Position numbers and translations under genes: made by a program
The notes under the pieces: model-generated
What the model saw: only the letters and a program-made list of their open reading frames with translations
Database searches by the model: none
What the model was told of the DNA's origin: nothing
Source: a virus
Direction: 5' to 3' (one strand)
Virus record (IMG/VR): IMGVR_UViG_3300042525_000250
Span: 1-53,048 of that record
Length of the DNA: 53,048 nt
Shown: piece after piece, positions 1 to 53,048 of the stretch
Layout: every line of letters starts with the position of its first letter
How positions within the stretch are numbered: the stretch's first letter is position 1

Positions 1-1660
1 GGTACTGTACGATTTTCTGAGCCATCGTAGACGCATTAGGGTCAGATACAGGGATAACTTCTGTAGTCGTATAGTCCGACTTCTTGGCTTTTCTACTTCC
101 TTCTTCAGGGTCATAGTCGTAATCCTCCGGTGCGTAAGCGGCGATAATACCTTTTAGGAGACCGAGCTCTTGCTTCATTGAATAATGCACACGTGCCTGA
201 ACAGCAGTAATCACTTTAAGTGTACGCTCTAAAATAGCAAGTGTCGTTCCTACAGGCGCATTACCCGACATATCAGATACTTGCAAATCCGCCGCGTTAG
301 CAAAGCGTCTACCTTCTTCTACAATCTGATTAAGCAGTGCCATCAATGTTTGTGACGGCTCTTTGTATGGAAGTGGAAGCAGGTTATCTCGAATAGTACC
401 ACTTGGTACATCTACATCGCGCCACTCTCCAGGAGAGATAGGCGTATCATCCCCTTTAATACGCATACCACGCGCTTTAAACCCACCAGGCAGATTACTT
501 AGCGTACCCGCATCAACCAGTTGTCTAATAAGAGAAGTACCGGACTTAGCAAATGCGCCAATAAGATGAATAAGGCCAAAGCAATAAAAGCCAAACCCAG
601 GGACATACCCATAATGAACAAAATGTTGTCGCTTGGTGTAGGTTTCATCATCTGGCTCCCAGTTACGTCTAATGGATAGAATCTCTTGACTTCCTTTCTC
701 AATAGTCACTACATAAGGTAGTGCAATTCCCGTTTCATCCCCATCTGCATCAGTATGCTCAAACCCTGGAAGGTCGAGGTCAACGTGCATTTCAAGGACT
801 TTATATCGGTCATCAGACGTTGCACTAAATCCCATCTTCTCAGCAATTTTCTTCTCAACGTCATCAAGCTGACTACTAGGCTCACCTAGGTCAATATCGC
901 GGTAAAACCCCGCTACCTGAAGCCTACGCATATCGTTCTCAGTCTTACGCATAACATGAGTTACACGCTCTGCTGTTTCTAAGTTAGATGCACCATAAGG
1001 TACAACCATGTCTTCAGCAGGGACAAATAGAGATGTTTGGCGGTTTAATTTTGGGTCAAAGTACACTTTTTTAAATGCATTACCAGATAGCCCAAGACCC
1101 CAAAGCATACGCTCATGCTCAGGTCTGTACTCGGTCATCACGTCTAAAAGCTGGTGATTCATGTCGTCTTGAACACGTACCGCCGCTTCCTTCTTACTAG
1201 AAGTCTCTTTACCAATAATCTTTGTTTTGACAGGACCTGCTGACGGGAATGTCGCCATCATAGTCTCAGCTTGAAACTTAACTAATGCTTCGCTAAGTAG
1301 AGGGTGATGCACACCACACGCACCATCCCAAGGCTCAGTACGCTCTTCAATCTTCATACCGAGTAGCTCTAAACCATCTGTATAAGTCGTAATCCAATCT
1401 TTACGCGAAGCCACGTCATCATCAAAGTCAGACAACAAATCTGCTGCAATAGACGAAAGCTCCCCATCATCTAGGAGTTCAGCTAAGTTCTCGTCAAAAT
1501 CTTCGTCCGTTTCTTCTTTAGGGTCAAAGTCAATCTCCATCCCACCCATTGCAATATGCAAACTTTCTGGGTCGTCAATTTCAATCTCGATGTCAGGCTC
1601 ATCGCCGCCGAGTAAGGACTCAAGTCCTAGTGGTGCTTGGTTTAGGCTTTTATCAAACAT
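1..1660 (-). CDS. Portal protein (3' end cut by window edge)
   Basis: The frame is open from an ATG at 1660 to the left edge, giving 553 codons and no stop. The portal is the dodecameric vertex protein through which DNA enters and leaves the capsid. The product has an acidic N-terminus, then a stretch with EPWDGACGVHHP and MMATFPSAGPV (about residues 108-155), then LWGLGLSGNAFKKVYFDP. This order resembles P22-type portals of podo-like phages as I know them; no database match was run. It lies 18 nt after the large-terminase stop in the same operon, the normal terminase-portal order. The upstream Shine-Dalgarno is weak (AGAG). The C-terminus is missing only because the window ends. Confidence 0.88.
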   Translation of the reverse strand, partial: MFDKSLNQAPLGLESLLGGDEPDIEIEIDDPESLHIAMGGMEIDFDPKEETDEDFDENLAELLDDGELSSIAADLLSDFDDDVASRKDWITTYTDGLELLGMKIEERTEPWDGACGVHHPLLSEALVKFQAETMMATFPSAGPVKTKIIGKETSSKKEAAVRVQDDMNHQLLDVMTEYRPEHERMLWGLGLSGNAFKKVYFDPKLNRQTSLFVPAEDMVVPYGASNLETAERVTHVMRKTENDMRRLQVAGFYRDIDLGEPSSQLDDVEKKIAEKMGFSATSDDRYKVLEMHVDLDLPGFEHTDADGDETGIALPYVVTIEKGSQEILSIRRNWEPDDETYTKRQHFVHYGYVPGFGFYCFGLIHLIGAFAKSGTSLIRQLVDAGTLSNLPGGFKARGMRIKGDDTPISPGEWRDVDVPSGTIRDNLLPLPYKEPSQTLMALLNQIVEEGRRFANAADLQVSDMSGNAPVGTTLAILERTLKVITAVQARVHYSMKQELGLLKGIIAAYAPEDYDYDPEEGSRKAKKSDYTTTEVIPVSDPNASTMAQKIVQY

Positions 1661-1678
1661 TTAGTTTCTCTGCTGTTG

Positions 1679-3175
1679 TTAGTAATATGCATTGCGCCGT
1701 GATGACCGCCCTCTAAACTCTCGCTCTGGTTCTGGCTCATCTAAATTAGTTGAAATAAACCCACCTTTTCTAAACCTTGCCATCGCCATTGACACGGTAT
1801 CCACATAGTCATCGTGTTGCCCTGCGGGAAATGATGCCACCTCTTCGATAACCTCGTCCGCAAATCGTGTGTTCGGTGCCCATACTCTACCAGAGTGAAA
1901 TAAGTCTGCAACCGCATTAAGCCTAGATATCTTATCGTTACCTCTTGTAGGCGTGAATTCCATCACTGGAATACCCATTGCACGTAGCTCATATATAAGT
2001 GGCGCACCAGACGCTTTCTTTTCTACGATTATACTATCAGGTTGCCAATAGTTATAGTCATCCAGCACAACTTGCTTAAGTTCGGGGAACTCATACCGCC
2101 CACGTTTCGCATCAAGCATAATAATGTTAGCCTGCATCACGCCGTTGTCGTTGTCTTGGTAGAACACGCCCCACACAGTACACGCACTATAGTCAGCTCG
2201 CTGTGATTTCTCAAACGCCGTATCCCAAGTCATCAATATAAAGTCTGTAGGTGGTGGGTCTTCTTTAGTCCATTTCTGCCACCACTCTCTTTTAACTATC
2301 GCACCTTCTTCGGAGGTGGGATTCTGCTGATACTGCGCCTGCCACTTGGATATATCAATCGCATCTCGTGTTGCCTCAAGTTCCTCAAGACTCCAGAACT
2401 CAGGCCACAGCGGTTTACCTGAAGGCAATATGGCAGGGAACTCTACCACTCTCCAATTCTCGTTGCCTCTCTGCATCGCCGCTTCAAGCACTTGTCCCGT
2501 CAGGTCTCTTTTTGACCAACGAGTCTGGATGATGATTATGGCTCCGCCAGGCTGGAGACGCTGACGCGGACCAGACGTGTACCACTCGTACACTTTATCG
2601 TAAATCTCAGGGTTACTCGCCGCTATCGCCGCTTCTTGTTCACTGTGCGGGTCGTCAATTATCAGCAGGTCAGCACCTTTACCAGTTACTGCACCCCCTA
2701 CCCCGATAGCAAAATAGTCACCTCCTGCACTGGTGTTCCATCTACCCGCCGCCTTGGAGTCAGACCGCAAACCTACGTTAGGGAACACTTCTTGATACGC
2801 AGGAGAGTCTACTAAGTTACGCACTTTTCGACCAAAACCCACCGCAAGGTCAGCTGTATGCGAGCACTGAATTACTTTTTTATTAGGAAACCGCCCTAAA
2901 AACCAAGCCGGCAGAAGGTACGACCCAAACTCACTCTTTGTATGACGTGGGCCTAAGTTAATAATAAGCCGCTTGCACTCGCCTCTGGCTACGCGCTCAA
3001 ACTCTGAGGCTATCCTTGCATGATGTCGACCATAAATAAAGTCAGGCCACACCGACTGCACAAACGCTAAGAAGTCAGTCTGTGAATTTTCTCGCTCTCT
3101 TCGGCGCTTAAGCTCTCGTACAAGTTGTGCTATACGTTCTTTATCTGATGGAGGCACATGGGCTAACTTACTCAT
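1679..3175 (-). CDS. terL: Terminase large subunit (ATPase/nuclease)
   Basis: 498 residues, a usual TerL length. The N-terminal ATPase has an atypical Walker A (NLGPRHTKSE, about residues 72-81) and a Walker B with catalytic acid (LLIIDDPHSE, about residues 170-179). A coupling-type motif IIIIQTRWS follows. The C-terminal RNase H-like nuclease shows a first Asp in MTWDTAF (about 316) and the closing HDDYVDTVSMAMARF (about 455-469). It drives DNA into the procapsid and cuts the concatemer. The start overlaps the small-terminase end by 8 bp. It belongs to the TerL group with a psiM2 ORF9-like C-terminal domain. Confidence 0.95.
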   Translation of the reverse strand: MSKLAHVPPSDKERIAQLVRELKRRRERENSQTDFLAFVQSVWPDFIYGRHHARIASEFERVARGECKRLIINLGPRHTKSEFGSYLLPAWFLGRFPNKKVIQCSHTADLAVGFGRKVRNLVDSPAYQEVFPNVGLRSDSKAAGRWNTSAGGDYFAIGVGGAVTGKGADLLIIDDPHSEQEAAIAASNPEIYDKVYEWYTSGPRQRLQPGGAIIIIQTRWSKRDLTGQVLEAAMQRGNENWRVVEFPAILPSGKPLWPEFWSLEELEATRDAIDISKWQAQYQQNPTSEEGAIVKREWWQKWTKEDPPPTDFILMTWDTAFEKSQRADYSACTVWGVFYQDNDNGVMQANIIMLDAKRGRYEFPELKQVVLDDYNYWQPDSIIVEKKASGAPLIYELRAMGIPVMEFTPTRGNDKISRLNAVADLFHSGRVWAPNTRFADEVIEEVASFPAGQHDDYVDTVSMAMARFRKGGFISTNLDEPEPEREFRGRSSRRNAYY

Positions 3176-3812
3176 CTTCTACCTCCTCAAATTCCTCTTC
3201 TTCAGCACCACCTTTAAGCTCTTCATCGGAAATCTGCTCGTATTGCACATCAATTGAGCCAAGCTCACCGCCAATAGAGTACGTTGACATCAACTCATTA
3301 AGCTCAGACTCTAGGTCACCTGTCGGTTTATCTGCAGCAGCTACCTCTACTTTTGTCGTAAAGAGCCCAATTTCAGTTACCTTACCTAGCATTTCAACCG
3401 CCTTAATTTGAAGTTTTGGGTCTTCATTTTCGGCAAGTTCAAATAGCTTAAAGAGCACATATTGACGCATCTTGTTTGTAGAATTTGCCAACGTGTAGTC
3501 AAAACGCTTTAAAAGTTTGTCGAGAGCTTTAGCCGCACCGGGTGTGGTAGGTGCAACAGGGGCATCAGGTTGTTCTAAGAAAATGTTCAACGCTTCGTTT
3601 TTTTCTGCATAGGTTAATTGAGGCTCTGGCGGAGGAGGCGGCTCTGGAAATCCTTGCTGCGTTAAAAAATCTTGGTTTTGAAACGCTTCTTTAGCGGAAA
3701 ATCGCCGTTTAACTACCTCATCTGGGGCAAGCTGTTCGTATACAGGGGAAAATTCAAAAGTTTCGTCCTCATCAAATTCCCCGAAATCATCTATTGTGTC
3801 ATTTATCTGCAT
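3168..3812 (-). CDS. Probable terminase small subunit
   Basis: 214 residues, first gene of the leftward packaging operon, directly upstream of TerL with an 8-bp overlap. Both termini are highly acidic (the C-terminus ends EEEEFEEVEDE) and a Pro-rich stretch lies near residue 60. The ordered part is helical: DKLLKRFDYTLANSTNK, RQYVLFKLFELAENEDPK, KAVEMLGKVTEIGLF (about residues 97-153). Small terminases are helical DNA-recognition oligomers, and this core plus position supports the call. No classical HTH is evident by eye, so recognition rests mostly on context. Confidence 0.7.
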   Translation of the reverse strand: MQINDTIDDFGEFDEDETFEFSPVYEQLAPDEVVKRRFSAKEAFQNQDFLTQQGFPEPPPPPEPQLTYAEKNEALNIFLEQPDAPVAPTTPGAAKALDKLLKRFDYTLANSTNKMRQYVLFKLFELAENEDPKLQIKAVEMLGKVTEIGLFTTKVEVAAADKPTGDLESELNELMSTYSIGGELGSIDVQYEQISDEELKGGAEEEEFEEVEDE

Positions 3813-4158
3813 ATTCTTTCTTTGTTATAAACATACATGAGCCTATAGCTTACCTTACTTTGCAAATTTTTTGTGAAAAATTTTTTTGATGGGCGTTTAT
3901 ATAAGTGACGGGGGGTGTTGCTGTGTGACTATGTGAGATTTGAGGTTACTGGATTTATGAAAGTTTAGGGTAATAAGGTGATTTAGTATTTTGGTAAATG
4001 TAGTGGTGCTATGAGCATAATAGTATGTATACGAGATAGTGGAATCCTACTTTTAAAAATTGGGGGGCGGGGTCTGCCGTCATCAATGCTGTCAAATAAT
4101 TGTAAATTTCACTGAAAATAGCCCAAAAACGCTGTTTTTATTCCTATATATAGGGCAA

Positions 4159-4177
4159 AGGATATACCGTATATCCT
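4159..4177. promoter_or_regulatory. 19-bp palindrome, copy 1 (central base C)
   Basis: AGGATATAC-C-GTATATCCT, two 9-base arms around one base. It ends 11 bp upstream of the -35 box at 4189, where an activator would normally bind. It is the only one of the seven copies placed upstream of a predicted promoter. Another palindrome, CCTATATATAGG, ends 5 bp before it. Confidence 0.8.
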
Positions 4178-4188
4178 AAAAATATTAG

Positions 4189-4216
4189 TTGACATTATGG
4201 GATGGGATGGTATAAA
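4189..4216 (+). promoter_or_regulatory. Sigma70-type promoter (early rightward)
   Basis: TTGACA (4189-4194), 16-bp spacer, TATAAA (4211-4216). The decamer TTAGTTGACA is shared with the promoter at 25625. The start of transcription should be about 4223-4225, exactly where a 9-bp hairpin begins. It drives the 222-residue early gene and perhaps the following one, which ends at the terminator near 5280. Confidence 0.75.
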
Positions 4217-4224
4217 CTATAGTC

Positions 4225-4248
4225 CAGTTAAGCAATAACGCTTAACTG
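4225..4248 (+). promoter_or_regulatory. 5'-terminal mRNA hairpin
   Basis: Perfect 9-bp stem, arms CAGTTAAGC and GCTTAACTG with loop AATAAC. It would sit at or within a few bases of the 5' end of the transcript from the 4189 promoter. A second small stem (GGGC / GCCC) follows at once. Such 5' stem-loops can protect mRNA from 5'-end-dependent decay; that role is inferred. Confidence 0.6.
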
Positions 4249-4288
4249 AAGGGCGGCTTTGCCCGTATACATAAACAAGGTGACTGAA

Positions 4289-4957
4289 ATGAAAAATGTT
4301 AAAAGATTAGTTAAGTCTGCAACCACTGCAACCACTGCAACCACTGCAACCAATGAAAATGCTAACGTACAGTTAGCAGATGACATCATGGTATTTGTTG
4401 GATTAGCGTTAGACTACACTCAACATAAAAGTGCAATGCAAGGCGTCAAAATAGCAATGACGCCGCATATCGAACGTTATCGCCAAGCTGGGTACACTAG
4501 CATTAGTGCCGGCGCAAAGGGGCGCAGTAAAAATATTCCTACACCAGCGAATAACGAGTTGCCTTATACGCTTGTTGTGGCGGCATTCGATGCTATGTGT
4601 TCAAAACGCGGTATTGTATACGATAACACTACAAAGTTAGCGGGCGGTAAAACGCAGTGGCAAAATGCTAAGAATCAATTCCTAGCAAGTTTTAAACTTG
4701 CTTTAGATACAGGCGAATGGGACAACAATGTTAGCCGCGCCACTGCAGAGACTACTGCAGAAACTACTGCAGAAACAAAAGAAAAAAGGGGCTCAAAAGA
4801 ACGTAAAGCACCGACTGTTGACAGCGTATCAAAGTCACTGTTAGAAAAGGGCTTAACCACTCAACAGCTCTTAGACGTATTAGCTAAAGTATGCAAGGAG
4901 TGTTCATGCGACCACTGGACTTATAGTGTGGTTAAAACCGACCACCCTAAAAAATAA
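4289..4957 (+). CDS. Early protein of unknown function with two short tandem repeats
   Basis: 222 residues from the ATG at 4289, chosen because AAGGTG lies just upstream; an in-frame upstream start at 4259 has no ribosome site. The N-terminus carries an (ATT)n repeat from a 9-bp DNA unit (ACTGCAACC-type), and residues about 153-163 carry AETTAETTAET from a 12-bp unit. The middle (about 30-145) is a folded-looking domain with IAMTPHIERYRQAGYTSISAG. The C-terminal third is basic, then helical, with a CKECSCDHW cluster. First gene behind the 4189 promoter. The family is not recognised; a DNA-binding or host-takeover role is possible but not shown. Confidence 0.85.
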   Translation: MKNVKRLVKSATTATTATTATNENANVQLADDIMVFVGLALDYTQHKSAMQGVKIAMTPHIERYRQAGYTSISAGAKGRSKNIPTPANNELPYTLVVAAFDAMCSKRGIVYDNTTKLAGGKTQWQNAKNQFLASFKLALDTGEWDNNVSRATAETTAETTAETKEKRGSKERKAPTVDSVSKSLLEKGLTTQQLLDVLAKVCKECSCDHWTYSVVKTDHPKK

Positions 4958-4972
4958 ATAACACATTAGGTT

Positions 4973-4991
4973 AGGATATACCGTATATCCT
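4973..4991. promoter_or_regulatory. 19-bp palindrome, copy 2 (central base C)
   Basis: AGGATATACCGTATATCCT, extended to TTAGG...CCTAA, so 23 bp are symmetrical. It lies in the 69-bp gap between two genes and ends 35 nt before the next start codon. No promoter is visible next to it, so it is probably transcribed as part of the mRNA. Confidence 0.8.
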
Positions 4992-5026
4992 AACCGCCCT
5001 TTAAAATGCACAATAGGACTAAAGCA

Positions 5027-5257
5027 ATGAAGAAATTTAAAATAGCAGTAACCAACTGTAATGGTTGGAACCAAATTGGCTTTATAGCCACAAAAGATGA
5101 CTTTGTGTCATCAAAAGTATTTAGTAGAAGGATTGATGCAGATAACTTTGCTAAAGTCCAGTCCGATTGGAATTCACAATTTGATAATCAAAGGATTGGA
5201 TTTTTAGTTTGTCGTAAGACACCCTGCAAAGGCTGGGTCGTAGTTGCCCAGTTTTAA
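5027..5257 (+). CDS. Small hypothetical protein
   Basis: 76 residues, starting MKKFKIAVTNCNGW. The ATG at 5027 is preferred over one at 5006 because AGGA lies 8 nt before it. The sequence looks like one small alpha/beta domain, with hydrophobic strands FKIAVTN, GFIAT, RIGFLVCRK and a final GWVVVAQF, plus a central helix RIDADNFAKVQSDW. Several phages carry small proteins of this style that read like a strand-helix-strand domain; the family is not recognised. A strong terminator follows, so it closes the first early unit. Confidence 0.8.
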   Translation: MKKFKIAVTNCNGWNQIGFIATKDDFVSSKVFSRRIDADNFAKVQSDWNSQFDNQRIGFLVCRKTPCKGWVVVAQF

Positions 5258-5269
5258 AGGTTAAACAGG

Positions 5270-5293
5270 AAGCCCTCGAAAGAGGGCTTTTTT
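5270..5293 (+). terminator. Rho-independent terminator
   Basis: Arms AAGCCCTC and GAGGGCTT around a GAAA tetraloop, running into six T. It lies 13 nt after the stop of the 76-residue gene, and ends transcription ahead of the repeat-rich non-coding block. Confidence 0.92.
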
Positions 5294-5310
5294 ATTGCCT
5301 AAAATTTATT

Positions 5311-5329
5311 AGGATATACTGTATATCCT
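5311..5329. promoter_or_regulatory. 19-bp palindrome, copy 3 (central base T)
   Basis: AGGATATACTGTATATCCT. The symmetry extends to ATTAGG...CCTAAT, 25 bp in all, the longest of the seven. It lies 18 bp past the terminator T run and 80 bp before copy 4. Confidence 0.8.
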
Positions 5330-5351
5330 AATTGATACTAGTTCCCGTGTT

Positions 5352-5450
5352 GACGGCGAGCTATCGTGGAGTTACTGAGGAGCAAGCAATAGGATATACA
5401 GTATATCCTATGATAACTGTTTCCAGAGGAGACGGCGAGCTATCGTGGAG
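5352..5450 (+). repeat. 20-bp direct repeat, two copies
   Basis: GACGGCGAGCTATCGTGGAG at 5352-5371 and again, identical, at 5431-5450 (79-bp step). Together with palindromes 3 and 4 (80-bp step) it forms a roughly 80-bp composite unit present twice. The sequence between the conserved parts has diverged, so the conserved parts appear to be held by selection. Confidence 0.85.
5391..5409. promoter_or_regulatory. 19-bp palindrome, copy 4 (central base A)
   Basis: AGGATATACAGTATATCCT, symmetrical over 23 bp (ATAGG...CCTAT). It lies between the two copies of the 20-bp direct repeat. Confidence 0.8.
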
Positions 5451-5462
5451 CTGTACAAGATT

Positions 5463-5528
5463 TATGTTACGGTTTACTTGGGACAATTCTTAAGATGTGA
5501 TTGTATGCTACGGTTTACTTGGGACAAT
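5463..5528 (+). repeat. 25-bp direct repeat, two copies, one mismatch
   Basis: Copies at 5463-5487 and 5504-5528, 41 bp apart, each ending ACGGTTTACTTGGGACAAT. They differ only at position 5 (T or C). They follow the 20-bp repeats and precede the A/T tract. Confidence 0.85.
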
Positions 5529-5686
5529 AAAGCTGATTTTAATCGGCGATTTCGCAATGATAGTAGGCATAAGAATTTTTTAAACCCAGCAAATCCGCAG
5601 TGTGTGTTATTACTACTACTACTACTAACTATTATTAAATATATATATAAGAGAGAATATATATATATATATTTATAAGATTTTTG

Positions 5687-5721
5687 TCCCTGTACGACTG
5701 AGCTGACAGGGAGCATTTTTT
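5687..5721 (+). terminator. Possible terminator
   Basis: Arms TCCCTGT and ACAGGGA with a 12-nt loop, followed after GC by a run of six T. It is weaker than the terminator at 5270 because the loop is long and the T run starts 2 nt after the stem. It may instead be part of the repeat block's structure. Confidence 0.4.
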
Positions 5722-5929
5722 CGCTTTTTCGTCCTCTTCCTTTCTCTCTCTTTTCATTTTACGAGATACTATCACAAATCTATGATATCATATCTACAGG
5801 TCGCGGATTTACTGGGCGCAAAAAACGCTCCCACCTTATATAATTGCGAAAACGCCTTTTTTAAATGGTTTGCTCATACCGTCACCTACAACTTATAACC
5901 CATACAATTCACCACATGAGGATGCAAAA

Positions 5930-7129
5930 ATGGACGAAAAACTCGCTTTGCAAGAGGCAGAACGCCTTAACAGACTATACAAAACCGAATATAAAGCCTA
6001 TCTACGAGCATTGCATGGACGGCAAACTAGACTAGAGAACCGCTTGGCAAACAAACTTGCACGAGAAGTAGCGCATAAAGATAAGACTAATGCCACTTTT
6101 GATAGGCTTTATGCAATGACCCACTACACTTATGAGGTAGAGGGTAAGAAGAGTATGCGAGTAATAGATGTACTAAAACCGCAGGTAAAGAAAATACTGG
6201 AAGGTTATACAGCGTATAACCTTCCAAAAGAGCCGCGCCCAGTGCTAACACAGGCGATAGTGCAGGCTAAGTACTTCTATGACCCAGCTACGGGCGAGAT
6301 AACCTACAACGAAGGGCGATGCATGGATAAAAGCGCAGTACACACGCCCCCACCTGTAAAGATGCCATACAAGCAGAACCTAACACTAAATCGCTTGCCA
6401 CTAAGAGCTAAAGGTAAAATACCAGTACACACTGGGTTTACATCCTACAATACAGATGCCTATGCACTACTTGATGATGACGTAAGGCTACAATGCATAA
6501 AACGCTATTACCTAGAGAGAAACCCAGACTTAACAGCTCTCAATGCAACAGTACGCAAGACGTACTATATAAAGGCAAATCCACGCACACCGCGTGTGTA
6601 CATAAACAAGAACTCGTACTTACCGCAGGCGATAGCCTATCTATATATGGGTGCAGGCGGTCGCTTTGACTACACAGGCGGGATAGATAACATCAAGCGC
6701 ATACAAGAAGAAATAACGTGCGAACCGTACGGTACGCGCAACATCAACCCAAAGACAAACAAACCCTGTGCATACCCATGCAGGGACGGCAATTCACTCA
6801 ACTATGCATGGGATAACATAAAGCCAGAGCCACTGGCTACAGCGGCACTAACACGCTCTCCCGATGCCAAGCGAAAGCCCATAAACAGAGGTGATGCACA
6901 CCTGCCAGATACATACAAGCGGCGCATGACGTACAGCACAGAGCGGAACGTGCGTATAGTGGGGGATAAGTACACCGTGCATAGCATGGGGACGGGCAAT
7001 AAAACCACCGTGTGTGATTCGTGGGAGGATGCAGTGACTGTATTTAATGCACAGCTCAAGAGAGTTAAAGGGGCAAAAACAAAACTTGCCAATGGCAACA
7101 TTATGGTCACAACGGAGATAAAGAAATGA
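5930..7129 (+). CDS. Basic protein of unknown function, possible HNH-like relative
   Basis: 399 residues from the ATG at 5930, chosen for GAGG 8 nt upstream; an in-frame TTG at 5870 is less likely. The N-terminal 70 residues are helical and highly charged. Near residue 135 is YFYDPATGEITYN, close to the FxYDPxTGxL stretch that precedes many phage HNH nuclease domains. A region ending DGNSLNYAWDNIKPEP (about residues 285-305) looks like the asparagine part of an HNH fold, but the usual paired histidines are not evident. The C-terminus (VGDKYTVHSMGTGNKTTVCDSWEDAVTVFN) is reminiscent of small DNA-binding AP2-like domains. It overlaps the next gene by ATGA. Confidence 0.8.
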   Translation: MDEKLALQEAERLNRLYKTEYKAYLRALHGRQTRLENRLANKLAREVAHKDKTNATFDRLYAMTHYTYEVEGKKSMRVIDVLKPQVKKILEGYTAYNLPKEPRPVLTQAIVQAKYFYDPATGEITYNEGRCMDKSAVHTPPPVKMPYKQNLTLNRLPLRAKGKIPVHTGFTSYNTDAYALLDDDVRLQCIKRYYLERNPDLTALNATVRKTYYIKANPRTPRVYINKNSYLPQAIAYLYMGAGGRFDYTGGIDNIKRIQEEITCEPYGTRNINPKTNKPCAYPCRDGNSLNYAWDNIKPEPLATAALTRSPDAKRKPINRGDAHLPDTYKRRMTYSTERNVRIVGDKYTVHSMGTGNKTTVCDSWEDAVTVFNAQLKRVKGAKTKLANGNIMVTTEIKK

Positions 7130-7707
7130 GTAAGGATAACAAAGCACGCGAAGCACTCAAAGAACTAGGCATTAGCTTAGAGAAGACAATAAACTGGGTT
7201 AAGGCATCTAAAGAGCAGATGAACGTCATAGCGTGTACACGCAGTAAGAACAGCTCAGTGGAGAATATAGAGGGTGATGCAGACCATGTGTATATCCCTG
7301 TGTGCGGAAATATAGAGGTTAAGACGTTTTTGGAAGTGAATAGAGAAGAGATGGAGATGATGTGGACAAACGAGAAGGTCGATGGGGCGGAGGATGCGTA
7401 CACTACGTTATATATGAAACACATCCCGTTTGGTGGGACTGCGGAGATAGCATGGTCGATAGAGCTGTTGCGTGACTTGGTATCACCGTATTACTTAGTA
7501 AGGCTTGGACGGATGCAGGGCACACTAGCTTCAATGCGCATGACAACAGAGCAGATGCAAGCGGCGTTTATTCTGCAACCTGTGTTTGCTGAGGTGTCAA
7601 ACTTGCTGGTGTGCAAACACTTTCCGAATTTAATATTAAGTCAGTATAACAAGGCGATAACTGTTCCTAAAGAAGAGGAGCAAAAACAACAACATACCGT
7701 CCCATAA
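7126..7707 (+). CDS. Hypothetical protein
   Basis: 193 residues, start ATG at 7126 coupled to the upstream stop through ATGA. Helical N-terminus (DNKAREALKELGISLEKTINWVKASKEQM), a central strand-rich part with YIPVCGNIEVKTFLEV, then a long helical segment SIELLRDLVSPYYLVRLGRMQG. The C-terminal tail is charged. I do not recognise the family. The shared expression with the preceding 399-residue protein suggests the two act together. The next promoter starts 3 nt after its stop. Confidence 0.82.
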   Translation: MSKDNKAREALKELGISLEKTINWVKASKEQMNVIACTRSKNSSVENIEGDADHVYIPVCGNIEVKTFLEVNREEMEMMWTNEKVDGAEDAYTTLYMKHIPFGGTAEIAWSIELLRDLVSPYYLVRLGRMQGTLASMRMTTEQMQAAFILQPVFAEVSNLLVCKHFPNLILSQYNKAITVPKEEEQKQQHTVP

Positions 7708-7710
7708 CGC

Positions 7711-7739
7711 TTGACTTAGGGTATAAAAGGGTGTATAAT
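7711..7739 (+). promoter_or_regulatory. Sigma70 promoter (near consensus)
   Basis: TTGACT (7711-7716), 17-bp spacer, TATAAT (7734-7739), continuing ATGTACCA. It is a sister of the promoter at 8102: both have GCTTGAC at the -35 and TATAATATGTACCA at the -10. The transcript should begin near 7746, just before a 6-bp hairpin (GAGATG / CATCTC, 7749-7767). Confidence 0.88.
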
Positions 7740-7779
7740 ATGTACCAAGAGATGAGAAAAGCATCTCGAAACAAAACAA

Positions 7780-7798
7780 AGGATATACGGTATATCCT
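7780..7798. promoter_or_regulatory. 19-bp palindrome, copy 5 (central base G)
   Basis: AGGATATACGGTATATCCT, about 35 nt into the transcript from the 7711 promoter and ending 24 nt before the next ATG. In this position it could act as a roadblock operator or as an RNA hairpin in the leader. Confidence 0.8.
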
Positions 7799-7822
7799 AA
7801 TAACAATAACGGAGTAAACGAC

Positions 7823-7981
7823 ATGAGCGACATATTCACATTCCAAGAGTTTAAAGACAGCATGACAGAGGAAGAGGTTAAAGGCTGGCATTACGAAGGT
7901 ATCAGCATATCTGAGCTGTACCACGAGTATTTGCTATCGCTCGACCCACCATGCAATTACCGCCCAGAGTGGGCGTATTAA
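7823..7981 (+). CDS. Small acidic protein
   Basis: 52 residues, MSDIFTFQEFKDSMTEEEVK to a final RPEWAY. ACGGAG lies about 8 nt before the ATG, and a near-consensus promoter stands 84 bp upstream, so it is a monocistronic early message or the lead gene of one. The product is acidic and probably helical (FQEFKDSMTEEEVKGWHYEG, then SELYHEYLLSL). The family is not recognised. Small acidic early proteins in phages are often inhibitors or DNA mimics; nothing here proves that. Confidence 0.7.
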   Translation: MSDIFTFQEFKDSMTEEEVKGWHYEGISISELYHEYLLSLDPPCNYRPEWAY

Positions 7982-8026
7982 AATAATGACGTAAGCCCTA
8001 TCTAGTAGTGGGTTAAAACACTAGAG

Positions 8027-8078
8027 GGTAGAGGAGTGGGGGTCACCATGTAAAGTTCAAAAACCTGCTTGCTCTACC
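8027..8078 (+). other. Possible structured RNA element
   Basis: In the 253-bp gap between two small genes, arms GGTAGAG (8027-8033) and CTCTACC (8072-8078) pair perfectly around 38 nt. Just upstream is an imperfect stem (CCCT and CTAGT with ACTAGAGGG, about 7996-8028). An ATG followed at once by TAA (8048-8053) has a purine-rich site before it. It is too short for a tRNA and lacks a T-arm. A small RNA or leader structure is possible. Confidence 0.3.
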
Positions 8079-8101
8079 ACTTATAAATCAAACACTTACG
8101 C

Positions 8102-8130
8102 TTGACATAGCCTACCAATAGGCGTATAAT
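8102..8130 (+). promoter_or_regulatory. Sigma70 promoter (full consensus)
   Basis: TTGACA (8102-8107), 17-bp spacer, TATAAT (8125-8130), continuing ATGTACCA as in the 7711 promoter. Transcription should start near 8137. A 5-bp hairpin (GTCCC / GGGAC, 8152-8166) and palindrome copy 6 follow in the leader. Confidence 0.92.
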
Positions 8131-8182
8131 ATGTACCAGATGTAAAGAGTCGTCCCCTCAAGGGACTGCAAACTGAATCGGT

Positions 8183-8201
8183 AGGATATACGGTATATCC
8201 T
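8183..8201. promoter_or_regulatory. 19-bp palindrome, copy 6 (central base G)
   Basis: AGGATATACGGTATATCCT with flanking T and A (21 bp symmetrical). It lies about 46 nt into the transcript from the 8102 promoter and 33 nt before the ATG at 8235, the same arrangement as copy 5. Confidence 0.8.
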
Positions 8202-8234
8202 ATTAAACCAACACCGAAACATGAGGATACAACA

Positions 8235-8405
8235 ATGAACATATATTCAAAAGATAGTGACGGCGGTATCACGCACTGCTGGTCATTCAGTACACGGTAT
8301 CAAGCTGAGAAGTTTTTAAGAGACCTGCGAAGAGCAGGACGTATGACTCACTGGTACATCATATCAAGTCTTGATTACGACAAAGCTAAACGGAGATACG
8401 CATGA
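8235..8405 (+). CDS. Small hypothetical protein
   Basis: 56 residues, MNIYSKDSDGGITHCWSF to a basic C-terminus ending KAKRRYA. The site CATGAGGAT before the ATG matches that before the gene at 5930. A strand-helix-strand layout is likely: HCWSFSTRYQAEKFLRDLRRAG, then THWYIISSLD. This resembles small phage proteins that read like one half of a double-stranded-RNA-binding-type fold, but I cannot assign it. It overlaps the next gene by ATGA and is cotranscribed with it. Confidence 0.75.
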   Translation: MNIYSKDSDGGITHCWSFSTRYQAEKFLRDLRRAGRMTHWYIISSLDYDKAKRRYA

Positions 8406-8989
8406 ACCACGTTCATTTAACAAAAGGTAGTGGCAAATTAGCTGGTATCACCAGCATCAATACACCTACATCAACCAACCCATTCTGCCAATCCATGCAG
8501 AAAACAGACAGCGTGTGCAAGTCATGCTACGCACAACGCTATGAGAAGCTACGCCCTAATGTAGTGACAGCGTTCGAGCGCAACAAGTTTTTATCCGAGA
8601 GAGAGTTACTACCTCAAGAGATACCCGCTATCAATGAACAGATAGCACGGTTCGCAAGTTACGGCGAACTCATTAACATGATGCACTTTATTAACCTATT
8701 GCGCATTGCGTTAGCTAACCCGCGAACCATCTTCACACTGTGGACTAAACGCTATCGTATTGTACAGCGCGTGCTTAAGCTAATGGGTAAACCCGACAAT
8801 CTTATCCTTATCTATAGCAGTCCTATAGTAGGTAAGGTGAGCGCACTACCTAAAGGCTTTGACAAAGTATTCACTGCGTTTGCTAAAGGTACGGACACTA
8901 CTGACATTAACTGTCACGGGGCGTGCAACGACTGTCGTTTGTGCTACTCACACAACAACACAACATTCATCAATGAGATTATTAAATAG
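8402..8989 (+). CDS. Gp88-like cysteine-rich protein
   Basis: 195 residues. Cysteines cluster at CQSMQKTDSVCKSCYAQRYE near the N-terminus (about residues 26-43) and at CHGACNDCRLCYS near the C-terminus (about 173-185). Between them are VVTAFERNKFLSE and ARFASYGELIN. This pattern matches the phage 'gene product 88' family as I remember it, proteins often labelled radical-SAM-like because of the CxxCYA motif. The cysteines could bind an iron-sulfur cluster or zinc. Biochemical role is unknown. Its stop codon lies inside palindrome copy 7. Confidence 0.7.
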   Translation: MNHVHLTKGSGKLAGITSINTPTSTNPFCQSMQKTDSVCKSCYAQRYEKLRPNVVTAFERNKFLSERELLPQEIPAINEQIARFASYGELINMMHFINLLRIALANPRTIFTLWTKRYRIVQRVLKLMGKPDNLILIYSSPIVGKVSALPKGFDKVFTAFAKGTDTTDINCHGACNDCRLCYSHNNTTFINEIIK

Positions 8990-9006
8990 GATATACGGTA
9001 TATCCT
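8988..9006. promoter_or_regulatory. 19-bp palindrome, copy 7 (central base G)
   Basis: AGGATATACGGTATATCCT. The first two bases are the last two of the TAG stop of the preceding gene, and the site ends 19 nt before the next ATG. A regulatory element pushed against a stop codon in so compact a genome suggests its place between genes matters. Confidence 0.8.
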
Positions 9007-9025
9007 AATCAACTGGAGAACTATC

Positions 9026-9877
9026 ATGACATTATCAACATCAGCAATGCTTTGCACCTTAAACATCTCAATCTGGACAGCACGCAAGCTCGACAAGAAA
9101 GTATCACAGGATGTGGACACAGCTAACTCAACTCGCACCAAAGCAGGTAACTATCACAAGAACCTGCTGGCAGGTGACGACTCACTTGCCAAGATACAAA
9201 AGATTGCGAGCGAGGCTCGCACCTACCACTCACGGTACACATCGCCTTGGAATGACAACGGTCAGCGTCTACTGACCACCGCTTACTTCCTTGAGTACAA
9301 GCGTACGATGGGTGACTACGAGCGCAAGTTCTGGGATGAGGTCGATGCGTTCCTACCTCAGTACGGTCTTAAGATATCAGCGGCGGCGTTTCAATTAGGT
9401 AAGCTGTTTGACCGTGACGAGTACCCCGAAGAAGATAAAGTCCGCAGTAAGTTTAGCTTTGGGATTAACTTCACCCCAGTACCAGAGTCAGGTGACTTCC
9501 GTGTAGACATTCAATCAGAGGAGGTAGCTGAGTTACGTCGTCAGTACGATGAGATGTATGAGTACAACATCGCTAAGGTTAATCGTGATGCGTGGGATAG
9601 GCTGTATGACACGCTTACCCAACTGAGCTTTGGCTTGCGCACTAACGATGATGGTACAAAGGGTAAGATATACGACAGCGTGTATTCATCAGCGTCCGAG
9701 CTGTGCGAGTTACTGCGTCACCTCAATATAAACAATGACACGCAACTGGAGGATATGCGCCAGCGTCTCGAAGATACCATCATGGGTATTGATACGAAGG
9801 ACATAAAACAGAGCGACTTCATGCGCTCACAAATCAAAAAAGATGTCGATGCTATGCTCGACAAGTGGAACGACTAG
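9026..9877 (+). CDS. DUF3150-like protein, partner of MoxR/VWA genes
   Basis: 283 residues. Start ATG at 9026 behind TGGAGAACTATC, a site form repeated before several genes here. N-terminal SIWTARKLDKKVSQDV, then KNLLAGDDSLAKIQKIASEARTYHSRYTSPW, then a helical C-terminal half with DAWDRLYDTLTQLSFGL. This is how I recall DUF3150 proteins, which in proteobacteria and phages sit beside MoxR-type ATPases and VWA proteins; that arrangement is found here. Function of the family is not established. Probably the first gene of the module that runs to 14209. Confidence 0.7.
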   Translation: MTLSTSAMLCTLNISIWTARKLDKKVSQDVDTANSTRTKAGNYHKNLLAGDDSLAKIQKIASEARTYHSRYTSPWNDNGQRLLTTAYFLEYKRTMGDYERKFWDEVDAFLPQYGLKISAAAFQLGKLFDRDEYPEEDKVRSKFSFGINFTPVPESGDFRVDIQSEEVAELRRQYDEMYEYNIAKVNRDAWDRLYDTLTQLSFGLRTNDDGTKGKIYDSVYSSASELCELLRHLNINNDTQLEDMRQRLEDTIMGIDTKDIKQSDFMRSQIKKDVDAMLDKWND

Positions 9878-9886
9878 GAGAACATC

Positions 9887-10282
9887 ATGGGATACCGTAG
9901 CACAGTAGCATTTGTGATTAGTTTTGAAACAAGAGAACAACTAGACAACTATCTAGCACCACGTCTGCTAGATGAGAACCTTAAGAACGATAGAGAAAAC
10001 TTCTCGCGTATCGCTTGGGATGATGCGTCTGTTATGTATTACTCGGAAGAAATAAAGTGGTATGACGAGTACGAAGATGTCAGAGCTCTAACTAAGTTAT
10101 ACAAGGGTGTTATCGAGGCGGGAGGTGCATACCGTTTCATCCGTGTGGGTGAGGACGATAGAGATATAGACGATGAGTCGGGCGACTCAGATAATGTAGA
10201 GTCTTTCTATGATGACTTCTACCCAGTAACAACAATACAAACCCCAACCACTATCAAATTAACATTCGGAGAAGAACAATGA
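9887..10282 (+). CDS. Hypothetical phage protein
   Basis: 131 residues, opening MGYRSTVAFVISFETREQLD, a start shared with a widespread group of small phage proteins I have no function for. The rest is acidic: SEEIKWYDEYEDVRALTKLYK and a stretch RVGEDDRDIDDESGDSDN. Predicted as a small alpha/beta domain with an acidic tail. It sits between the DUF3150-like gene (9-nt gap) and the AAA+ gene (ATGA overlap), so it is coexpressed with both and may be part of the same complex. Confidence 0.8.
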   Translation: MGYRSTVAFVISFETREQLDNYLAPRLLDENLKNDRENFSRIAWDDASVMYYSEEIKWYDEYEDVRALTKLYKGVIEAGGAYRFIRVGEDDRDIDDESGDSDNVESFYDDFYPVTTIQTPTTIKLTFGEEQ

Positions 10283-11349
10283 AACCATACAGCTCAATTA
10301 CTATGCAAAACGCAATCGACCTTATCAACGCAATCGGCGACACGACCACAGTCTTGGTACAGGGCGAGATGGGGATAGGCAAGTCATCTATTCTTAAATC
10401 CCTACAGCAACAGCACCCCGACCATGTGGTGTGCTATGTAGACATCACGACTAAGGATGTTGGTGACTTCCTTGTACCACAGGTGCGCCAGCTAGACGGT
10501 ACGTCTGTCTGCTCATTCATACCCAACGAGGAGTTTGGCTTTCACCTCAACAAGCCTGTGATTATTATGCTTGATGAGATAGGCAAGGCTAGTAAGTCTG
10601 TGATGAATGCGTGTCTTAGACTCATGCTCGAGCGTAAGCTCGGCACACATAGTTTGCCCGAAGGCTCTATAGTATTTGCTACTACTAACCTATCAGCAGA
10701 GGGTATCGGTGATAATCTGCCACCTCATGCAAGAAACCGTGTGGACGTGGTTAAGGTACGCAAACCAACCTCAGAAGAGTGGCGTCTTGGCTTTGCTATG
10801 GGTGCAGGTGTTGACCCAGTGGTTATTGCGACAGCTAACGAGTACCCTGCTATGTTCGCATCGTTCGAAGACTACGAGAAACCAACTCAGAACGAGTACA
10901 TCTACGACCCACGAGTACCACGAGCGGCGTTCGTTACACCACGCAGTATGGAAGCGGCAAGTAATATCCTCAAGCGTTGCCGTCACCTACCAGAAGACGT
11001 GCTATACCATGCGCTTATTGGTGTGATTGGTGAGCGTGCGACTATGGATATGATGAACATCCTCAAGTTAGATAACACCATGCCCGCATGGCGTGAGATT
11101 GTATCTGAGCCAACTACTACACAAGTACCAAGTAACGGCGCATCAGTCTGTCTTATAGTCTCTAAGGCTTTGCATAACGTAGAGAAAGATACGTTCGATG
11201 CGTGGATGACGTACTTAAACCGTATGACCCGTGAGGCGCAAGCTATGTTCGCTATGTCAGTGATGAGCGGTAAATCCCCCAAGCGTGACATCGCAGTACG
11301 CAACAAATCATTCACCTCATGGTGTGTAACTAACGGCTACTTATTCTAG
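10279..11349 (+). CDS. MoxR-type AAA+ ATPase
   Basis: 356 residues. Walker A GEMGIGKS (29-36), Walker B VIIMLDE (94-100), a sensor-type stretch FATTNLSAEGIGDNLPPHARNR ending in the arginine-finger region (about 134-155). MoxR ATPases form hexamers that remodel partner proteins, usually working with a VWA-domain protein encoded beside them, as here. It overlaps the preceding gene by ATGA and stands 9 nt before the VWA gene. Target in the infected cell is unknown. Confidence 0.9.
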   Translation: MKPYSSITMQNAIDLINAIGDTTTVLVQGEMGIGKSSILKSLQQQHPDHVVCYVDITTKDVGDFLVPQVRQLDGTSVCSFIPNEEFGFHLNKPVIIMLDEIGKASKSVMNACLRLMLERKLGTHSLPEGSIVFATTNLSAEGIGDNLPPHARNRVDVVKVRKPTSEEWRLGFAMGAGVDPVVIATANEYPAMFASFEDYEKPTQNEYIYDPRVPRAAFVTPRSMEAASNILKRCRHLPEDVLYHALIGVIGERATMDMMNILKLDNTMPAWREIVSEPTTTQVPSNGASVCLIVSKALHNVEKDTFDAWMTYLNRMTREAQAMFAMSVMSGKSPKRDIAVRNKSFTSWCVTNGYLF

Positions 11350-11358
11350 GAGATAATC

Positions 11359-12528
11359 ATGAAAGCAGAAGACCGCATACTCAAGGCGCACATTGCGCTG
11401 ATGCAAGACACCCGCACCTTAGCCTACTCTGGCATTATCATGGTGGGCAAAGCAGTCATTACCGATGACATAGACACAGCCGCTACCAATGGACGTGATG
11501 TGTTTTATGGTCGTGCGTTTATTGACAGCTTAACTGACCAAGAGATACGCGGTCTTGTACTGCATGAAGCCAAGCACAAACTCTACCAGCACTTCTTTAT
11601 CTGGCAGAAACTATTCGAGGAAGACCACGAGCTTACGAATGCCGCGTGTGACTTTGTGATTAACCTCGAGATACTAGACATTGATAGGGGCGGTAGCTTT
11701 ATTAAGTTGCCCGAGTGTGGGTGTATCGATGAGCAGTATCGTGGTATGAATACCGCAGAGGTATACGCTAAACTCAAGGAGCAGTATGGTGATAAGCAAA
11801 GCCGTGCGAGTAAGGGTGGTAAAGGATTACCCGAAGGGTTAGATGAACATCAGTGGCAAGATGCCGTGTCGCTGTCGCCCGAAGAGAGGGAACAGTTATC
11901 TCGTGAAATCGATAGCGCAGTCCGCACTGGCGCACTGCTGGCAGGTAAACAAGGCGGTGATATTGACCGCAACTTCGAAGCTCTTATGGAATCGAAAGTA
12001 GACTGGCGTGAGCAACTGCGTGAGTTCGTATCATCAACGTGCGCTGGCAAAGGTGACAGCACATGGGCAAAACCAAGTAGACGCTGGCTTTCTCAAGATA
12101 TCTATATGCCCAGTCAGATTAGCGAAACAATAGGCTCTATATGTGTTGCGATTGATACATCGGGTTCTATTGATGACGAGGCGATTACCAAAGCCTTGAG
12201 TGAGGTGGTAGCTATATGCGACAATACAACTCCAGAGAAGGTTGACCTTCTCTACTGGGATACAGATGTTGCATCTCATGAGCAGTACCGCGAGGATAAC
12301 TACGCGGGTCTAGTTAACTCTACTAAACCTGCTGGCGGTGGTGGTACAGACGTAGGCTGTGTGATGCAGTATATAGATGACAACAAGCTCAAGCCAGAGT
12401 GTACGATTATTATCACTGACGGTTACACGGACTTTCCTAGAGAGCACCCTACGTACCCTGTGATATGGGTTATTGTTGGCGGTAGTAATGTCGTGCCACC
12501 GTTCGGTAGTGTGATTAGGTTAGATTAG
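11359..12528 (+). CDS. Putative metallopeptidase with C-terminal VWA domain
   Basis: 389 residues. N-terminal domain carries HEAKH (residues 69-73), an HExxH zinc-protease motif, within LVLHEAKHKLYQHF. The C-terminal von Willebrand A domain has the metal-site motif DTSGS (266-270) in ICVAIDTSGSIDD, a later GGGGTDVG and TIIITDGYTDFP. This layout is that of DUF2201-type proteins that pair with MoxR ATPases. Co-occurrence with the ATPase next door is strong support. Whether the protease is active, and on what, cannot be told from sequence. Six paralogous small genes follow 2 nt after its stop. Confidence 0.9.
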   Translation: MKAEDRILKAHIALMQDTRTLAYSGIIMVGKAVITDDIDTAATNGRDVFYGRAFIDSLTDQEIRGLVLHEAKHKLYQHFFIWQKLFEEDHELTNAACDFVINLEILDIDRGGSFIKLPECGCIDEQYRGMNTAEVYAKLKEQYGDKQSRASKGGKGLPEGLDEHQWQDAVSLSPEEREQLSREIDSAVRTGALLAGKQGGDIDRNFEALMESKVDWREQLREFVSSTCAGKGDSTWAKPSRRWLSQDIYMPSQISETIGSICVAIDTSGSIDDEAITKALSEVVAICDNTTPEKVDLLYWDTDVASHEQYREDNYAGLVNSTKPAGGGGTDVGCVMQYIDDNKLKPECTIIITDGYTDFPREHPTYPVIWVIVGGSNVVPPFGSVIRLD

Positions 12529-12530
12529 TC

Positions 12531-12791
12531 ATGATTGAAGTATCTCGTACTTTAACTGAAGGAGAATGGTGGGTATCACCAATAGGTCGTAATACATTTG
12601 GTGAGCCTCACTCTACCTACCCACTTAATCGGAGCGTACTCGACTTAGAAAAAGAATTACCTCCCTTGTTATATGGTAGATACTGTATGTTGCGTATAGC
12701 AAAACATGGGGAACAGCATGAGGGACTCGGAGTTGTTTATAAGTACGTGGATGGTGAGCCCTATAAGTTCTATATATGTGAGGAGGAGTGA
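12531..12791 (+). CDS. Small paralogue 1 of 6 (YICEEE family)
   Basis: 86 residues. First of six tandem relatives. Shared core: LPPLLYGRYCMLRIA, then GLGVVYK, ending YICEEE. The ATG at 12531 lies 2 nt after the VWA stop with no good ribosome site, so translation probably depends on reinitiation. The final codons GAG GAG GAG (12780-12788) are the ribosome site of paralogue 2, whose ATG shares one base with this gene's TGA. Function unknown; the position ties it to the MoxR/VWA pair. Confidence 0.85.
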   Translation: MIEVSRTLTEGEWWVSPIGRNTFGEPHSTYPLNRSVLDLEKELPPLLYGRYCMLRIAKHGEQHEGLGVVYKYVDGEPYKFYICEEE

Positions 12792-13066
12792 TGATTAGGT
12801 TACAGCAAAGGATATCTGAGGATGGGTGGATGATAACTCCCTATAATCCAGAACCCCATAACCCAACAGTTCACGATGAGCCAATGTCTAAACAAAAATA
12901 CATATGTACACTAGACAACAACCTACAAGATGACCTGCTTCCATTAGTATACAAAAGATACTGCCTGTTGAAGTTAGCCCCATCAGATGAATGGGTGAGT
13001 GGGGTAGGTAAAGTAATTAGATACAACAACGGTACTTGCCAGTTCTTTATATATGAGGAGGAGTAG
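12791..13066 (+). CDS. Small paralogue 2 of 6
   Basis: 91 residues, MIRLQQRISEDGWMITPY to FFIYEEE. Start ATG at 12791 chosen because GAGGAGGAG of the upstream gene is a few bases before it and the stop/start overlap is TGATG. Core LLPLVYKRYCLLKLA and GVGKVIRY align with paralogue 1, and WWVSP there aligns with GWMITP here. The three GAG codons at 13055-13063 again serve as ribosome site for the next gene. No recognised domain. Confidence 0.85.
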   Translation: MIRLQQRISEDGWMITPYNPEPHNPTVHDEPMSKQKYICTLDNNLQDDLLPLVYKRYCLLKLAPSDEWVSGVGKVIRYNNGTCQFFIYEEE

Positions 13067-13410
13067 TGATTAGAATTAGATTCTTTGACGGTAAAAATAT
13101 TGTGCAGGTAGTAAAAGAAATATTTCCTACTGAGCATTATGGAATACCAGAGCAGATGATAGCTCATAAAGTAGCCCAAGCATCAAACGGGTATATTTCT
13201 TTTGCATCAAATCCATTTAGCCAAGAGTTTACAACGGGCGTAATGCAAGCAAATAAAGCACCCTCAGAAATCATACGCTTTAAGTCCCTGTCTATGCATA
13301 TACAGGAGAAGGTGAGCTTGCTTAAAGTAGGTGAGGTAGGTGAGTGGCTTGAAGGTATAGGAGGTAAAAGTATTAATGGTGCGTACTATATATGTGAGGA
13401 GGAGGAGTAG
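13066..13410 (+). CDS. Small paralogue 3 of 6 (GTG start)
   Basis: 114 residues, the longest member. The GTG start shares its first G with the upstream TAG stop (TAGTG). Core MHIQEKVSLLKVGEVGEWLEGIGG and a tail YYICEEEE with four glutamates, from GAG x4 at 13396-13407. The N-terminal 60 residues are unlike paralogues 1 and 2 and more variable than the core. Function unknown. Confidence 0.85.
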   Translation: MIRIRFFDGKNIVQVVKEIFPTEHYGIPEQMIAHKVAQASNGYISFASNPFSQEFTTGVMQANKAPSEIIRFKSLSMHIQEKVSLLKVGEVGEWLEGIGGKSINGAYYICEEEE

Positions 13411-13703
13411 TGATAGCCTTTAAATGGGATGACAAAGTAAAGCGTACTTGTAGAGTGAGAGGTGTTGATGTAGGGGTAGGGATAGAACTTTTTCAAACGG
13501 GTATTTTTAATACTGAGGGCTATTCTAAGTACCCTACTGATTGTGTTACAGAACTTTATTTCGATGACCTGCCAGATATTATCCAAGCTCGTGTAACTAT
13601 GTTTATGTTAGTAAAACCTTTGCAGCAACATATAGAAGGTGTAGGGGTTTATGCGACTGACGGGAATGTACATTCCTTTATGTATATCTACGAGGAGGAG
13701 TAG
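13410..13703 (+). CDS. Small paralogue 4 of 6 (GTG start)
   Basis: 97 residues, reading VIAFKWDDKVKRTCRVRGVD from a GTG that overlaps the upstream TAG by one base. Core LPDIIQARVTMFMLVKP, EGVGVYATDG and tail YIYEEE. It is closest to paralogue 5 (VIAFYWLDKETGECTVKGV), so these two may be the most recent duplication. GAG codons at 13692-13700 form the next ribosome site. Confidence 0.85.
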   Translation: MIAFKWDDKVKRTCRVRGVDVGVGIELFQTGIFNTEGYSKYPTDCVTELYFDDLPDIIQARVTMFMLVKPLQQHIEGVGVYATDGNVHSFMYIYEEE

Positions 13704-13990
13704 TGATAGCATTTTACTGGTTAGATAAAGAAACGGGGGAGTGTACAGTTAAGGGGGTGCGTAATGGATATCCTGTAGCATTAGTGCATAGCACTATAAA
13801 AAACCCAGAACCCGATTCAAGATACATTACGTATTTTGGGGAGAGGGGTGAGCGTACTCATATACTGCTACTACCTAAATACATTCAAGAAAGAGTATCA
13901 GTATTACGAGTTGCTTCTTTTAACGAGTACATAGAAGGCATAGGCATTAAACTGGGGGCTGAGGTATGCTACATTTGTGAGGAGGAATAA
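13703..13990 (+). CDS. Small paralogue 5 of 6 (GTG start)
   Basis: 95 residues. GTG start overlaps the upstream TAG. Core LPKYIQERVSVLRVA, EYIEGIGIKLG and tail YICEEE; the last Glu codon is GAA, followed by TAA, so the ribosome site for paralogue 6 reads GAGGAGGAATAA before TTG. N-terminal half AFYWLDKETGECTVKG matches paralogue 4. Function unknown. Confidence 0.85.
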   Translation: MIAFYWLDKETGECTVKGVRNGYPVALVHSTIKNPEPDSRYITYFGERGERTHILLLPKYIQERVSVLRVASFNEYIEGIGIKLGAEVCYICEEE

Positions 13991-14209
13991 TTGACGTTAT
14001 TAGTAGACTTAGGTAAGAAAACTGCTGTACCATTAGATGACGCTCTCCCTACTAGGGAGATGAAAGAAATACAATTTGAGGAGGTTAGCGAATTAACCCC
14101 GCCTGTACCCGATAACATAGCTTTACTGCAAGTTGCGCCTGTTGGTGAGATTGTAGGTGGTGTCGGTGTGAATAGGGGTGACGGTATATTTTTAGTGTGT
14201 GAGACGTAA
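13991..14209 (+). CDS. Small paralogue 6 of 6, lacking the Glu tail (TTG start)
   Basis: 72 residues from a TTG directly after the TAA of paralogue 5. The core is shortened but recognisable: VPDNIALLQVAPVGEIVGGVGVNRGDGIFLVCET. It ends CET instead of CEEE. It is the last gene of the array and has no coupled gene behind it, which fits the idea that the Glu tail exists to encode a ribosome site. A 10-bp hairpin follows 6 nt after the stop. Confidence 0.75.
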   Translation: MTLLVDLGKKTAVPLDDALPTREMKEIQFEEVSELTPPVPDNIALLQVAPVGEIVGGVGVNRGDGIFLVCET

Positions 14210-14215
14210 AAAGAA

Positions 14216-14239
14216 GATTCCGTACGCAAGTACGGAATC
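14216..14239 (+). promoter_or_regulatory. Strong intercistronic hairpin with GNRA loop
   Basis: Perfect 10-bp arms GATTCCGTAC and GTACGGAATC closed by GCAA, placed 6 nt after the last paralogue's stop. No T run follows, so it is not a standard intrinsic terminator. It may protect the 3' end of a processed array mRNA, or mark an RNase cleavage site. About 100 nt without a clear gene follow it. Confidence 0.6.
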
Positions 14240-14337
14240 CCTAAGAGAGGAGTAACACATGAAGCACAAGACTCTAGGATAGGTAGAGATATGTGTGAAT
14301 ACTCTAGCATAAATAATTTAAGTAGCAAGAGGTCGAT

Positions 14338-14574
14338 ATGATTAAGGTTGTAGAAATTCGTAGTGATGCGTCTAATGTTGTGGAGGATGCTGTAAATAGG
14401 CTTAGTAGTGCAGGGCTTACTATGCAGTTCATAGATAGACTAACACTTAAGGTATGGAACGGTGACCCCAACTGCCCAGTGCATATGATATGGTTTGGCT
14501 CACTCAATGGGCAGACTAAAACGGTAGTAGTGAACAGAATAATTAAGGAGCTGTGTGATGGCAAAGACGCCTGA
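14338..14574 (+). CDS. Small hypothetical protein
   Basis: 78 residues, MIKVVEIRSDASNVVEDAVNRL and on. Ribosome site AAGAGG upstream. Looks like a compact alpha/beta fold: strand IKVVEIRS, helix NVVEDAVNRLSSAG, strands MQFIDRLTLKVWNG and HMIWFGSLNG, helix VVVNRIIKELC. Its last 17 bp overlap the nuclease gene downstream, and its AAGGAG near the end is that gene's ribosome site. Family not recognised. Confidence 0.78.
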   Translation: MIKVVEIRSDASNVVEDAVNRLSSAGLTMQFIDRLTLKVWNGDPNCPVHMIWFGSLNGQTKTVVVNRIIKELCDGKDA

Positions 14575-14887
14575 AGGTGAGATTAAAGACCAAGTACGCA
14601 AAGTGCTTGATGAGATGGGTGCGTATTACTTCTTCCCTGCGGCTAATGGGTATGGTCGCACTGGTATACCAGATGTGATTGCGTGTATCGGTGGGCATTT
14701 CATTGGTATAGAGTGTAAGGCAGGAAGTAAACAACCTACAGCTTTGCAACAACGCGAGCTTGATAACATCGAGAAGGCAGGAGGAACAGGTCTCCTCGTT
14801 AACGCCGACAACATCGACAATTTAGAAAACTATTTGAGAGAGTATTATGAGAGATATAGACTCAGCAAGCTGGGATGCAGACTATGA
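14558..14887 (+). CDS. VRR-NUC domain nuclease
   Basis: 109 residues from the ATG at 14558, 7 nt after AAGGAG. PD-(D/E)xK-type active site: GIPD (Asp39), then IECK (Glu52, Lys54), with the helix that follows (TALQQRELDNIEKAGG) and strand TGLLVNADN. An N-terminal glutamate in TPEGEIKDQV fits the first motif. Stand-alone VRR-NUC proteins are common in phages and are viewed as junction-resolving or replication-associated nucleases. The C-terminus overlaps the next small gene by 41 bp. Confidence 0.9.
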   Translation: MAKTPEGEIKDQVRKVLDEMGAYYFFPAANGYGRTGIPDVIACIGGHFIGIECKAGSKQPTALQQRELDNIEKAGGTGLLVNADNIDNLENYLREYYERYRLSKLGCRL

Positions 14888-15011
14888 CCCAGAAGATTAC
14901 CCAACAGCACGCAGACCGTATCACTGGTTAACACCAGAGCAAGTGCAATCACTAGTAGAAGAATCACAACTAAGAACCTATTTGGAGAAACAAAATGGAA
15001 AAGCTAATTGA
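14847..15011 (+). CDS. Small acidic hypothetical protein
   Basis: 54 residues, MRDIDSASWDADYDPEDYPT to EKQNGKAN. It starts inside the VRR-NUC gene (GAGAGAG upstream) and ends inside the next gene, a nested overlap typical of this stretch. A short motif RRPYHWLTPEQVQSLVEES looks like one amphipathic helix. Unrecognised; supported by ribosome site and tight packing between two other starts. Confidence 0.6.
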   Translation: MRDIDSASWDADYDPEDYPTARRPYHWLTPEQVQSLVEESQLRTYLEKQNGKAN

Positions 15012-15162
15012 ATATTTAACATGGCTCGATGAGTCAAACGTAGCGTACCTACTGATGCTATTTTTATTCTTAGTATTAGCGGCTATGCAGAGTGCAACGC
15101 AGACTGAGAACACAAGACTACGTAAGATGCTACGTAAAGCTGTATTGGAGTCAAAACGATGA
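14995..15162 (+). CDS. Single-span membrane microprotein
   Basis: 55 residues. Transmembrane helix VAYLLMLFLFLVLAAM (about 17-32) followed by a basic tail RLRKMLRKAVLESKR, so N-out/C-in is expected. GGAG lies 6 nt before the ATG, and it ends in an ATGA overlap with the next gene. It could be an inner-membrane effector. It is far from the holin/endolysin pair, so a lysis role is less likely. Confidence 0.7.
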   Translation: MEKLIEYLTWLDESNVAYLLMLFLFLVLAAMQSATQTENTRLRKMLRKAVLESKR

Positions 15163-15401
15163 GCAAAGAAAACGAGTACATCAAAACCATAAACAAACTT
15201 ATTAGGGGTGCGGCAGGGTCACCTATGGATATGGCAGACCTAGCATTTACATTGCACAAAGGGATTGCTGTATTGATTCTAATGATTGAGGATGACCATC
15301 AAGAAAAACTATTGTCTGAAGTCGTCCCTCTGATTAGAGAGTACATGGAAGAGATGAAGAACAAACACCCCGAACTAAAACAAGCTGTCTTTAAAGCATA
15401 G
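15159..15401 (+). CDS. Small hypothetical protein
   Basis: 80 residues, all-helical by eye: ENEYIKTINKLIRGAAG, PMDMADLAFTLHKGIAVLILMIEDDHQEKLL, EVVPLIREYMEEMKNKHPE. The ATGA overlap couples it to the membrane microprotein before it. Family not recognised; a small helical-bundle adaptor is a guess. Confidence 0.78.
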   Translation: MSKENEYIKTINKLIRGAAGSPMDMADLAFTLHKGIAVLILMIEDDHQEKLLSEVVPLIREYMEEMKNKHPELKQAVFKA

Positions 15402-15412
15402 GAGGAGGAGCT

Positions 15413-15904
15413 ATGGCATACAAAGACCCAGAGAAATATAAAGCATGGCGTGAAGCCAACCGTGAAAAATTAAGAGCACATAGTAAAAAATACCGTGAGG
15501 CTAATCCTGAGAAATTAAAAGCCTACCGTGAAGCTAATTGTGAGAGAGGAAAAGTATACAACAAAGCATACCGTGAGGCTAATCGTGAGAAAGTAAAAGA
15601 GAATCGTAAAACATACTATGTAGCCAACCGTGAGGAAGTAAGAGCAAAGCATAAAGTATATTGTGAAACTAATCGTGAGAAATTAAAAGCGTGTAACAAA
15701 GCATACCGTGAGGTTAGTCGTGAGAAAATAAAAACATACCGTGAAGCATACATTAAGAATCCTATGAATGCTGCACAAATTAGTATATACAAATTAACAG
15801 GCTTGAAGAAAGCTGAAATCCCAACCGAGTTGCTTGAAACACAAGCACTTATTATTAGTATCAACAGAGAGATTAGAAACCATGAAAAATTGCACAGAGC
15901 TTAG
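15413..15904 (+). CDS. Charged tandem-repeat protein
   Basis: 163 residues behind AGGAGGAG. Residues about 10-118 are repeats of a YREANREKxKAYNKA-type unit, mostly 15 residues with two 11-residue versions, likely a long charged helix. The repeat is of the kind found beside HNH or GIY-YIG nuclease domains in phages, but no nuclease domain is present. The C-terminal 45 residues (NAAQISIYKLTGLKKAEIPTEL, then EIRNHEKLHR) look like a small helical domain. It may be a DNA-binding remnant of a homing nuclease or a structural scaffold. Confidence 0.78.
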   Translation: MAYKDPEKYKAWREANREKLRAHSKKYREANPEKLKAYREANCERGKVYNKAYREANREKVKENRKTYYVANREEVRAKHKVYCETNREKLKACNKAYREVSREKIKTYREAYIKNPMNAAQISIYKLTGLKKAEIPTELLETQALIISINREIRNHEKLHRA

Positions 15905-16073
15905 ACATAACCTATCAGAAGTATATGAAGGTATTAAAAACAAAACCATTGCAGTACAGGATGCCCAGCAACTTATTGCCGCCGCCCGTGTGATGGTGTA
16001 CTCAGCAGGTAAAGAAGTCGAGTATGCGAAAGCAAGACGTGAAGTACCCGAAATCGAATTCCTATCTAAATAA
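15882..16073 (+). CDS. Small hypothetical protein
   Basis: 63 residues from ATG 15882, MKNCTELRHNLSEVYEGIKN. Helical: NKTIAVQDAQQLIAAARVMVYSAGKEVEYAKARRE. Such short helical proteins of the form (seryl)LR..L...Y..I..G.I....A..L.NAAG..I are frequent in phages, with unknown role. It starts inside the repeat-protein gene (23-bp overlap). A weak ribosome site AGAGAG lies upstream. Confidence 0.7.
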   Translation: MKNCTELRHNLSEVYEGIKNKTIAVQDAQQLIAAARVMVYSAGKEVEYAKARREVPEIEFLSK

Positions 16074-16117
16074 CTATAACCCGCACGGTGTCACAGCCGT
16101 GCAATCTGGAGAACATC

Positions 16118-16420
16118 ATGAGTAGTGAATATACAGAAGAAAATGGGTGGGAGTTCTTTGAATATACTATGCATATAGGAGATGAAAGACTTGAGTATTG
16201 GGCTACGATAAAACTAGTAGACGATGAAGAAGGCGATAACTATTACTGCGAAGAAGAAGAACTTACTCTGTATGTAAAAAGTAAAGCGCTTGGGTACGAA
16301 ATTGAATCCAACGTGGGTTGTGAAGCGCCACAATTTGAGGTAGAAGAGATATTTGATAGATACATATCCAACAACCCTGAGATAGACAAAGCAATATTAA
16401 ACCAGCTATTAAAGAAATAA
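16118..16420 (+). CDS. Acidic hypothetical protein
   Basis: 100 residues from ATG 16118, 7 nt after GGAG in the recurring site form GGAGAACATCATG. Strand-rich and acidic: GWEFFEYTMHI, EYWATIKLVDDEEG, YYCEEEELTLYVKSKAL, with a C-terminal helix EVEEIFDRYI. A small stem (GCACGG / CCGTGC) lies in the 44-nt gap upstream. Family not recognised. Confidence 0.78.
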   Translation: MSSEYTEENGWEFFEYTMHIGDERLEYWATIKLVDDEEGDNYYCEEEELTLYVKSKALGYEIESNVGCEAPQFEVEEIFDRYISNNPEIDKAILNQLLKK

Positions 16421-16431
16421 GGAGAGAACAC

Positions 16432-16680
16432 ATGAGCGCAACACTTGTACTTACATTATCTTTTTTAACTGTCGATACCAACATCGACAAGAAAGGTCAC
16501 ACAACGAGCCATGAAACCATAGCCTACACTACGAGTGTAATCCCCTATGACAGCATGACGGCTTGCACCAATGGACGTGAAGAATGGAATCTTGCAATAG
16601 GGGCTTATCAGATGAGCAAAAGACCGACTCGTATTATCACAGCAGTATGTAACGACTCAGCTACGGGGGTGGTGCAATGA
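16432..16680 (+). CDS. Small, probably exported protein
   Basis: 82 residues. Hydrophobic N-terminus MSATLVLTLSFLTV without a strong basic start. Two cysteines later (ACTNGREEW and AVCNDSAT) could pair in the periplasm. The pattern SMTACTNGREEWNLA is like the SCESAAVKQD region of the protein at 20940, so the two may belong to one family of secreted or membrane-tethered small phage proteins. GGAG lies 8 nt upstream, and the next gene overlaps by ATGA. Confidence 0.7.
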   Translation: MSATLVLTLSFLTVDTNIDKKGHTTSHETIAYTTSVIPYDSMTACTNGREEWNLAIGAYQMSKRPTRIITAVCNDSATGVVQ

Positions 16681-16889
16681 AAACCATGACGATTAAACAG
16701 TTTACGAAGAAGACAGGGATGTCACAAGCTACGCTTAGAAGGAAGTTAATCGCTCTCAATGTTTCTCCTGTTGGAGTAGATACCTATGGGAAGATGTCAT
16801 GGCTATGGGCGGTAGAGGATTTAGAAAAAGCGTTCTCATTAGTAAATACTTATTTGTCCCCTCGTGGACGTCCTAAAAAATTGTGGTGA
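16677..16889 (+). CDS. Small HTH DNA-binding protein
   Basis: 70 residues. Helix-turn-helix pattern in MTIKQFTKKTGMSQATLRRKLIAL (about 4-27), a middle part WLWAVEDLEKAFSL, and a basic AT-hook-like end SPRGRPKKLW. AT hooks (RGRPKK) insert into A/T minor groove, which would suit the A/T-rich palindrome family, but binding there is only a hypothesis. ATGA overlap with the gene before it. Confidence 0.75.
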   Translation: MKTMTIKQFTKKTGMSQATLRRKLIALNVSPVGVDTYGKMSWLWAVEDLEKAFSLVNTYLSPRGRPKKLW

Positions 16890-16894
16890 TTGAT

Positions 16895-17098
16895 ATGAAA
16901 GATGAAAACTTTATTTGGGTTGCAGTGGCAATCTTTTTAGCAGGTACACTAGCAGGTACACTCACAGTCTGCGCATTGCACAGACACTACCATGAAATCA
17001 TCAAAACAAATATTGGAGAGTTCATGCTACGAGACGGTAAGATGTATGGGGTATATGAGTTAACCCGCGATGTGCAAGGTAACATGGTGACGAGATGA
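16895..17098 (+). CDS. Single-span membrane protein
   Basis: 67 residues from ATG 16895; an in-frame GTG at 16883 is possible. One transmembrane segment WVAVAIFLAGTLAGTLTVCAL (about 7-27), then a histidine patch HRHYHE and a short cytoplasmic or periplasmic tail GEFMLRDGKMYGVYEL. Coupled to DNA polymerase by an ATGA overlap, which could suggest membrane attachment of the replication machinery, though that is speculative. Confidence 0.7.
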   Translation: MKDENFIWVAVAIFLAGTLAGTLTVCALHRHYHEIIKTNIGEFMLRDGKMYGVYELTRDVQGNMVTR

Positions 17099-18924
17099 AC
17101 CGTATAGTAACACTGGACTTCGAAACTTTTTATGATAGAAACTACAGCTTATCCAAGCTAACCACTGAAGAGTATGTAAACGGTGATGAGTTTGAGGTGA
17201 TTGGTGTAGGCATCAAGGTAGACGATAAGCCTACTATCTTTTACACAGGAACTAAGGAGGAGCTTAAAACGTACCTAGACTTATATGATATACCTAATCA
17301 GATACTGCTGTGCCATAACACATTCTTTGATGCAACGATTCTATCAGAGTATTTTGGTATCACGGCTAAGAGGTACATAGACACCCTGTCTATGGCTCGT
17401 GCAATACATGGCATATCAGTAGGTGGTAGCCTAGCTAAACTAGTAGAGCATTATGGACTAGGGGCGAAGGGTACGGAGGTTGTGAACGCACTGGGTAAAC
17501 ACCTCAAAGACTTTACTGAGGAAGAGCTTGCAAGGTATGGTGAATACTGTGTGAACGATGTGGAGGTTACGTATAAGCTATTCCATGCACTGATGCCGCA
17601 CTTCAACACACAGGAGCTATCGCTAATTGATATCACTATTAAGATGGCAACAAACCCTACGCTAACTATCGACCTGCCTATGCTGGAGTCCTACCTGCAT
17701 GAAGTACGCACAAAGAAGGAAGACTTACTGAGTCGAGTGGTTGCCGATAAGAAAGAGTTGATGAGTAACCCTAAGTTCGCGGCACTGCTTGAGAGCTACG
17801 GGGTTGATGTACCAATGAAAGTATCACCTACTACAGGAAAACTAACGTATGCCTTCGCAAAGACTGATGACGGACTCAAAGACTTACTCGAACATGAGAA
17901 CCCAGATGTGCAGGTACTGGTCGCAACGCGACTTGGTGTTAAGAGTACAATCGAAGAAACACGGACTGAACGCTTTATTGGAATCGCTAAACGAACTAAT
18001 TACTTACCCATACCGCTAAACTATTATGGTGCGGCAACAGGCAGGTGGTCAGCAGGTGGTGGACAAAAAGTAAACTTTCAGAACTTGCCTAGAGATAGCA
18101 CACTTAAGAAGTCTATTGTTGCACCTGATGGTATGGTCGTAGTAGGGGCTGACTTATCTAACATTGAACTACGTGTGGGTCTTTGGGTGTGTGATGAGAT
18201 GGAGGCTCTCAAGTCACTAGGTGATGGTCGGGATTTGTATAAGGAGTTTGCATCCCTTGCGTTTAACGTACCTTATGAGGAGGTAACTAAGGCACAGCGG
18301 TTTATTGGTAAGACATCTCAGCTAGGACTTATCTTTGGTGTCGGTGCGGCGAAGCTACGAGATGCTGTGAAGTCTGGGTCAGGCACTGACTTAGGTGAGA
18401 TGGAAGCGAAGCGCATCGTTGACCTCTACCGCAATACATACACAGGGGTGACAGCGTTTTGGAAAATATGCAGTAGTGCTATTAAGGCAATCGCTGACGA
18501 TGGTACGTTTACATTTGGTCGCAATGGTTTGTATATAGTAGATGGTAAGCGTGGTGTGAAGTTCCCGTCTGGTCTGTATATGCAGTACCCACAGCTTGAG
18601 AATGTGATAGACGAATCGTCTGGCGAGAAGGGTTACAAGTATAAACTGCGCAATGGATATGATAGACTTTACGGCGGTAAGTTAACAAACAATCTGGTGC
18701 AAGGTACGGCACGATGCATCATGTCAGAGGCTATGGTTCGCATAGCTAAGAGGTATCAAATCGCGCTGTCTATTCATGACGCGCTGTATATAGTTGTGCC
18801 AGAGGATGAGGCGCAGGAAGCCTTAGACTTTTTAATTGAAGAGATGTGCAGACCACCAGAGTGGATGCAAGGTATACCGCTAGCGGCTGAGGGCGGCTGG
18901 GGTAGAAGTATAGCTGATTGTTAG
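17095..18924 (+). CDS. Family A DNA polymerase with 3'-5' exonuclease
   Basis: 609 residues. Exonuclease domain: ExoI TLDFET (Asp8, Glu10), ExoII HNTFFDATIL, ExoIII YCVNDVEV. Polymerase: motif A GADLSNIELR (about 351), motif B QRFIGKTSQLGLIFG (401-415), motif C SIHDAL with His561 and Asp562. Aligned without gaps to the E. coli Pol I O helix, position 762 (Phe) is Leu410 and 766 (Tyr) is Phe414. The residue after the motif C Asp, usually Glu, is Ala563. There is no 5'-nuclease domain. It is the replicative polymerase, working with the primase-helicase at 27237. Confidence 0.95.
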   Translation: MNRIVTLDFETFYDRNYSLSKLTTEEYVNGDEFEVIGVGIKVDDKPTIFYTGTKEELKTYLDLYDIPNQILLCHNTFFDATILSEYFGITAKRYIDTLSMARAIHGISVGGSLAKLVEHYGLGAKGTEVVNALGKHLKDFTEEELARYGEYCVNDVEVTYKLFHALMPHFNTQELSLIDITIKMATNPTLTIDLPMLESYLHEVRTKKEDLLSRVVADKKELMSNPKFAALLESYGVDVPMKVSPTTGKLTYAFAKTDDGLKDLLEHENPDVQVLVATRLGVKSTIEETRTERFIGIAKRTNYLPIPLNYYGAATGRWSAGGGQKVNFQNLPRDSTLKKSIVAPDGMVVVGADLSNIELRVGLWVCDEMEALKSLGDGRDLYKEFASLAFNVPYEEVTKAQRFIGKTSQLGLIFGVGAAKLRDAVKSGSGTDLGEMEAKRIVDLYRNTYTGVTAFWKICSSAIKAIADDGTFTFGRNGLYIVDGKRGVKFPSGLYMQYPQLENVIDESSGEKGYKYKLRNGYDRLYGGKLTNNLVQGTARCIMSEAMVRIAKRYQIALSIHDALYIVVPEDEAQEALDFLIEEMCRPPEWMQGIPLAAEGGWGRSIADC

Positions 18925-18933
18925 GAGAGAAAG

Positions 18934-19137
18934 ATGGATACCGAACAAAACATAATAGAGCAGTGTAGGCACATCATACATCAACTTATTGTTATGGGTA
19001 CTTCAATACCTACGCCACTAGAAGATGAAGAATCCGATTGGGATTTTATTAAATGGTGTAATAAATGTGCCATAGAGAGTTTAGATATGGCAATCACACA
19101 TATAGAACACATGGGAGACGAAGATGACAAAGACTGA
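18934..19137 (+). CDS. Small acidic hypothetical protein
   Basis: 67 residues, MDTEQNIIEQCRHIIHQLIVMG and on, with AGGAGAG before the ATG. Two helices around an acidic loop LEDEESDWDFIKWCNKC. It stands 9 nt behind the polymerase stop and overlaps the next small gene. Unrecognised. Confidence 0.72.
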   Translation: MDTEQNIIEQCRHIIHQLIVMGTSIPTPLEDEESDWDFIKWCNKCAIESLDMAITHIEHMGDEDDKD

Positions 19138-19273
19138 AGTGTATAAACGCCTTGAGATGGCGCAGAAGAACAAGAAAGAATTAAAGAAAGTTAAACTTAA
19201 AATCCTCGCAGAGATACAGCAACTCAAGCTGATGCTCAGAGCGATGGAAGAACAAGAGGTGTTAGATGGCTGA
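19124..19273 (+). CDS. Coiled-coil microprotein
   Basis: 49 residues, MTKTEVYKRLEMAQKNKKEL to MLRAMEEQEVLDG, rich in Lys, Glu and Leu with heptad spacing, so a short coiled coil. It overlaps the preceding gene by 14 bp and the next by 8 bp. GGAG lies 8 nt upstream. No family recognised. Confidence 0.62.
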   Translation: MTKTEVYKRLEMAQKNKKELKKVKLKILAEIQQLKLMLRAMEEQEVLDG

Positions 19274-19358
19274 GATAACGTATTGGACTGTAATTGGAAT
19301 TACTATGGTCTGTTTTATGATTGAATACACTAAAGGGGATGACGATGACCTTAGATGA
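19266..19358 (+). CDS. Tiny membrane peptide
   Basis: 30 residues: MAEITYWTVIGITMVCFMIE then TKGDDDDLR. One hydrophobic span and an acidic tail. It overlaps its neighbours on both sides (8 and 14 bp) and has GAGG upstream. It is short enough that chance cannot be excluded, but it fits an unbroken chain of overlapping genes. Confidence 0.45.
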   Translation: MAEITYWTVIGITMVCFMIEYTKGDDDDLR

Positions 19359-19434
19359 TTGGGTGGCACTTGTTGCTTATGTAGGATTGATTGGTTTATG
19401 TATGAGGATTATATGGACAAAGTTAAAAAGGTAG
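19345..19434 (+). CDS. Tiny membrane peptide
   Basis: 29 residues: MTLDDWVALVAYVGLIGLCM then RIIWTKLKR. Hydrophobic span with a basic end, like an inner-membrane microprotein. AAAGGGG lies 7 nt before the ATG, a good ribosome site. It follows the previous peptide with a 14-bp overlap. Confidence 0.5.
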   Translation: MTLDDWVALVAYVGLIGLCMRIIWTKLKR

Positions 19435-19571
19435 AAGCAGTAACTCCTGTGACTAGCGCAGTACACTGTAAGCATGACCATTGGAGAGTGTATCAAAGTC
19501 GTGGGTATCGTGAATGTGACAAGTGCAAAGAACAACGCCCTATTTTTAACGTAGTGAAGCATCAGAGATGA
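19413..19571 (+). CDS. Small zinc-binding-type protein
   Basis: 52 residues from ATG 19413 with GAGG 6 nt upstream. Potential zinc ligands: CKHDHW (Cys and His), then CDKC. Compact fold CKHDHWRVYQSRGYRECDKC suggests one zinc finger. Basic tail. The ATGA overlap couples it to the membrane protein downstream. Confidence 0.65.
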   Translation: MDKVKKVEAVTPVTSAVHCKHDHWRVYQSRGYRECDKCKEQRPIFNVVKHQR

Positions 19572-19708
19572 AGACACTAATAAACATACTGAAGTCCCCT
19601 GTATTCCTTATTTGCTGTTTGCTGTACTTAGCAAGTGAGTTGTTACTAGGGCTTAGCATACTGCTAGATTATATTGGGGAATTTTTAGAGGACGTGATAG
19701 ATGAATAA
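19568..19708 (+). CDS. Membrane microprotein
   Basis: 46 residues. Two hydrophobic stretches, PVFLICCLLYLASELLLG and LSILLDYIGEFL, then an acidic end EDVIDE, so one long or two short membrane helices. The start is coupled by ATGA and the end overlaps the TSCPD gene start by 8 bp. Third hydrophobic microprotein in 450 bp. Confidence 0.6.
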   Translation: MKTLINILKSPVFLICCLLYLASELLLGLSILLDYIGEFLEDVIDE

Positions 19709-20312
19709 AATTGAACATAAAATTGTAGGCTACAAAGTAGTTGATAAGACAGAAGAAAAAGTAGTGTTTGAGATGATACACGAGCATTTTCCTCGACCGC
19801 CTCATTTGACAGGTACAACGTATAAGATTAAGACACCGCAGTCTGAGCACGCTTTGTATATTACGATTAACGACATGGTGCTTAACGGTGACGAGCGTCA
19901 TCCCTACGAGATGTTTATTAACAGTAAGAACATGGAGCACTTTCAATGGGTACTTGCATTAACGCGCTTGGTGTCCGCAGTGTGGCGCAAAGGTGGTGAC
20001 TCTACTTTCCTTGTAGAAGAACTCAAGAATGTGTTTGACCCGAAAGGGGGTTATTACAAAAAAGGCGGTGTGTATATGCCATCGCTCGTAGCAGAAATAG
20101 GAACAGTTATCGAGCAACATTTAATAAGCATAGGTGTTATTAAAGTTGAAGTGGATGAGCATCAACAAGCGTACTTAGAAGCTAAGAAAGAAGAAGTAGG
20201 TGAAAAAGGTTTAAAAAATGCTGAGTTATGCACGTCATGTAATACCAAGTCTTTAGTGCTTATGGACGGCTGTGTTACTTGCGTCAGTTGTGGTTTTTCT
20301 AAGTGTAATTAA
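19701..20312 (+). CDS. NrdJ C-terminal / TSCPD-domain protein, stand-alone
   Basis: 203 residues. ALYITINDMVLNGDERHPYE, FINSKNMEHFQWVLALTRLV and FDPKGGYYKKGGVYMPSLVA match the C-terminal (TSCPD) part of B12-dependent class II ribonucleotide reductase, called NrdJb where the enzyme is split. The C-terminus has a zinc-type cysteine set: CTSCNTKS, then GCVTCVSCGFSKC. The catalytic part (NrdJa) is not in the window. It could supplement a host NrdJ or act alone in some other way. It lies upstream of dUTPase and ThyX, fitting a nucleotide-metabolism cluster. Confidence 0.85.
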   Translation: MNKIEHKIVGYKVVDKTEEKVVFEMIHEHFPRPPHLTGTTYKIKTPQSEHALYITINDMVLNGDERHPYEMFINSKNMEHFQWVLALTRLVSAVWRKGGDSTFLVEELKNVFDPKGGYYKKGGVYMPSLVAEIGTVIEQHLISIGVIKVEVDEHQQAYLEAKKEEVGEKGLKNAELCTSCNTKSLVLMDGCVTCVSCGFSKCN

Positions 20313-20320
20313 GGTGATTT

Positions 20321-20479
20321 ATGAGAGTAAGACATAGAGGATGTAATGGAGAGGTTTGGTGGCGTTGCACACCTTATTTAAATTTCACTATAGATATGAA
20401 TATGCACTATATATTTAAAAAAGAACGCCCTGATAAAGTCCGTGCGGTACTAAAAAGAATAGGAGCAATCCGATGGTAG
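20321..20479 (+). CDS. Small basic hypothetical protein
   Basis: 52 residues, MRVRHRGCNGEVWWRCTPYL to VLKRIGAIRW. AAGG lies 7 nt before the ATG. Strand-rich start with two Trp and Cys, C-terminal helix KKERPDKVRAVLKRIG. Probably a real small gene in the 191-nt space between the TSCPD and dUTPase genes; unrecognised. Confidence 0.62.
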   Translation: MRVRHRGCNGEVWWRCTPYLNFTIDMNMHYIFKKERPDKVRAVLKRIGAIRW

Positions 20480-20503
20480 AAAATAATATATTGGAGAGAG
20501 AAA

Positions 20504-20947
20504 ATGAAAATTGAAATTAAGAAGTTAACAAAGAATGTAGTTATTCCTGCCTATGAAACTTTGGGTAGTGCGGCAGTAGACTTAAGAGCTAACATCACAA
20601 AACCGATTAAGTTAGATTTAGGTGAGGTTGCGATGATACCGACAGGTATTGCAATAAATATCCATGACGTAGAAGCGGCGGCTCTTATCATGCCTCGTAG
20701 TGGACTTGGACATAACTATGGTATCAAGTTGGGTAACTCGGTTGGTTTAATTGATAGTGACTATCAAGGTGAGCTTAAAGTTAGTATTAAGAACACAGGT
20801 AACGGGCTGTATAAAATATCCCCACAAGACAGGATTGCACAGATGCTTTTTGTTCCAGTAATTCGAGCAGAGTTTGTAGAAGTTGAGGAGTTCAGCACAG
20901 TGACTGAGCGTGGTGCAGGTGGCTTTGGGAGTACAGGTAATGGTTAG
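20504..20947 (+). CDS. dut: dUTPase (dUTP pyrophosphatase)
   Basis: 147 residues, the usual length of trimeric dUTPases. All five motifs are present: AAVDLRA (23-29), PRSGLG (64-69), GLIDSDYQGE (81-90), QDRIAQM (109-114) and RGAGGFGSTG (136-145). It converts dUTP to dUMP and diphosphate, keeping uracil out of phage DNA and supplying dUMP to ThyX encoded 0.5 kb downstream. GGAGAGAG precedes the ATG. The last 8 bp overlap the next gene. Confidence 0.97.
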   Translation: MKIEIKKLTKNVVIPAYETLGSAAVDLRANITKPIKLDLGEVAMIPTGIAINIHDVEAAALIMPRSGLGHNYGIKLGNSVGLIDSDYQGELKVSIKNTGNGLYKISPQDRIAQMLFVPVIRAEFVEVEEFSTVTERGAGGFGSTGNG

Positions 20948-21140
20948 TACAACAGCTTATATTTTAATTATCGCTGTAACAACTCACGGTGAGCTTACAC
21001 AATCAACAATTGAATTTGCAGACAAAACATCATGCGAATCAGCGGCAGTTAAACAGGATTTTGCGTTTAAAAATTTGCAATTTGCAGGTAGATGGAATTT
21101 AACCTGTCATCCTTATCAACTTACTGGAGAGAAGAAATGA
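20940..21140 (+). CDS. Small, probably exported protein
   Basis: 66 residues from ATG 20940. N-terminal hydrophobic segment TTAYILIIAVTT works as a signal or anchor, then strands ELTQSTIEFADKTSCESAAV and a second Cys in LTCHPY. Resembles the protein at 16432 in layout. Its start lies within the end of the dUTPase gene; AGGT is upstream. ATGA overlap to the next gene. Confidence 0.65.
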   Translation: MVSTTAYILIIAVTTHGELTQSTIEFADKTSCESAAVKQDFAFKNLQFAGRWNLTCHPYQLTGEKK

Positions 21141-21448
21141 AACTAAAAGTTAGTGAGGATGAGCTCTACCCCATATATGATATAGGTGATGGGTTTGGTA
21201 AAGAGGTTGAGGTTAGTGAAGAGTTTCTTAAAGAGTTTACAGAAGTAATGGATAAGTTCTGGATTATGCAAGAGGTATTACGCTTGTTATATGACAGCGT
21301 ACCTGATGAGAAATCTCCTTATACTTTTTGTAATATGCCTGAGTTTACGTGTGATGAGGTTGATGAGGTTGATGAGGTTGATGAAAGAGGCTTACTGATA
21401 TTTAAAGCAAAAGATAGATACAACTTCTCATGGGAGGACAAAATATGA
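21137..21448 (+). CDS. Acidic hypothetical protein
   Basis: 103 residues from ATG 21137 (GGAGAG 6 nt upstream, ATGA overlap with the gene before). Central helices VSEEFLKEFTEVMDKFWIMQEVLRLLYD, then DEVDEVDEVDE from three copies of GATGAGGTT at about 21353-21382. The protein is acidic throughout. Unrecognised. It ends in an ATGA overlap with thyX. Confidence 0.75.
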   Translation: MKLKVSEDELYPIYDIGDGFGKEVEVSEEFLKEFTEVMDKFWIMQEVLRLLYDSVPDEKSPYTFCNMPEFTCDEVDEVDEVDERGLLIFKAKDRYNFSWEDKI

Positions 21449-22029
21449 AAGTAACCCTAGTGCAAAGCACACCTAACCCAGAGGAACACATCGGATTACT
21501 TGCAGGTATATGCTACGGTAAGACAGGTGAACAATCACCAGAGCAGTGCATCAAACGGGCAGAACACTGCGTGACTAAAGGTCATCTATCTACACTACGC
21601 TTTGCTCATGCGACATTCTTAGTTGCAGACATTAGCCGTATCTGTAGTCACCAGTTTGTTCGCAGTAAGCATTTGGATTTCTTGCAACGTAGTCAGAGGT
21701 ATTGCAATGAAGGTGAAGTAGCAATGGTTATACCCCCATCAATTAAGGGTGAACATAAGACAATAGTTGAAACTGTGTATGCTGAGTTAACTCAAGTCTA
21801 TAAAGATTTAATTGCCGAAGGCGTAAAGAAAGAAGATGCACGATTCATCTTACCACAAGGCACGACAACAGAATTACTGGTAGTCGGTAACTTCCAAGCG
21901 TGGTATGACTTTATTAAACTGCGTAGTGGTAAAGAAGTGCAGTGGGAGATACGCGCAGTGGCACATGAGATTAACCGCCAGCTACATGGTATTGCACCAA
22001 ATATCTTTAAGGAGCTTGAGCATGAATAG
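21445..22029 (+). CDS. thyX: Flavin-dependent thymidylate synthase
   Basis: 194 residues from ATG 21445, 7 nt after GGGAGGAC. The ThyX fold is clear: HLSTLRFAHATFLVADISR, HQFVRSKHLDFLQRSQRY (69-86), ILPQGTTTELLVVGNFQAW, then EIRAVAHEINRQL. ThyX makes dTMP from dUMP with FAD and methylene-tetrahydrofolate. The signature RHRxxSxxxxSxR reads R73-S74-K75 with Asp78 in place of the first Ser, while Ser83 and Arg85 are kept. That is a divergent FAD/dUMP motif, so activity should be tested. Confidence 0.93.
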   Translation: MKVTLVQSTPNPEEHIGLLAGICYGKTGEQSPEQCIKRAEHCVTKGHLSTLRFAHATFLVADISRICSHQFVRSKHLDFLQRSQRYCNEGEVAMVIPPSIKGEHKTIVETVYAELTQVYKDLIAEGVKKEDARFILPQGTTTELLVVGNFQAWYDFIKLRSGKEVQWEIRAVAHEINRQLHGIAPNIFKELEHE

Positions 22030-22237
22030 GTTATGCGAGGTATGTAACTTAATCAAAGAAGAATCAGCATTTAAAACAGATAGTACAATATGTAAGAGAT
22101 GTGCAGTGGTAGCAGGAGTGCAAGACCATTTGCAAAGACGCAAGCGCAGGGACGTTAGTTCACTAGACAACAAGATGTGTAGAAAGTTTTTACAACAACA
22201 TTTAATAAAGCCGACAGGCTGGGAGCTAACACTATGA
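22022..22237 (+). CDS. Small zinc-ribbon protein
   Basis: 71 residues from ATG 22022, 8 nt after AAGGAG. CEVCNLIKEESAFKTDSTICKRC gives two CxxC pairs 16 residues apart, a zinc ribbon. The rest is basic helix (DHLQRRKRRDVSS) that could bind nucleic acid. It overlaps thyX by 8 bp and the next gene by ATGA. Confidence 0.75.
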   Translation: MNRLCEVCNLIKEESAFKTDSTICKRCAVVAGVQDHLQRRKRRDVSSLDNKMCRKFLQQHLIKPTGWELTL

Positions 22238-22536
22238 ACGACAAACCTAAAACAATTTACGATGCATACACACAAGGGCAATTATACATGGGTGACTCAG
22301 TACACGAAGCTAAAAAAGAAGACATGGTTAACGAGCCTCCACACTACAAAAATGGTAAAATAGAATGTATTGTTGCGATGGAAGCAATGCTTACGCCCGA
22401 AGAGTTTATTGGGTATCTGCGAGGCAACGCCTTTAAGTATATGTGGCGATACCGAAACAAAGGTAAAGCACATGAAGACTTGCAGAAAGCGCAATGGTAC
22501 CTGTCTAGATTAGTATTTATACATAACGAAAAATAA
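22234..22536 (+). CDS. DUF3310 protein
   Basis: 100 residues. Matches DUF3310 as I know it: MVNEPPHYKNGKIECIVAME, TPEEFIGYLRGNAFKYMWRY, then NKGKAHEDLQKAQWYLSRL. Such proteins are frequent in phage replication regions and are sometimes labelled nucleotide kinases without proof. The helical core with GNAFKYMWR is diagnostic. ATGA overlap with the zinc-ribbon gene. Confidence 0.9.
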   Translation: MNDKPKTIYDAYTQGQLYMGDSVHEAKKEDMVNEPPHYKNGKIECIVAMEAMLTPEEFIGYLRGNAFKYMWRYRNKGKAHEDLQKAQWYLSRLVFIHNEK

Positions 22537-22537
22537 C

Positions 22538-22756
22538 ATGGCAACAGAAGAAGGAAACACAGACCTCGCGTCACTGCATGAGGAGATGATGCGAGATAAA
22601 CTTATCGCAGTTATTTGCAGAGAAGCTGCACAAATAGATACAACTAACCCCACCGGACTTTGCTGGACGTGCGGTGACTTTATAGGATACAAGAGGAGAT
22701 GGTGTGATAGAGAATGCGCGGATATATTTGAAGCCGAAACTAAGAAAAACCGGTAG
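22538..22756 (+). CDS. Small zinc-finger protein
   Basis: 72 residues. Helical N-terminus LASLHEEMMRDKLIAVICREA, then a four-cysteine finger CWTCGDFIGYKRRWCDRECADIFE with CxxC plus CxxxC, resembling the treble-clef fingers of TraR/DksA-type and DUF2116-type proteins. It starts 1 nt after the DUF3310 stop. A DNA or RNA polymerase-binding role is possible; not shown. Confidence 0.75.
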   Translation: MATEEGNTDLASLHEEMMRDKLIAVICREAAQIDTTNPTGLCWTCGDFIGYKRRWCDRECADIFEAETKKNR

Positions 22757-22856
22757 TTTGTGGGTCTGCTACACAGAGTGGAAGTCTATACCCTGTACTG
22801 CTTCAACGCCTCAGAAGGCTTACATAAGATGGGTATGCAAAAATGAGCGTACCTAG
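22704..22856 (+). CDS. Nested small protein (GTG start)
   Basis: 50 residues, MIENARIYLKPKLRKTGSLW, then VCYTEWKSIPCTASTPQKAY and IRWVCKNERT. It starts 53 bp inside the zinc-finger gene, after AGAGGAG, and runs 14 bp into the nuclease gene, filling the 86-bp gap. The SLWVCYTEW...TPQKAYIRW pattern (Trp, Cys, then TPxxAYxxW) recurs in small phage proteins as I remember them. It would otherwise be an unexplained gap in a very compact region. Confidence 0.5.
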   Translation: MIENARIYLKPKLRKTGSLWVCYTEWKSIPCTASTPQKAYIRWVCKNERT

Positions 22857-23532
22857 TTTTACTTATAGTTCACTGAGTAGGTTTATTACCTGCCCTAAAC
22901 AGTACGAAGCACACCATGTTTTAAAGTACATACCCTTCGCAGATACCTCAGCTACGCTGTATGGAAAAGACTTACATCTTGCGGCTGAGAACTACATAGG
23001 TAAAGGTGAGGCATTACCAGAGCGGTTTATATTTGTTAAGAAGTTCCTTGATACTATCAATAACATCAAAGGCAGAAAGCTTTGCGAGTATAAACTTGCA
23101 GTGGCGAAGGTAGGTACTGAGTATGAGTTCTGTGATTATGAAGCACCTAATAGGTACTGGCGTGGCATTGCAGACCTTGTCATCGTAGACGCAGATGCTA
23201 AGAAAGCGTATATTGTGGATTATAAAACAGGCAAGTCAGCAAAGTATGCAGACACTAAGCAACTAGCACTACTAGCGGCGGCGGTGTTCCTAGAGTTCCC
23301 GTATGTTGAGAATATCAAAGGGATGCTACTATTCGTAGTAGCTAACGAGATGGTAAAAGAAGAATATACATATGAGAATAGATTGGGTATTTTTGATAAA
23401 CTAGCACCTGTATTAGCGCAACGGTCAATAGCCTACGAGACGGGAGTATTTAATCCTATTCCTAACGGGCTATGTCGTCGATGGTGTCAGGCTACACGGT
23501 GCATTCATAACGGTAACTATAAGGAGGGGTAA
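22843..23532 (+). CDS. PD-(D/E)xK nuclease, RecB/Cas4-like
   Basis: 229 residues. Active-site series: GKDLH (His45), GIADLV (Asp111), VDYKTG (Asp126, Lys128), then Gln140 in TKQLALL. This is the RecB-family exonuclease pattern. Four cysteines, Cys17 in FITCPKQY and Cys211, Cys215, Cys220 near the C-terminus, have the arrangement of the iron-sulfur staple in Cas4/AddB nucleases. It probably trims or recombines DNA ends during replication. Start ATG 22843. It shares one base (TAATG) with the next gene. Confidence 0.88.
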   Translation: MSVPSFTYSSLSRFITCPKQYEAHHVLKYIPFADTSATLYGKDLHLAAENYIGKGEALPERFIFVKKFLDTINNIKGRKLCEYKLAVAKVGTEYEFCDYEAPNRYWRGIADLVIVDADAKKAYIVDYKTGKSAKYADTKQLALLAAAVFLEFPYVENIKGMLLFVVANEMVKEEYTYENRLGIFDKLAPVLAQRSIAYETGVFNPIPNGLCRRWCQATRCIHNGNYKEG

Positions 23533-23828
23533 TGCCCTACAAAGATAAGAAAGACAGAAACATTAAACGAGAATATGAATTAGAGAAGACTCGCCCTGGG
23601 GCGCATGAAGCTAGAATGGAGAGACAACGTGCTCGCCGTGCATATGATAAAGCGGGTATTGACCGCACTGGGAAAGACATTGACCATATCAAAGGTGTTA
23701 AAGCGGGTAACGGTAAAGACAACCTACGTCTTAGAGACCCAGAAGTAAATCGTTCGTTTCAACGCAACAGTGACCATACTATGAAGAAGAACGAACCACC
23801 AAAGAAAGCTAAACCTAAGAAGAAATAA
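23532..23828 (+). CDS. HNH-like basic protein
   Basis: 98 residues, strongly basic with a Lys/Pro tail. KDIDHIKGVKAGNGKDNLRL (49-68) has Asp51-His52 and Asn64 as in the first half of an HNH metal finger, and EVNRSFQRNSDH supplies a later His82. The arms are long charged helices (EARMERQRARRAYDKAG). It could be a nicking endonuclease or DNA-binding protein. GGAGGGG precedes the ATG. It is coupled to the RecB-like nuclease, so joint action on DNA is plausible. Confidence 0.75.
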   Translation: MPYKDKKDRNIKREYELEKTRPGAHEARMERQRARRAYDKAGIDRTGKDIDHIKGVKAGNGKDNLRLRDPEVNRSFQRNSDHTMKKNEPPKKAKPKKK

Positions 23829-23829
23829 T

Positions 23830-24039
23830 ATGGAAGTATCCGTAAAGTCAGTGCAGATTATTGCAACGGAGTCTGGTTTACCTGAGAGTTTAGTAGAGCG
23901 TCACATAGACGCTTTATGTACCATGACTCTTAGAACGCGTATTAGTGAACGGAAGATGTGCCTAAACAAAGTAAGAGCATGGTACTTTAATAGAAGTACG
24001 AATAAGCCTCAGCTATTTGAAGTATTAGAAGATAAATGA
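23830..24039 (+). CDS. Small hypothetical protein
   Basis: 69 residues, MEVSVKSVQIIATESGLPES and on. Helical: LPESLVERHIDALCTMTLRTRI, then KMCLNKVRAWYFNRS. It starts 1 nt after the HNH-like gene stop. It ends TGA, and an overlapping ATGA at 24036 could begin the helicase frame, but the better helicase start is 24072. Unrecognised. Confidence 0.72.
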   Translation: MEVSVKSVQIIATESGLPESLVERHIDALCTMTLRTRISERKMCLNKVRAWYFNRSTNKPQLFEVLEDK

Positions 24040-24071
24040 TTCGCCCCCTTAAGGGGCTGTATGGAGTGACA

Positions 24072-25628
24072 ATGGAAATACAAGTTATTCAAGATAAGGT
24101 CTTGTCTATCAAGACCACTAACCCCGATGCTATTACAAGCGTCATTACAAAAAGTAAAATTAAAGATATTGATTTTGGTACAGCAGAGGTATGGGTAAAT
24201 TTTGGTTTAGGTGAAGCGCATATCCTAAACAATATAGGTATTAAAAATGTACCCTCACCTATTCGCACACAGTACACATGGACAGGGATGTATAAGCCCT
24301 TTGACCATCAAAGAGTGACAGCAGAGTTTTTAACGCTTAACCGCAGAGCCTTTTGCTTAAATGAAATGGGTACGGGTAAAACTAACTCAGTTATCTGGGC
24401 GGCTGACTATTTAATGAAACTCAGTGTAATACGCCGTGTGCTTGTGGTTTGCCCTCTATCTATTATGGATGCGGCATGGCGTAAGGATTTGTTTAAGACA
24501 GCTATGCATCGGTCAGTTGAGATTGCACATGGTAGTAGGGTAAAACGTGCTGAGATTATTAAAAGCACTGCGGAGATAGTTATTATTAACTTCGATGGTG
24601 TTGAGATTGTAGAGAAAGAGATTGCTGAAGGTGGGTTTGATTTGATTGTAGTAGACGAAGCTACGCATTTAAAAAACGTCTCGACTCGTAGATGGAAGAC
24701 GATGAACCGCTTAGTCACTGCAGACACATGGCTCTGGATGTTAACGGGTACACCTGCAGCGCAGTCACCAGTGGATGCGTATGGACTAATTAAACTAGTT
24801 AACCCCAAGCAAACACCTAGAGCGTTTAATGCGTTTCGAGATATGGTGCAGATACGCACCTCGCAGTTTACGTTTAAGAACCGGCCCGATGCAGAGCAGA
24901 TAGTACACAGCTTTATGCAACCTGCAATACGGTTTACTAAAGAAGAATGTCTAGACTTGCCAGAGCTAACATATCAGACAAGAGATGTGCCTCTATCCCC
25001 ACAACAAGAGAAGTACTACAGACTTCTCAAAAAAGAAATGCTCATGCAGGCTGGGGGAGAAGAGATAACTGCGGCTAATGCGGCAGTGGCTTTGAATAAA
25101 TTACTTCAGCTTTCATCTGGGGCGGTGTATTCGGATACTGGAGAAGTGATTGAGTTTGATGTGAAATCTCGTGCGGCAGAGCTATTAGATATTGTAGCTG
25201 AGACATCTCACAAGACGATTGTGTTCGTGCAGTTTAAACACACCATAGAGATAGTAGAAAGGATATTACTAGATGTAGGCTACAGTGTAGGCGTTATTCA
25301 TGGCGGTATAAATGCAAACAGACGCTCTGAGTTATTTAATGCATTCCAAACTTTGCCCAATCCACAGGTTCTAGTTATTCAGCCGCAAGCGGCGGCGCAT
25401 GGGGTAACTTTGCACGCGGCTAATACAATCGTGTGGTGGGGCGTCACGCTTTCACTGGAAACTTATAAGCAAGCTAATGCGCGTATCCATCGTGCAGGGC
25501 AAGTAAACAGATGTAGCGTGGTGCATCTTGTAGGCTCACCCGTAGAGAAGAAAGTCTTAAACGTACTAGAAGATAAAGGTGCGGCTCAGACTAAGTTGTT
25601 AGATTTATACAAAGATGTTATTAGTTGA
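24072..25628 (+). CDS. SNF2-type DEAD-like helicase
   Basis: 518 residues from ATG 24072 (GGAG 5 nt upstream); an in-frame ATG at 24036 would add 12 residues. Motif I EMGTGKT (98-104), Ia VLVVCPLS, II VVDEATH (193-199), III LTGTPA, then a C-terminal lobe with HGGINANRR, VIQPQAAAHGVTLHAAN (V) and QANARIHRAGQ (VI). SNF2-like ATPases translocate on double-stranded DNA. In phages they may remodel replication forks or displace bound proteins. Just before the start is a CCCCTTAAGGGG palindrome (24044-24055). A new promoter follows at once. Confidence 0.92.
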   Translation: MEIQVIQDKVLSIKTTNPDAITSVITKSKIKDIDFGTAEVWVNFGLGEAHILNNIGIKNVPSPIRTQYTWTGMYKPFDHQRVTAEFLTLNRRAFCLNEMGTGKTNSVIWAADYLMKLSVIRRVLVVCPLSIMDAAWRKDLFKTAMHRSVEIAHGSRVKRAEIIKSTAEIVIINFDGVEIVEKEIAEGGFDLIVVDEATHLKNVSTRRWKTMNRLVTADTWLWMLTGTPAAQSPVDAYGLIKLVNPKQTPRAFNAFRDMVQIRTSQFTFKNRPDAEQIVHSFMQPAIRFTKEECLDLPELTYQTRDVPLSPQQEKYYRLLKKEMLMQAGGEEITAANAAVALNKLLQLSSGAVYSDTGEVIEFDVKSRAAELLDIVAETSHKTIVFVQFKHTIEIVERILLDVGYSVGVIHGGINANRRSELFNAFQTLPNPQVLVIQPQAAAHGVTLHAANTIVWWGVTLSLETYKQANARIHRAGQVNRCSVVHLVGSPVEKKVLNVLEDKGAAQTKLLDLYKDVIS

Positions 25629-25653
25629 CATGGGACAGTAGGTACTGTATAAT
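25625..25653 (+). promoter_or_regulatory. Sigma70 promoter (full consensus)
   Basis: TTGACA (25625-25630), 17-bp spacer, TATAAT (25648-25653). It overlaps the helicase stop codon. Transcripts would begin about 25660 with a 5-bp hairpin ATCTC / GAGAT (25657-25673). It drives the three genes up to the terminator at 27187. Confidence 0.9.
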
Positions 25654-25687
25654 ATAATCTCCTTCAAAGAGATATAGAGGAAAACAC

Positions 25688-26080
25688 ATGAGCACAGTAA
25701 ACGTAGAACAACTCGTTAAGGCATACATAAAGATGCGCGATGCGAGGCAACAATTGTTGCGAGAGTTTGATGAAGCAGACGCTAAGATAAAACAGCAACA
25801 AGATGTAGTACAACAAGCTCTACTTGAGCTTTGTAAGGAGACAGGGACAGATGGGCTTAAGACCTCAGCAGGTACAGTGACACGGACGGTTAAAACCAGA
25901 TACTGGACAAGCGATTGGAACAGTATGAAAAATTTTATTAAAGAGAACGATGCGTTTGAGTTACTTGAGCAACGAGTGCATCAAACAAATATGAAATCTT
26001 TTTTAGAAGAAAACCCAAACCTCATGCCCCCAGGCATGAATATTGATAGCAGATACGCTATAACAGTAAGAAGGAAATGA
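25688..26080 (+). CDS. Coiled-coil hypothetical protein
   Basis: 130 residues. N-terminal coiled coil (VKAYIKMRDARQQLLREFDEADAKIKQQQDVVQQALLE), then LKTSAGTVTRTVKTRYWTSD, a helix DWNSMKNFIKEND and a C-terminal MNIDSRYAITVRRK. The layout recalls Gp157-like or Gam-like phage proteins, in which a coiled coil precedes a strand pair, but I would not assign a name. First gene behind a consensus promoter with GAGG upstream, so it is strongly expressed. Confidence 0.8.
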   Translation: MSTVNVEQLVKAYIKMRDARQQLLREFDEADAKIKQQQDVVQQALLELCKETGTDGLKTSAGTVTRTVKTRYWTSDWNSMKNFIKENDAFELLEQRVHQTNMKSFLEENPNLMPPGMNIDSRYAITVRRK

Positions 26081-26081
26081 T

Positions 26082-26309
26082 ATGCAATCCAAAGAAGATG
26101 AAGATGTCTATTTGACAACTGACCAAGTTATGAAGATACTAGGTCTCTCCAGACAGTCTATCTCTAGACTAAGACTCACAAACGTGCTGACTACTTACCG
26201 TCAAGGTACGAAGTATCTATCCAGTGCAAGAGAAGTCGAAGACTTACTAACACAAAGAACCACAATAGTTAAAATCAATAAACCACAAGAGGAAAATAAC
26301 AATGGCTAA
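26082..26309 (+). CDS. Excisionase/MerR-type HTH protein
   Basis: 75 residues. YLTTDQVMKILGLSRQSISRLR (about 10-31) is a helix-turn-helix of the HTH_17/excisionase type, followed by YRQGTKYLSSAREVEDLL, the usual wing and recognition tail. AAGGAAATGAT precedes the ATG. No integrase is present, so a transcriptional or DNA-architecture role is more likely than excision. It is one of two candidates to read the seven palindromes. The last 8 bp overlap the next gene. Confidence 0.82.
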   Translation: MQSKEDEDVYLTTDQVMKILGLSRQSISRLRLTNVLTTYRQGTKYLSSAREVEDLLTQRTTIVKINKPQEENNNG

Positions 26310-27171
26310 CGAAATGAGCTTATTCACAACAGGCGCAGTAATTCCAGCACACTTTGCAAAAAGAGAACTAAGTGCAACTACTAAAGCACTTATGGGCGGT
26401 GCATCCGATGCTCGCCGCATCTCAGTAAAAGGTAACATCTTCCGCTTAACTGTTGGTGGTCAAGAGGTCGCTAAGAATGAAGACCGTGCAATGAACATTA
26501 TCATTGCGGCGGCAGCTCCTAATACATCTCGCCAATACTATAGTGGCTCTTATCAAGAAGGTGTAATAGCCGCACCCGACTGCTGGAGTTCAGATGGTGA
26601 AATGCCTAATGCATCTATTAAAGAACCAAAACACACAAACTGCAAAGCGTGTCCTATGAACGTAGCAGGGTCTGGTCAAGGCACGAGTAGAGCTTGCCGT
26701 TTTAATCATCGTCTGGCGGTTTTACTTGAGAATGATATGCACGGTGATGTATATGAACTATCTCTTGCGGCTACATCTATCTTCGGTAAAGGTGAGAACG
26801 GTAAGATGCCTCTATTCCAGTATGCCAAGCAGTTAGCTGGTCATGGTATGAACGTCACTGACGTAGTAACAGAGCTTAGATTTGATACAGACTTTGCTAC
26901 ACCTAAGATGATATTCCGTGCGGTGCGCCCACTTGAGTTAGCTGAGATTGATGTTGTACTTAATAAAGGGTCTTCCGTTGAGGCTATTCAAGCTATCACT
27001 ACCAGCTACTCAGCTCCAGTAAAAGAAGATACTGCACCTAGTGGGTTTATACCGACTGCAATTGAAGCTCCTGTGTCTACAGACGAGCCTATTGTAAGAG
27101 AGAAAAAAGCAGCAACTAAACCTGCTAACTCAACTGATTTAGAAAGTACCTTAGCTGAATGGGCTGACTAA
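26302..27171 (+). CDS. Putative ssDNA-binding-like phage protein
   Basis: 289 residues. The N-terminal two thirds is strand-rich (SVKGNIFRLTVGGQEV, IIAAAAPNTSRQYYSG). A cysteine set CKACPMNVAGSGQGTSRACR (about 113-132) looks like a zinc site. The C-terminal 60 residues are Ala/Pro/Glu-rich and end acidic, DLESTLAEWAD, like ssDNA-binding proteins that recruit partners by an acidic tail. Phages with a primase-helicase next door often carry such a protein. Identification by layout only. A strong terminator follows. Confidence 0.65.
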   Translation: MANEMSLFTTGAVIPAHFAKRELSATTKALMGGASDARRISVKGNIFRLTVGGQEVAKNEDRAMNIIIAAAAPNTSRQYYSGSYQEGVIAAPDCWSSDGEMPNASIKEPKHTNCKACPMNVAGSGQGTSRACRFNHRLAVLLENDMHGDVYELSLAATSIFGKGENGKMPLFQYAKQLAGHGMNVTDVVTELRFDTDFATPKMIFRAVRPLELAEIDVVLNKGSSVEAIQAITTSYSAPVKEDTAPSGFIPTAIEAPVSTDEPIVREKKAATKPANSTDLESTLAEWAD

Positions 27172-27186
27172 ACACTTCCCCATTAG

Positions 27187-27214
27187 AAGGGGCGGTACTA
27201 TCCGCCCCTTTTTT
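27187..27214 (+). terminator. Rho-independent terminator
   Basis: Arms AAGGGGCGG and CCGCCCCTT (9 bp) with a 6-nt loop TACTAT, running into six T. It begins 15 nt after the stop of the ssDNA-binding-like gene and ends the transcript from 25625. Confidence 0.95.
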
Positions 27215-27236
27215 GTCTTTATTTTTAGGTGTAATC

Positions 27237-30026
27237 ATGAACAGGATAGATTTTTTAAAGACAGTGTTAGCAAAAGGCGGTATGTATTGCGCTGTAGGTA
27301 TAATAAATAAGAAAGTTAACCAAGTATTTTTTAATACGATGGAAGAGTTAACACAATGGTCAGACGTTCAAACCTTAGCTGGCGTAAATGTTTTCTTTGC
27401 AGTAGCTACCTATCACACAGCTATTAGTAGAAGTGCTAAAAATACTAAGCTGTTTAAATCTTTATGGCTTGATTTAGATATAGGTAAAGGAACTGCGTAT
27501 GAATCGCAGGTTACAGGTATCGCGGCACTTAAAAATTTTTGTGTTGCGGCTTCCCTTCCCAAACCAACCATAGTGTCATCAGGATATGGGTTGCACGTTT
27601 ACTGGGCGTTTAAAGAAGAAGTTGATTATAACGAATGGAAACCCTTAGCTACCGCATTAGCGGATAAGATAACAGCCGAGAATTTTAATGTTAAAGATTT
27701 AGGTGTAACAACAGACGGTGCTCGTATCTTGCGTGTACCTAACACAAAAAACTATAAGTATAGTGATGCAGTAAATGTTGAAATAATAACGCTTTCTGCG
27801 CCTACACCTATACAAACTTTAAAAGACATACTGTCTCCAAAAGATACATTAACCCCCTTAGCTAAAGCAGAGCTTGCCGCTTCTAATGTAACGCTCAACG
27901 ATACAACTCGTGCACTGCTAGGAAACATTATCTACAAGTTCTCACGGGTTATGCATAAAAGCCTTAGTAATAACGGCTGTGCGCAGATGGCTCATATATA
28001 CCTAAACCAAAACGATATCCCAGAACCTCTTTGGAGAGCGGGGCTTTCTATTGCTCAGTTCTGTGTAGATAAAGAAACAGCAATACATAAGATATCTCAA
28101 GCACACGATGAGTATTGCCCTGCTGAGACTGAAAGAAAAGCATGGCTTATTAAAGGTCCGCATCTATGTGAAACATTTAATCACATCAACCCCGATATGT
28201 GCGTGGGGTGTAAACACGCTGGGGTTATAACAACGCCCTTAATGCTAGGTAGAGATATACTAGAAGCTTCACCCTCAGATAATATTGTTACGGCAGAGAG
28301 TAAAGAGCTTGGCACAATCGACATAGAGATACCTCAATACCCATACCCATACACAAGAGGACCCAATGGTGGTGTATATGTTAAGAGCGTACTTGACTCT
28401 GGTGATGGTGAAGAGACTGATAAAGTATTAGTCTATGAAAACGATTTTTATGTAGTAGGCAGACGCAATGACCCAAACGATGGTGAAGTGTTGCATATGC
28501 GTCTTATTAGACCCTATGACGGTGTAAGTGATTTTATCGCTCCTCTTGCAACTGTAACAGCGGGAGACAAATGCCGTGAGTTCCTATCCCATCGAGGGGT
28601 CGCCGCTCATGCAACTCAAATGAAACTAATTATGGCATACCTAGTAGCGTGGACTAAACATTTGCAAAATACAACTAAGGCAGAGCAGGTTAGAGTACAG
28701 TTTGGCTGGACACCCGATGACGCGGCATTTGTTATTGGTTCAAGAGAGTTTGTGAAAGGTGCATCTCCTAAGTTCAGCCCTCCTTCAGCAACAACGCAGG
28801 AGGTAGTTAAGAAGTACAATAAAGAAGGTTCTATTGATGAATGGTCTAGAATTGTCAACACTTATGCTCTTCCTGGAAATGAGGTACGTGCCTTCGGTTT
28901 GTTTTTGAGTTTAGGTGCTCCGATGTTTAAGTTCTTCTCTTTAGGTGGGGCTATTTTGCATCTGACTAACGCATCATCTGGTGTGGGTAAAACAACTGTA
29001 CAGTATGTAGCAAGTAGTGTGTGGGGGCATCCTAAAGACACGGTGCTTACCAATGAAGATAAGCTATTAGCTAAATACCACCGTATGGGGGTTATTCAAA
29101 ATCTTATTCTATGCATTGACGAGGTGACCAACTTACCGCCTGATGAAGTGAGTGATTTGGCATTTGGTATTACCAATGGTCGAGGTAGAAACCGTATGAG
29201 TTCTTCGGCTAACGTAGAGCGAGTTAATAACACTACATGGTCGATGCCTTGCATTACATCTGGTAACAACAGTTTGCATGAGGTGCTTCAGTCCCATAAG
29301 GCTGACCCAGAAGGCGAGGTACTTCGTATCTTAGAGCTTGAGGTAGTACGTGCAGACTATATGACTAAACAAGATACTGACCAGTTATTCAGTAGAGACC
29401 TATTTAAAAATTATGGGTTTGCTGGAGATGTTATTGCACAGGCTATTTTAGACAACCTAGACTTATCAATTAAAGACTTGTTTGCTATCCAACGTGATTT
29501 TGATACTAGAGCTAACCTATCTCAAAGAGACCGATATTATTCTGCACTTATTGCAACGGCTATATTTGGCGGCAAACTTGCAAATGAGCTGGGTATTATT
29601 AACATTCCCGTTGAGCCTGTCATAGATTATCTAGTTAAAAAGATAGGACATAAGGCTACCGTTATAAAAGTACAGGAAGATAAAGCATCAGCTAATTTAG
29701 GTTTGTTTATGTCAGAGCATATGCAAAACCAACTTGTGATAAATAATAAAATACCTGTCATACCAGGAGTACTGGGCGTACCTATTGAAACCCCTCGCGG
29801 CGCACTAGTAATACGCAGAGAACCAGACACTAATAGAGCGTATATTATCTCGTCAGTAATTAAAGCATGGTGTGCAAAGAAGCAAATATCCTATAAATGT
29901 ATGGTAGCTGACCTAAAGAAAATAGGTATCTTAGTAGATACAACTAAGGTTAGGATGTCGGCTGGGACAGTGCAGGATAGCCCTGCTGTTATGGCACTCG
30001 TCTTGGATACTACTCAAATGGGATAA
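27237..30026 (+). CDS. Primase-helicase fusion (AEP primase + DUF927-type ATPase)
   Basis: 929 residues from ATG 27237; an in-frame upstream start lies in the terminator T run and is unlikely. The N-terminal archaeo-eukaryotic primase domain has LDLDIG (Asp79, Asp81), SSGYGLHVYW (114-123) and GARILRVPNTKNYK. Around 310-330 is a cysteine/His set, HLCETFNHINPDMCVGCKHAG, typical of a zinc-binding linker. The C-terminal DUF927-like helicase has Walker A SSGVGKTT (580-587) and Walker B LILCIDE (623-629). It unwinds DNA and makes primers for the polymerase at 17095. The promoter was not identified, so read-through or an unseen promoter is needed. Confidence 0.92.
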   Translation: MNRIDFLKTVLAKGGMYCAVGIINKKVNQVFFNTMEELTQWSDVQTLAGVNVFFAVATYHTAISRSAKNTKLFKSLWLDLDIGKGTAYESQVTGIAALKNFCVAASLPKPTIVSSGYGLHVYWAFKEEVDYNEWKPLATALADKITAENFNVKDLGVTTDGARILRVPNTKNYKYSDAVNVEIITLSAPTPIQTLKDILSPKDTLTPLAKAELAASNVTLNDTTRALLGNIIYKFSRVMHKSLSNNGCAQMAHIYLNQNDIPEPLWRAGLSIAQFCVDKETAIHKISQAHDEYCPAETERKAWLIKGPHLCETFNHINPDMCVGCKHAGVITTPLMLGRDILEASPSDNIVTAESKELGTIDIEIPQYPYPYTRGPNGGVYVKSVLDSGDGEETDKVLVYENDFYVVGRRNDPNDGEVLHMRLIRPYDGVSDFIAPLATVTAGDKCREFLSHRGVAAHATQMKLIMAYLVAWTKHLQNTTKAEQVRVQFGWTPDDAAFVIGSREFVKGASPKFSPPSATTQEVVKKYNKEGSIDEWSRIVNTYALPGNEVRAFGLFLSLGAPMFKFFSLGGAILHLTNASSGVGKTTVQYVASSVWGHPKDTVLTNEDKLLAKYHRMGVIQNLILCIDEVTNLPPDEVSDLAFGITNGRGRNRMSSSANVERVNNTTWSMPCITSGNNSLHEVLQSHKADPEGEVLRILELEVVRADYMTKQDTDQLFSRDLFKNYGFAGDVIAQAILDNLDLSIKDLFAIQRDFDTRANLSQRDRYYSALIATAIFGGKLANELGIINIPVEPVIDYLVKKIGHKATVIKVQEDKASANLGLFMSEHMQNQLVINNKIPVIPGVLGVPIETPRGALVIRREPDTNRAYIISSVIKAWCAKKQISYKCMVADLKKIGILVDTTKVRMSAGTVQDSPAVMALVLDTTQMG

Positions 30027-30054
30027 AAAAGGGGGCTTAACGCCCCCTCTCTTT
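30025..30054. terminator. Bidirectional terminator between convergent transcripts
   Basis: Arms AGGGGGC and GCCCCCT (7 bp, 30030-30036 and 30042-30048) with loop TTAAC. AAAAAA on the left gives a T run for the minus strand, and CTCTTTT on the right serves the plus strand less well. It separates the primase-helicase gene from the late gene block. Confidence 0.88.
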
Positions 30055-33000
30055 TATGGATGAACTCTATTGTATAAGGCTTTAGATTTACGTTCTAAGT
30101 TGAGGATGCGCTCTTCAATGCTATCGAGCTGTGTACGTTTATCAGCAGGAGACATAGAGTCGTTAGGTATAGCCATAATAATACGCTTCTTACGGTTTAA
30201 CGCATCTACCTTTGTGATGATATGGTTTAGCGCAGTGTGTGCGCCTTTGTTTAACATATCTCTATTCTCTTCTTTATACGCTCTAGCTTCCTCAAAGCGT
30301 TTCTCACCTTTAAGCATATTGTATGACCTAAAGGCTTTCTCTTGCTCTTCGCGGAGTTTATAGAAGACGTCTTGTGACTCATCAGAGTGAGCTTTCCCTA
30401 GTAGTGACGGCATTCCAGGAATACTTCTAAACGCATCAGCCCCAGACTTATCAGCATAAGGGATGTCCATACCTTGTCTAAGCCCATAGTCAATAGTTGC
30501 AAGTGCGGCTGCCCCTGTATACCCAGCAAACCCCTTAATGAGATGGTCGGCACTGATAGGAGATATAAACCCAGTCTTACCTAAAAGTTTAGAAAATTCT
30601 GATGTATCGCTTTTATACTGATACTCTTTATCTGCGCCCACTAGTCGTTGAGGTACTACGCTTCTACCTGTGAAGAAGTCATGGTTAATAGACACTTCAA
30701 GGATAGGTTTAATAATAGTAGGCCCAACAGGCGCATTCATAAACGCCGCTACCACTGCAGCCTTCATTGCCTCTTTAGCTAACTCAGGATTTTCTGTGCC
30801 CTCATTCATTAAGTAAGTATATGCATGGTTACCCGTTACAAAAGGCAGTGCAAACACGTCAGCACGAATAGGTAGGGTGATATTAGATTTAACGCCCAGT
30901 GCTCTTAATGGGAAGATGTGAGTATCCTTCTCTCTTGAGTCTTTATTTTTAAACTCATCGTCATCATCACCGTGGTCGGCTAAAGCGTTGTATAACCACA
31001 ACATCGCCATCATCTGAATAGTAGTACCAGCCATAGTAGCTAGAGCTGCTTTTCTTTCTGAAGGTGCAATCCCTCTCCCAGATATTGCATTGTACGCCGC
31101 GCGGTTAGCTTGGATGTATGCACCTAAGAAAGGAGTAATTTGTCTAATAGAATCGAGTCCAGCACTTGCACCGCGTCTACGGAAGTTAATCACCTCAAAG
31201 GCTCTTTCTTGCGCTATAGCTTCAGCTTCGGGTCTACCCTTCATCTCTTTCATAGTGCGGTTATAGATTGCTTGGCGAACGGCGTTATCACCAGCCATAG
31301 CAAAATGCTCTGCCATATCTTTAATCTTACCAAAGGCACTCTGCTTTCCAGCATGATGCCCACCATACGCAAGGTCATGGATACTCACACCGAACTGGTC
31401 TGCAAAATCTTTTTGTCCCACTGCACCGATACGTTTAAGTCTTTCATGGGCTTTAGTTGTACTAAATGCTGTACCGACAAATTCTTTTAAGACTTCAAAA
31501 GGTAGCATTAGAGGACGCTTTACACCTGATGTGTACATCGCTGTGTACGTATCTTGAGGTAGCTGAGAAAGAGTAAACAGTGGATTATATACGATACAGT
31601 TACGCAAGAACGTAGCCAGCTTAACACCCATACTTAATGCACTACGTGGCACAGGAGATACACCGTTGAAAGCAAATCGCATAATAGGGTCTTCAAACTT
31701 CCAATACTCTTTTACACCATTGCGATAACATACAACAGCAGTAGGACCATTTTTATCTAACTCAGTAACAGAACCTTGAGGCAGTACATCCTCTGCAACA
31801 TCAACAAGCTCTCTAGACTTATCTGCTCTAATAGCTTTTACATAACTATTAACAACCCATTTCTCCATGTTAAGGATAATGTCATCTACTTCACGAGTTT
31901 TAGACCCTTTTATTCCAGGCTCTGCTTGCCCTGCCATGAGACTACCTGACTTACGGAAGTTACCCGTTGCCATCTGAGCATACATCTCATCAGGGTCTTG
32001 AACATCCATAATACGGTTAAAGGGCACATAAGCCACAGCATCCATATAGTTAGAGGCTTGCTCTGGTGAATACCTACCTGATGCAACAAGCGTATCAATT
32101 ACATTTTTTCTAACTCTATGCCACATCTCCATAGGCTCTCTAAACTCAGGCATAGAATTAAATGCAGCTAGATGAGTTGCTACTTCAGCCTTTGACATAT
32201 GCAGGTTTTTGGCTAGGTCTAATATTTTTCTAGCCTTTCTTAAATATGCGTGGCGAGCAGGACCGCTTATAGTTTGAGCTGTGGCTTTAATGTTATCTGC
32301 CGCTCTATATATCTCATCAATACGAGCCGCTACCATGAACTCCCCAAAGTGTTTTGAAGTTTCTTCAAAAGTCTCACCGTATTTAGTTGCAATATCACTA
32401 ATTAGCTGACGGATTCTAGGCATATTATCTGCACTATCTACGCCTTCCCACATATGAGTAGCAGAGCTTTTCTTCATACCACCTCTAAGTGCTGCCTCAC
32501 CCGCCGTTGATGTACTATGCATGGTTTGAGACTGTGATACTCGCATTAGGAAATCACGCATTTGGTCCCATGTAATCTGAGACCCTTTAACCATCTTAGT
32601 TAATTGATTTCTAAGTGTGTTGATATACCGCGCATCATAACTACTTATGCTAGTTTCTATTATATCTGCGGTTTTTTGTATGTTCTCTCCTATAGTAAGA
32701 GGAGCATTAGCCGCAGGTTTTGGATGTCCTTGCTTTCTAGCTTCTGTTGCCGCTTGAGATGCTTGTCCTTGTGGAGTAAATGAAAACGCTGTACCTTCTC
32801 TCGGTGCACGAGTAGCTGTTTGTGACTCTCTACGCAGTGCTTTAGCTGCAAGATGGTGGATATCTGACTCGGTGATACTAAGTCTTGCACCAAATGTGGT
32901 GCGTACCCAGTTTTTAACCGCTGATATCGCACGTTTTACAATAGGTAGGTTAGGCGCGTTCTCAACTAGGTATGCTAAGGTTTCTTCACCTTTTAAGTGT

Positions 33001-35423
33001 TCTGGCGTATTCTCAGGAACAGCTTGTCTTGCACGGTCAAACGCTTCACCTTTAGTAGTCAGAGCTTGAGAGGTTAAATCCCCCCAGACTTTATCGCCCA
33101 CCATACCTCGCATACCAACGTGTACACCCACTTCATGCATCGCTACTTTAGGTAGCGTCTCTGGGGTAAGCTTGCTGGCAACTAAATGCACCTCACCTTG
33201 AGGTGTGGTAAGCCCTTGTACTCTTTCTGGATGTCTTCCACCAGGTAATGTATCTGCCGTATCATGCAAAGTGAGCTTACCGCTCTCAACAAGGCGTTTC
33301 ATCTCAGGTGTAAGATGAGGTTGCAGTGACTCTACAGTATGGTTTGTGTTTACTCCTTCTGGTGCAACAGATAATCTAGGTAATGTTTTCTTTTCTGTAC
33401 GCAGTGCTCTAATCTTATCAGATAGCTCTTTTTGTTCATCGGGGTCTAAGCTTTCTTCTTTTTGAAAGTTTAATGCGGAAATCTCTTCATCTACATCTAG
33501 CTGAGTACGTCCAGTATAAGCCTCTTGCTCTGGCGTTTTTTCTGATGATTTCTGCCGTATGTTTAAAAATGCATCAAAGAGAGCCTGCTCTTTTTCATCT
33601 GCAGATTGTTGTTCTTGAAAATCATTAGCTACGACAGTTCGACCTACTTCAGGTGCAGGCGTAGGCGTTTCTTCCTCTACTTCAGGCGGTGGAGAAGGCG
33701 GTGGTGTATTATCTTCTTCTGATTTTTGCTGTGCATCTCTCTTTGCTTGTCTATCTTTTGCTTCTTGGTCTGTACCAAAAATAGCATCCATAAGGCTTTG
33801 GTCTTCGCCATCCGAGATTCCTTCTTCCTCTACTACAGGCGGTGGAGGAGGTGGGGGTGGAGGTGTATTATCTTCTTCCTCTTCCTCTTGTTCATCTACT
33901 ACTGGAGTAGTTTCTACTATAGGTGCAGCTTTGGCTTTCTTAGGTTTAAGAAGCTCTGGAGGGAGTTTTAAAGTTGTTGCTTCTTTTAAAGGTACGTTCT
34001 CTTTAGTCCACGTTCTACCATCTTTATGTGTATATGTTGCATTGTAAAGAGCTGTGCCATCTTCGTGCGTGCCTACCTGCTCATAGGTAGCAGATATAGT
34101 TTTATTCTTTACCGTACCTTTACTTTCAGGTGAAGGGGGTACCTCGTCCTCTTCTTCATTTTCTGGTGGAGGAGGTGGGGGTGGAGTTTCGTCTGTTGTT
34201 TCTTCTATACCTGCTTGAGCCTTTGCATTTGATATAAATGCATTCCATGCATCGTTATTGAACTCTGCGGGCAGACCGTGTCTACCTTGGATGTTTTCTC
34301 TTTTAGAGATAATACCTTCAGCCTCTGCGATACCTTCTGGCGTAGAGTAGTCAATCTTAGTTAGAGATTCAAAAAGCTTACGATGCTCATTCCTAGAAAT
34401 ACCTACATTCTTAAGCTCACGAGATACATTTAAAGGCCCACTAACTTCTTCTTGAGCAGGCTGGTCTTCTGGTTTAACAGCTTCTTCTGGTTTTGCAGTA
34501 GGCATAGCTGCGCTAATGCCTTTAATACCGCCACCGCCAATAGCACCTAACGCTGCACTGACTTCTCTTTCTTGAGCTGCTTCTGGAGTAGATACATCTT
34601 GGTTACCACCTACTTGCTCTAGTCCCGTTTGTGCATACTCTGTTGCACCTTCAGCTCCTGCACCGATGCCTCCTTGCTTAACTATTTTTAAAGCAGTATC
34701 AAGAGCACCGCCTTTTATAGGCGCAGCACCTTCCATAAGAGCTGCACCCGTTTCACGAACCTCTGCATTTACGGCACTGCGTAGAGAGGATGGGAGAAGT
34801 CTAGAACCGCCCAGTAACAATTTATCTGTAAGTGCATCCATCGCCGCAGCTGGCATGGCTGTGAGTAAAGCTTTGGGGATGTCTTCTTTCCCACCTTCAT
34901 GTTGCTTACCACGCATCTCAGTATATTCTTGCATATAAGAAGGGAAAAAAAGACCTAACGCCCCACCAATAACTGCACCAATAGCTGTACCAGCACCGGG
35001 AACAACAGAACCTATTGCAGCACCTGCTTCCGCTCCAGCCCACGAACTTGCAAGTGATACGGGTAGTTGAGGCAGTACGTTACCAGCAGCTGCTTCTAAG
35101 GCATCAATTGGATGCTCACCGATATCTTTTACTGAACTGATAGAACTTGGGTTTTCTTTCTGCACCTGCTCTGCTTGCTCACGTACCCGTTTACCATAGC
35201 CAGATATCCCTTCTGACCCTACTGCATTACCGATATCTTCAAGCGGCTGCCCTAAAAAAGCATTAGCCATATGAGCCGTAGTAGACCTAGCAGTATTACC
35301 AAACTCACTACCTTTTTCTTTAGGCGGAAGAATATCTTTCTCTATAACCTGAATAATTTCTTCATGAGACATATCATCTGGAAATTCTACATTTCCAACA
35401 CCAGTGACTTCTACGACTTGCAT
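30054..35423 (-). CDS. Giant internal virion / ejection protein with peptidase motif
   Basis: 1789 residues, last gene of the late block. N-terminal FPDDMSHEEIIQVIEKD is shared by large phage ejection proteins. Gly/Ala-rich membrane-like stretches AGAAIGSVVPGAGTAIGAVIGGALG (about 130-155) follow. Pro/Glu-rich linkers lie near 414, 523 and 576. A zinc-peptidase motif HEVGVH sits near 762, in PKVAMHEVGVHVGM. The C-terminal third has YNPLFTLSQLPQDTY (about 1274), as in LPD38-type polyvalent proteins. It probably enters the host with the DNA, like T7 gp16, and opens the envelope. Peptidase activity is a prediction. Confidence 0.85.
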   Translation of the reverse strand: MQVVEVTGVGNVEFPDDMSHEEIIQVIEKDILPPKEKGSEFGNTARSTTAHMANAFLGQPLEDIGNAVGSEGISGYGKRVREQAEQVQKENPSSISSVKDIGEHPIDALEAAAGNVLPQLPVSLASSWAGAEAGAAIGSVVPGAGTAIGAVIGGALGLFFPSYMQEYTEMRGKQHEGGKEDIPKALLTAMPAAAMDALTDKLLLGGSRLLPSSLRSAVNAEVRETGAALMEGAAPIKGGALDTALKIVKQGGIGAGAEGATEYAQTGLEQVGGNQDVSTPEAAQEREVSAALGAIGGGGIKGISAAMPTAKPEEAVKPEDQPAQEEVSGPLNVSRELKNVGISRNEHRKLFESLTKIDYSTPEGIAEAEGIISKRENIQGRHGLPAEFNNDAWNAFISNAKAQAGIEETTDETPPPPPPPENEEEDEVPPSPESKGTVKNKTISATYEQVGTHEDGTALYNATYTHKDGRTWTKENVPLKEATTLKLPPELLKPKKAKAAPIVETTPVVDEQEEEEEDNTPPPPPPPPPVVEEEGISDGEDQSLMDAIFGTDQEAKDRQAKRDAQQKSEEDNTPPPSPPPEVEEETPTPAPEVGRTVVANDFQEQQSADEKEQALFDAFLNIRQKSSEKTPEQEAYTGRTQLDVDEEISALNFQKEESLDPDEQKELSDKIRALRTEKKTLPRLSVAPEGVNTNHTVESLQPHLTPEMKRLVESGKLTLHDTADTLPGGRHPERVQGLTTPQGEVHLVASKLTPETLPKVAMHEVGVHVGMRGMVGDKVWGDLTSQALTTKGEAFDRARQAVPENTPEHLKGEETLAYLVENAPNLPIVKRAISAVKNWVRTTFGARLSITESDIHHLAAKALRRESQTATRAPREGTAFSFTPQGQASQAATEARKQGHPKPAANAPLTIGENIQKTADIIETSISSYDARYINTLRNQLTKMVKGSQITWDQMRDFLMRVSQSQTMHSTSTAGEAALRGGMKKSSATHMWEGVDSADNMPRIRQLISDIATKYGETFEETSKHFGEFMVAARIDEIYRAADNIKATAQTISGPARHAYLRKARKILDLAKNLHMSKAEVATHLAAFNSMPEFREPMEMWHRVRKNVIDTLVASGRYSPEQASNYMDAVAYVPFNRIMDVQDPDEMYAQMATGNFRKSGSLMAGQAEPGIKGSKTREVDDIILNMEKWVVNSYVKAIRADKSRELVDVAEDVLPQGSVTELDKNGPTAVVCYRNGVKEYWKFEDPIMRFAFNGVSPVPRSALSMGVKLATFLRNCIVYNPLFTLSQLPQDTYTAMYTSGVKRPLMLPFEVLKEFVGTAFSTTKAHERLKRIGAVGQKDFADQFGVSIHDLAYGGHHAGKQSAFGKIKDMAEHFAMAGDNAVRQAIYNRTMKEMKGRPEAEAIAQERAFEVINFRRRGASAGLDSIRQITPFLGAYIQANRAAYNAISGRGIAPSERKAALATMAGTTIQMMAMLWLYNALADHGDDDDEFKNKDSREKDTHIFPLRALGVKSNITLPIRADVFALPFVTGNHAYTYLMNEGTENPELAKEAMKAAVVAAFMNAPVGPTIIKPILEVSINHDFFTGRSVVPQRLVGADKEYQYKSDTSEFSKLLGKTGFISPISADHLIKGFAGYTGAAALATIDYGLRQGMDIPYADKSGADAFRSIPGMPSLLGKAHSDESQDVFYKLREEQEKAFRSYNMLKGEKRFEEARAYKEENRDMLNKGAHTALNHIITKVDALNRKKRIIMAIPNDSMSPADKRTQLDSIEERILNLERKSKALYNRVHP

Positions 35424-35432
35424 ATAGGTTCC

Positions 35433-36716
35433 TTATCGAGTGTATACTAGGTTACCCGTTTTAGGGTTTACAGGTAATTTTAATGCAGGTGCAGGCTCAT
35501 CATCTGCAAAAGGGTTCATACTATGAAACATCTCCCCTACAGCACTACGTTTTTCTACTGGTTTTGCTGGAGGGGTATATGGTGTATACCCTCCACTGTT
35601 GTCTCCATATAATGCAGAAAGCCGACGTATTATTTTAGCCTTCTCACCAGCATAATATTCATCCGCTCCAGGCTTACCTGAATCTTTCTCGGCATCTGCG
35701 TCTATAGATTTAAGTGTAAACTCTAACGCTTTAGCTGTCCTTTCAGCTTCTTTAGTCATCCCACTTGAACCTGCGGCTTTTAATTGCGCAAGTTTTTCTC
35801 TTTCTAAAGATAGATGACCTGATTTATAAGCAGCATCACTTTCAACATTAAGACGGTCAATATCATTCTTCTCTCTATCGATACCGTAGCCCATTGCATT
35901 TTTAGCATGCTCTTCTTTAGCTTTTGCGCCTTCTAATTTTGCCGTGATGTTAGCTGCCCTTCTATGTTCAGCGCTTTCTGTACCGAATTTAATAGCAGCT
36001 AGAGCTTCTGCACGTTGAGAGTCTTCAATTCTACTTCTTAAATCATCAAGTTTATCTGCGCGAGCGGATATTGCTTTCTTAGACTCGCCGTAAGCAGACA
36101 ACCCTTTAGATGCACCTTCACCAATATTAGCAAACGCATTAGGTGAAGTCCCTGACATCGTAGCAAGGCCTGCTTGCATAAGAGCCATCCAAGGCGCTTT
36201 GTCTTCCTCACCTTTAAGTGCCGCTTCTCTAGATGCAATACGCTCTTCCTGCTTTGCAATCGCTGGGTTAGTGCCTATTCTTTTCTTTTGCTGTTCTATA
36301 AGCACATCAGGGTCTATTTCGTTAGGCGCGTAAGAGCCTGCAAATGCACTTTCATCAAACGCTGGGTAGCCCGGCACTAAAGAGCCGTCTGTATCTCCAG
36401 CAAACGCAATAATCCCGCCATGTGCATAATCACTTTCATCAATGCCACTAGGCAAAGAGTCAATCCCACGAGGTTCTGGAGCTTCTTCCACTTGACGAGC
36501 CATGTGCTCTTGCATGACATCATTATGAGCGGCGTCTAGGATTTGCTGTGCTACGGGTGGTTTAGGTGCGCCTTGTTGAAGCGCTTGTTGCTGCGCCATC
36601 GCTTGCTTCTGCGCCATTGCTTTTTGTAGCATGGGGACTACAACATAGTCGGGTACACCGTTTTGGCGAGCTTTAAGTAGCTGGTCAACAGAATACATAG
36701 AAGGGGTATTCATCAT
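35433..36716 (-). CDS. Internal virion protein candidate
   Basis: 427 residues. N-terminus MSVDQLLKARQNGVP-like with a Gln/Ala-rich helix (MAQKQAMAQQQALQQGAP), then YAHGGIIAFAGDTDG, a motif seen in several neighbours here. A long helical, Lys/Glu/Ala-rich middle (about 150-360) suggests a coiled-coil core. The C-terminus is short and basic. Gene order (four genes before the giant protein) matches the T7 gp14/gp15/gp16 region. Start ATG at 36716, 1 nt after the stop of the gene before it. Confidence 0.75.
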   Translation of the reverse strand: MMNTPSMYSVDQLLKARQNGVPDYVVVPMLQKAMAQKQAMAQQQALQQGAPKPPVAQQILDAAHNDVMQEHMARQVEEAPEPRGIDSLPSGIDESDYAHGGIIAFAGDTDGSLVPGYPAFDESAFAGSYAPNEIDPDVLIEQQKKRIGTNPAIAKQEERIASREAALKGEEDKAPWMALMQAGLATMSGTSPNAFANIGEGASKGLSAYGESKKAISARADKLDDLRSRIEDSQRAEALAAIKFGTESAEHRRAANITAKLEGAKAKEEHAKNAMGYGIDREKNDIDRLNVESDAAYKSGHLSLEREKLAQLKAAGSSGMTKEAERTAKALEFTLKSIDADAEKDSGKPGADEYYAGEKAKIIRRLSALYGDNSGGYTPYTPPAKPVEKRSAVGEMFHSMNPFADDEPAPALKLPVNPKTGNLVYTR

Positions 36717-36717
36717 C

Positions 36718-38322
36718 TTATTTTCCTCCTTTCATCGCGTTATACACCGCTAAGTCACCGATACCACCACTCTTAGCTTTAGGCTCTTTAATGACACCGC
36801 CTTTCTTTTTAAATGCTTGATACGCACCCACACCCGTAGCAGCTAACCCAGCCACTTGAGACAGAGGGCTTGGTGAAGGGGTATACCCTGTCATACTACC
36901 AGTTTGTACACCGTTAAGTACGTTACCAATATTACCCATGATTTCCCAAGGATATTTCTGTTGATAGTCGTTGTAACTAATAGCATTATTAATAGCTTGT
37001 TGACCAAGCGCTTGCTGCTGCGCACCAAATTGGTTTTGTAGTCCAGCAATAGATTGTTGTTGTGCTAACTGCTGATTACCGATACTAGCTAGTTGTTGCC
37101 CTGCTGTACCTGCCATACCATACCCAGACTGTGCTGCACCGACACCTGACAGACCAACACCCGCACCTTGCATCGCTTGTGCTTGTCCAGATAACCCAGT
37201 TTGAGCGCCAGATAGACCATACTGCCCTGCGCCTGTAGCCGTAGTGACGCCTTGAAGTCCTGTTTGGGCACCTTGAATACCTGTGTTGTACCCTTGAAGA
37301 CCAAGCTGTGAGCCCTGCAAAATATTACCTTGGGCTGTATCGTAGGCTGATTTATAGCCTTGACCGATGAGGTTTGCTTGCGCTAATTGATTAGACTGGT
37401 CGTTAAGGTTATTTTGCACCATCTGACGACTACCGCCATACGCCCCAGCTTGCGCTGCTTGTGAATTAGATTTCTGGTTAGCGATAGCATTCTGTTGGTC
37501 CATCAACGCAAGTTGAGGTTTCAGTGACGCTTCCAGATAAGGGTTCATGTAGGCGTTAACTGTCCCTGCATTAGTAGCTTTATTCTCGTAAGACTGACCA
37601 ATCCCTGCTCCAGCCGCGCCCATCACAGCACCAAGACCGCCGTAGTTCTGTGCACTATTACCTAGAATATTCGCATTCTGAGCCGCTGTATCAGCCGCCG
37701 CATTCCCTAATTGCGCCGAGTTAAGACCCGCTTGGTATCCTGCACCACCATAGTCAAGGGCAGACGTTGCTGTATTAAGTCCCCCTGTCGCAGCGATATT
37801 AGATAAATCAGCCGCTGTTTGATTTTGCTCAGGTAGACCCATTTGAGCCGCAGCAGAGTAAGACATATTCTGCAAAGCTGTTGCCGGCGCTACCATTCTG
37901 TTAGGGTCAAACTCCCCAGCATCATTTAGCATATACTCAGAAGGCTGGTAAGCGGTAATGCCTGTAGGATTAATTTTAGCAGACCCAAAACCGCCAGAAG
38001 AGTCTAAAATACCTAGACTTTTAAGGTCTGCTGTGGTTACGTTACCGCCAGACCCATACCCTTTCACTTCACCGCCATTTGCATAATTAGATGTTTGAGG
38101 TTTCCAATCTTCTGCCATTTTAGGCGCAGGTTTTCCAGGATTGTCCGCAGAGGTAAACCCTTGTTTCATCATAGAATTTAAAAGCACTTCATAATAAGGT
38201 TTTAACTCAGTTGGAATATTACGCTGTTGCACAGTTGTGTTCTGACCGCCCCCGCTTCCGCCACCATAGAATGTCGGTACGATATAGGTTGTGAAATACT
38301 TTTTAAAACTTTTAATAATCAT
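36718..38322 (-). CDS. Gly/Gln/Ala-rich internal virion protein
   Basis: 534 residues. N-terminus basic-hydrophobic (MIIKSFKKYFTTYIVPTFYGGGSGGG). Residues about 340-400 show a seven-residue repeat of the type LxGxxTG (LQGYNTG, IQGAQTG, LSGAQTG, LSGQAQA). The rest is low-complexity Gln/Ala/Asn/Gly. A glycine every few residues at fixed spacing suggests a tightly packed helical or fibrous core. It overlaps the acyltransferase-like gene by ATGA. A role as an ejected channel protein is inferred from the neighbours. Confidence 0.72.
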   Translation of the reverse strand: MIIKSFKKYFTTYIVPTFYGGGSGGGQNTTVQQRNIPTELKPYYEVLLNSMMKQGFTSADNPGKPAPKMAEDWKPQTSNYANGGEVKGYGSGGNVTTADLKSLGILDSSGGFGSAKINPTGITAYQPSEYMLNDAGEFDPNRMVAPATALQNMSYSAAAQMGLPEQNQTAADLSNIAATGGLNTATSALDYGGAGYQAGLNSAQLGNAAADTAAQNANILGNSAQNYGGLGAVMGAAGAGIGQSYENKATNAGTVNAYMNPYLEASLKPQLALMDQQNAIANQKSNSQAAQAGAYGGSRQMVQNNLNDQSNQLAQANLIGQGYKSAYDTAQGNILQGSQLGLQGYNTGIQGAQTGLQGVTTATGAGQYGLSGAQTGLSGQAQAMQGAGVGLSGVGAAQSGYGMAGTAGQQLASIGNQQLAQQQSIAGLQNQFGAQQQALGQQAINNAISYNDYQQKYPWEIMGNIGNVLNGVQTGSMTGYTPSPSPLSQVAGLAATGVGAYQAFKKKGGVIKEPKAKSGGIGDLAVYNAMKGGK

Positions 38323-38747
38323 ATTGATACTTCCAGTAAGGTACTGCGGGGTTGAAAGTCAAAGCGTCTCCAGAGTCTTATGATAGCAGGTCTTCCATAA
38401 CCTTGAATCATCGTAGCCCCCCGTGCTTTAAATAAATTTTTTAATTGGCTAAAACTATCTTGGGTAGCAATCAACCTACCGCCTACCGCTGTGATAAACG
38501 CAACTCGATGCAGTGGGTAGTTAATATACGAGATAGTTGCAGCGCCTCTCATTACGTTATGCTCATCTACTGCCACAAAAAGCTCCCAATTACCGTTAAC
38601 AAGATAGCTTAGTACATGGTCGTCATTATACGTCATGTTAGGTGAATTCTCACCACTCCCTTCCTGCAAACCAGCCACAATATGCGGCCTCGCTAAAGGC
38701 CACGTCTGTTGAATAAACTCAGTAGGTACTGCGTGCAGGGTTATCAT
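38319..38747 (-). CDS. GNAT-like / gp13-like virion protein
   Basis: 142 residues, close to T7 gp13 in length and place (first small gene before the internal virion proteins). Layout resembles a GNAT acyltransferase: WELFVAVDEHNVMRGAATISY (strands and hairpin), AFITAVGG, then a helix QLKNLFKARGATMIQGYGR and RFDFQPRS. The acetyl-CoA loop (Q/RxxGxG/A) is not evident, so enzymatic activity is doubtful. Both ends overlap neighbours by ATGA. Confidence 0.7.
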   Translation of the reverse strand: MITLHAVPTEFIQQTWPLARPHIVAGLQEGSGENSPNMTYNDDHVLSYLVNGNWELFVAVDEHNVMRGAATISYINYPLHRVAFITAVGGRLIATQDSFSQLKNLFKARGATMIQGYGRPAIIRLWRRFDFQPRSTLLEVSI

Positions 38748-41149
38748 GTTAATGTAAAGGTTTGTGGGGTGCCCTGTGGGGCAGCGGGTACTATAGGCGC
38801 AGGTTTGTTTTGTAGAGCGGCTATACCTGATTGTCCTGCCGCTGCATAGGTTGGGTTAGCGGCAAGTGCTGCATAATATTGTTCAGCGGTTATTCCAGGC
38901 GTGTTTTGTAGCTTCTGTAAATCAACTACTTGTTGAGCGCTAGTAAAAGGCACAGAGGCTGCTTGAGCCTGCTGATTTAAATTAGGAACAATTCCTGTAC
39001 CATAAGCACTAGACGCATCGGTGTTTAAGTTACTTTTAGAAACTACTGAAGGGTCTACAACCCCTGCTACGCCTGAACCTAGTGTCACAGACTGAGGTTG
39101 ATTTGGTGACGTCAACGTAAATTGCTGAGGTTGATTTGGTGACGTCAACGTAAATTGCTGAGGTGTACCTAGTGCTTTTCTCGCCTGCTCAGCCGAACTA
39201 TCTATTGTTACAGGTTGAGGTGTACCTAGTGCTTTTCTCGCCTGCTCAGCCGAACTATCTATTGTTACAGGTTGAGGTGCCCCTAACGGTTGTTGAGTGA
39301 TAGGCGTAGTTACAGGTGCATTTTGTTGAGCGTTTAATGCAGCTAAACCAGACTGCCCAGCAGCTTGTAAATCAGGATAAGCTGTACTATTTGCAAGTTT
39401 TGTATAGTATTCTACTGGCGTTTTTGATGAAGTCTGCGCCTCTTGTAAGTAGGTAGATTTAGCAACTTCGGGCGCAACTGCTGGTAAAGACTTATAAGAC
39501 TCTAATGCTGCTTTACCTGTCGATGCCAAGTCAGAGTATAACGTATTGTTTGCAAGCTTTGTGTAATAGTCAACAGGTGTGTTTGATGAGTTTTGTAAAT
39601 CCTGCACCCATTTCATTTTCCCAGCAGCTAGTTTCTCCGCAGCCAGTTTCTCCGCAGCTAGTTTCTCCGCAGCCAGTTTCTCCGCAGCTAGTTTCTCCGC
39701 AGCCAGTTTCTCCGCAGCCAGTTTACCTGCACTTGTATCCGTAACAATAGGCTCACCTGCTTTAGGCACTACAGGAAGTGTTGTGTTCGTTGTATCAGGC
39801 GCACCTGGTTTAGTTGCTTTCCCTGCTGAGTTAGTAATACTAGGCTGATATATTTTTGATAATGCAGGGGATAAGCTTGTTATTGCATTAGGGTCGTAAG
39901 GCTGACCAGCAGTATTAGCTAATTTTAATAAGTCTTTAGACGTGGGGTTGTTTTCAAACGGTTTTTTGATATTGGTTAAATCAGGCGTTTCAGGCATAGT
40001 TAGCTGATTTGTATAACCCGCCGCGTAAGGATTTTTATACCCTGATAACATCCCGTTTAAGATGTTTGAATAAGGTGATGTAGAGTTAGCAACTAATTTA
40101 CCAGAAGCATCTAATGACGGTGCGCGGTAAACCCCTTTATTAGGGTTGTAAGATTGTGTAAACTCAGTCATTTTATCAGGTTCTATCTCTCCCCCAGTAT
40201 AAGCAAAGTTACCGTTAGCATCTTTAAAACTCCCTTTAGGGAGTAACCCTGTAATCCCATCAGTAGGTGTAGTTGTAGTAGAGGTTTTAGCCCAATCGCC
40301 TGTGGTCGCATCTTTAGTTAACTTAGCTACGTTTGAGTTGTATGAATCTACTAATTTACTAGGGTCATTTAATAAAGCATTGGCGGCTGTTCTATACGTC
40401 AAAGACCCTGTTTTGTTAACTAAGTCTCCATTAGTAGTAGTGATAACCTTATCTACATAAGACTGAATTTTATCGTTAAAAGCTAACTTAGTATCTTCTC
40501 CTCCAGCTATAACTTGTTTAAAGTCGTCTGATGTAAATAAAGGTTTCCCTGATGAGTTTTTTAACCCACCGTACCGAGCTTCTAATGTTGCCGCAGTATC
40601 TTCAGGTTTAACTGCATAGTCGCCCACCGCATTAATATATTGAGTACGTATTGCATCTGGGTCAAATTGGTTAGTAGCTGAACCACTCATAATAGCTTTA
40701 GCTGACGCTGTTTTTTCTGCGCCTGTTAAATTATCACCTAATGATGCCGCGATGCTTTCACCTTGCAACTGCCTAGCTTGTTGTATTTGAGTTAATACCG
40801 GCTGTTCTTTTGCATTAAGACTAGTATCCCCTAAACTACCTTCCCTAACAGCATTCTTAAACGCAACTAAGTTATACGGTTTTTTAGTAACTGGGTTTAT
40901 TAAGTCAGGGTTATAAGATTGCGCCCATGTTCCAGCTGCGTTCAATAAAGCAGTGGCGTCTACAGATTTGTTTGCCAAGGCACTCTTGTACATGGCATAC
41001 ATGTAGTCGGCTTTTTTGTTATATGTAGGCTCGGTTTTTTCCCAGGTAGTTATCCACTTGGTTACCGAAGCTGTAGGTACCCCTGCAAGTAATAAATCAT
41101 TTATAAACTTATTGTCATACTTATTTAATGTGTATGTTTTTGCGGCCAT
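38744..41149 (-). CDS. Structural protein with KLAAE and other tandem repeats
   Basis: 801 residues, start ATG 41149. N-terminal domain TLNKYDNKFINDLLLAGVPTASVTKW and a central Asn/Thr/Gly-rich part. Residues about 475-508 are KLAAE units, from seven 15-bp repeats. Near residues 508-600 are two copies of a (YYTKLANxT) segment. Near 625-660 are doubled TIDSSAEQARKALG and FTLTSPNQPQ segments, from 57-bp and 33-bp DNA repeats. The YY.L..N-type peptides also recur at the C-terminus (YYAALAANPTYA). Probably an extended virion protein; family not recognised. Confidence 0.75.
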   Translation of the reverse strand: MAAKTYTLNKYDNKFINDLLLAGVPTASVTKWITTWEKTEPTYNKKADYMYAMYKSALANKSVDATALLNAAGTWAQSYNPDLINPVTKKPYNLVAFKNAVREGSLGDTSLNAKEQPVLTQIQQARQLQGESIAASLGDNLTGAEKTASAKAIMSGSATNQFDPDAIRTQYINAVGDYAVKPEDTAATLEARYGGLKNSSGKPLFTSDDFKQVIAGGEDTKLAFNDKIQSYVDKVITTTNGDLVNKTGSLTYRTAANALLNDPSKLVDSYNSNVAKLTKDATTGDWAKTSTTTTPTDGITGLLPKGSFKDANGNFAYTGGEIEPDKMTEFTQSYNPNKGVYRAPSLDASGKLVANSTSPYSNILNGMLSGYKNPYAAGYTNQLTMPETPDLTNIKKPFENNPTSKDLLKLANTAGQPYDPNAITSLSPALSKIYQPSITNSAGKATKPGAPDTTNTTLPVVPKAGEPIVTDTSAGKLAAEKLAAEKLAAEKLAAEKLAAEKLAAEKLAAGKMKWVQDLQNSSNTPVDYYTKLANNTLYSDLASTGKAALESYKSLPAVAPEVAKSTYLQEAQTSSKTPVEYYTKLANSTAYPDLQAAGQSGLAALNAQQNAPVTTPITQQPLGAPQPVTIDSSAEQARKALGTPQPVTIDSSAEQARKALGTPQQFTLTSPNQPQQFTLTSPNQPQSVTLGSGVAGVVDPSVVSKSNLNTDASSAYGTGIVPNLNQQAQAASVPFTSAQQVVDLQKLQNTPGITAEQYYAALAANPTYAAAGQSGIAALQNKPAPIVPAAPQGTPQTFTLT
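39161..39274. repeat. 57-bp tandem duplication
   Basis: Two copies starting at 39161 and 39218, beginning AGGTGTACCTAGTGCTTTTC, nearly identical. Just upstream, a 33-bp unit containing TGATTTGGTGACGTCAACG is also doubled (about 39096-39161). All are in frame. Confidence 0.85.
39624..39728. repeat. 15-bp tandem repeat, seven units (KLAAE codons)
   Basis: Units of GCAGCYAGTTTCTCC at 39624, 39639, 39654, 39669, 39684 and 39699, with a variant at 39714. The variable Y alternates T, C, T, C, T, C, then C, so the true duplicated unit is a 30-bp dimer. It encodes KLAAEKLAAE on the minus strand. Confidence 0.92.
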
Positions 41150-41158
41150 GTCTATCTC

Positions 41159-42655
41159 CTATGCTGGTAAGTGTTTATAGGCTCTAGGGTTGTCTGAGAA
41201 CTTGCCCTTACCAGTTGTTTTTTTACGGTCCGATTGAATACGGTCCATCATTTGATATAAGCGTTTAGCCCCCGCATCAGTTGAGCCATTACCTAATTCA
41301 GAAACAATACGTGCAGGCACTACGAACTCACCCTCAGCCAATCGAGCAGGTTGCTTACCACCAATAGAAGCAGGGATATCGTCAGAAACGCCATCGCCAG
41401 GACCTTTAAGCAATCGTCCGCCATCAGAATACCCTCCTAAATCAGAGATACCACCGTGTGCCATCAGTTGCACAGAGTCACCCATATAACCTTGATTGTT
41501 TGTCACTTCGTTGCGGTTAGGGATATCAAGCGTTCCAGGACTTTGCATTTGTGGTGTTTGGTCGTAGTTATCTAAATCGGTAATCCCGCCTGCTGCAAAC
41601 TGAGGTCCATAAGGCTTATATACGTTAGGGTTCCACTTATAGTTACTACGAATACCTTTTTGTTCTGGAGGTGAGAAGTCAGGTGTCATAGCAGAATCGA
41701 GTGCCATACCTGAACCCATACTAAGTGCAGCCGGAACAAGCACATCATGTTTAGCAGCAAAGTTACCGATACTGCCTAACGTACCTCCAGACCCAGCCAT
41801 AGAAGCAAGACCTGCACCCGCAGCACCGCCTACAGCACCAGTAAGCGCACCTTTACCCATAGCCTCACCAACATCTTGACCTTGTGCGCCAGCAACTAAA
41901 CCGTTAATACCTGCATTCATAACACCGCCTTGCAGTGCTCCACCAGCCATTTTAAGACCTGTGTTACCGACTATATTCCCTTGGTTATTTGTTAAATCAG
42001 CGAGAAAGCGAGTTCCCATATTGGCATCTGTGTAAGCTGAAGCATTGGCTATTTGGTCTGGGGTTGCAGTGGCTCCAATAAAATCAGGACTTCCAGGTTG
42101 AGGAGGAAGTGTTCCAGGACTAATCATAGCAGACTGAGGGTTTAACGCATTAACAGCTGCTTGGTTACCTGATGCACCTAGACTACCAATACCTCCACTA
42201 CTGGCACCGCCAGCAGCCCCTCCAGTACCGCCAGCAAGAAGTCCAGAACCTCCACTCAACCCTGCAAACCCTGCTCCACCAGTACCCCCGCCAATAGCTC
42301 CTCCACCAGTACCCCCGCCAATAGCTCCCGTAGTAGCACTACTAAAAACAGGCGTAATGGCAGATGTTGCGGCAGCGTTCCCTGCTGCCCCTAATGTTCC
42401 GGTGGCAGAGCCTGATAAAGCTCCAGTAGTCGCCCCAGTAGTCCCACCAGCAGCGGCTCCGCCACCAGCCCCAGCAGCGGCTCCGCCAGCTCCTCCAAAT
42501 ACAGCACCGCCAATACCCCCGCCAGCACCACCCATAGCACCGCCGATAGCCATAGACTTTAATATGTCTCCAGCATCTCCACCGTTAAGTCCAGCAGAAA
42601 CACCCCCAGCAGTAGCACCAACACCGGCGCCAACCATAACCGCAATCCAACTCAT
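41159..42655 (-). CDS. Gly/Ala-rich tail-associated protein
   Basis: 498 residues. The first two thirds is very Gly/Ala/Thr-rich (GGAGGGIGGAVFGGAGGAAAG-like). The C-terminal 90 residues hold a module common in phage late proteins: DDIPASIGGKQPARLAEGEF, VVPARIVSELGNGST, AKRLYQMMDRI. That module is often found in tail or internal virion proteins. A 27-bp direct repeat (two copies, about 42262-42322) lies in the Gly part. Overlaps the cupin-like gene by ATGA. Late transcript. Confidence 0.75.
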   Translation of the reverse strand: MSWIAVMVGAGVGATAGGVSAGLNGGDAGDILKSMAIGGAMGGAGGGIGGAVFGGAGGAAAGAGGGAAAGGTTGATTGALSGSATGTLGAAGNAAATSAITPVFSSATTGAIGGGTGGGAIGGGTGGAGFAGLSGGSGLLAGGTGGAAGGASSGGIGSLGASGNQAAVNALNPQSAMISPGTLPPQPGSPDFIGATATPDQIANASAYTDANMGTRFLADLTNNQGNIVGNTGLKMAGGALQGGVMNAGINGLVAGAQGQDVGEAMGKGALTGAVGGAAGAGLASMAGSGGTLGSIGNFAAKHDVLVPAALSMGSGMALDSAMTPDFSPPEQKGIRSNYKWNPNVYKPYGPQFAAGGITDLDNYDQTPQMQSPGTLDIPNRNEVTNNQGYMGDSVQLMAHGGISDLGGYSDGGRLLKGPGDGVSDDIPASIGGKQPARLAEGEFVVPARIVSELGNGSTDAGAKRLYQMMDRIQSDRKKTTGKGKFSDNPRAYKHLPA

Positions 42656-43080
42656 AATATTTCCCCAAGTAACTGTTGTGTTTTCTGTTCATACTCGTCA
42701 AAAGTATTAGAAACAAGCTCGTCTTCAAGCTCTTCCATAGATGTTTTGTCTGAACGATGAACTGTAATAAATGTGCAATCTGTTTCAGCGTAGCCTAGGC
42801 GTTTAATACCCGGCTTATCGACTGTGATGTAAGGTGCGGTAACGACTGTAGACGTTTCACCGTTTGTGATGCGAAGTGTACCCTGAGCTAGAATACCAAT
42901 GCTTTCGTGATTGTGAATCTTACCTGTAAGTAAACAACCTTTAGGTATAAAAAGAGACCGACAATAAACACCGCTCAGATGATAATGCTGTGCGGGAGAC
43001 TCTACCTGTGGCATAGCCTTCATAAGGGCTTCTAATTCTAAGATTTTTGGCATATTGCCAAGGGTTGCTAAATCGCTCAC
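42652..43080 (-). CDS. Cupin-like virion protein
   Basis: 142 residues. RSLFIPKGCLLTGKIHNHES, then GILAQGTLRITNGE, TAPYITVDKPGIKRLGYAET and FITVHRSD form the strand order of a cupin barrel, with histidines in GKIHNHES that could bind metal. Phages with this kind of late block carry such proteins beside the tail genes; function unknown. Start ATG at 43080. It ends ATGA-overlapped with the Gly-rich gene. Confidence 0.72.
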   Translation of the reverse strand: MSDLATLGNMPKILELEALMKAMPQVESPAQHYHLSGVYCRSLFIPKGCLLTGKIHNHESIGILAQGTLRITNGETSTVVTAPYITVDKPGIKRLGYAETDCTFITVHRSDKTSMEELEDELVSNTFDEYEQKTQQLLGEIL

Positions 43081-43107
43081 GATACCTCCAAAGTTTAGCT
43101 AATAATA

Positions 43108-43737
43108 TCATGAGTATAGTGCTGAAACAAACGTAGCGGTAAGGATGACAGGAGGTATCGCAGGGGAGAATGAATTAGCTGCTTCTGCTTTTATTATAAC
43201 GTTCACATGGTCAGCTGCCCAGTAAAGCTCAAAGTAATCCCCAGCATTCATTGGAAGTACAAAATTCCATGCAGCTACCATCTCAGAGCTACTAGACCCC
43301 GTTAGTTGAAGCTTAGTATTAGAGTCAGGAATATCTACCCCATTTACTCTAGGCCACACCCACGCAGACATCGTACTGCCAGCCGTCTTAGCCAGCTGCG
43401 CAGAGAATTGAAAGTTATAATATCCCGCTACATCTGTTACGATGTGAGAAGTCGTTGTTCCAATAGCAACTTGGTTTGATACGGCTGTATTGTTAAACGG
43501 TATGGCGTAAGCTGTATTTATAACAGGTATCGTCTGCTGCGTAGTCAAATAAAAACTACCAACAGGAAATTTAAAAGCAGCTCCCCCTGCAATACTCAGC
43601 AGGGATTGGAACGTGTTATCAAGTTGATTGAAGTATAAGCGCAGTACGTTGTTTAATTGGTCAAGGTAGTTACGGCTATATTGCACCTCAGCAAAAGGTA
43701 AACTTGGTGCTTTAGGGGTTTGGACTGTATTACTCAT
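43108..43737 (-). CDS. C1q/TNF-like tail or receptor-binding protein
   Basis: 209 residues. N-terminal helix with LDQLNNVLRLYFNQLDNTFQSLL (trimerising), then a jelly-roll-like strand domain: YNFQFSAQLAKTAGS, AWVWPRVNGVDIP, AAWNFVLPMNAGDYFELYW. This is the look of C1q-like head domains of phage fibres. A trimeric host-binding tip is likely. It is ATGA-coupled to the 700-residue gene upstream. Confidence 0.7.
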   Translation of the reverse strand: MSNTVQTPKAPSLPFAEVQYSRNYLDQLNNVLRLYFNQLDNTFQSLLSIAGGAAFKFPVGSFYLTTQQTIPVINTAYAIPFNNTAVSNQVAIGTTTSHIVTDVAGYYNFQFSAQLAKTAGSTMSAWVWPRVNGVDIPDSNTKLQLTGSSSSEMVAAWNFVLPMNAGDYFELYWAADHVNVIIKAEAANSFSPAIPPVILTATFVSALYS

Positions 43738-45836
43738 CCTCTTTGCCCGTCTTGCTTAATTTCGAGTCGCATAGCACCCAACTGCCACATAGACCCTAAC
43801 TGATTGTTATATACTTTAAAAGAAAACTGTCTACCGCGTACACGAATAAATACTTGTCCTGTAAACTTCTCAATAGGCACAGTCGCTGTGCGCGTTACCG
43901 CCGCTTCATTTGTTCCGCCAACAGACGCTGGGTCTGTATACCCACTCCCTGCGTTCATCAAAGGGATGATAGAAAGTGTTGCTGTTGGGTTCTCTGTTGT
44001 AGAACCCCTAAACGTCATATCAGGCAGGATTCTGCGAATAAACACAAAGTTGTGCCCGTCATCAATATCAGTTTCAGAGCTTGTAATGTAAGACTCAATA
44101 GCCGTGGGCGTAATACCCTCATTATTATCAAGGCCGTTTTCGTGGTTAACTAAGTTATTAACATACGTTGCAGCAAGAGGATATTCTAAAATCCCAGAGT
44201 CAAGCCAAGCGGTACGACCCATTGTGCCGTAGTACCATATATCTTCAGCGTAATTATAGATTGCGTATTTGTCCACCACCGTACTATCTACAGAACAGTA
44301 GAACCACCAGACTTCGTTAAACCCTTCATTAGTACTGGCAAAGACTTGTTCTGATTGTTGTATGTTGAAGTCATTGAATATATATTCCCGCAGGTCGCAA
44401 TTTTGTGTTTGCACACGACCATCGTATTTATAAAATTTATCTCGCCCCATCCAGTACACAACACCTGACGCAAGAGCAGCTGCATTCTCACCTACAATAG
44501 AGATATTGTCACCCATAAGCTGCGCATTCCAAACCAGCGGGTAACCTAAATACTGCATAGAGTAGAGCGTTGAGTCAGTCCAAACTAGAATCTCTTGGCG
44601 TGTTTGAAGCGCAGTAATAATCTGAGACCCGCGAGTTAGTGTCAATGACCCTGCTTGATTAGTAGTAGAGGGTGTCCAGTCAGCGGCATTCTCTTGGTCA
44701 GACCAGCGTACTAGCAGTGGGTTTTGAGTAGACACACCGTAGTCATTACAACCAAAAGCAAATACAAAACGGAAAGTATCTGATACGGTAATATAGTTCT
44801 GAATAGTGGGGACACTTGCTGCACCATTAATAGTAGTTAAATTGACTGCACGGTTGGAAATATACTGTGTACCTGACTGTGACCCTGAAGTATTAATTAG
44901 AGTCCCTACAGAGTCAGTTATATTAAACACGCCCGCAACATAATTTTTTATATAGTAAGTCGTACCTGTAGTAAGTCCTGTAGGTAATGTACCTGATGTT
45001 TCAAAGACTATCGGTGCGCCTTCAGCGTAGAGGTTAGTAGCCGTAACTTGAGCCGGAGACGCTATTGTAATAGTAGCGGTAGTGCTTACAAGACCTCTAT
45101 CTGCATAGTAGTAATACATCGCACCCGTGCGAGGCCCGAAGACTAAATCTTGACCGTAGTTACTCTGTGACCATAAGCGAAGCGAGTCAGATGAAGACTG
45201 ACCACTACCCCAAGAACCACTACCCCAAGCCCCTGCACCCCAACCACTAGTAGGCGTTTGATAAGCTGGACCTACTGATATCTGATAAACAGCACGAACT
45301 GTACCACCGTTCCCAGTATCTGAACTGTTCGCCGCGTACCCTACATTAATTGTATAAGAGTTAGCAGACACGTAGGTGATTTGATACTCGCGGTTAAGCA
45401 GAGAGGCTGTAATAGTCCCGCCAAGTCCTGTTGCTCCGTTATAGGTAACATAATCTCCGTTAGCACAACCATGCCCTGCATGAGTTACGGTAATAATCGC
45501 CGAGCCAGTAGAGGCCGTAAAAGGGTTAGTTAAGGTGTTTGCTGTACGTATAGGCGTGATGTCGTAGTAGCTACCGCCACGAGAGATATAAAACTTGGAG
45601 TTAGTTCCAACTCCTATAAGCGTCACTTGTCCTAGTGTTTCCCATGCCCATAGTGAACGGCATACCCCTAAGTAAGTAGAGGATGATATCTTATTCCAAC
45701 CGCCTATCTTTTGAGGTGAGCCTTGACGAAAACGAACCTTGTCGCAATCATACCATCCGCCTTCTGTGTAATAGCGGGTATTCTCTCGGTTAACTCCCGA
45801 CTTAAATACAAGTTTTTTAAGGCCTATTGATGGCAT
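43734..45836 (-). CDS. Phage stabilisation / tail nozzle protein
   Basis: 700 residues. The N-terminus (GLKKLVFKSGVNRENTRYYT, then GGWYDCDKVRFRQGSPQKIG) is the opening of a wide group of podo-like phage proteins that includes P22 gp10-type packaged-DNA stabilisation and T7 gp12-type tail tube proteins. The remainder is beta-rich, with VRWSDQENAADWTP and a C-terminal FTGQVFIRVRGRQFSFKVYN. It plugs or forms the tail tip. The gene stands 13 nt after the endolysin stop. Confidence 0.85.
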   Translation of the reverse strand: MPSIGLKKLVFKSGVNRENTRYYTEGGWYDCDKVRFRQGSPQKIGGWNKISSSTYLGVCRSLWAWETLGQVTLIGVGTNSKFYISRGGSYYDITPIRTANTLTNPFTASTGSAIITVTHAGHGCANGDYVTYNGATGLGGTITASLLNREYQITYVSANSYTINVGYAANSSDTGNGGTVRAVYQISVGPAYQTPTSGWGAGAWGSGSWGSGQSSSDSLRLWSQSNYGQDLVFGPRTGAMYYYYADRGLVSTTATITIASPAQVTATNLYAEGAPIVFETSGTLPTGLTTGTTYYIKNYVAGVFNITDSVGTLINTSGSQSGTQYISNRAVNLTTINGAASVPTIQNYITVSDTFRFVFAFGCNDYGVSTQNPLLVRWSDQENAADWTPSTTNQAGSLTLTRGSQIITALQTRQEILVWTDSTLYSMQYLGYPLVWNAQLMGDNISIVGENAAALASGVVYWMGRDKFYKYDGRVQTQNCDLREYIFNDFNIQQSEQVFASTNEGFNEVWWFYCSVDSTVVDKYAIYNYAEDIWYYGTMGRTAWLDSGILEYPLAATYVNNLVNHENGLDNNEGITPTAIESYITSSETDIDDGHNFVFIRRILPDMTFRGSTTENPTATLSIIPLMNAGSGYTDPASVGGTNEAAVTRTATVPIEKFTGQVFIRVRGRQFSFKVYNNQLGSMWQLGAMRLEIKQDGQRG

Positions 45837-45849
45837 AATTTAATCCTGT

Positions 45850-46203
45850 TTATCCGTTCCAACGTGCGATTTTACCATCACGTACATCAATATGGGTAAA
45901 AGATTTGTAACGCCCAAGACCTCGGCAATCACTGTCAAAATGTTTCATGAGATAGTTTTGCACTTCGCGTGGTTCGATGTCTTTTACTTTAATGTCGGCT
46001 GCATTACCTAAGACGTGTTGACTATTCTTTGCACCACCCACTTTCGTGTTGTGTGCTTTGCATCTTCTACCGCTCATAATAGTAATAGGTTTACCAAAAG
46101 ACTCACGGATGCGATTAAGTAGCTCTATGAGCTTAGGGTTAACGTCTTTTTCACCGCACCCGCAGTGACACTCAAATTCTTCTGGTTTAAAATATGCGCT
46201 CAT
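45850..46203 (-). CDS. Endolysin, M15 peptidase
   Basis: 117 residues from ATG 46203 (AAGG about 8 nt upstream); an in-frame start at 46233 overlaps the holin gene and is less likely. SQHVLGNAAD holds His63 and Asp70, and THIDV holds His104, the three zinc ligands of VanX/D-Ala-D-Ala peptidases (L-Ala-D-Glu/D-Ala cleavage). FHCHCGCGEKD at the start is typical of small phage M15 enzymes. It acts on peptidoglycan after the holin opens the membrane. It stands 1 nt after the holin stop. Confidence 0.93.
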   Translation of the reverse strand: MSAYFKPEEFECHCGCGEKDVNPKLIELLNRIRESFGKPITIMSGRRCKAHNTKVGGAKNSQHVLGNAADIKVKDIEPREVQNYLMKHFDSDCRGLGRYKSFTHIDVRDGKIARWNG

Positions 46204-46204
46204 A

Positions 46205-46393
46205 TTATTTACCTTCTGAAACAAACAACCCAATCATACCAAAAACAACACCTGCCGCAGTTAACCCGTCATGGATAGGACCAGCTTCAATATTCATACC
46301 CGCCATAGTTGCTAATGCCGCCACACTCGCGTGAGTTGAAGGTTCTTTTAATCTTGCCTGTAAATAGTTCCACGCTTTAAGTATTTTATTCAT
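46205..46393 (-). CDS. Holin
   Basis: 62 residues. A short basic start MNKILKAWNYLQARLKEP, then two hydrophobic stretches HASVAALATMAGMNI and GLTAAGVVFGMIGLFV. LKEPSTHASVAAL is like the LKEPST opening seen in small phage holins. Position directly before the M15 endolysin gives the classical holin-lysin pair. AGGA lies about 9 nt upstream of the ATG. Confidence 0.85.
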   Translation of the reverse strand: MNKILKAWNYLQARLKEPSTHASVAALATMAGMNIEAGPIHDGLTAAGVVFGMIGLFVSEGK

Positions 46394-46440
46394 TTATCTA
46401 TCCTATTAAGTCGAAGTTGCATAAATTGGGTAAGTACTAT

Positions 46441-47082
46441 CTATACAGGTACTCTTCTAACAGCTCTGGCATAGGTAGTATTGGCTTTAACGATGTTGGT
46501 CTGAAGCCCATCGGTGAAGTACTGAACCGATACGCTGTTAGCAGCGGTCTCAGTAGAAGACCAATATGGGCCATAGACAAACGCATTCGTTTCACCAGCT
46601 CTAAAACCAATACCGGCGACTGTTTGCGCAGGAGAACCATTAGTATAATTTGTACTTACAGGCTCTGGAGATACCGCATTCGCGTTTGAACCCGATGAAG
46701 TATTGTTAGCGTCGGTAGTCGGTTTTAAGAAATAATACAGCACTTCTAGCTCGTTTTTAGCAGGTAGATACCAATCACTATATCCGCCAATGGTTAACCC
46801 TTCACAAAACACCGCTGCTTGATATGACGAGCCTAATGCTGCTAATGACGCAGAGTTTGTTGGTCCATTGATAACGGATGTTATTCCTGTTGTTACGCCA
46901 TCTATCCCCCATGATACGCTTGAGTTTTCACCAGATGCTTTAGGGGCAACAATTAGATAATATTGCGTACCAGAAACGTTAATCTTACCAGCGTAAAATC
47001 CACCACCGTAGGCTTGACCTATAGTTGTCGGGCCTGCGGGCCCATAAGTTCCGCCAAGTACTGCTTGCATAATACCCGTCAT
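46441..47082 (-). CDS. DUF1566 (Lcl) C-type-lectin-like protein
   Basis: 213 residues. GYSDWYLPAKNELEVLY and YWSSTETAANSVSVQYF, then YARAVRRV at the end, are diagnostic of DUF1566, a C-type-lectin-like domain used in phage tips and in the variable proteins of some diversity-generating retroelements. Here it is likely a host-recognition protein at the tail fibre end. The C-terminal 40 residues would be the variable part of such a domain; no reverse transcriptase is visible in the window. ATGA overlap with the fibre gene upstream. Confidence 0.85.
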   Translation of the reverse strand: MTGIMQAVLGGTYGPAGPTTIGQAYGGGFYAGKINVSGTQYYLIVAPKASGENSSVSWGIDGVTTGITSVINGPTNSASLAALGSSYQAAVFCEGLTIGGYSDWYLPAKNELEVLYYFLKPTTDANNTSSGSNANAVSPEPVSTNYTNGSPAQTVAGIGFRAGETNAFVYGPYWSSTETAANSVSVQYFTDGLQTNIVKANTTYARAVRRVPV

Positions 47083-48497
47083 GACACATTACCCGACACA
47101 ACGCAAACTGTTGCACTAACAAATAGAATCGTAGCAATACCACGAGTAGCTAATGTGATAGACGTTTTAACTGTGTTTGCCCCCGCAATATAGGCTGTAG
47201 GTGCGCTAGTCGTAATAGTAATATTACCTGTTGTGTTGTTATAGACAGAGATGGCATCACCATTTGCAAACGTAGAAGTTGGCACGACAATAGAGCCGCT
47301 TGTTCCAACACCCACATATTTACCCACATCTCCAGTAACTAAAGTATATGCAGTTGTTTTATCTGAGCCTGTTTGAGGGATATTTTTATACCCAACACCA
47401 TTTGTTCCATCAACCGTACAAGATGACAGCGTACCGCTAGAAGGTGTTCCAAGCGCACCGCCTGTTGAGTATTTACCGTTAAACGTAGACCAATCACTAG
47501 AAGATAATGCACCTCTAGTTGATGCGCTTGCTGTTGGAATATTTAACGTAATGACAGGGGTTGTTGTACTATTTGCAACTGATGATGAAACGTCTGTACC
47601 CGTAGTACCTAATGTTAAAGCCGCAACTGAAGTGACTGTACCGCCAGAAGTGGATGGTGGCTGCCAACTAGGTGCTGAAGTACCGTTAGATGTTAACACG
47701 TAAGTAGCTGTACCAGCAGCAAGCATTGCTGTTGTACCTGAAGCTGTTTGATAGGGTAGTTGCCCTGCTCCGCCCCCTGCTAAGTTGGTAGCTGTTGTCG
47801 CTGTTAACGCATTACCTGTCGTACTTTGATTAAGTGTTGGAAAGTCACCAGCTACTGCAATAGTCAACGCGCCTGTTGATGTTGTGCTTTTTAAAATACC
47901 CGTAGCTAACGCAGAAGTCCCTGCGCTGTAATCTGTACCAGAAGTCGCCGCTGAAATAGCCGTTCCATTCCCTTTAAGAACACCAGAAATACTAGTTGTC
48001 AGCGTTATAGCAGGTGTTGATGTGGGGTTTGATACTGAGCCTGTAAATCCGTTAGCACTAGCAACTGATACTGTCGTTACTGTCCCGTTAGAGGATGGAG
48101 ATACAGCCGTTACGAAGTCAGAACCGTTCCAAACAACCAATGCACTTTTATTAGTAGGAACACTAATACCCGTAGTAGACGCACCTTTAAGCACTACCGC
48201 TGCATCAGATTGGTTAACAACAAAATAGCCTTTACTTCTAGCTGGAGCGATAATATTACGTGATACGCCCGGTGTTCCTGTAGCAATGAGAATTGCACAG
48301 CGAGCCTGATTAGGTACGCCAGAACCCGTATCTGTTAAAGTCCAATCACCTGAAGTAACACTAGCTGTTGCCGTCCCTGCAATCGCATCGTCAAGAAGCT
48401 GTGTAATACTATTATTTACTTCAGTACCCCAAGTACCAGTAAGCTCACCTTGAACTGGAAGGGCTAAACCTAAAAGCGTGGTATAAGCTGTTGTCAT
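47079..48497 (-). CDS. Tail fibre protein
   Basis: 472 residues. Opening MTTAYTTLLGLALPVQGELT, GTWGTEVNNSITQLLDDAI is a frequent start for phage fibres with a shared N-terminal attachment domain. The middle is Thr/Ser/Gly-rich (VTTVSVASANGFTGSVSNPT), repetitive, and ends in a strand-rich tip (SIVVPTSTFANGDAISVYN). It is coupled to the lectin-like gene, so both may form one fibre. Confidence 0.82.
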   Translation of the reverse strand: MTTAYTTLLGLALPVQGELTGTWGTEVNNSITQLLDDAIAGTATASVTSGDWTLTDTGSGVPNQARCAILIATGTPGVSRNIIAPARSKGYFVVNQSDAAVVLKGASTTGISVPTNKSALVVWNGSDFVTAVSPSSNGTVTTVSVASANGFTGSVSNPTSTPAITLTTSISGVLKGNGTAISAATSGTDYSAGTSALATGILKSTTSTGALTIAVAGDFPTLNQSTTGNALTATTATNLAGGGAGQLPYQTASGTTAMLAAGTATYVLTSNGTSAPSWQPPSTSGGTVTSVAALTLGTTGTDVSSSVANSTTTPVITLNIPTASASTRGALSSSDWSTFNGKYSTGGALGTPSSGTLSSCTVDGTNGVGYKNIPQTGSDKTTAYTLVTGDVGKYVGVGTSGSIVVPTSTFANGDAISVYNNTTGNITITTSAPTAYIAGANTVKTSITLATRGIATILFVSATVCVVSGNVS

Positions 48498-48501
48498 GTT
48501 T

Positions 48502-49593
48502 TTAACCTGTTGTGTTAATTGAACCCCAGTTAGGGGTTTGGGCTGTATCTATGGTGCCCCAGTTAGCAGTTTGTATGGTGGATATATTACCCCAATTTGC
48601 AGTCTGTGTATCATCAATTTGTTCCCATAAATTACGCCATGTAACAACATCAACCGCATAAACTACTTCGTTTATAACAACTGAGAATTGACCTCCGCCA
48701 ACCGCAAAAGATACTGCATTACCTGCTTCTACTAATGAGCATATAAGCGTTGCAATGTTTGACTGTTCTGCTAAAGCAGATAAGCTTTCTGACACATCCC
48801 CAACCAACGTATAAATAGCTAATTGAGCATCAGAGCTTGATACAGACTCAGTTAAGTCTGTAGGTATAGACAGCGATAAAGTTTGCGCGTCTGAAGTGGA
48901 TACGCTTTCTGTTAAATCCGCTAACCAAGGAATAGACGCTGTTTGTTCATCAGTTGCTACAGCTAACTCAGATAAAGAGACTAGTAAAGATGCGGTATTA
49001 CTTATAGTGTCTAGAGCCGTAGCTGTTTCAGATACAGCACATAAGCCCGTTAATACTGATAATTGAGAATCCGTTGACGTTAAGGTTTCAGTTAAAGACG
49101 CGGCTAGGGATATTAAATACGCTTGTGTGTCAGTAGCGGTTACTGGTTCAGTTAAATCTGTTGATACTTCTAAGCTATTTACAACTACATCACTTGCGGC
49201 ACCTGATTCTGTTATCTCTAAACTATAACCTAGTGTGTAGGTCTGTGCATCTAATGCAGTAAGTGTTTCAAATAAATCAGCAGTAATATCACTACCATAA
49301 ACTTGCTCATCTACTGCAGTTAGCGTTTCGAGTACAGCTACAATTAGTGATGCTGTAGCTGTTTGTGTGTCAGTAGCGGTAAGTGTTTCAGAAACATCTA
49401 CATTTGAGGTTATCCCTACTAGCTGTATATCTGTTGCACTTACTGATTCTGTAAGCAATGCTGACGCATCTAGAGATACAGTCTGACCATCACTTGCTGT
49501 TAGCGTTTCTGTTAAGTCAACAGAAATACTCCCACTACTTACAATAGGTAGCGAAGCAAACGGAGTATCAGCAAATGCAGAGAAGCCAAACAT
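48502..49593 (-). CDS. Fibrous protein of thirteen exact 20-residue repeats
   Basis: 363 residues. From about residue 27 there are 13 consecutive units of exactly 20 residues, no insertions, of the form xEtltatDxQxxxxsxxxxl (for example TETLTASDGQTVSLDASALL). The Glu, Asp and Gln positions repeat most strictly. The C-terminal part before the end has three 11-residue units of QTANWGxIxTx. A regular 20-residue period fits a beta-solenoid or stacked-strand fibre. Location among fibre genes supports a tail-fibre role. Starts ATG 49593. Confidence 0.8.
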   Translation of the reverse strand: MFGFSAFADTPFASLPIVSSGSISVDLTETLTASDGQTVSLDASALLTESVSATDIQLVGITSNVDVSETLTATDTQTATASLIVAVLETLTAVDEQVYGSDITADLFETLTALDAQTYTLGYSLEITESGAASDVVVNSLEVSTDLTEPVTATDTQAYLISLAASLTETLTSTDSQLSVLTGLCAVSETATALDTISNTASLLVSLSELAVATDEQTASIPWLADLTESVSTSDAQTLSLSIPTDLTESVSSSDAQLAIYTLVGDVSESLSALAEQSNIATLICSLVEAGNAVSFAVGGGQFSVVINEVVYAVDVVTWRNLWEQIDDTQTANWGNISTIQTANWGTIDTAQTPNWGSINTTG

Positions 49594-49601
49594 AGTTTAT
49601 T

Positions 49602-49994
49602 TTATGCAGCAGATTGAGCATTAACAATCACTAAAGCCTCAGCAACTAAAGCATCTAGTTGGTCAGCAGGGATTTGAGCTTTTAGCGCGTTAAGCACTTG
49701 TTTAGCTTTATTTTGTTCAATAGCTTCTGTGCGAATTAAATATCTAATACGGTCACGATATTGATAATCAGCCACTACTTGTACAGTTTCCAAAGGCACA
49801 TCAAAAGGTAATTCCTCTGTTTTTGTACTCATGTATTGCAAGATTTCAGCAGGAGCATCACCTTGTGGCATAGCTGCAAGCATAGCTGTGTAGTTATCAA
49901 TGTTGATTTGGTATTGATGAACTTCTCTTTCTCTATGTATTACGTTAAGAGCTAGAGTGTTGATTGTGTCTTGTGGGTTGATTGTCATGTACAT
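49602..49994 (-). CDS. Helical hypothetical protein (late)
   Basis: 130 residues from ATG 49994, 9 nt after AGG; an upstream start at 50030 overlaps the propeller gene and lacks a site. Helical with IHREREVHQYQINIDNYTAMLAAM, YRDRIRYLIRTEAIEQNKAKQVLNALKAQIP, Ala-rich end. Looks like a tail-fibre chaperone or scaffold. Unrecognised. Confidence 0.72.
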   Translation of the reverse strand: MYMTINPQDTINTLALNVIHREREVHQYQINIDNYTAMLAAMPQGDAPAEILQYMSTKTEELPFDVPLETVQVVADYQYRDRIRYLIRTEAIEQNKAKQVLNALKAQIPADQLDALVAEALVIVNAQSAA

Positions 49995-50007
49995 TTTTGT
50001 TTTCCTA

Positions 50008-51051
50008 TTAATTACTAAAGGTACTACCATTAGCTACGTTAGATGGTAAAGTTGACGGGTCAGCATATTTTGTACCAAAACCACTACTCCAAGGATATGC
50101 AGTTACATAAGGTGTTGTAGAATGCGCAACAATAATAGCATCACTAGCTGATGAAAATGAAACATCATTTCCAACACCGGCAGGTAGAGTTGACGGGTTA
50201 GCATATTTTGTACCAAAACCACTACTCCAAGGATATGCAGTTACATAAGGTGTTGTAAGCTGTGCAACAGCAAATAATGTTCCCGCGGCATTAAAATTTG
50301 TTTTTCTCCCATCACCAGTAGGTAAAGTTGACGGGTTAGCATATTTTGTACCAAAACCACTACTCCAAGGATATGCAGTTACATAAGGTGTTGTAGAATG
50401 ACTGATAACTATACTACCGTCTAAATTGTTAATAGTTACACCACGGCTATTACCAGTAGGTAGAGTTGACGGGTTAGCATATTTTGTACCAAAACCACTA
50501 CTCCAAGGATATGCAGTTACATAAGGTGTTGTAGAATGCGCATAGGCTATCACTGATGTAGAAGCATTAAAAGCGGTTGCATAAACAAGGCCTGTTGGTG
50601 CTGTTACTGGGGCAGTATATTTAGTTCCTTGCCCTGTACCAGCAACCCATGGAAATACTGCTACATAAGGTGATGTTGACCCACACAAACTTAATAAATT
50701 ACCGCCGTTTGAAAAAGCGCATCCCCCATTCCCACTCCCACCTATACTGGGGGATGTGTATTTAGTACCATACCCACTGGATGACCACGGGTAGATTGCA
50801 ACCCATGTACTATTACCGTCACTAATAGCTAGTGTATTATTTGATTTGGTAAAAGATAGACCAAATCCAGATGTACTTGGCAGTAATGCTGGACCAGCAA
50901 ATGCGCTGTTAAATCCTTTGTTCCAGTTATACGTTGTTACAAAGGGTGTTACCGACCTAGCGACTGCTACATATGATTTTTGTAAGTATTGGTTAGATGA
51001 TAAACCCATACCTAATGCGTTTAATGTACCAAATGTTGATATTAACGGCAT
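50008..51051 (-). CDS. Seven-bladed beta-propeller, probable receptor-binding protein
   Basis: 347 residues. Seven repeats of the strand phrase (T)PYVTAYPW, from VTPFVTTYNW to the last HSTTPYVTAYPW, count seven blades. The last four blades are 46 residues each and half of each (HSTTPYVTAYPWSSGFGTKY) is identical or nearly so. The other half (for example TGNSRGVTINNLDGSIVIS) differs freely. Propellers of this kind bind surface sugars or proteins. Position among fibre genes and contrast of fixed core with variable edges point to host recognition. Confidence 0.82.
   Translation of the reverse strand: MPLISTFGTLNALGMGLSSNQYLQKSYVAVARSVTPFVTTYNWNKGFNSAFAGPALLPSTSGFGLSFTKSNNTLAISDGNSTWVAIYPWSSSGYGTKYTSPSIGGSGNGGCAFSNGGNLLSLCGSTSPYVAVFPWVAGTGQGTKYTAPVTAPTGLVYATAFNASTSVIAYAHSTTPYVTAYPWSSGFGTKYANPSTLPTGNSRGVTINNLDGSIVISHSTTPYVTAYPWSSGFGTKYANPSTLPTGDGRKTNFNAAGTLFAVAQLTTPYVTAYPWSSGFGTKYANPSTLPAGVGNDVSFSSASDAIIVAHSTTPYVTAYPWSSGFGTKYADPSTLPSNVANGSTFSN
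50051..50533. repeat. 69-bp near-identical segments at exact 138-bp period, four copies
   Basis: Copies begin at 50051, 50189, 50327 and 50465, each opening GTTGACGGGTTAGCATATTT (the first has C for T at base 11) and ending GGTGTTGTA. The intervening 69 bp of each period differ. They encode four blades of the propeller. Confidence 0.95.
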
Positions 51052-51060
51052 AAATAAACC

Positions 51061-51999
51061 TTAAACAAACTTACTAACAGCAGCTAAAACTGTAAACGTA
51101 GCCGCGCCTGTTTTTATGACCGCGTAAGTATAAACATCAACTGCACTAACATCCCCTGTTGTTGGTGCACCCCCTTGCCATTTAGTTGTTACGCCGGTCA
51201 CTGTGCCATCTACTTGTACTACGCTATTATAAAATGCAGTAGTTCCATTAGTTACCATATGAGTCACTGTAATTGTTTGTCCTACAGCCATTGCAGTATT
51301 TAGAGTAGTTCCTGCTGAATGCCTTATGTTTATAGTCCAGTTAGCTGACGCATTACTTGTGTAATATAAAACTGACTGCGAGCTTGTGTAATAAGCAATC
51401 GTTCCAGTAGCCGCAGTAGCAGACACCGTAGTGGTTTCAGCAGCATTAGTTAAGATAGCAGCTAATGTAGTCGATGTTCCACTAAAAGTCTGTGTGCCTG
51501 TAAAAGTATTAGCTACATCCCATACTGGGATTTTAGCACCAGCTAAAGTCGTTGCTCCAGTCCCTCCAGAACCAATTGCTAAAGTAGCAGACAGCCCCGC
51601 AGCCGTCCCCGTTGTGTTTTGGTTAAGCGTTGGGAACGTACAATTTGTTAAAGTACCACTAGAAGGTGTGCCTAAAGGACCACCAGTATATAAAGCTCTT
51701 TCAGCAGGGTAGGTAACAAACACATCCTTAGTACCCGCAGGGAACGTAACTAAACTACCAGCGTTACTGGAAGCTAACACCGTATCTCGACTTAAGGTAT
51801 TCCCAATAGTTGTATAAGTACCAATCCCTACTTCCCAATTAGCGCCAGTTTGGTCTGCTATGGTGTAATAAGTCGTGTTTGCATCACCTACTGCTGAGGA
51901 GAATGTCTGATACCCTGTAGCAGCACCAGCTAAAGTAATAGCGGTAGTGCCTGTAGACGTAGTCGTTTCCTTAACTCTATCCGCTAAAACTAAAGCCAT
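51061..51999 (-). CDS. Tail fibre/tip protein
   Basis: 312 residues. Opening MALVLADRVKETTTSTGTTA, then YQTFSSAVGDANTTYYTIAD and GTKDVFVTYPAERAL, is a common N-terminal part of phage fibres. A central GGTGATTLAGAKIP and strand-rich end (VTGVTTKWQGGAPTTGDVSA) suggest a C-terminal trimeric domain. It resembles the 472-residue fibre only in composition, plus the phrase ASLPTLNQNTTG-like TFPTLNQNTTGTAAGL. Start ATG at 51999. Confidence 0.8.
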   Translation of the reverse strand: MALVLADRVKETTTSTGTTAITLAGAATGYQTFSSAVGDANTTYYTIADQTGANWEVGIGTYTTIGNTLSRDTVLASSNAGSLVTFPAGTKDVFVTYPAERALYTGGPLGTPSSGTLTNCTFPTLNQNTTGTAAGLSATLAIGSGGTGATTLAGAKIPVWDVANTFTGTQTFSGTSTTLAAILTNAAETTTVSATAATGTIAYYTSSQSVLYYTSNASANWTINIRHSAGTTLNTAMAVGQTITVTHMVTNGTTAFYNSVVQVDGTVTGVTTKWQGGAPTTGDVSAVDVYTYAVIKTGAATFTVLAAVSKFV

Positions 52000-52008
52000 A
52001 CATCACCC

Positions 52009-52590
52009 CTAAACTGACGCTGTATAAGTAACCAATAATGTGTCGCCCGCTGTAACAGCACGGCTACCGCCAGTAAAGCTACCAGCTGAATAGAGAATAC
52101 CTGCACCGCCATTAGATGATGTATTTCTTGCTTGAGTTGTACACATAAGGGCGCCAAGTACCGTACCGCCAGCACCGCTAATGGTAAACGTAGTTGCTGT
52201 TGATGCTTTAGAACCTGCTGAGGCTGCGTTCCAAGCTGCTGTTGCTCTATTGGTAGAACTGCCTGAAATAGTGTAGTTTAAATACTCAAGCCAACCCGCG
52301 TGTGAAGCAAGCGTATCGCCAGCCGCGTAAGCACTAAATGACGCATTATCGACAAGACCCATATACCAAGCCGCTGTATAGGCAGATCCTGCAAAATATT
52401 TATCAAGTAAATCGTTTTTACCAACAGTTACGACAAGGTTTTTAATCTCGTCTTCCCATTTCAAGTTACCTTCTGCATCTAAGCATTTAACTTCGTATGA
52501 GCCTGTGATGTTTACTTGTTCATCAGCACTGCCACCACGGATAAGAGTTACGCCTGCTGAGTCTTGTGCATCTACTTTTTCTGAGTGCAT
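52009..52590 (-). CDS. Structural protein, tail-associated
   Basis: 193 residues. GSYEVKCLDAEGNLKWEDEI, KNLVVTVGKNDLLDKYFAGS, then AAWYMGLVDNASFSAYAAGD. This order is familiar from phage tail-region proteins (neck or fibre-base type) in many podo- and siphophages, with no experimental role. C-terminal AGSFTGGSRAVTAGDTLLVT is strand-rich. Start ATG at 52590. Confidence 0.75.
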   Translation of the reverse strand: MHSEKVDAQDSAGVTLIRGGSADEQVNITGSYEVKCLDAEGNLKWEDEIKNLVVTVGKNDLLDKYFAGSAYTAAWYMGLVDNASFSAYAAGDTLASHAGWLEYLNYTISGSSTNRATAAWNAASAGSKASTATTFTISGAGGTVLGALMCTTQARNTSSNGGAGILYSAGSFTGGSRAVTAGDTLLVTYTASV

Positions 52591-52599
52591 ATTTATGTC

Positions 52600-53016
52600 C
52601 TAATTGGATGAGCGAATAATAGCTGAAGTTGCTGTATTCGCCGGAAAGGTTATTGTAAAAGTTGAAGTTGTTGTTTTATCGCTACCAAAATCCAGTACAG
52701 CCACAGACCTATCGTCTTTAGAGCTATTATATATTAATGCCCCGCGTGTCGTGAAACTTGATGATGCCCACGAGATATTATCAAAACTAATGTACGCAGT
52801 TCCATCAGAGGCGTTTACTGTTGGCGCTACTAAGGTTTTACCTGTCGCTGTATACCCAGTGCCAGTAATTTCGTCTACAGCTGTATACTCAGTGGTGTTT
52901 TGGTTAAGCGTAGCGTTAGCTGTGTACAAAGCAATTTTAAACGTATCCGTAGTGAAATTATGGATAGCCTCGTAAAGCTCTTCTTTAAAGCTAGTTGTTT
53001 GGCCTTGTACTATCAT
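52600..53016 (-). CDS. Structural protein, tail-associated
   Basis: 138 residues. SFKEELYEAIHNFTTDTFKI, ALYTANATLNQNTTEYT, then ISFDNISWASSSFTTRGALIYN and SVAVLDFGSDKTTTSTF. It is the usual partner of the 193-residue protein in other phages as I recall. Beta-rich. The start is ATGA-overlapped with the partial gene upstream. Confidence 0.75.
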   Translation of the reverse strand: MIVQGQTTSFKEELYEAIHNFTTDTFKIALYTANATLNQNTTEYTAVDEITGTGYTATGKTLVAPTVNASDGTAYISFDNISWASSSFTTRGALIYNSSKDDRSVAVLDFGSDKTTTSTFTITFPANTATSAIIRSSN

Positions 53017-53048
53017 CTAACAGGTATCCTTGCTTGACCGTTACGGTA
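53013..53048 (-). CDS. 3' end of an upstream late gene (partial)
   Basis: The minus-strand frame reads YRNGQARIPVR and a TGA at 53015-53013, overlapping the next ATG as ATGA. Only 11 codons are inside the window, but this overlap form is the rule in this block. Identity cannot be judged. Confidence 0.4.
   Translation of the reverse strand, partial: YRNGQARIPVR

Follow-up and report, generated by a model that had tools for sequence, protein, structure and literature searches.

Iteron-type theta origins, for example the ori of phage lambda and the origins of iteron plasmids, have direct repeats beside an A/T-rich region, and palindromic origins of the herpes simplex oriL/oriS type have inverted arms around an A/T-rich centre. 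We analysed a viral DNA of 53,048 bases, the whole IMG/VR record IMGVR_UViG_3300042525_000250 (the window), and describe a gene-free block at positions 5258–5929 whose best reading, and a probable one, is that of the replication origin of this phage. Like theta origins, the block has non-coding direct repeats, here a pair, next to a stretch that qualifies as A/T-rich by its richness only, and it has an inverted repeat and lies in the early region. It differs from them in that there are two repeats per block, no initiator gene is recognised and the A/T tract lies between the arms of the inverted repeat. The inverted arms around an A/T-rich centre are also reminiscent of herpes oriL/oriS, but the arms of the block are longer, imperfect and not conserved in sequence, and host and proteins are unrelated.

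Two more systems need to be considered. Origins of the BUS/DnaA-trio type have triplets 3′-GAT-5′ or 3′-AAT-5′ beside an A/T-rich stretch (PMC8287927). Compared with this description, the block likewise has at least three NAN trios next to A/T-rich DNA. However, the DnaA box TTATNCACA is absent at up to one mismatch from the whole block of the window, and so from the 16 bp around the trios, as well as from the blocks of the relatives L014, L020, L021, L024, L027 and L029. Unlike in the origins described there, the polarity is not fixed, the triplet and A/T element being inverted in L019, L020, L021 and L025 (L088 and L091 share that sequence). Because of the missing boxes and the inverted polarity in some lineages we do not assign the block to the DnaA-trio origins. 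The palindromes of the window, on the other hand, recall the stoperators of Cluster A mycobacteriophages, which according to PMC6550527 are many copies of a short site distributed over the genome with a consensus varying by phage. In our relatives as well, many copies of one short site stand at gene or operon starts and the consensus differs by phage; in contrast to the stoperators as described there, the site is palindromic and occurs in both orientations and in fewer copies, and no repressor is recognised.

By their terminases (50–56%) the nearest named phages are Planktothrix phage Pag-Yong1, the Pelagibacter phages HTVC027P/HTVC023P and Phage DSL-LC04. In the literature examined we found no annotated origin for the phages studied here, which by terminase are relatives of freshwater cyanophage and pelagiphage groups. 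A term search of the main text of PMC9599517 gave no mention of an origin or of the palindromes, and searches for DnaA-trio together with phage and for origin/iteron gave nothing on this group as far as titles and the beginnings of abstracts tell. Neither promoter–stem-loop cassettes of T4-type phages nor a paper on Pag-Yong1 were found in the literature searched. Nucleotide searches of positions 4900–12000 against phages (blastn) and of F7, the protein encoded directly downstream of the block, against phage records (tblastn) gave no match.

The block and its repeats

The window has no end repeats. Its left end carries portal and terminase genes on the minus strand, among them the large subunit (1679–3175) and the likely small subunit (3168–3812; assigned by position, without profile match). 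Early genes follow on the plus strand from ∼4.2 to 30 kb, with products such as an AAA ATPase, a DUF2201/VWA protein, a family A DNA polymerase, an SNF2-type helicase and a DUF927 primase–helicase-like protein; the replication proteins, including the candidate primase–helicase (27213–30026), sit at 17–30 kb. The virion genes are on the right side on the minus strand.

All repeats, palindromes, the TAC run and the A/T tract listed in an earlier note on this DNA are present at the positions given there, and to these a long inverted repeat enclosing the tract, omitted from that note, has to be added. The block begins with a terminator-like hairpin on the plus strand (5271–5297, AAGCCCTC GAAA GAGGGCTTTTTTA with a T run), which judged from the sequence and from aligned relatives would end the upstream operon. 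A terminator scanner listed its counterparts in L020 and L025 and not the hairpin of the window, and for the window no good F7 promoter was listed either. Two iteron-like plus-strand repeats of 35 nt (5337–5371 and 5416–5450, 83%) contain exact 20-bp repeats at 5352 and 5431 with a step of 79 bp. Two palindromes lie here at a step of 80 bp, and both steps look like a single tandem duplication of palindrome plus repeat. Two plus-strand 25-bp repeats (5463–5487 and 5504–5528, 96%, 41-bp step) are confined, among the relatives compared, to the lineage of the window and L005. Then come the left arm of the inverted repeat (5536–5598), the triplet run TTATTACTACTACTACTACTA on the plus strand (5607–5627, with the TAC run at 5611–5625), the A/T tract (5626–5685, core ∼5636–5676) and the right arm (5803–5866). 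The 60-mer at 5626, with 55 of 60 positions A or T, is the most A/T-rich of the whole 53 kb (runner-up 48), and we propose the tract as unwinding element. The earlier note also had the plus-strand genes start at the block; this is nearly so, but two plus-strand ORFs (4289–4957 and 5006/5027–5257) come first.

A dispersed set of palindromes

Seven copies of the palindrome TAGGATATACNGTATATCCTA are found in the window, within the stretch from 4.1 to 9.0 kb and nowhere else; the closest further match differs from it by six mismatches. The copies are located at 4158–4178 (one mismatch), 4972–4992, 5309–5331 (core 5310–5330), 5389–5411 (core 5390–5410), 7779–7799 (one mismatch), 8182–8202 and 8987–9007. 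The third and fourth are the operator-like pair within the block, and the last stands between the gene 8402–8989 and the gene starting at 9026. The fifth and sixth lie between a sigma70-like promoter on the plus strand (TTGACT-17-TATAAT at 7711–7739, 11/12; TTGACA-17-TATAAT at 8102–8130, 12/12) and a start codon. Promoter-like sites as such are no more frequent in this region than in shuffles (10 against a mean of 13.7), and only the high score of the best ones stands out. Within F7 a diverged palindrome, TGGAAGGTTATAC AGC GTATAACCTTCCA, is present at 6198–6226, where L005 has the standard palindrome. The 7-mer of the palindrome arm forms seven hairpin sites in the window and at most one in five shuffles. 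As the seven copies are spread over several kilobases and two are at promoters outside the block, they are no marker of the block; the earlier idea that the palindromes are iterons of the origin has to be given up, since they belong to a dispersed, lineage-specific set of sites.

Such lineage-specific sets are directly observed. Relatives have a different palindrome, again repeated within each genome and at corresponding gaps before genes, among others TACCCGTAACNGTTACGGGTA in L012 and L017, ATTCCGTACNNNNGTACGGAAT in L014–L016, CTAAGTTAG-N6-CTAACTTAG together with GTAGTATNNNATACTAC in L020, L021 and L025, GTAGGACNNNGTCCTAC in L029 and TAATCGTTACNNGTAACGAATA in L038. Pag-Yong1 (OL906435, L072) has 14 copies of the 15-bp palindrome GGTTCAGNCTGAACC in the 41 kb examined, mostly in gaps before early genes. 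A 7-base arm occurs in at least three hairpin sites in 25 of 40 loci, in two sites in 4 and in none in 11, with shuffles giving at most one site and once two. When palindromes were searched in the relatives with seeds picked by hand from the prior palindrome and arm surveys, 99 of 162 copies (25 loci) were followed within 75 nt by a start codon that has a purine-rich site, compared with 10–45% of random positions depending on the locus, and a copy within the F7 coding region was found in 13 of the 16 F7-bearing loci searched. A single copy of the exact palindrome in L007, in a coding region of this unrelated phage, was taken as chance.

Operators of a separate regulon that changes fast are the most likely reading of the palindromes. 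A competing reading, which we put at roughly one chance in four, is that they act as RNA hairpins in mRNA leaders and not as DNA operators. The many copies close before start codons would suit hairpins in leaders, as would the two window copies downstream of sigma70-like promoters and the variants within one genome that have one or two central bases and symmetric changes (L005, L024). Against RNA hairpins, flanks and centres can point either way with respect to the genes (L037, L038, L039), with the centre GCAA in L014 reading TTGC at the corresponding site of L015, and the symmetry extends to the exact centre, a position that cannot be paired in an RNA hairpin. Both orientations and the symmetry up to the centre favour recognition of double-stranded DNA. 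Moreover, the copies of each lineage have one sequence in common, as sequence recognition predicts.

In L020, two unlike palindromes are adjacent upstream of the same genes at 8042–8090, 8489–8542, 9878–9921 and 10935–10984, and similar adjacent pairs are seen in L021, L025, L088 and L091; this gives the impression of operons open to control by either of two regulators. The window itself has a lone palindrome of the L014 type, GATTCCGTACGCAAGTACGGAATC, at 14216–14239, identical to the site at 14632 in L014 and with a counterpart of inverted centre in L015. It resembles an orphan that stayed behind when the left early module was exchanged.

Candidate regulators

Two genes next to the block are candidates for the regulator of the palindrome set, F7 (5930–7129, plus strand) and the first plus-strand gene (4289–4957), which may be a regulator cassette; F7 may alternatively be an origin protein. 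The profile phrog_99, an HNH endonuclease, matches 10 of 16 F7 family members weakly (best 6.8e-5) and does not match the copy of the window. The predicted structure of F7, of moderate confidence (pLDDT 67.7), gave no Foldseek match. An initiator, which the earlier note suggested looking for among these two neighbours, was not recognised there; neither has an initiator-like profile. The 4289–4957 gene encodes low-complexity peptide repeats, TAT near its start and TAE further on.

Exchanges between relatives are informative about the two genes. The F7 of L020 is 80–98% identical to those of L021 and L025 at its ends and 25–48% in the middle, and the palindrome inside F7 is switched too, the L020 site lying within or near the exchanged segment. 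The natural recombinant L091 combines the first gene of L021 (96%) and CTAAGTTAG sites with an F7 whose middle is L020-like and a GTAGTAT site. The sites thus travel with both the F7 and the 4289-type cassettes, so that either protein could be the regulator. As the L020 site lies in or near the exchanged segment and the L091 sites follow both cassettes, we do not accept F7 as a proven palindrome-binding protein. The paired palindromes, with the GTAGTAT type next to the CTAAGTTAG type, and L091 together provide a ready-made experiment on how regulator and site change together.

Conservation of the layout

The relatives were collected with F7 and with the 9026–9877 protein as queries, and they are not all independent: the window, L005, L006 and L008 are one lineage, L014–L016, L047, L049 and L085 are another, and L024 and L026 apparently belong together. 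In F7-bearing relatives whose sequence includes the block, the gene-free block, the repeat pair, the triplet run and the A/T tract recur, and the aligned relatives have them in the order terminator-like hairpin, direct-repeat pair, triplet run, A/T tract, F7. This conservation of the layout is a direct observation. It is kept in many distant relatives although their sequences differ, and for this reason the block looks like an origin.

The direct-repeat pair is found in most lineages, as TGATACCTGTTTC...AAGACGGTGAG in L012 and L014, as two copies of TTGAAACCTGTT in L020, L021 and L025 and as two copies of TTATGACTGCTCCCTTTGTGACGGTGAGCATGG in L029. The repeats at 5337–5371 and 5416–5450 are by comparison with these pairs the version of the window, and the earlier description of the 20-bp repeats as iterons may stand insofar as they are iteron-like members of a conserved pair; there are only two copies. 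TAC or TTA runs occupy the place of the triplet run. Loci without F7 have a comparable order after the gene family F35, namely a terminator followed by short tandem ACTATCAT-type repeats and an A/T-rich stretch. At the place in question, Pag-Yong1, HTVC027P/HTVC023P and DSL-LC04 have no triplet run. DSL-LC04 has a gene-free gap that holds both the top A/T 60-mer and the top inverted repeat of the 34 kb examined. An inverted repeat of HTVC023P was discounted because it overlaps A/T-rich annotated coding DNA (100 of 150).

The tract before F7 is the top A/T 60-mer in all 19 loci of the first set that contain the block. A later F7-alignment search yielded eight previously unused loci (L074, L085, L086, L088, L090, L091, L094 and L097), which served as a held-out set; their F7 identity goes down to ∼30%. 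The tract is again the top A/T 60-mer in each of them, and all eight have an arm 7-mer that recurs in at least two hairpin sites.

The long inverted repeat

In the window the arms pair over 63 nt with 46 of 63 identical (73%). The score of 26.5 compares with a maximum of 14.0 in 300 shuffles and of 21.0 at 345 control centres, placed every 150 bp in the window and measured in the same way. The inverted repeat was listed for 25 loci and the control test was run on 24 of them, L013 being omitted as its block is near the end of the sequence; in 16 of the 24 the repeat of the block scores higher than every control in that locus, for example with scores of 71 in L019, 39 in L024 and 31.5 in both L020 and L037. 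Among 2567 pooled controls five score at least 19 and none reaches 24. The L014-type lineage (L014, L015, L016, L047, L049, L085) lacks the repeat, and it is weak in L030, L032 and L033, where the controls are not exceeded. It exceeds the controls in seven of the eight held-out loci, with a slight advantage for the block, which is the best of about ten adjacent centres while each control is one centre; the failure is L085, a locus of the L014 type. In most lineages the arms are ∼60–140 bp long and ∼200 bp or more apart, and the arm sequence varies by lineage while the complementarity is retained.

A paired structure directly before a gene could also be a structured non-coding RNA or a long leader controlling F7, and in fact folding of the block is stronger than that of shuffled sequences, both in the window (z −3.49) and in many relatives, and nearly all have a long gap before F7. 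We nevertheless consider this explanation improbable. The arm mismatches of 16 loci comprise 42 G.T and 54 A.C among 220, so there is no excess of G.T on the plus strand and no clear selection for wobble pairs on either strand, which argues for symmetry of the DNA and not for an RNA helix. In addition, in 13 of 16 blocks the fold of the minus strand is at least as good, and the block has no Rfam match. The block of L020 and L025 is bracketed by a terminator and by a sigma70-like promoter, the latter immediately ahead of the F7 start, so that F7 has a promoter-like site to itself and the block need not be an mRNA leader.

Somewhat less probable still is that the block is a mere spacer with promoters and microsatellite-like tracts and without a role in replication. 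It does contain promoter-like sites, and triplet and A/T tracts are prone to mutation. A spacer, however, would hardly account for a tract at the same place in eight of eight and an inverted repeat in seven of eight held-out loci in which F7 has diverged to ∼30% identity.

Complete and nearly complete records

The window was compared with five records of 62–66 kb. In five of these six complete or nearly complete records the tract is the top A/T 60-mer of the record (exception G005), and in five the block has the top inverted repeat (exception G001). The minimum of the cumulative GC skew, which had been proposed as a check of the origin, is 1.2–3.5 kb from the block in all six. In the window it is at 3402, 2.25 kb from the tract and beside the switch between early and late strands, a result compatible with an origin in the block and not decisive. 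Gene strand switches are near the block in all six records, and as the skew follows the change of gene strand, it does not separate replication from transcription. Least probable of all, and by a little only, is that the block is the packaging site (pac or cos) of the terminase encoded 1.4–3.6 kb to the left: both terminase genes are nearby and packaging sites often have repeats and bends, but early genes lie between terminase and block, no record examined has a genome end at the block (ends of metagenome contigs say little here), and an A/T tract with triplet run and a flanking long inverted repeat is to our knowledge unusual for a pac site.

Proposed start of replication

We infer origin function of the block, with unwinding and the binding of an initiator, and binding of a regulator to the palindromes. 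Replication might be initiated as follows. The terminator-like hairpin would stop upstream transcription, and a putative initiator of the phage would bind the direct-repeat pair. The triplet run and the A/T tract beside the repeats would then unwind, and the inverted repeat would give the open region a two-fold symmetry or be extruded as a hairpin. The open region would allow the primase–helicase of the phage (candidate 27213–30026) to load, and replication would proceed away from the block, approximately following the two arms of divergent genes. Separately, a DNA-binding protein of the phage, F7 or the 4289–4957 candidate, would probably control early operons through the operator set of seven palindromes, two of which happen to be in the block.

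More tentatively, and with the odds somewhat against the whole combination, the group may share a class of origin that is kept by its geometry and not by its sequence: a core of triplets plus A/T tract enclosed in an inverted repeat of 60–140 bp whose arms are replaced jointly by lineage, with an adjoining repeat pair. On this origin an operator set would be superposed, its palindrome varying by phage, some operons having two palindromes and possibly two regulators. Repeats, an A/T tract and an inverted repeat are a known kind of arrangement; unusual are an inverted repeat conserved independently of its sequence and palindromes side by side. The earlier proposal of an origin candidate is supported by the comparative layout and not by the palindromes. 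A block recognisable by layout only offers a way to map origins in phages from metagenomes and to test how their replication starts.

Two observations concern other parts of the window. On the minus strand, positions 30054–35423 encode a protein of 1789 amino acids, parts of which match DarB-like antirestriction and virion endolysin families. A second long gene-free stretch is found between the terminase and the first plus-strand gene (3813–4257); it contains the palindrome AAATTTTTTGTGAAAAATTT at 3864–3883, which is also present in L005 and, slightly altered, in L012.

Follow-up and report, generated by a model that had tools for sequence, protein, structure and literature searches.

Phages must continually alter the protein with which they grip their hosts. 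Dedicated systems that employ reverse transcription or DNA inversion are known, and otherwise the change comes mostly from point mutation and mosaic exchange. The receptor-binding protein of Staphylococcus phage phi11 includes a propeller. The locus described here most resembles the HNWD proteins of Podospora anserina in its logic, and recently amplified propellers in its protein. In the HNWD/NWD family (het-d, het-e and het-r), WD40 repeats set specificity and evolve in concert, recombination gives rise to new specificities, and paired codons, 7/9 and 25/27, are under diversifying selection (PMC1805685, PMC2873952). They are NACHT-domain NLR proteins that serve allorecognition in fungi, and their repeat number is highly variable, spanning at least 2 to 15.

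WRAP and other recently amplified propellers (PMC9218822; PDB 7bid, 7bie and 2ymu) provide the nearest solved structures; the main text of Pereira and Lupas (2022; PMC9218822) mentions neither phage nor gene conversion. According to the report on Alteromonas phages A5 and V22, a host-recognition gene and its small cognate partner are exchanged between otherwise different phages (PMC10579305). The paper on the host-recognition device of phi11 describes a beta-propeller (PMC4901313); this is a different protein in a different type of phage from ours, and the likeness is one of description rather than of compared sequences.

The window, by which we mean the whole stretch of 53,048 bases that was analysed, is a phage record encoding a portal, a terminase, a DNA polymerase and an endolysin. 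The gene of interest, at 50008..51051 (-), has an intact, open reading frame for a protein of 347 amino acids. An AlphaFold2 model of this protein, built from a 33-sequence alignment (pLDDT 86.9, pTM 0.85), consists of repeating strands preceded by an unstructured leader (residues 1-22, 50986..51051 (-), pLDDT<50), a putative docking peptide. On the model, the protein has the predicted features of a WD40-family seven-bladed beta-propeller, with DSSP assigning just three strands to most blades. The modelled strand at residues 340-345, in the C-terminal piece (residues 337-347, 50011..50043 (-)), provides the first strand that blade 1 lacks, which supports the proposal in the initial annotation that seven blades are closed by the C-terminus. 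Each core described below corresponds to strands C and D of the model, and each variable half to the D-A loop, strands A and B and the start of the B-C loop.

Among solved structures, the WRAP propellers and 2ymu lie nearest to the protein in both sequence profile and fold: sequence profiles match WD-40 chains (2ymu at 9.8e-18), the fold matches 7bid and 2ymu, and BFVD also gives fold matches. Searches of Pfam and PHROG for a name for the protein returned only sub-threshold matches or matches of unknown function; Pfam WD40 or Beta-prop matches occur in some relatives and not in the window's protein, and databases list phage members as 'WD40/YVTN repeat-like' proteins without a function. Among named phages, the best isolates reach 27%, which is too distant to indicate a host. 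Relatives L084-L098 come from bacterial and archaeal metagenome bins and, for L093, from an isolate-like record of Pararhodobacter sp. CCB-MM2; they may be prophages or contaminants.

From each blade to the next, the W-to-W spacing runs 46, 46, 48, 46, 46 and 46 residues, that is, 138 bp with a single step of 144 bp. The exact 138-bp period given in the initial annotation therefore holds between the four similar blades and breaks down over the full ring. Its description of those four blades was accurate: their first 69 bp of core, starting 138 bp apart, differ by a single mismatch, an A to G change in the last blade's copy only. Over 71 bp, the four copies start at gene nucleotides 520, 658, 796 and 934, with 0, 1, 0 and 2 mismatches, respectively; the positions at which single copies depart are 58 of the core (A/G) and 70 (C/T). 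Tandem Repeats Finder scores the array at 527 for period 138 and 726 for period 276, far above chance. We delimited the homogenised cores at 75 bp each: blade 4 (residues 174-198, 50458..50532 (-)) and blade 6 (residues 266-290, 50182..50256 (-)) are identical, blade 5 (residues 220-244, 50320..50394 (-)) differs from both at one position, and blade 7 (residues 312-336, 50044..50118 (-)) differs from the other three at two to three. Between them lie variable halves, or edges, after core 4 (residues 199-219, 50395..50457 (-)), core 5 (residues 245-265, 50257..50319 (-)) and core 6 (residues 291-311, 50119..50181 (-)). That these alternating halves are unlike, as first noted, is borne out by differences at 56-64% of positions over stretches of 63-69 bp between blades 4-7.

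Blades 1-3 have only diverged versions of this core. Their C-D halves (residues 34-58, 50878..50952 (-); residues 81-105, 50737..50811 (-); and residues 126-152, 50596..50676 (-)) are diverged, with core p-distances of 0.48-0.63 among them. The window's propeller is thus unlike WRAP, in which blades are near-identical over their full length and more than 60% alike in pairwise comparison: here only blades 4-7 are alike, and in the C-D half only, while the other half of each is old (edges about 0.58 per site apart) and blades 1-3 are diverged. Relatives L034, L100, L101 and L102, in contrast, are propellers of near-identical blades, like WRAP. Elsewhere in the window, perfect or near-perfect tandem repeats with units of 33, 57 and 15 bp occur at 39092-39279 and 39624-39724, within an 801-aa gene (38744-41149(-)), and a small early-region gene at 15413-15904(+) contains degenerate 45-bp repeats (YREANREK...).

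A check on the history of the cores is provided by L002, whose propeller is the nearest relative of the window's at 79% amino-acid identity; this comparison covers one relative, four blades and 75 bp. Considering only core codons of blades 4-7 that encode the same amino acid, 7 of 147 (5%) differ between blades within the window, as against 32 of 91 (35%) when each blade is set beside its L002 equivalent and 101 of 275 across blades. In other words, no core is nearer to its own L002 counterpart than to the other L002 cores. The edges give the opposite picture, with a p-distance of 0.20 to the L002 counterpart (0.14-0.25) and approximately 0.58 between blades within one gene, and for the control blades 1-3 the two values are 0.10 and 0.54. 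Tree tests reached the same result in both directions: a tree of blade-by-blade orthology is rejected for the cores (p-AU 0.0019), and its opposite is rejected for the edges (p-AU 3.6e-66). The four L002 cores have differences from the window in common, among them a GCT codon at position 7 and a TAC codon for the Tyr that follows Lys. From the divergence of cores and edges, together with the tree tests, we conclude that the four blades are old, that the edges have not moved, and that homogenisation of the cores postdates the split from L002. The simplest cause of this homogeneity would be conversion in tracts of about 75 bp, and the gene conversion between cores suggested in the initial annotation is supported by both the synonymous counts and the AU tests. 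The accompanying suggestion, that recombination reshuffles the variable edges, fared differently. In the window's gene, the edges are closest to their positional counterparts in L002, and this one-to-one, same-order orthology rules out reshuffling as the origin of the pattern; it does fit some of the relatives. As in the HNWD proteins, then, repeats evolve in concert, here in the core half of blades 4-7 only.

Similar cores could also have arisen if blades 4-7 were new whole-blade copies, produced by recent tandem amplification, whose edges then diverged fast. Repetitive propellers usually originate in this way (Pereira and Lupas 2022, PMC9218822), and recent amplification is consistent with L034, L100, L101 and L102, whose edges are near-identical too. 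In the window, however, each edge has an orthologue in place in L002, indicating that the four blades predate the split and that the cores are younger, and we regard amplification as quite improbable for this gene. Purifying selection at the protein level might alone have kept the cores alike, with no conversion, and the core motif SPYVTAYPWSSGFGTKYANPATLP is indeed conserved throughout the propeller family; this explanation is contradicted by the synonymous sites, which are near-identical within the window and not between the window and L002, and we give it very little credence. A further concern is that merged short reads from the repeats created false core identity or false blade counts. 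All of the close relatives are metagenome contigs, where assembly can go wrong in near-identical repeats; the repeat units, at about 138 bp, are near read length, and identity between units extends up to about 130 bp (L102 blades 1-2). Against this, the identical stretches in the window are only about 75 bp long and bounded by unique edges, copy-specific mismatches persist, and the replacements described below for L044/L045 and for the window and L099 involve clearly different sequence with no collapsed repeats. An assembly artefact is accordingly, in our judgment, a slim prospect.

Judged from these contigs, the strongest variation is replacement of the whole propeller at a conserved slot, which lies outside the model of the initial annotation. 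For example, the flanks of L099 are about 84-98% identical to those of the window (97, 90, 94 and 82% for the proteins of the flanking genes), yet its propeller is a different one, which aligns only partly, at 46%. Identity is lost inside the leader (at about 51000) and returns at the ATG of the partner gene (at about 49990). The leader pattern MPLIS..G..NA.G is kept in L002, L099, L101, L102 and L111 despite their differing propellers, and L100, L101 and L111 likewise have window-like neighbours beside other propellers. What L002 and the window share is confined to the propeller, its partner and the end of the gene upstream.

The slot is bounded on both sides by conserved sequence. Downstream lies the partner gene, 49602..50030 (-), of 142 aa as called and with its conserved start at the ATG near 49990, which is 91-96% identical in L002, L099 and L100 beside different propellers; by its position it is probably a fibre chaperone-like partner, and a small gene resembling it also follows the propeller of L044. 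Upstream lies a gene of 312 aa (51061..51999 (-), phrog_5906), the C-terminal part of which forms the conserved left flank: its protein is 90% identical in L099 and 86% in L111, while L002 has only the C-terminal part. The propeller gene sits between these two, upstream of an M15 endolysin and a virion structural protein. A location in the tail module, combined with module-like variation between related phages, is what would be expected of a receptor-binding protein, and at the level of sequence both are present. Unlike the Alteromonas phage fibres, here the propeller alone often changes while the partner stays, and the breakpoints fall at the borders of the fold.

The same module encodes a second possible surface protein at 46441-47082(-), which has a match to Lcl_C (Pfam, 1.4e-9) and is conserved, at 75-77%, in L101 and L111. 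The repeat-rich genes adjoining the propeller, at 47079-48497 and 48502-49593(-), also look mosaic, and identity between the window and L099 falls to 26-60% inside 47079-48497. Ahead of a similar partner gene, L103-L108 and L110 on the one hand and L109 and L114 on the other carry either a protein lengthened by an N-terminal extension ahead of divergent blades or one in which no blades are detectable. L018:3058-7017 apparently holds three tandem propeller genes on one contig, a possible local store of blades.

Replacement also extends to single rings within longer propellers. Aligned over their length, L044 and L045 are 100% identical for most of the first ring, 48-76% in the second and 91-100% downstream; blade by blade, blades 1-7 are 91-100% identical and blades 8-14 are 54-73%. 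The pattern recurs in L016 and L026. Of 126 locus pairs in which each flank reaches 80% identity, 32 have propellers below 90%, and 11 of these 32 are below 70%; these are non-independent comparisons, one of them between tandem copies on a single contig. The pairs with propellers above 90% are nearly all clonal records.

Both blade number and edges vary among the relatives, where invariance would have spoken against the mechanism first proposed for this gene. Counted over complete distinct genes, blades number 7 in 66 genes, 14 in 35 and 21 in 4; the other 18 genes have different counts, several of which reflect missed diverged blades (L079, L099). The predominance of 7, 14 or 21 blades differs from the widely variable repeat number of HNWD, as do the tail-module location of the phage gene and the exchange of whole rings between phages. 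On inspection, the assemblies show 6 blades in L057/L058, L102 and L247 and 8 in L100. A strict rule of multiples of seven is weakened by these alleles, which occupy the same slot as seven-bladed ones and may themselves be assembly errors; for L100 and L102 the long near-identical stretches are the reason for thinking so. In the model of the 14-bladed L044, there are two separate sets of blades, each with a strand B first and a strand A last; the joint at residues 343-346 is of low confidence, and with a pTM of 0.61 the placement of one ring against the other is not given.

Recombination between blades is visible in several relatives. The blades of L100 and L102 resemble fresh amplifications with mixed edges; in L100, edge pieces are common to blades 1 and 4, 2 and 3, and 5 and 7 in differing combinations, and blades with a mosaic appearance occur in L100, L057 and L034. 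We measured this with a codon-level compatibility test, in which recombination appears as nearby codons being more compatible than distant ones. At p<0.05, 33 of 122 genes rejected the null of no recombination, where about 6 are expected, and 22 did so at p<0.01. For the window's own gene, with 8 informative codons, the null was kept (p 0.42). A nucleotide-level form of the test, positive in 35 of 55 genes, was set aside, as it is inflated by sites that share a codon; taken codon by codon, the test gave 14 of 54 and then the figure above.

Selection on the loops was assessed from the blades of the relatives. Over 1,344 blades from 141 genes, the most variable alignment columns are 31 (3.43 bits) and 29 (3.29 bits), which flank the better conserved column 30. 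At columns 29, 31 and 47, pN/pS is 1.56, 1.88 and 1.38, with all bootstrap intervals above 1, while most remaining columns are well below 1; these are ratios, uncorrected for multiple hits, for paralogous blades of 19 recently amplified relatives, the window's gene not among them. The 19 genes were chosen for low synonymous divergence between blades, pN was set against the pS of the gene, and the result at the three columns survives leaving out any one gene. By the strands of the model, columns 29-31 are the entry to strand A, in the D-A loop, and column 47 is directly past strand B, in the B-C loop. The D-A and B-C loops of a propeller lie on one common face. In the window the corresponding residues are 201, 203 and 219 after core 4, 247 and 249 (columns 29 and 31) after core 5, and 293, 295 and 311 after core 6, and we infer that diversifying selection at the three columns extends to this gene. 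The parallel with HNWD holds here as well: few codons per repeat are under diversifying selection in the 19 relatives, including a pair around a conserved codon (29/31 around 30). The parallel does not extend to the type of protein, which in HNWD is a NACHT/STAND protein of fungi and here is the product of a 347-aa phage gene with no other Pfam domain.

Phage receptor-binding proteins are known targets of retroelements (tentaclins, PMC10743442), and a diversity-generating retroelement or a site-specific invertase might likewise alter this gene. Searches for a reverse transcriptase (RVT_1) and for a serine recombinase (Resolvase) found no match in the window or in the records of 11 relatives, some of them short fragments and many perhaps incomplete; control genomes were positive for RVT_1. 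Around the gene, a search for inverted or flanking direct repeats that could serve as exchange sites found only weak inverted repeats (16-22 nt, 73-81%), strong ones being absent, and we consider a dedicated element of either kind extremely improbable. The phage does encode a PD-(D/E)XK nuclease, a SNF2-type helicase and a Hjc-like resolvase, which could serve recombination. It is also conceivable, and to us unlikely rather than implausible, that the propeller is a structural cap or a tail enzyme whose variability comes from drift or hitch-hiking, since propellers have many roles and the family searches yield no function. For an internal part, replacement limited to the propeller gene between conserved neighbours is hard to explain, and an excess of amino-acid change at just three loop columns on one face also argues against this explanation.

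Our preferred reading, to which we assign a probability of about two in three, is that the gene encodes a receptor-contacting WD40 ring diversified by retroelement-free recombination at three scales. In a podovirus-like phage, the seven-bladed ring would most likely serve as the head that contacts the receptor, with the conserved leader for its attachment and the conserved downstream partner in support, two elements that would make ring exchange workable. At the largest scale, whole propellers are swapped between phages through the conserved flanks, as the comparisons between loci show. Within one gene, comparison shows that conversion homogenises half-blades, such as the 75-bp cores of the window, and some relatives carry newly amplified blades. 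At the finest scale, amino-acid change is favoured at columns 29, 31 and 47, on one face, a statistical result in the recently amplified relatives that presumably applies to the window, and the loop face may bind a glycan or a protein of the host. Unequal crossovers between repeats would arise and mostly be lost because the ring needs seven blades; the survivors would be conversion, which leaves the count unchanged, whole-ring exchange, and whole-ring duplication to 14 or 21 blades. Under the same reading, the roles as a binding head and in host-range switching named in the initial annotation would fall to the propeller.

More tentatively, at somewhat less than even odds in our estimation, the family may constitute a retroelement-free system for varying recognition in phages. 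In such a system, conversion would keep the framework halves recombinogenic, selection would act on the loops, rings would be exchanged at the slot, and closure would filter blade numbers to 7, 14 or 21, making it a phage counterpart of the fungal HNWD proteins present in many environmental phages. As far as the literature shows, the combination in one phage family of half-blade concerted evolution, full-ring exchange at a fixed slot and loop selection, as these appear from sequence comparison, would be new.

The repeat fold itself seems to be the source of variation: repeats recombine, the ring keeps its count, and a few loop residues are selected. This offers a route by which a putative host-binding protein could be varied without a retroelement. 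If the ring is the receptor-binding head, the predicted contact residues (201, 203, 219, 247, 249, 293, 295 and so on) would be a direct experimental target, and blade counts from long reads would make the rate of change measurable.
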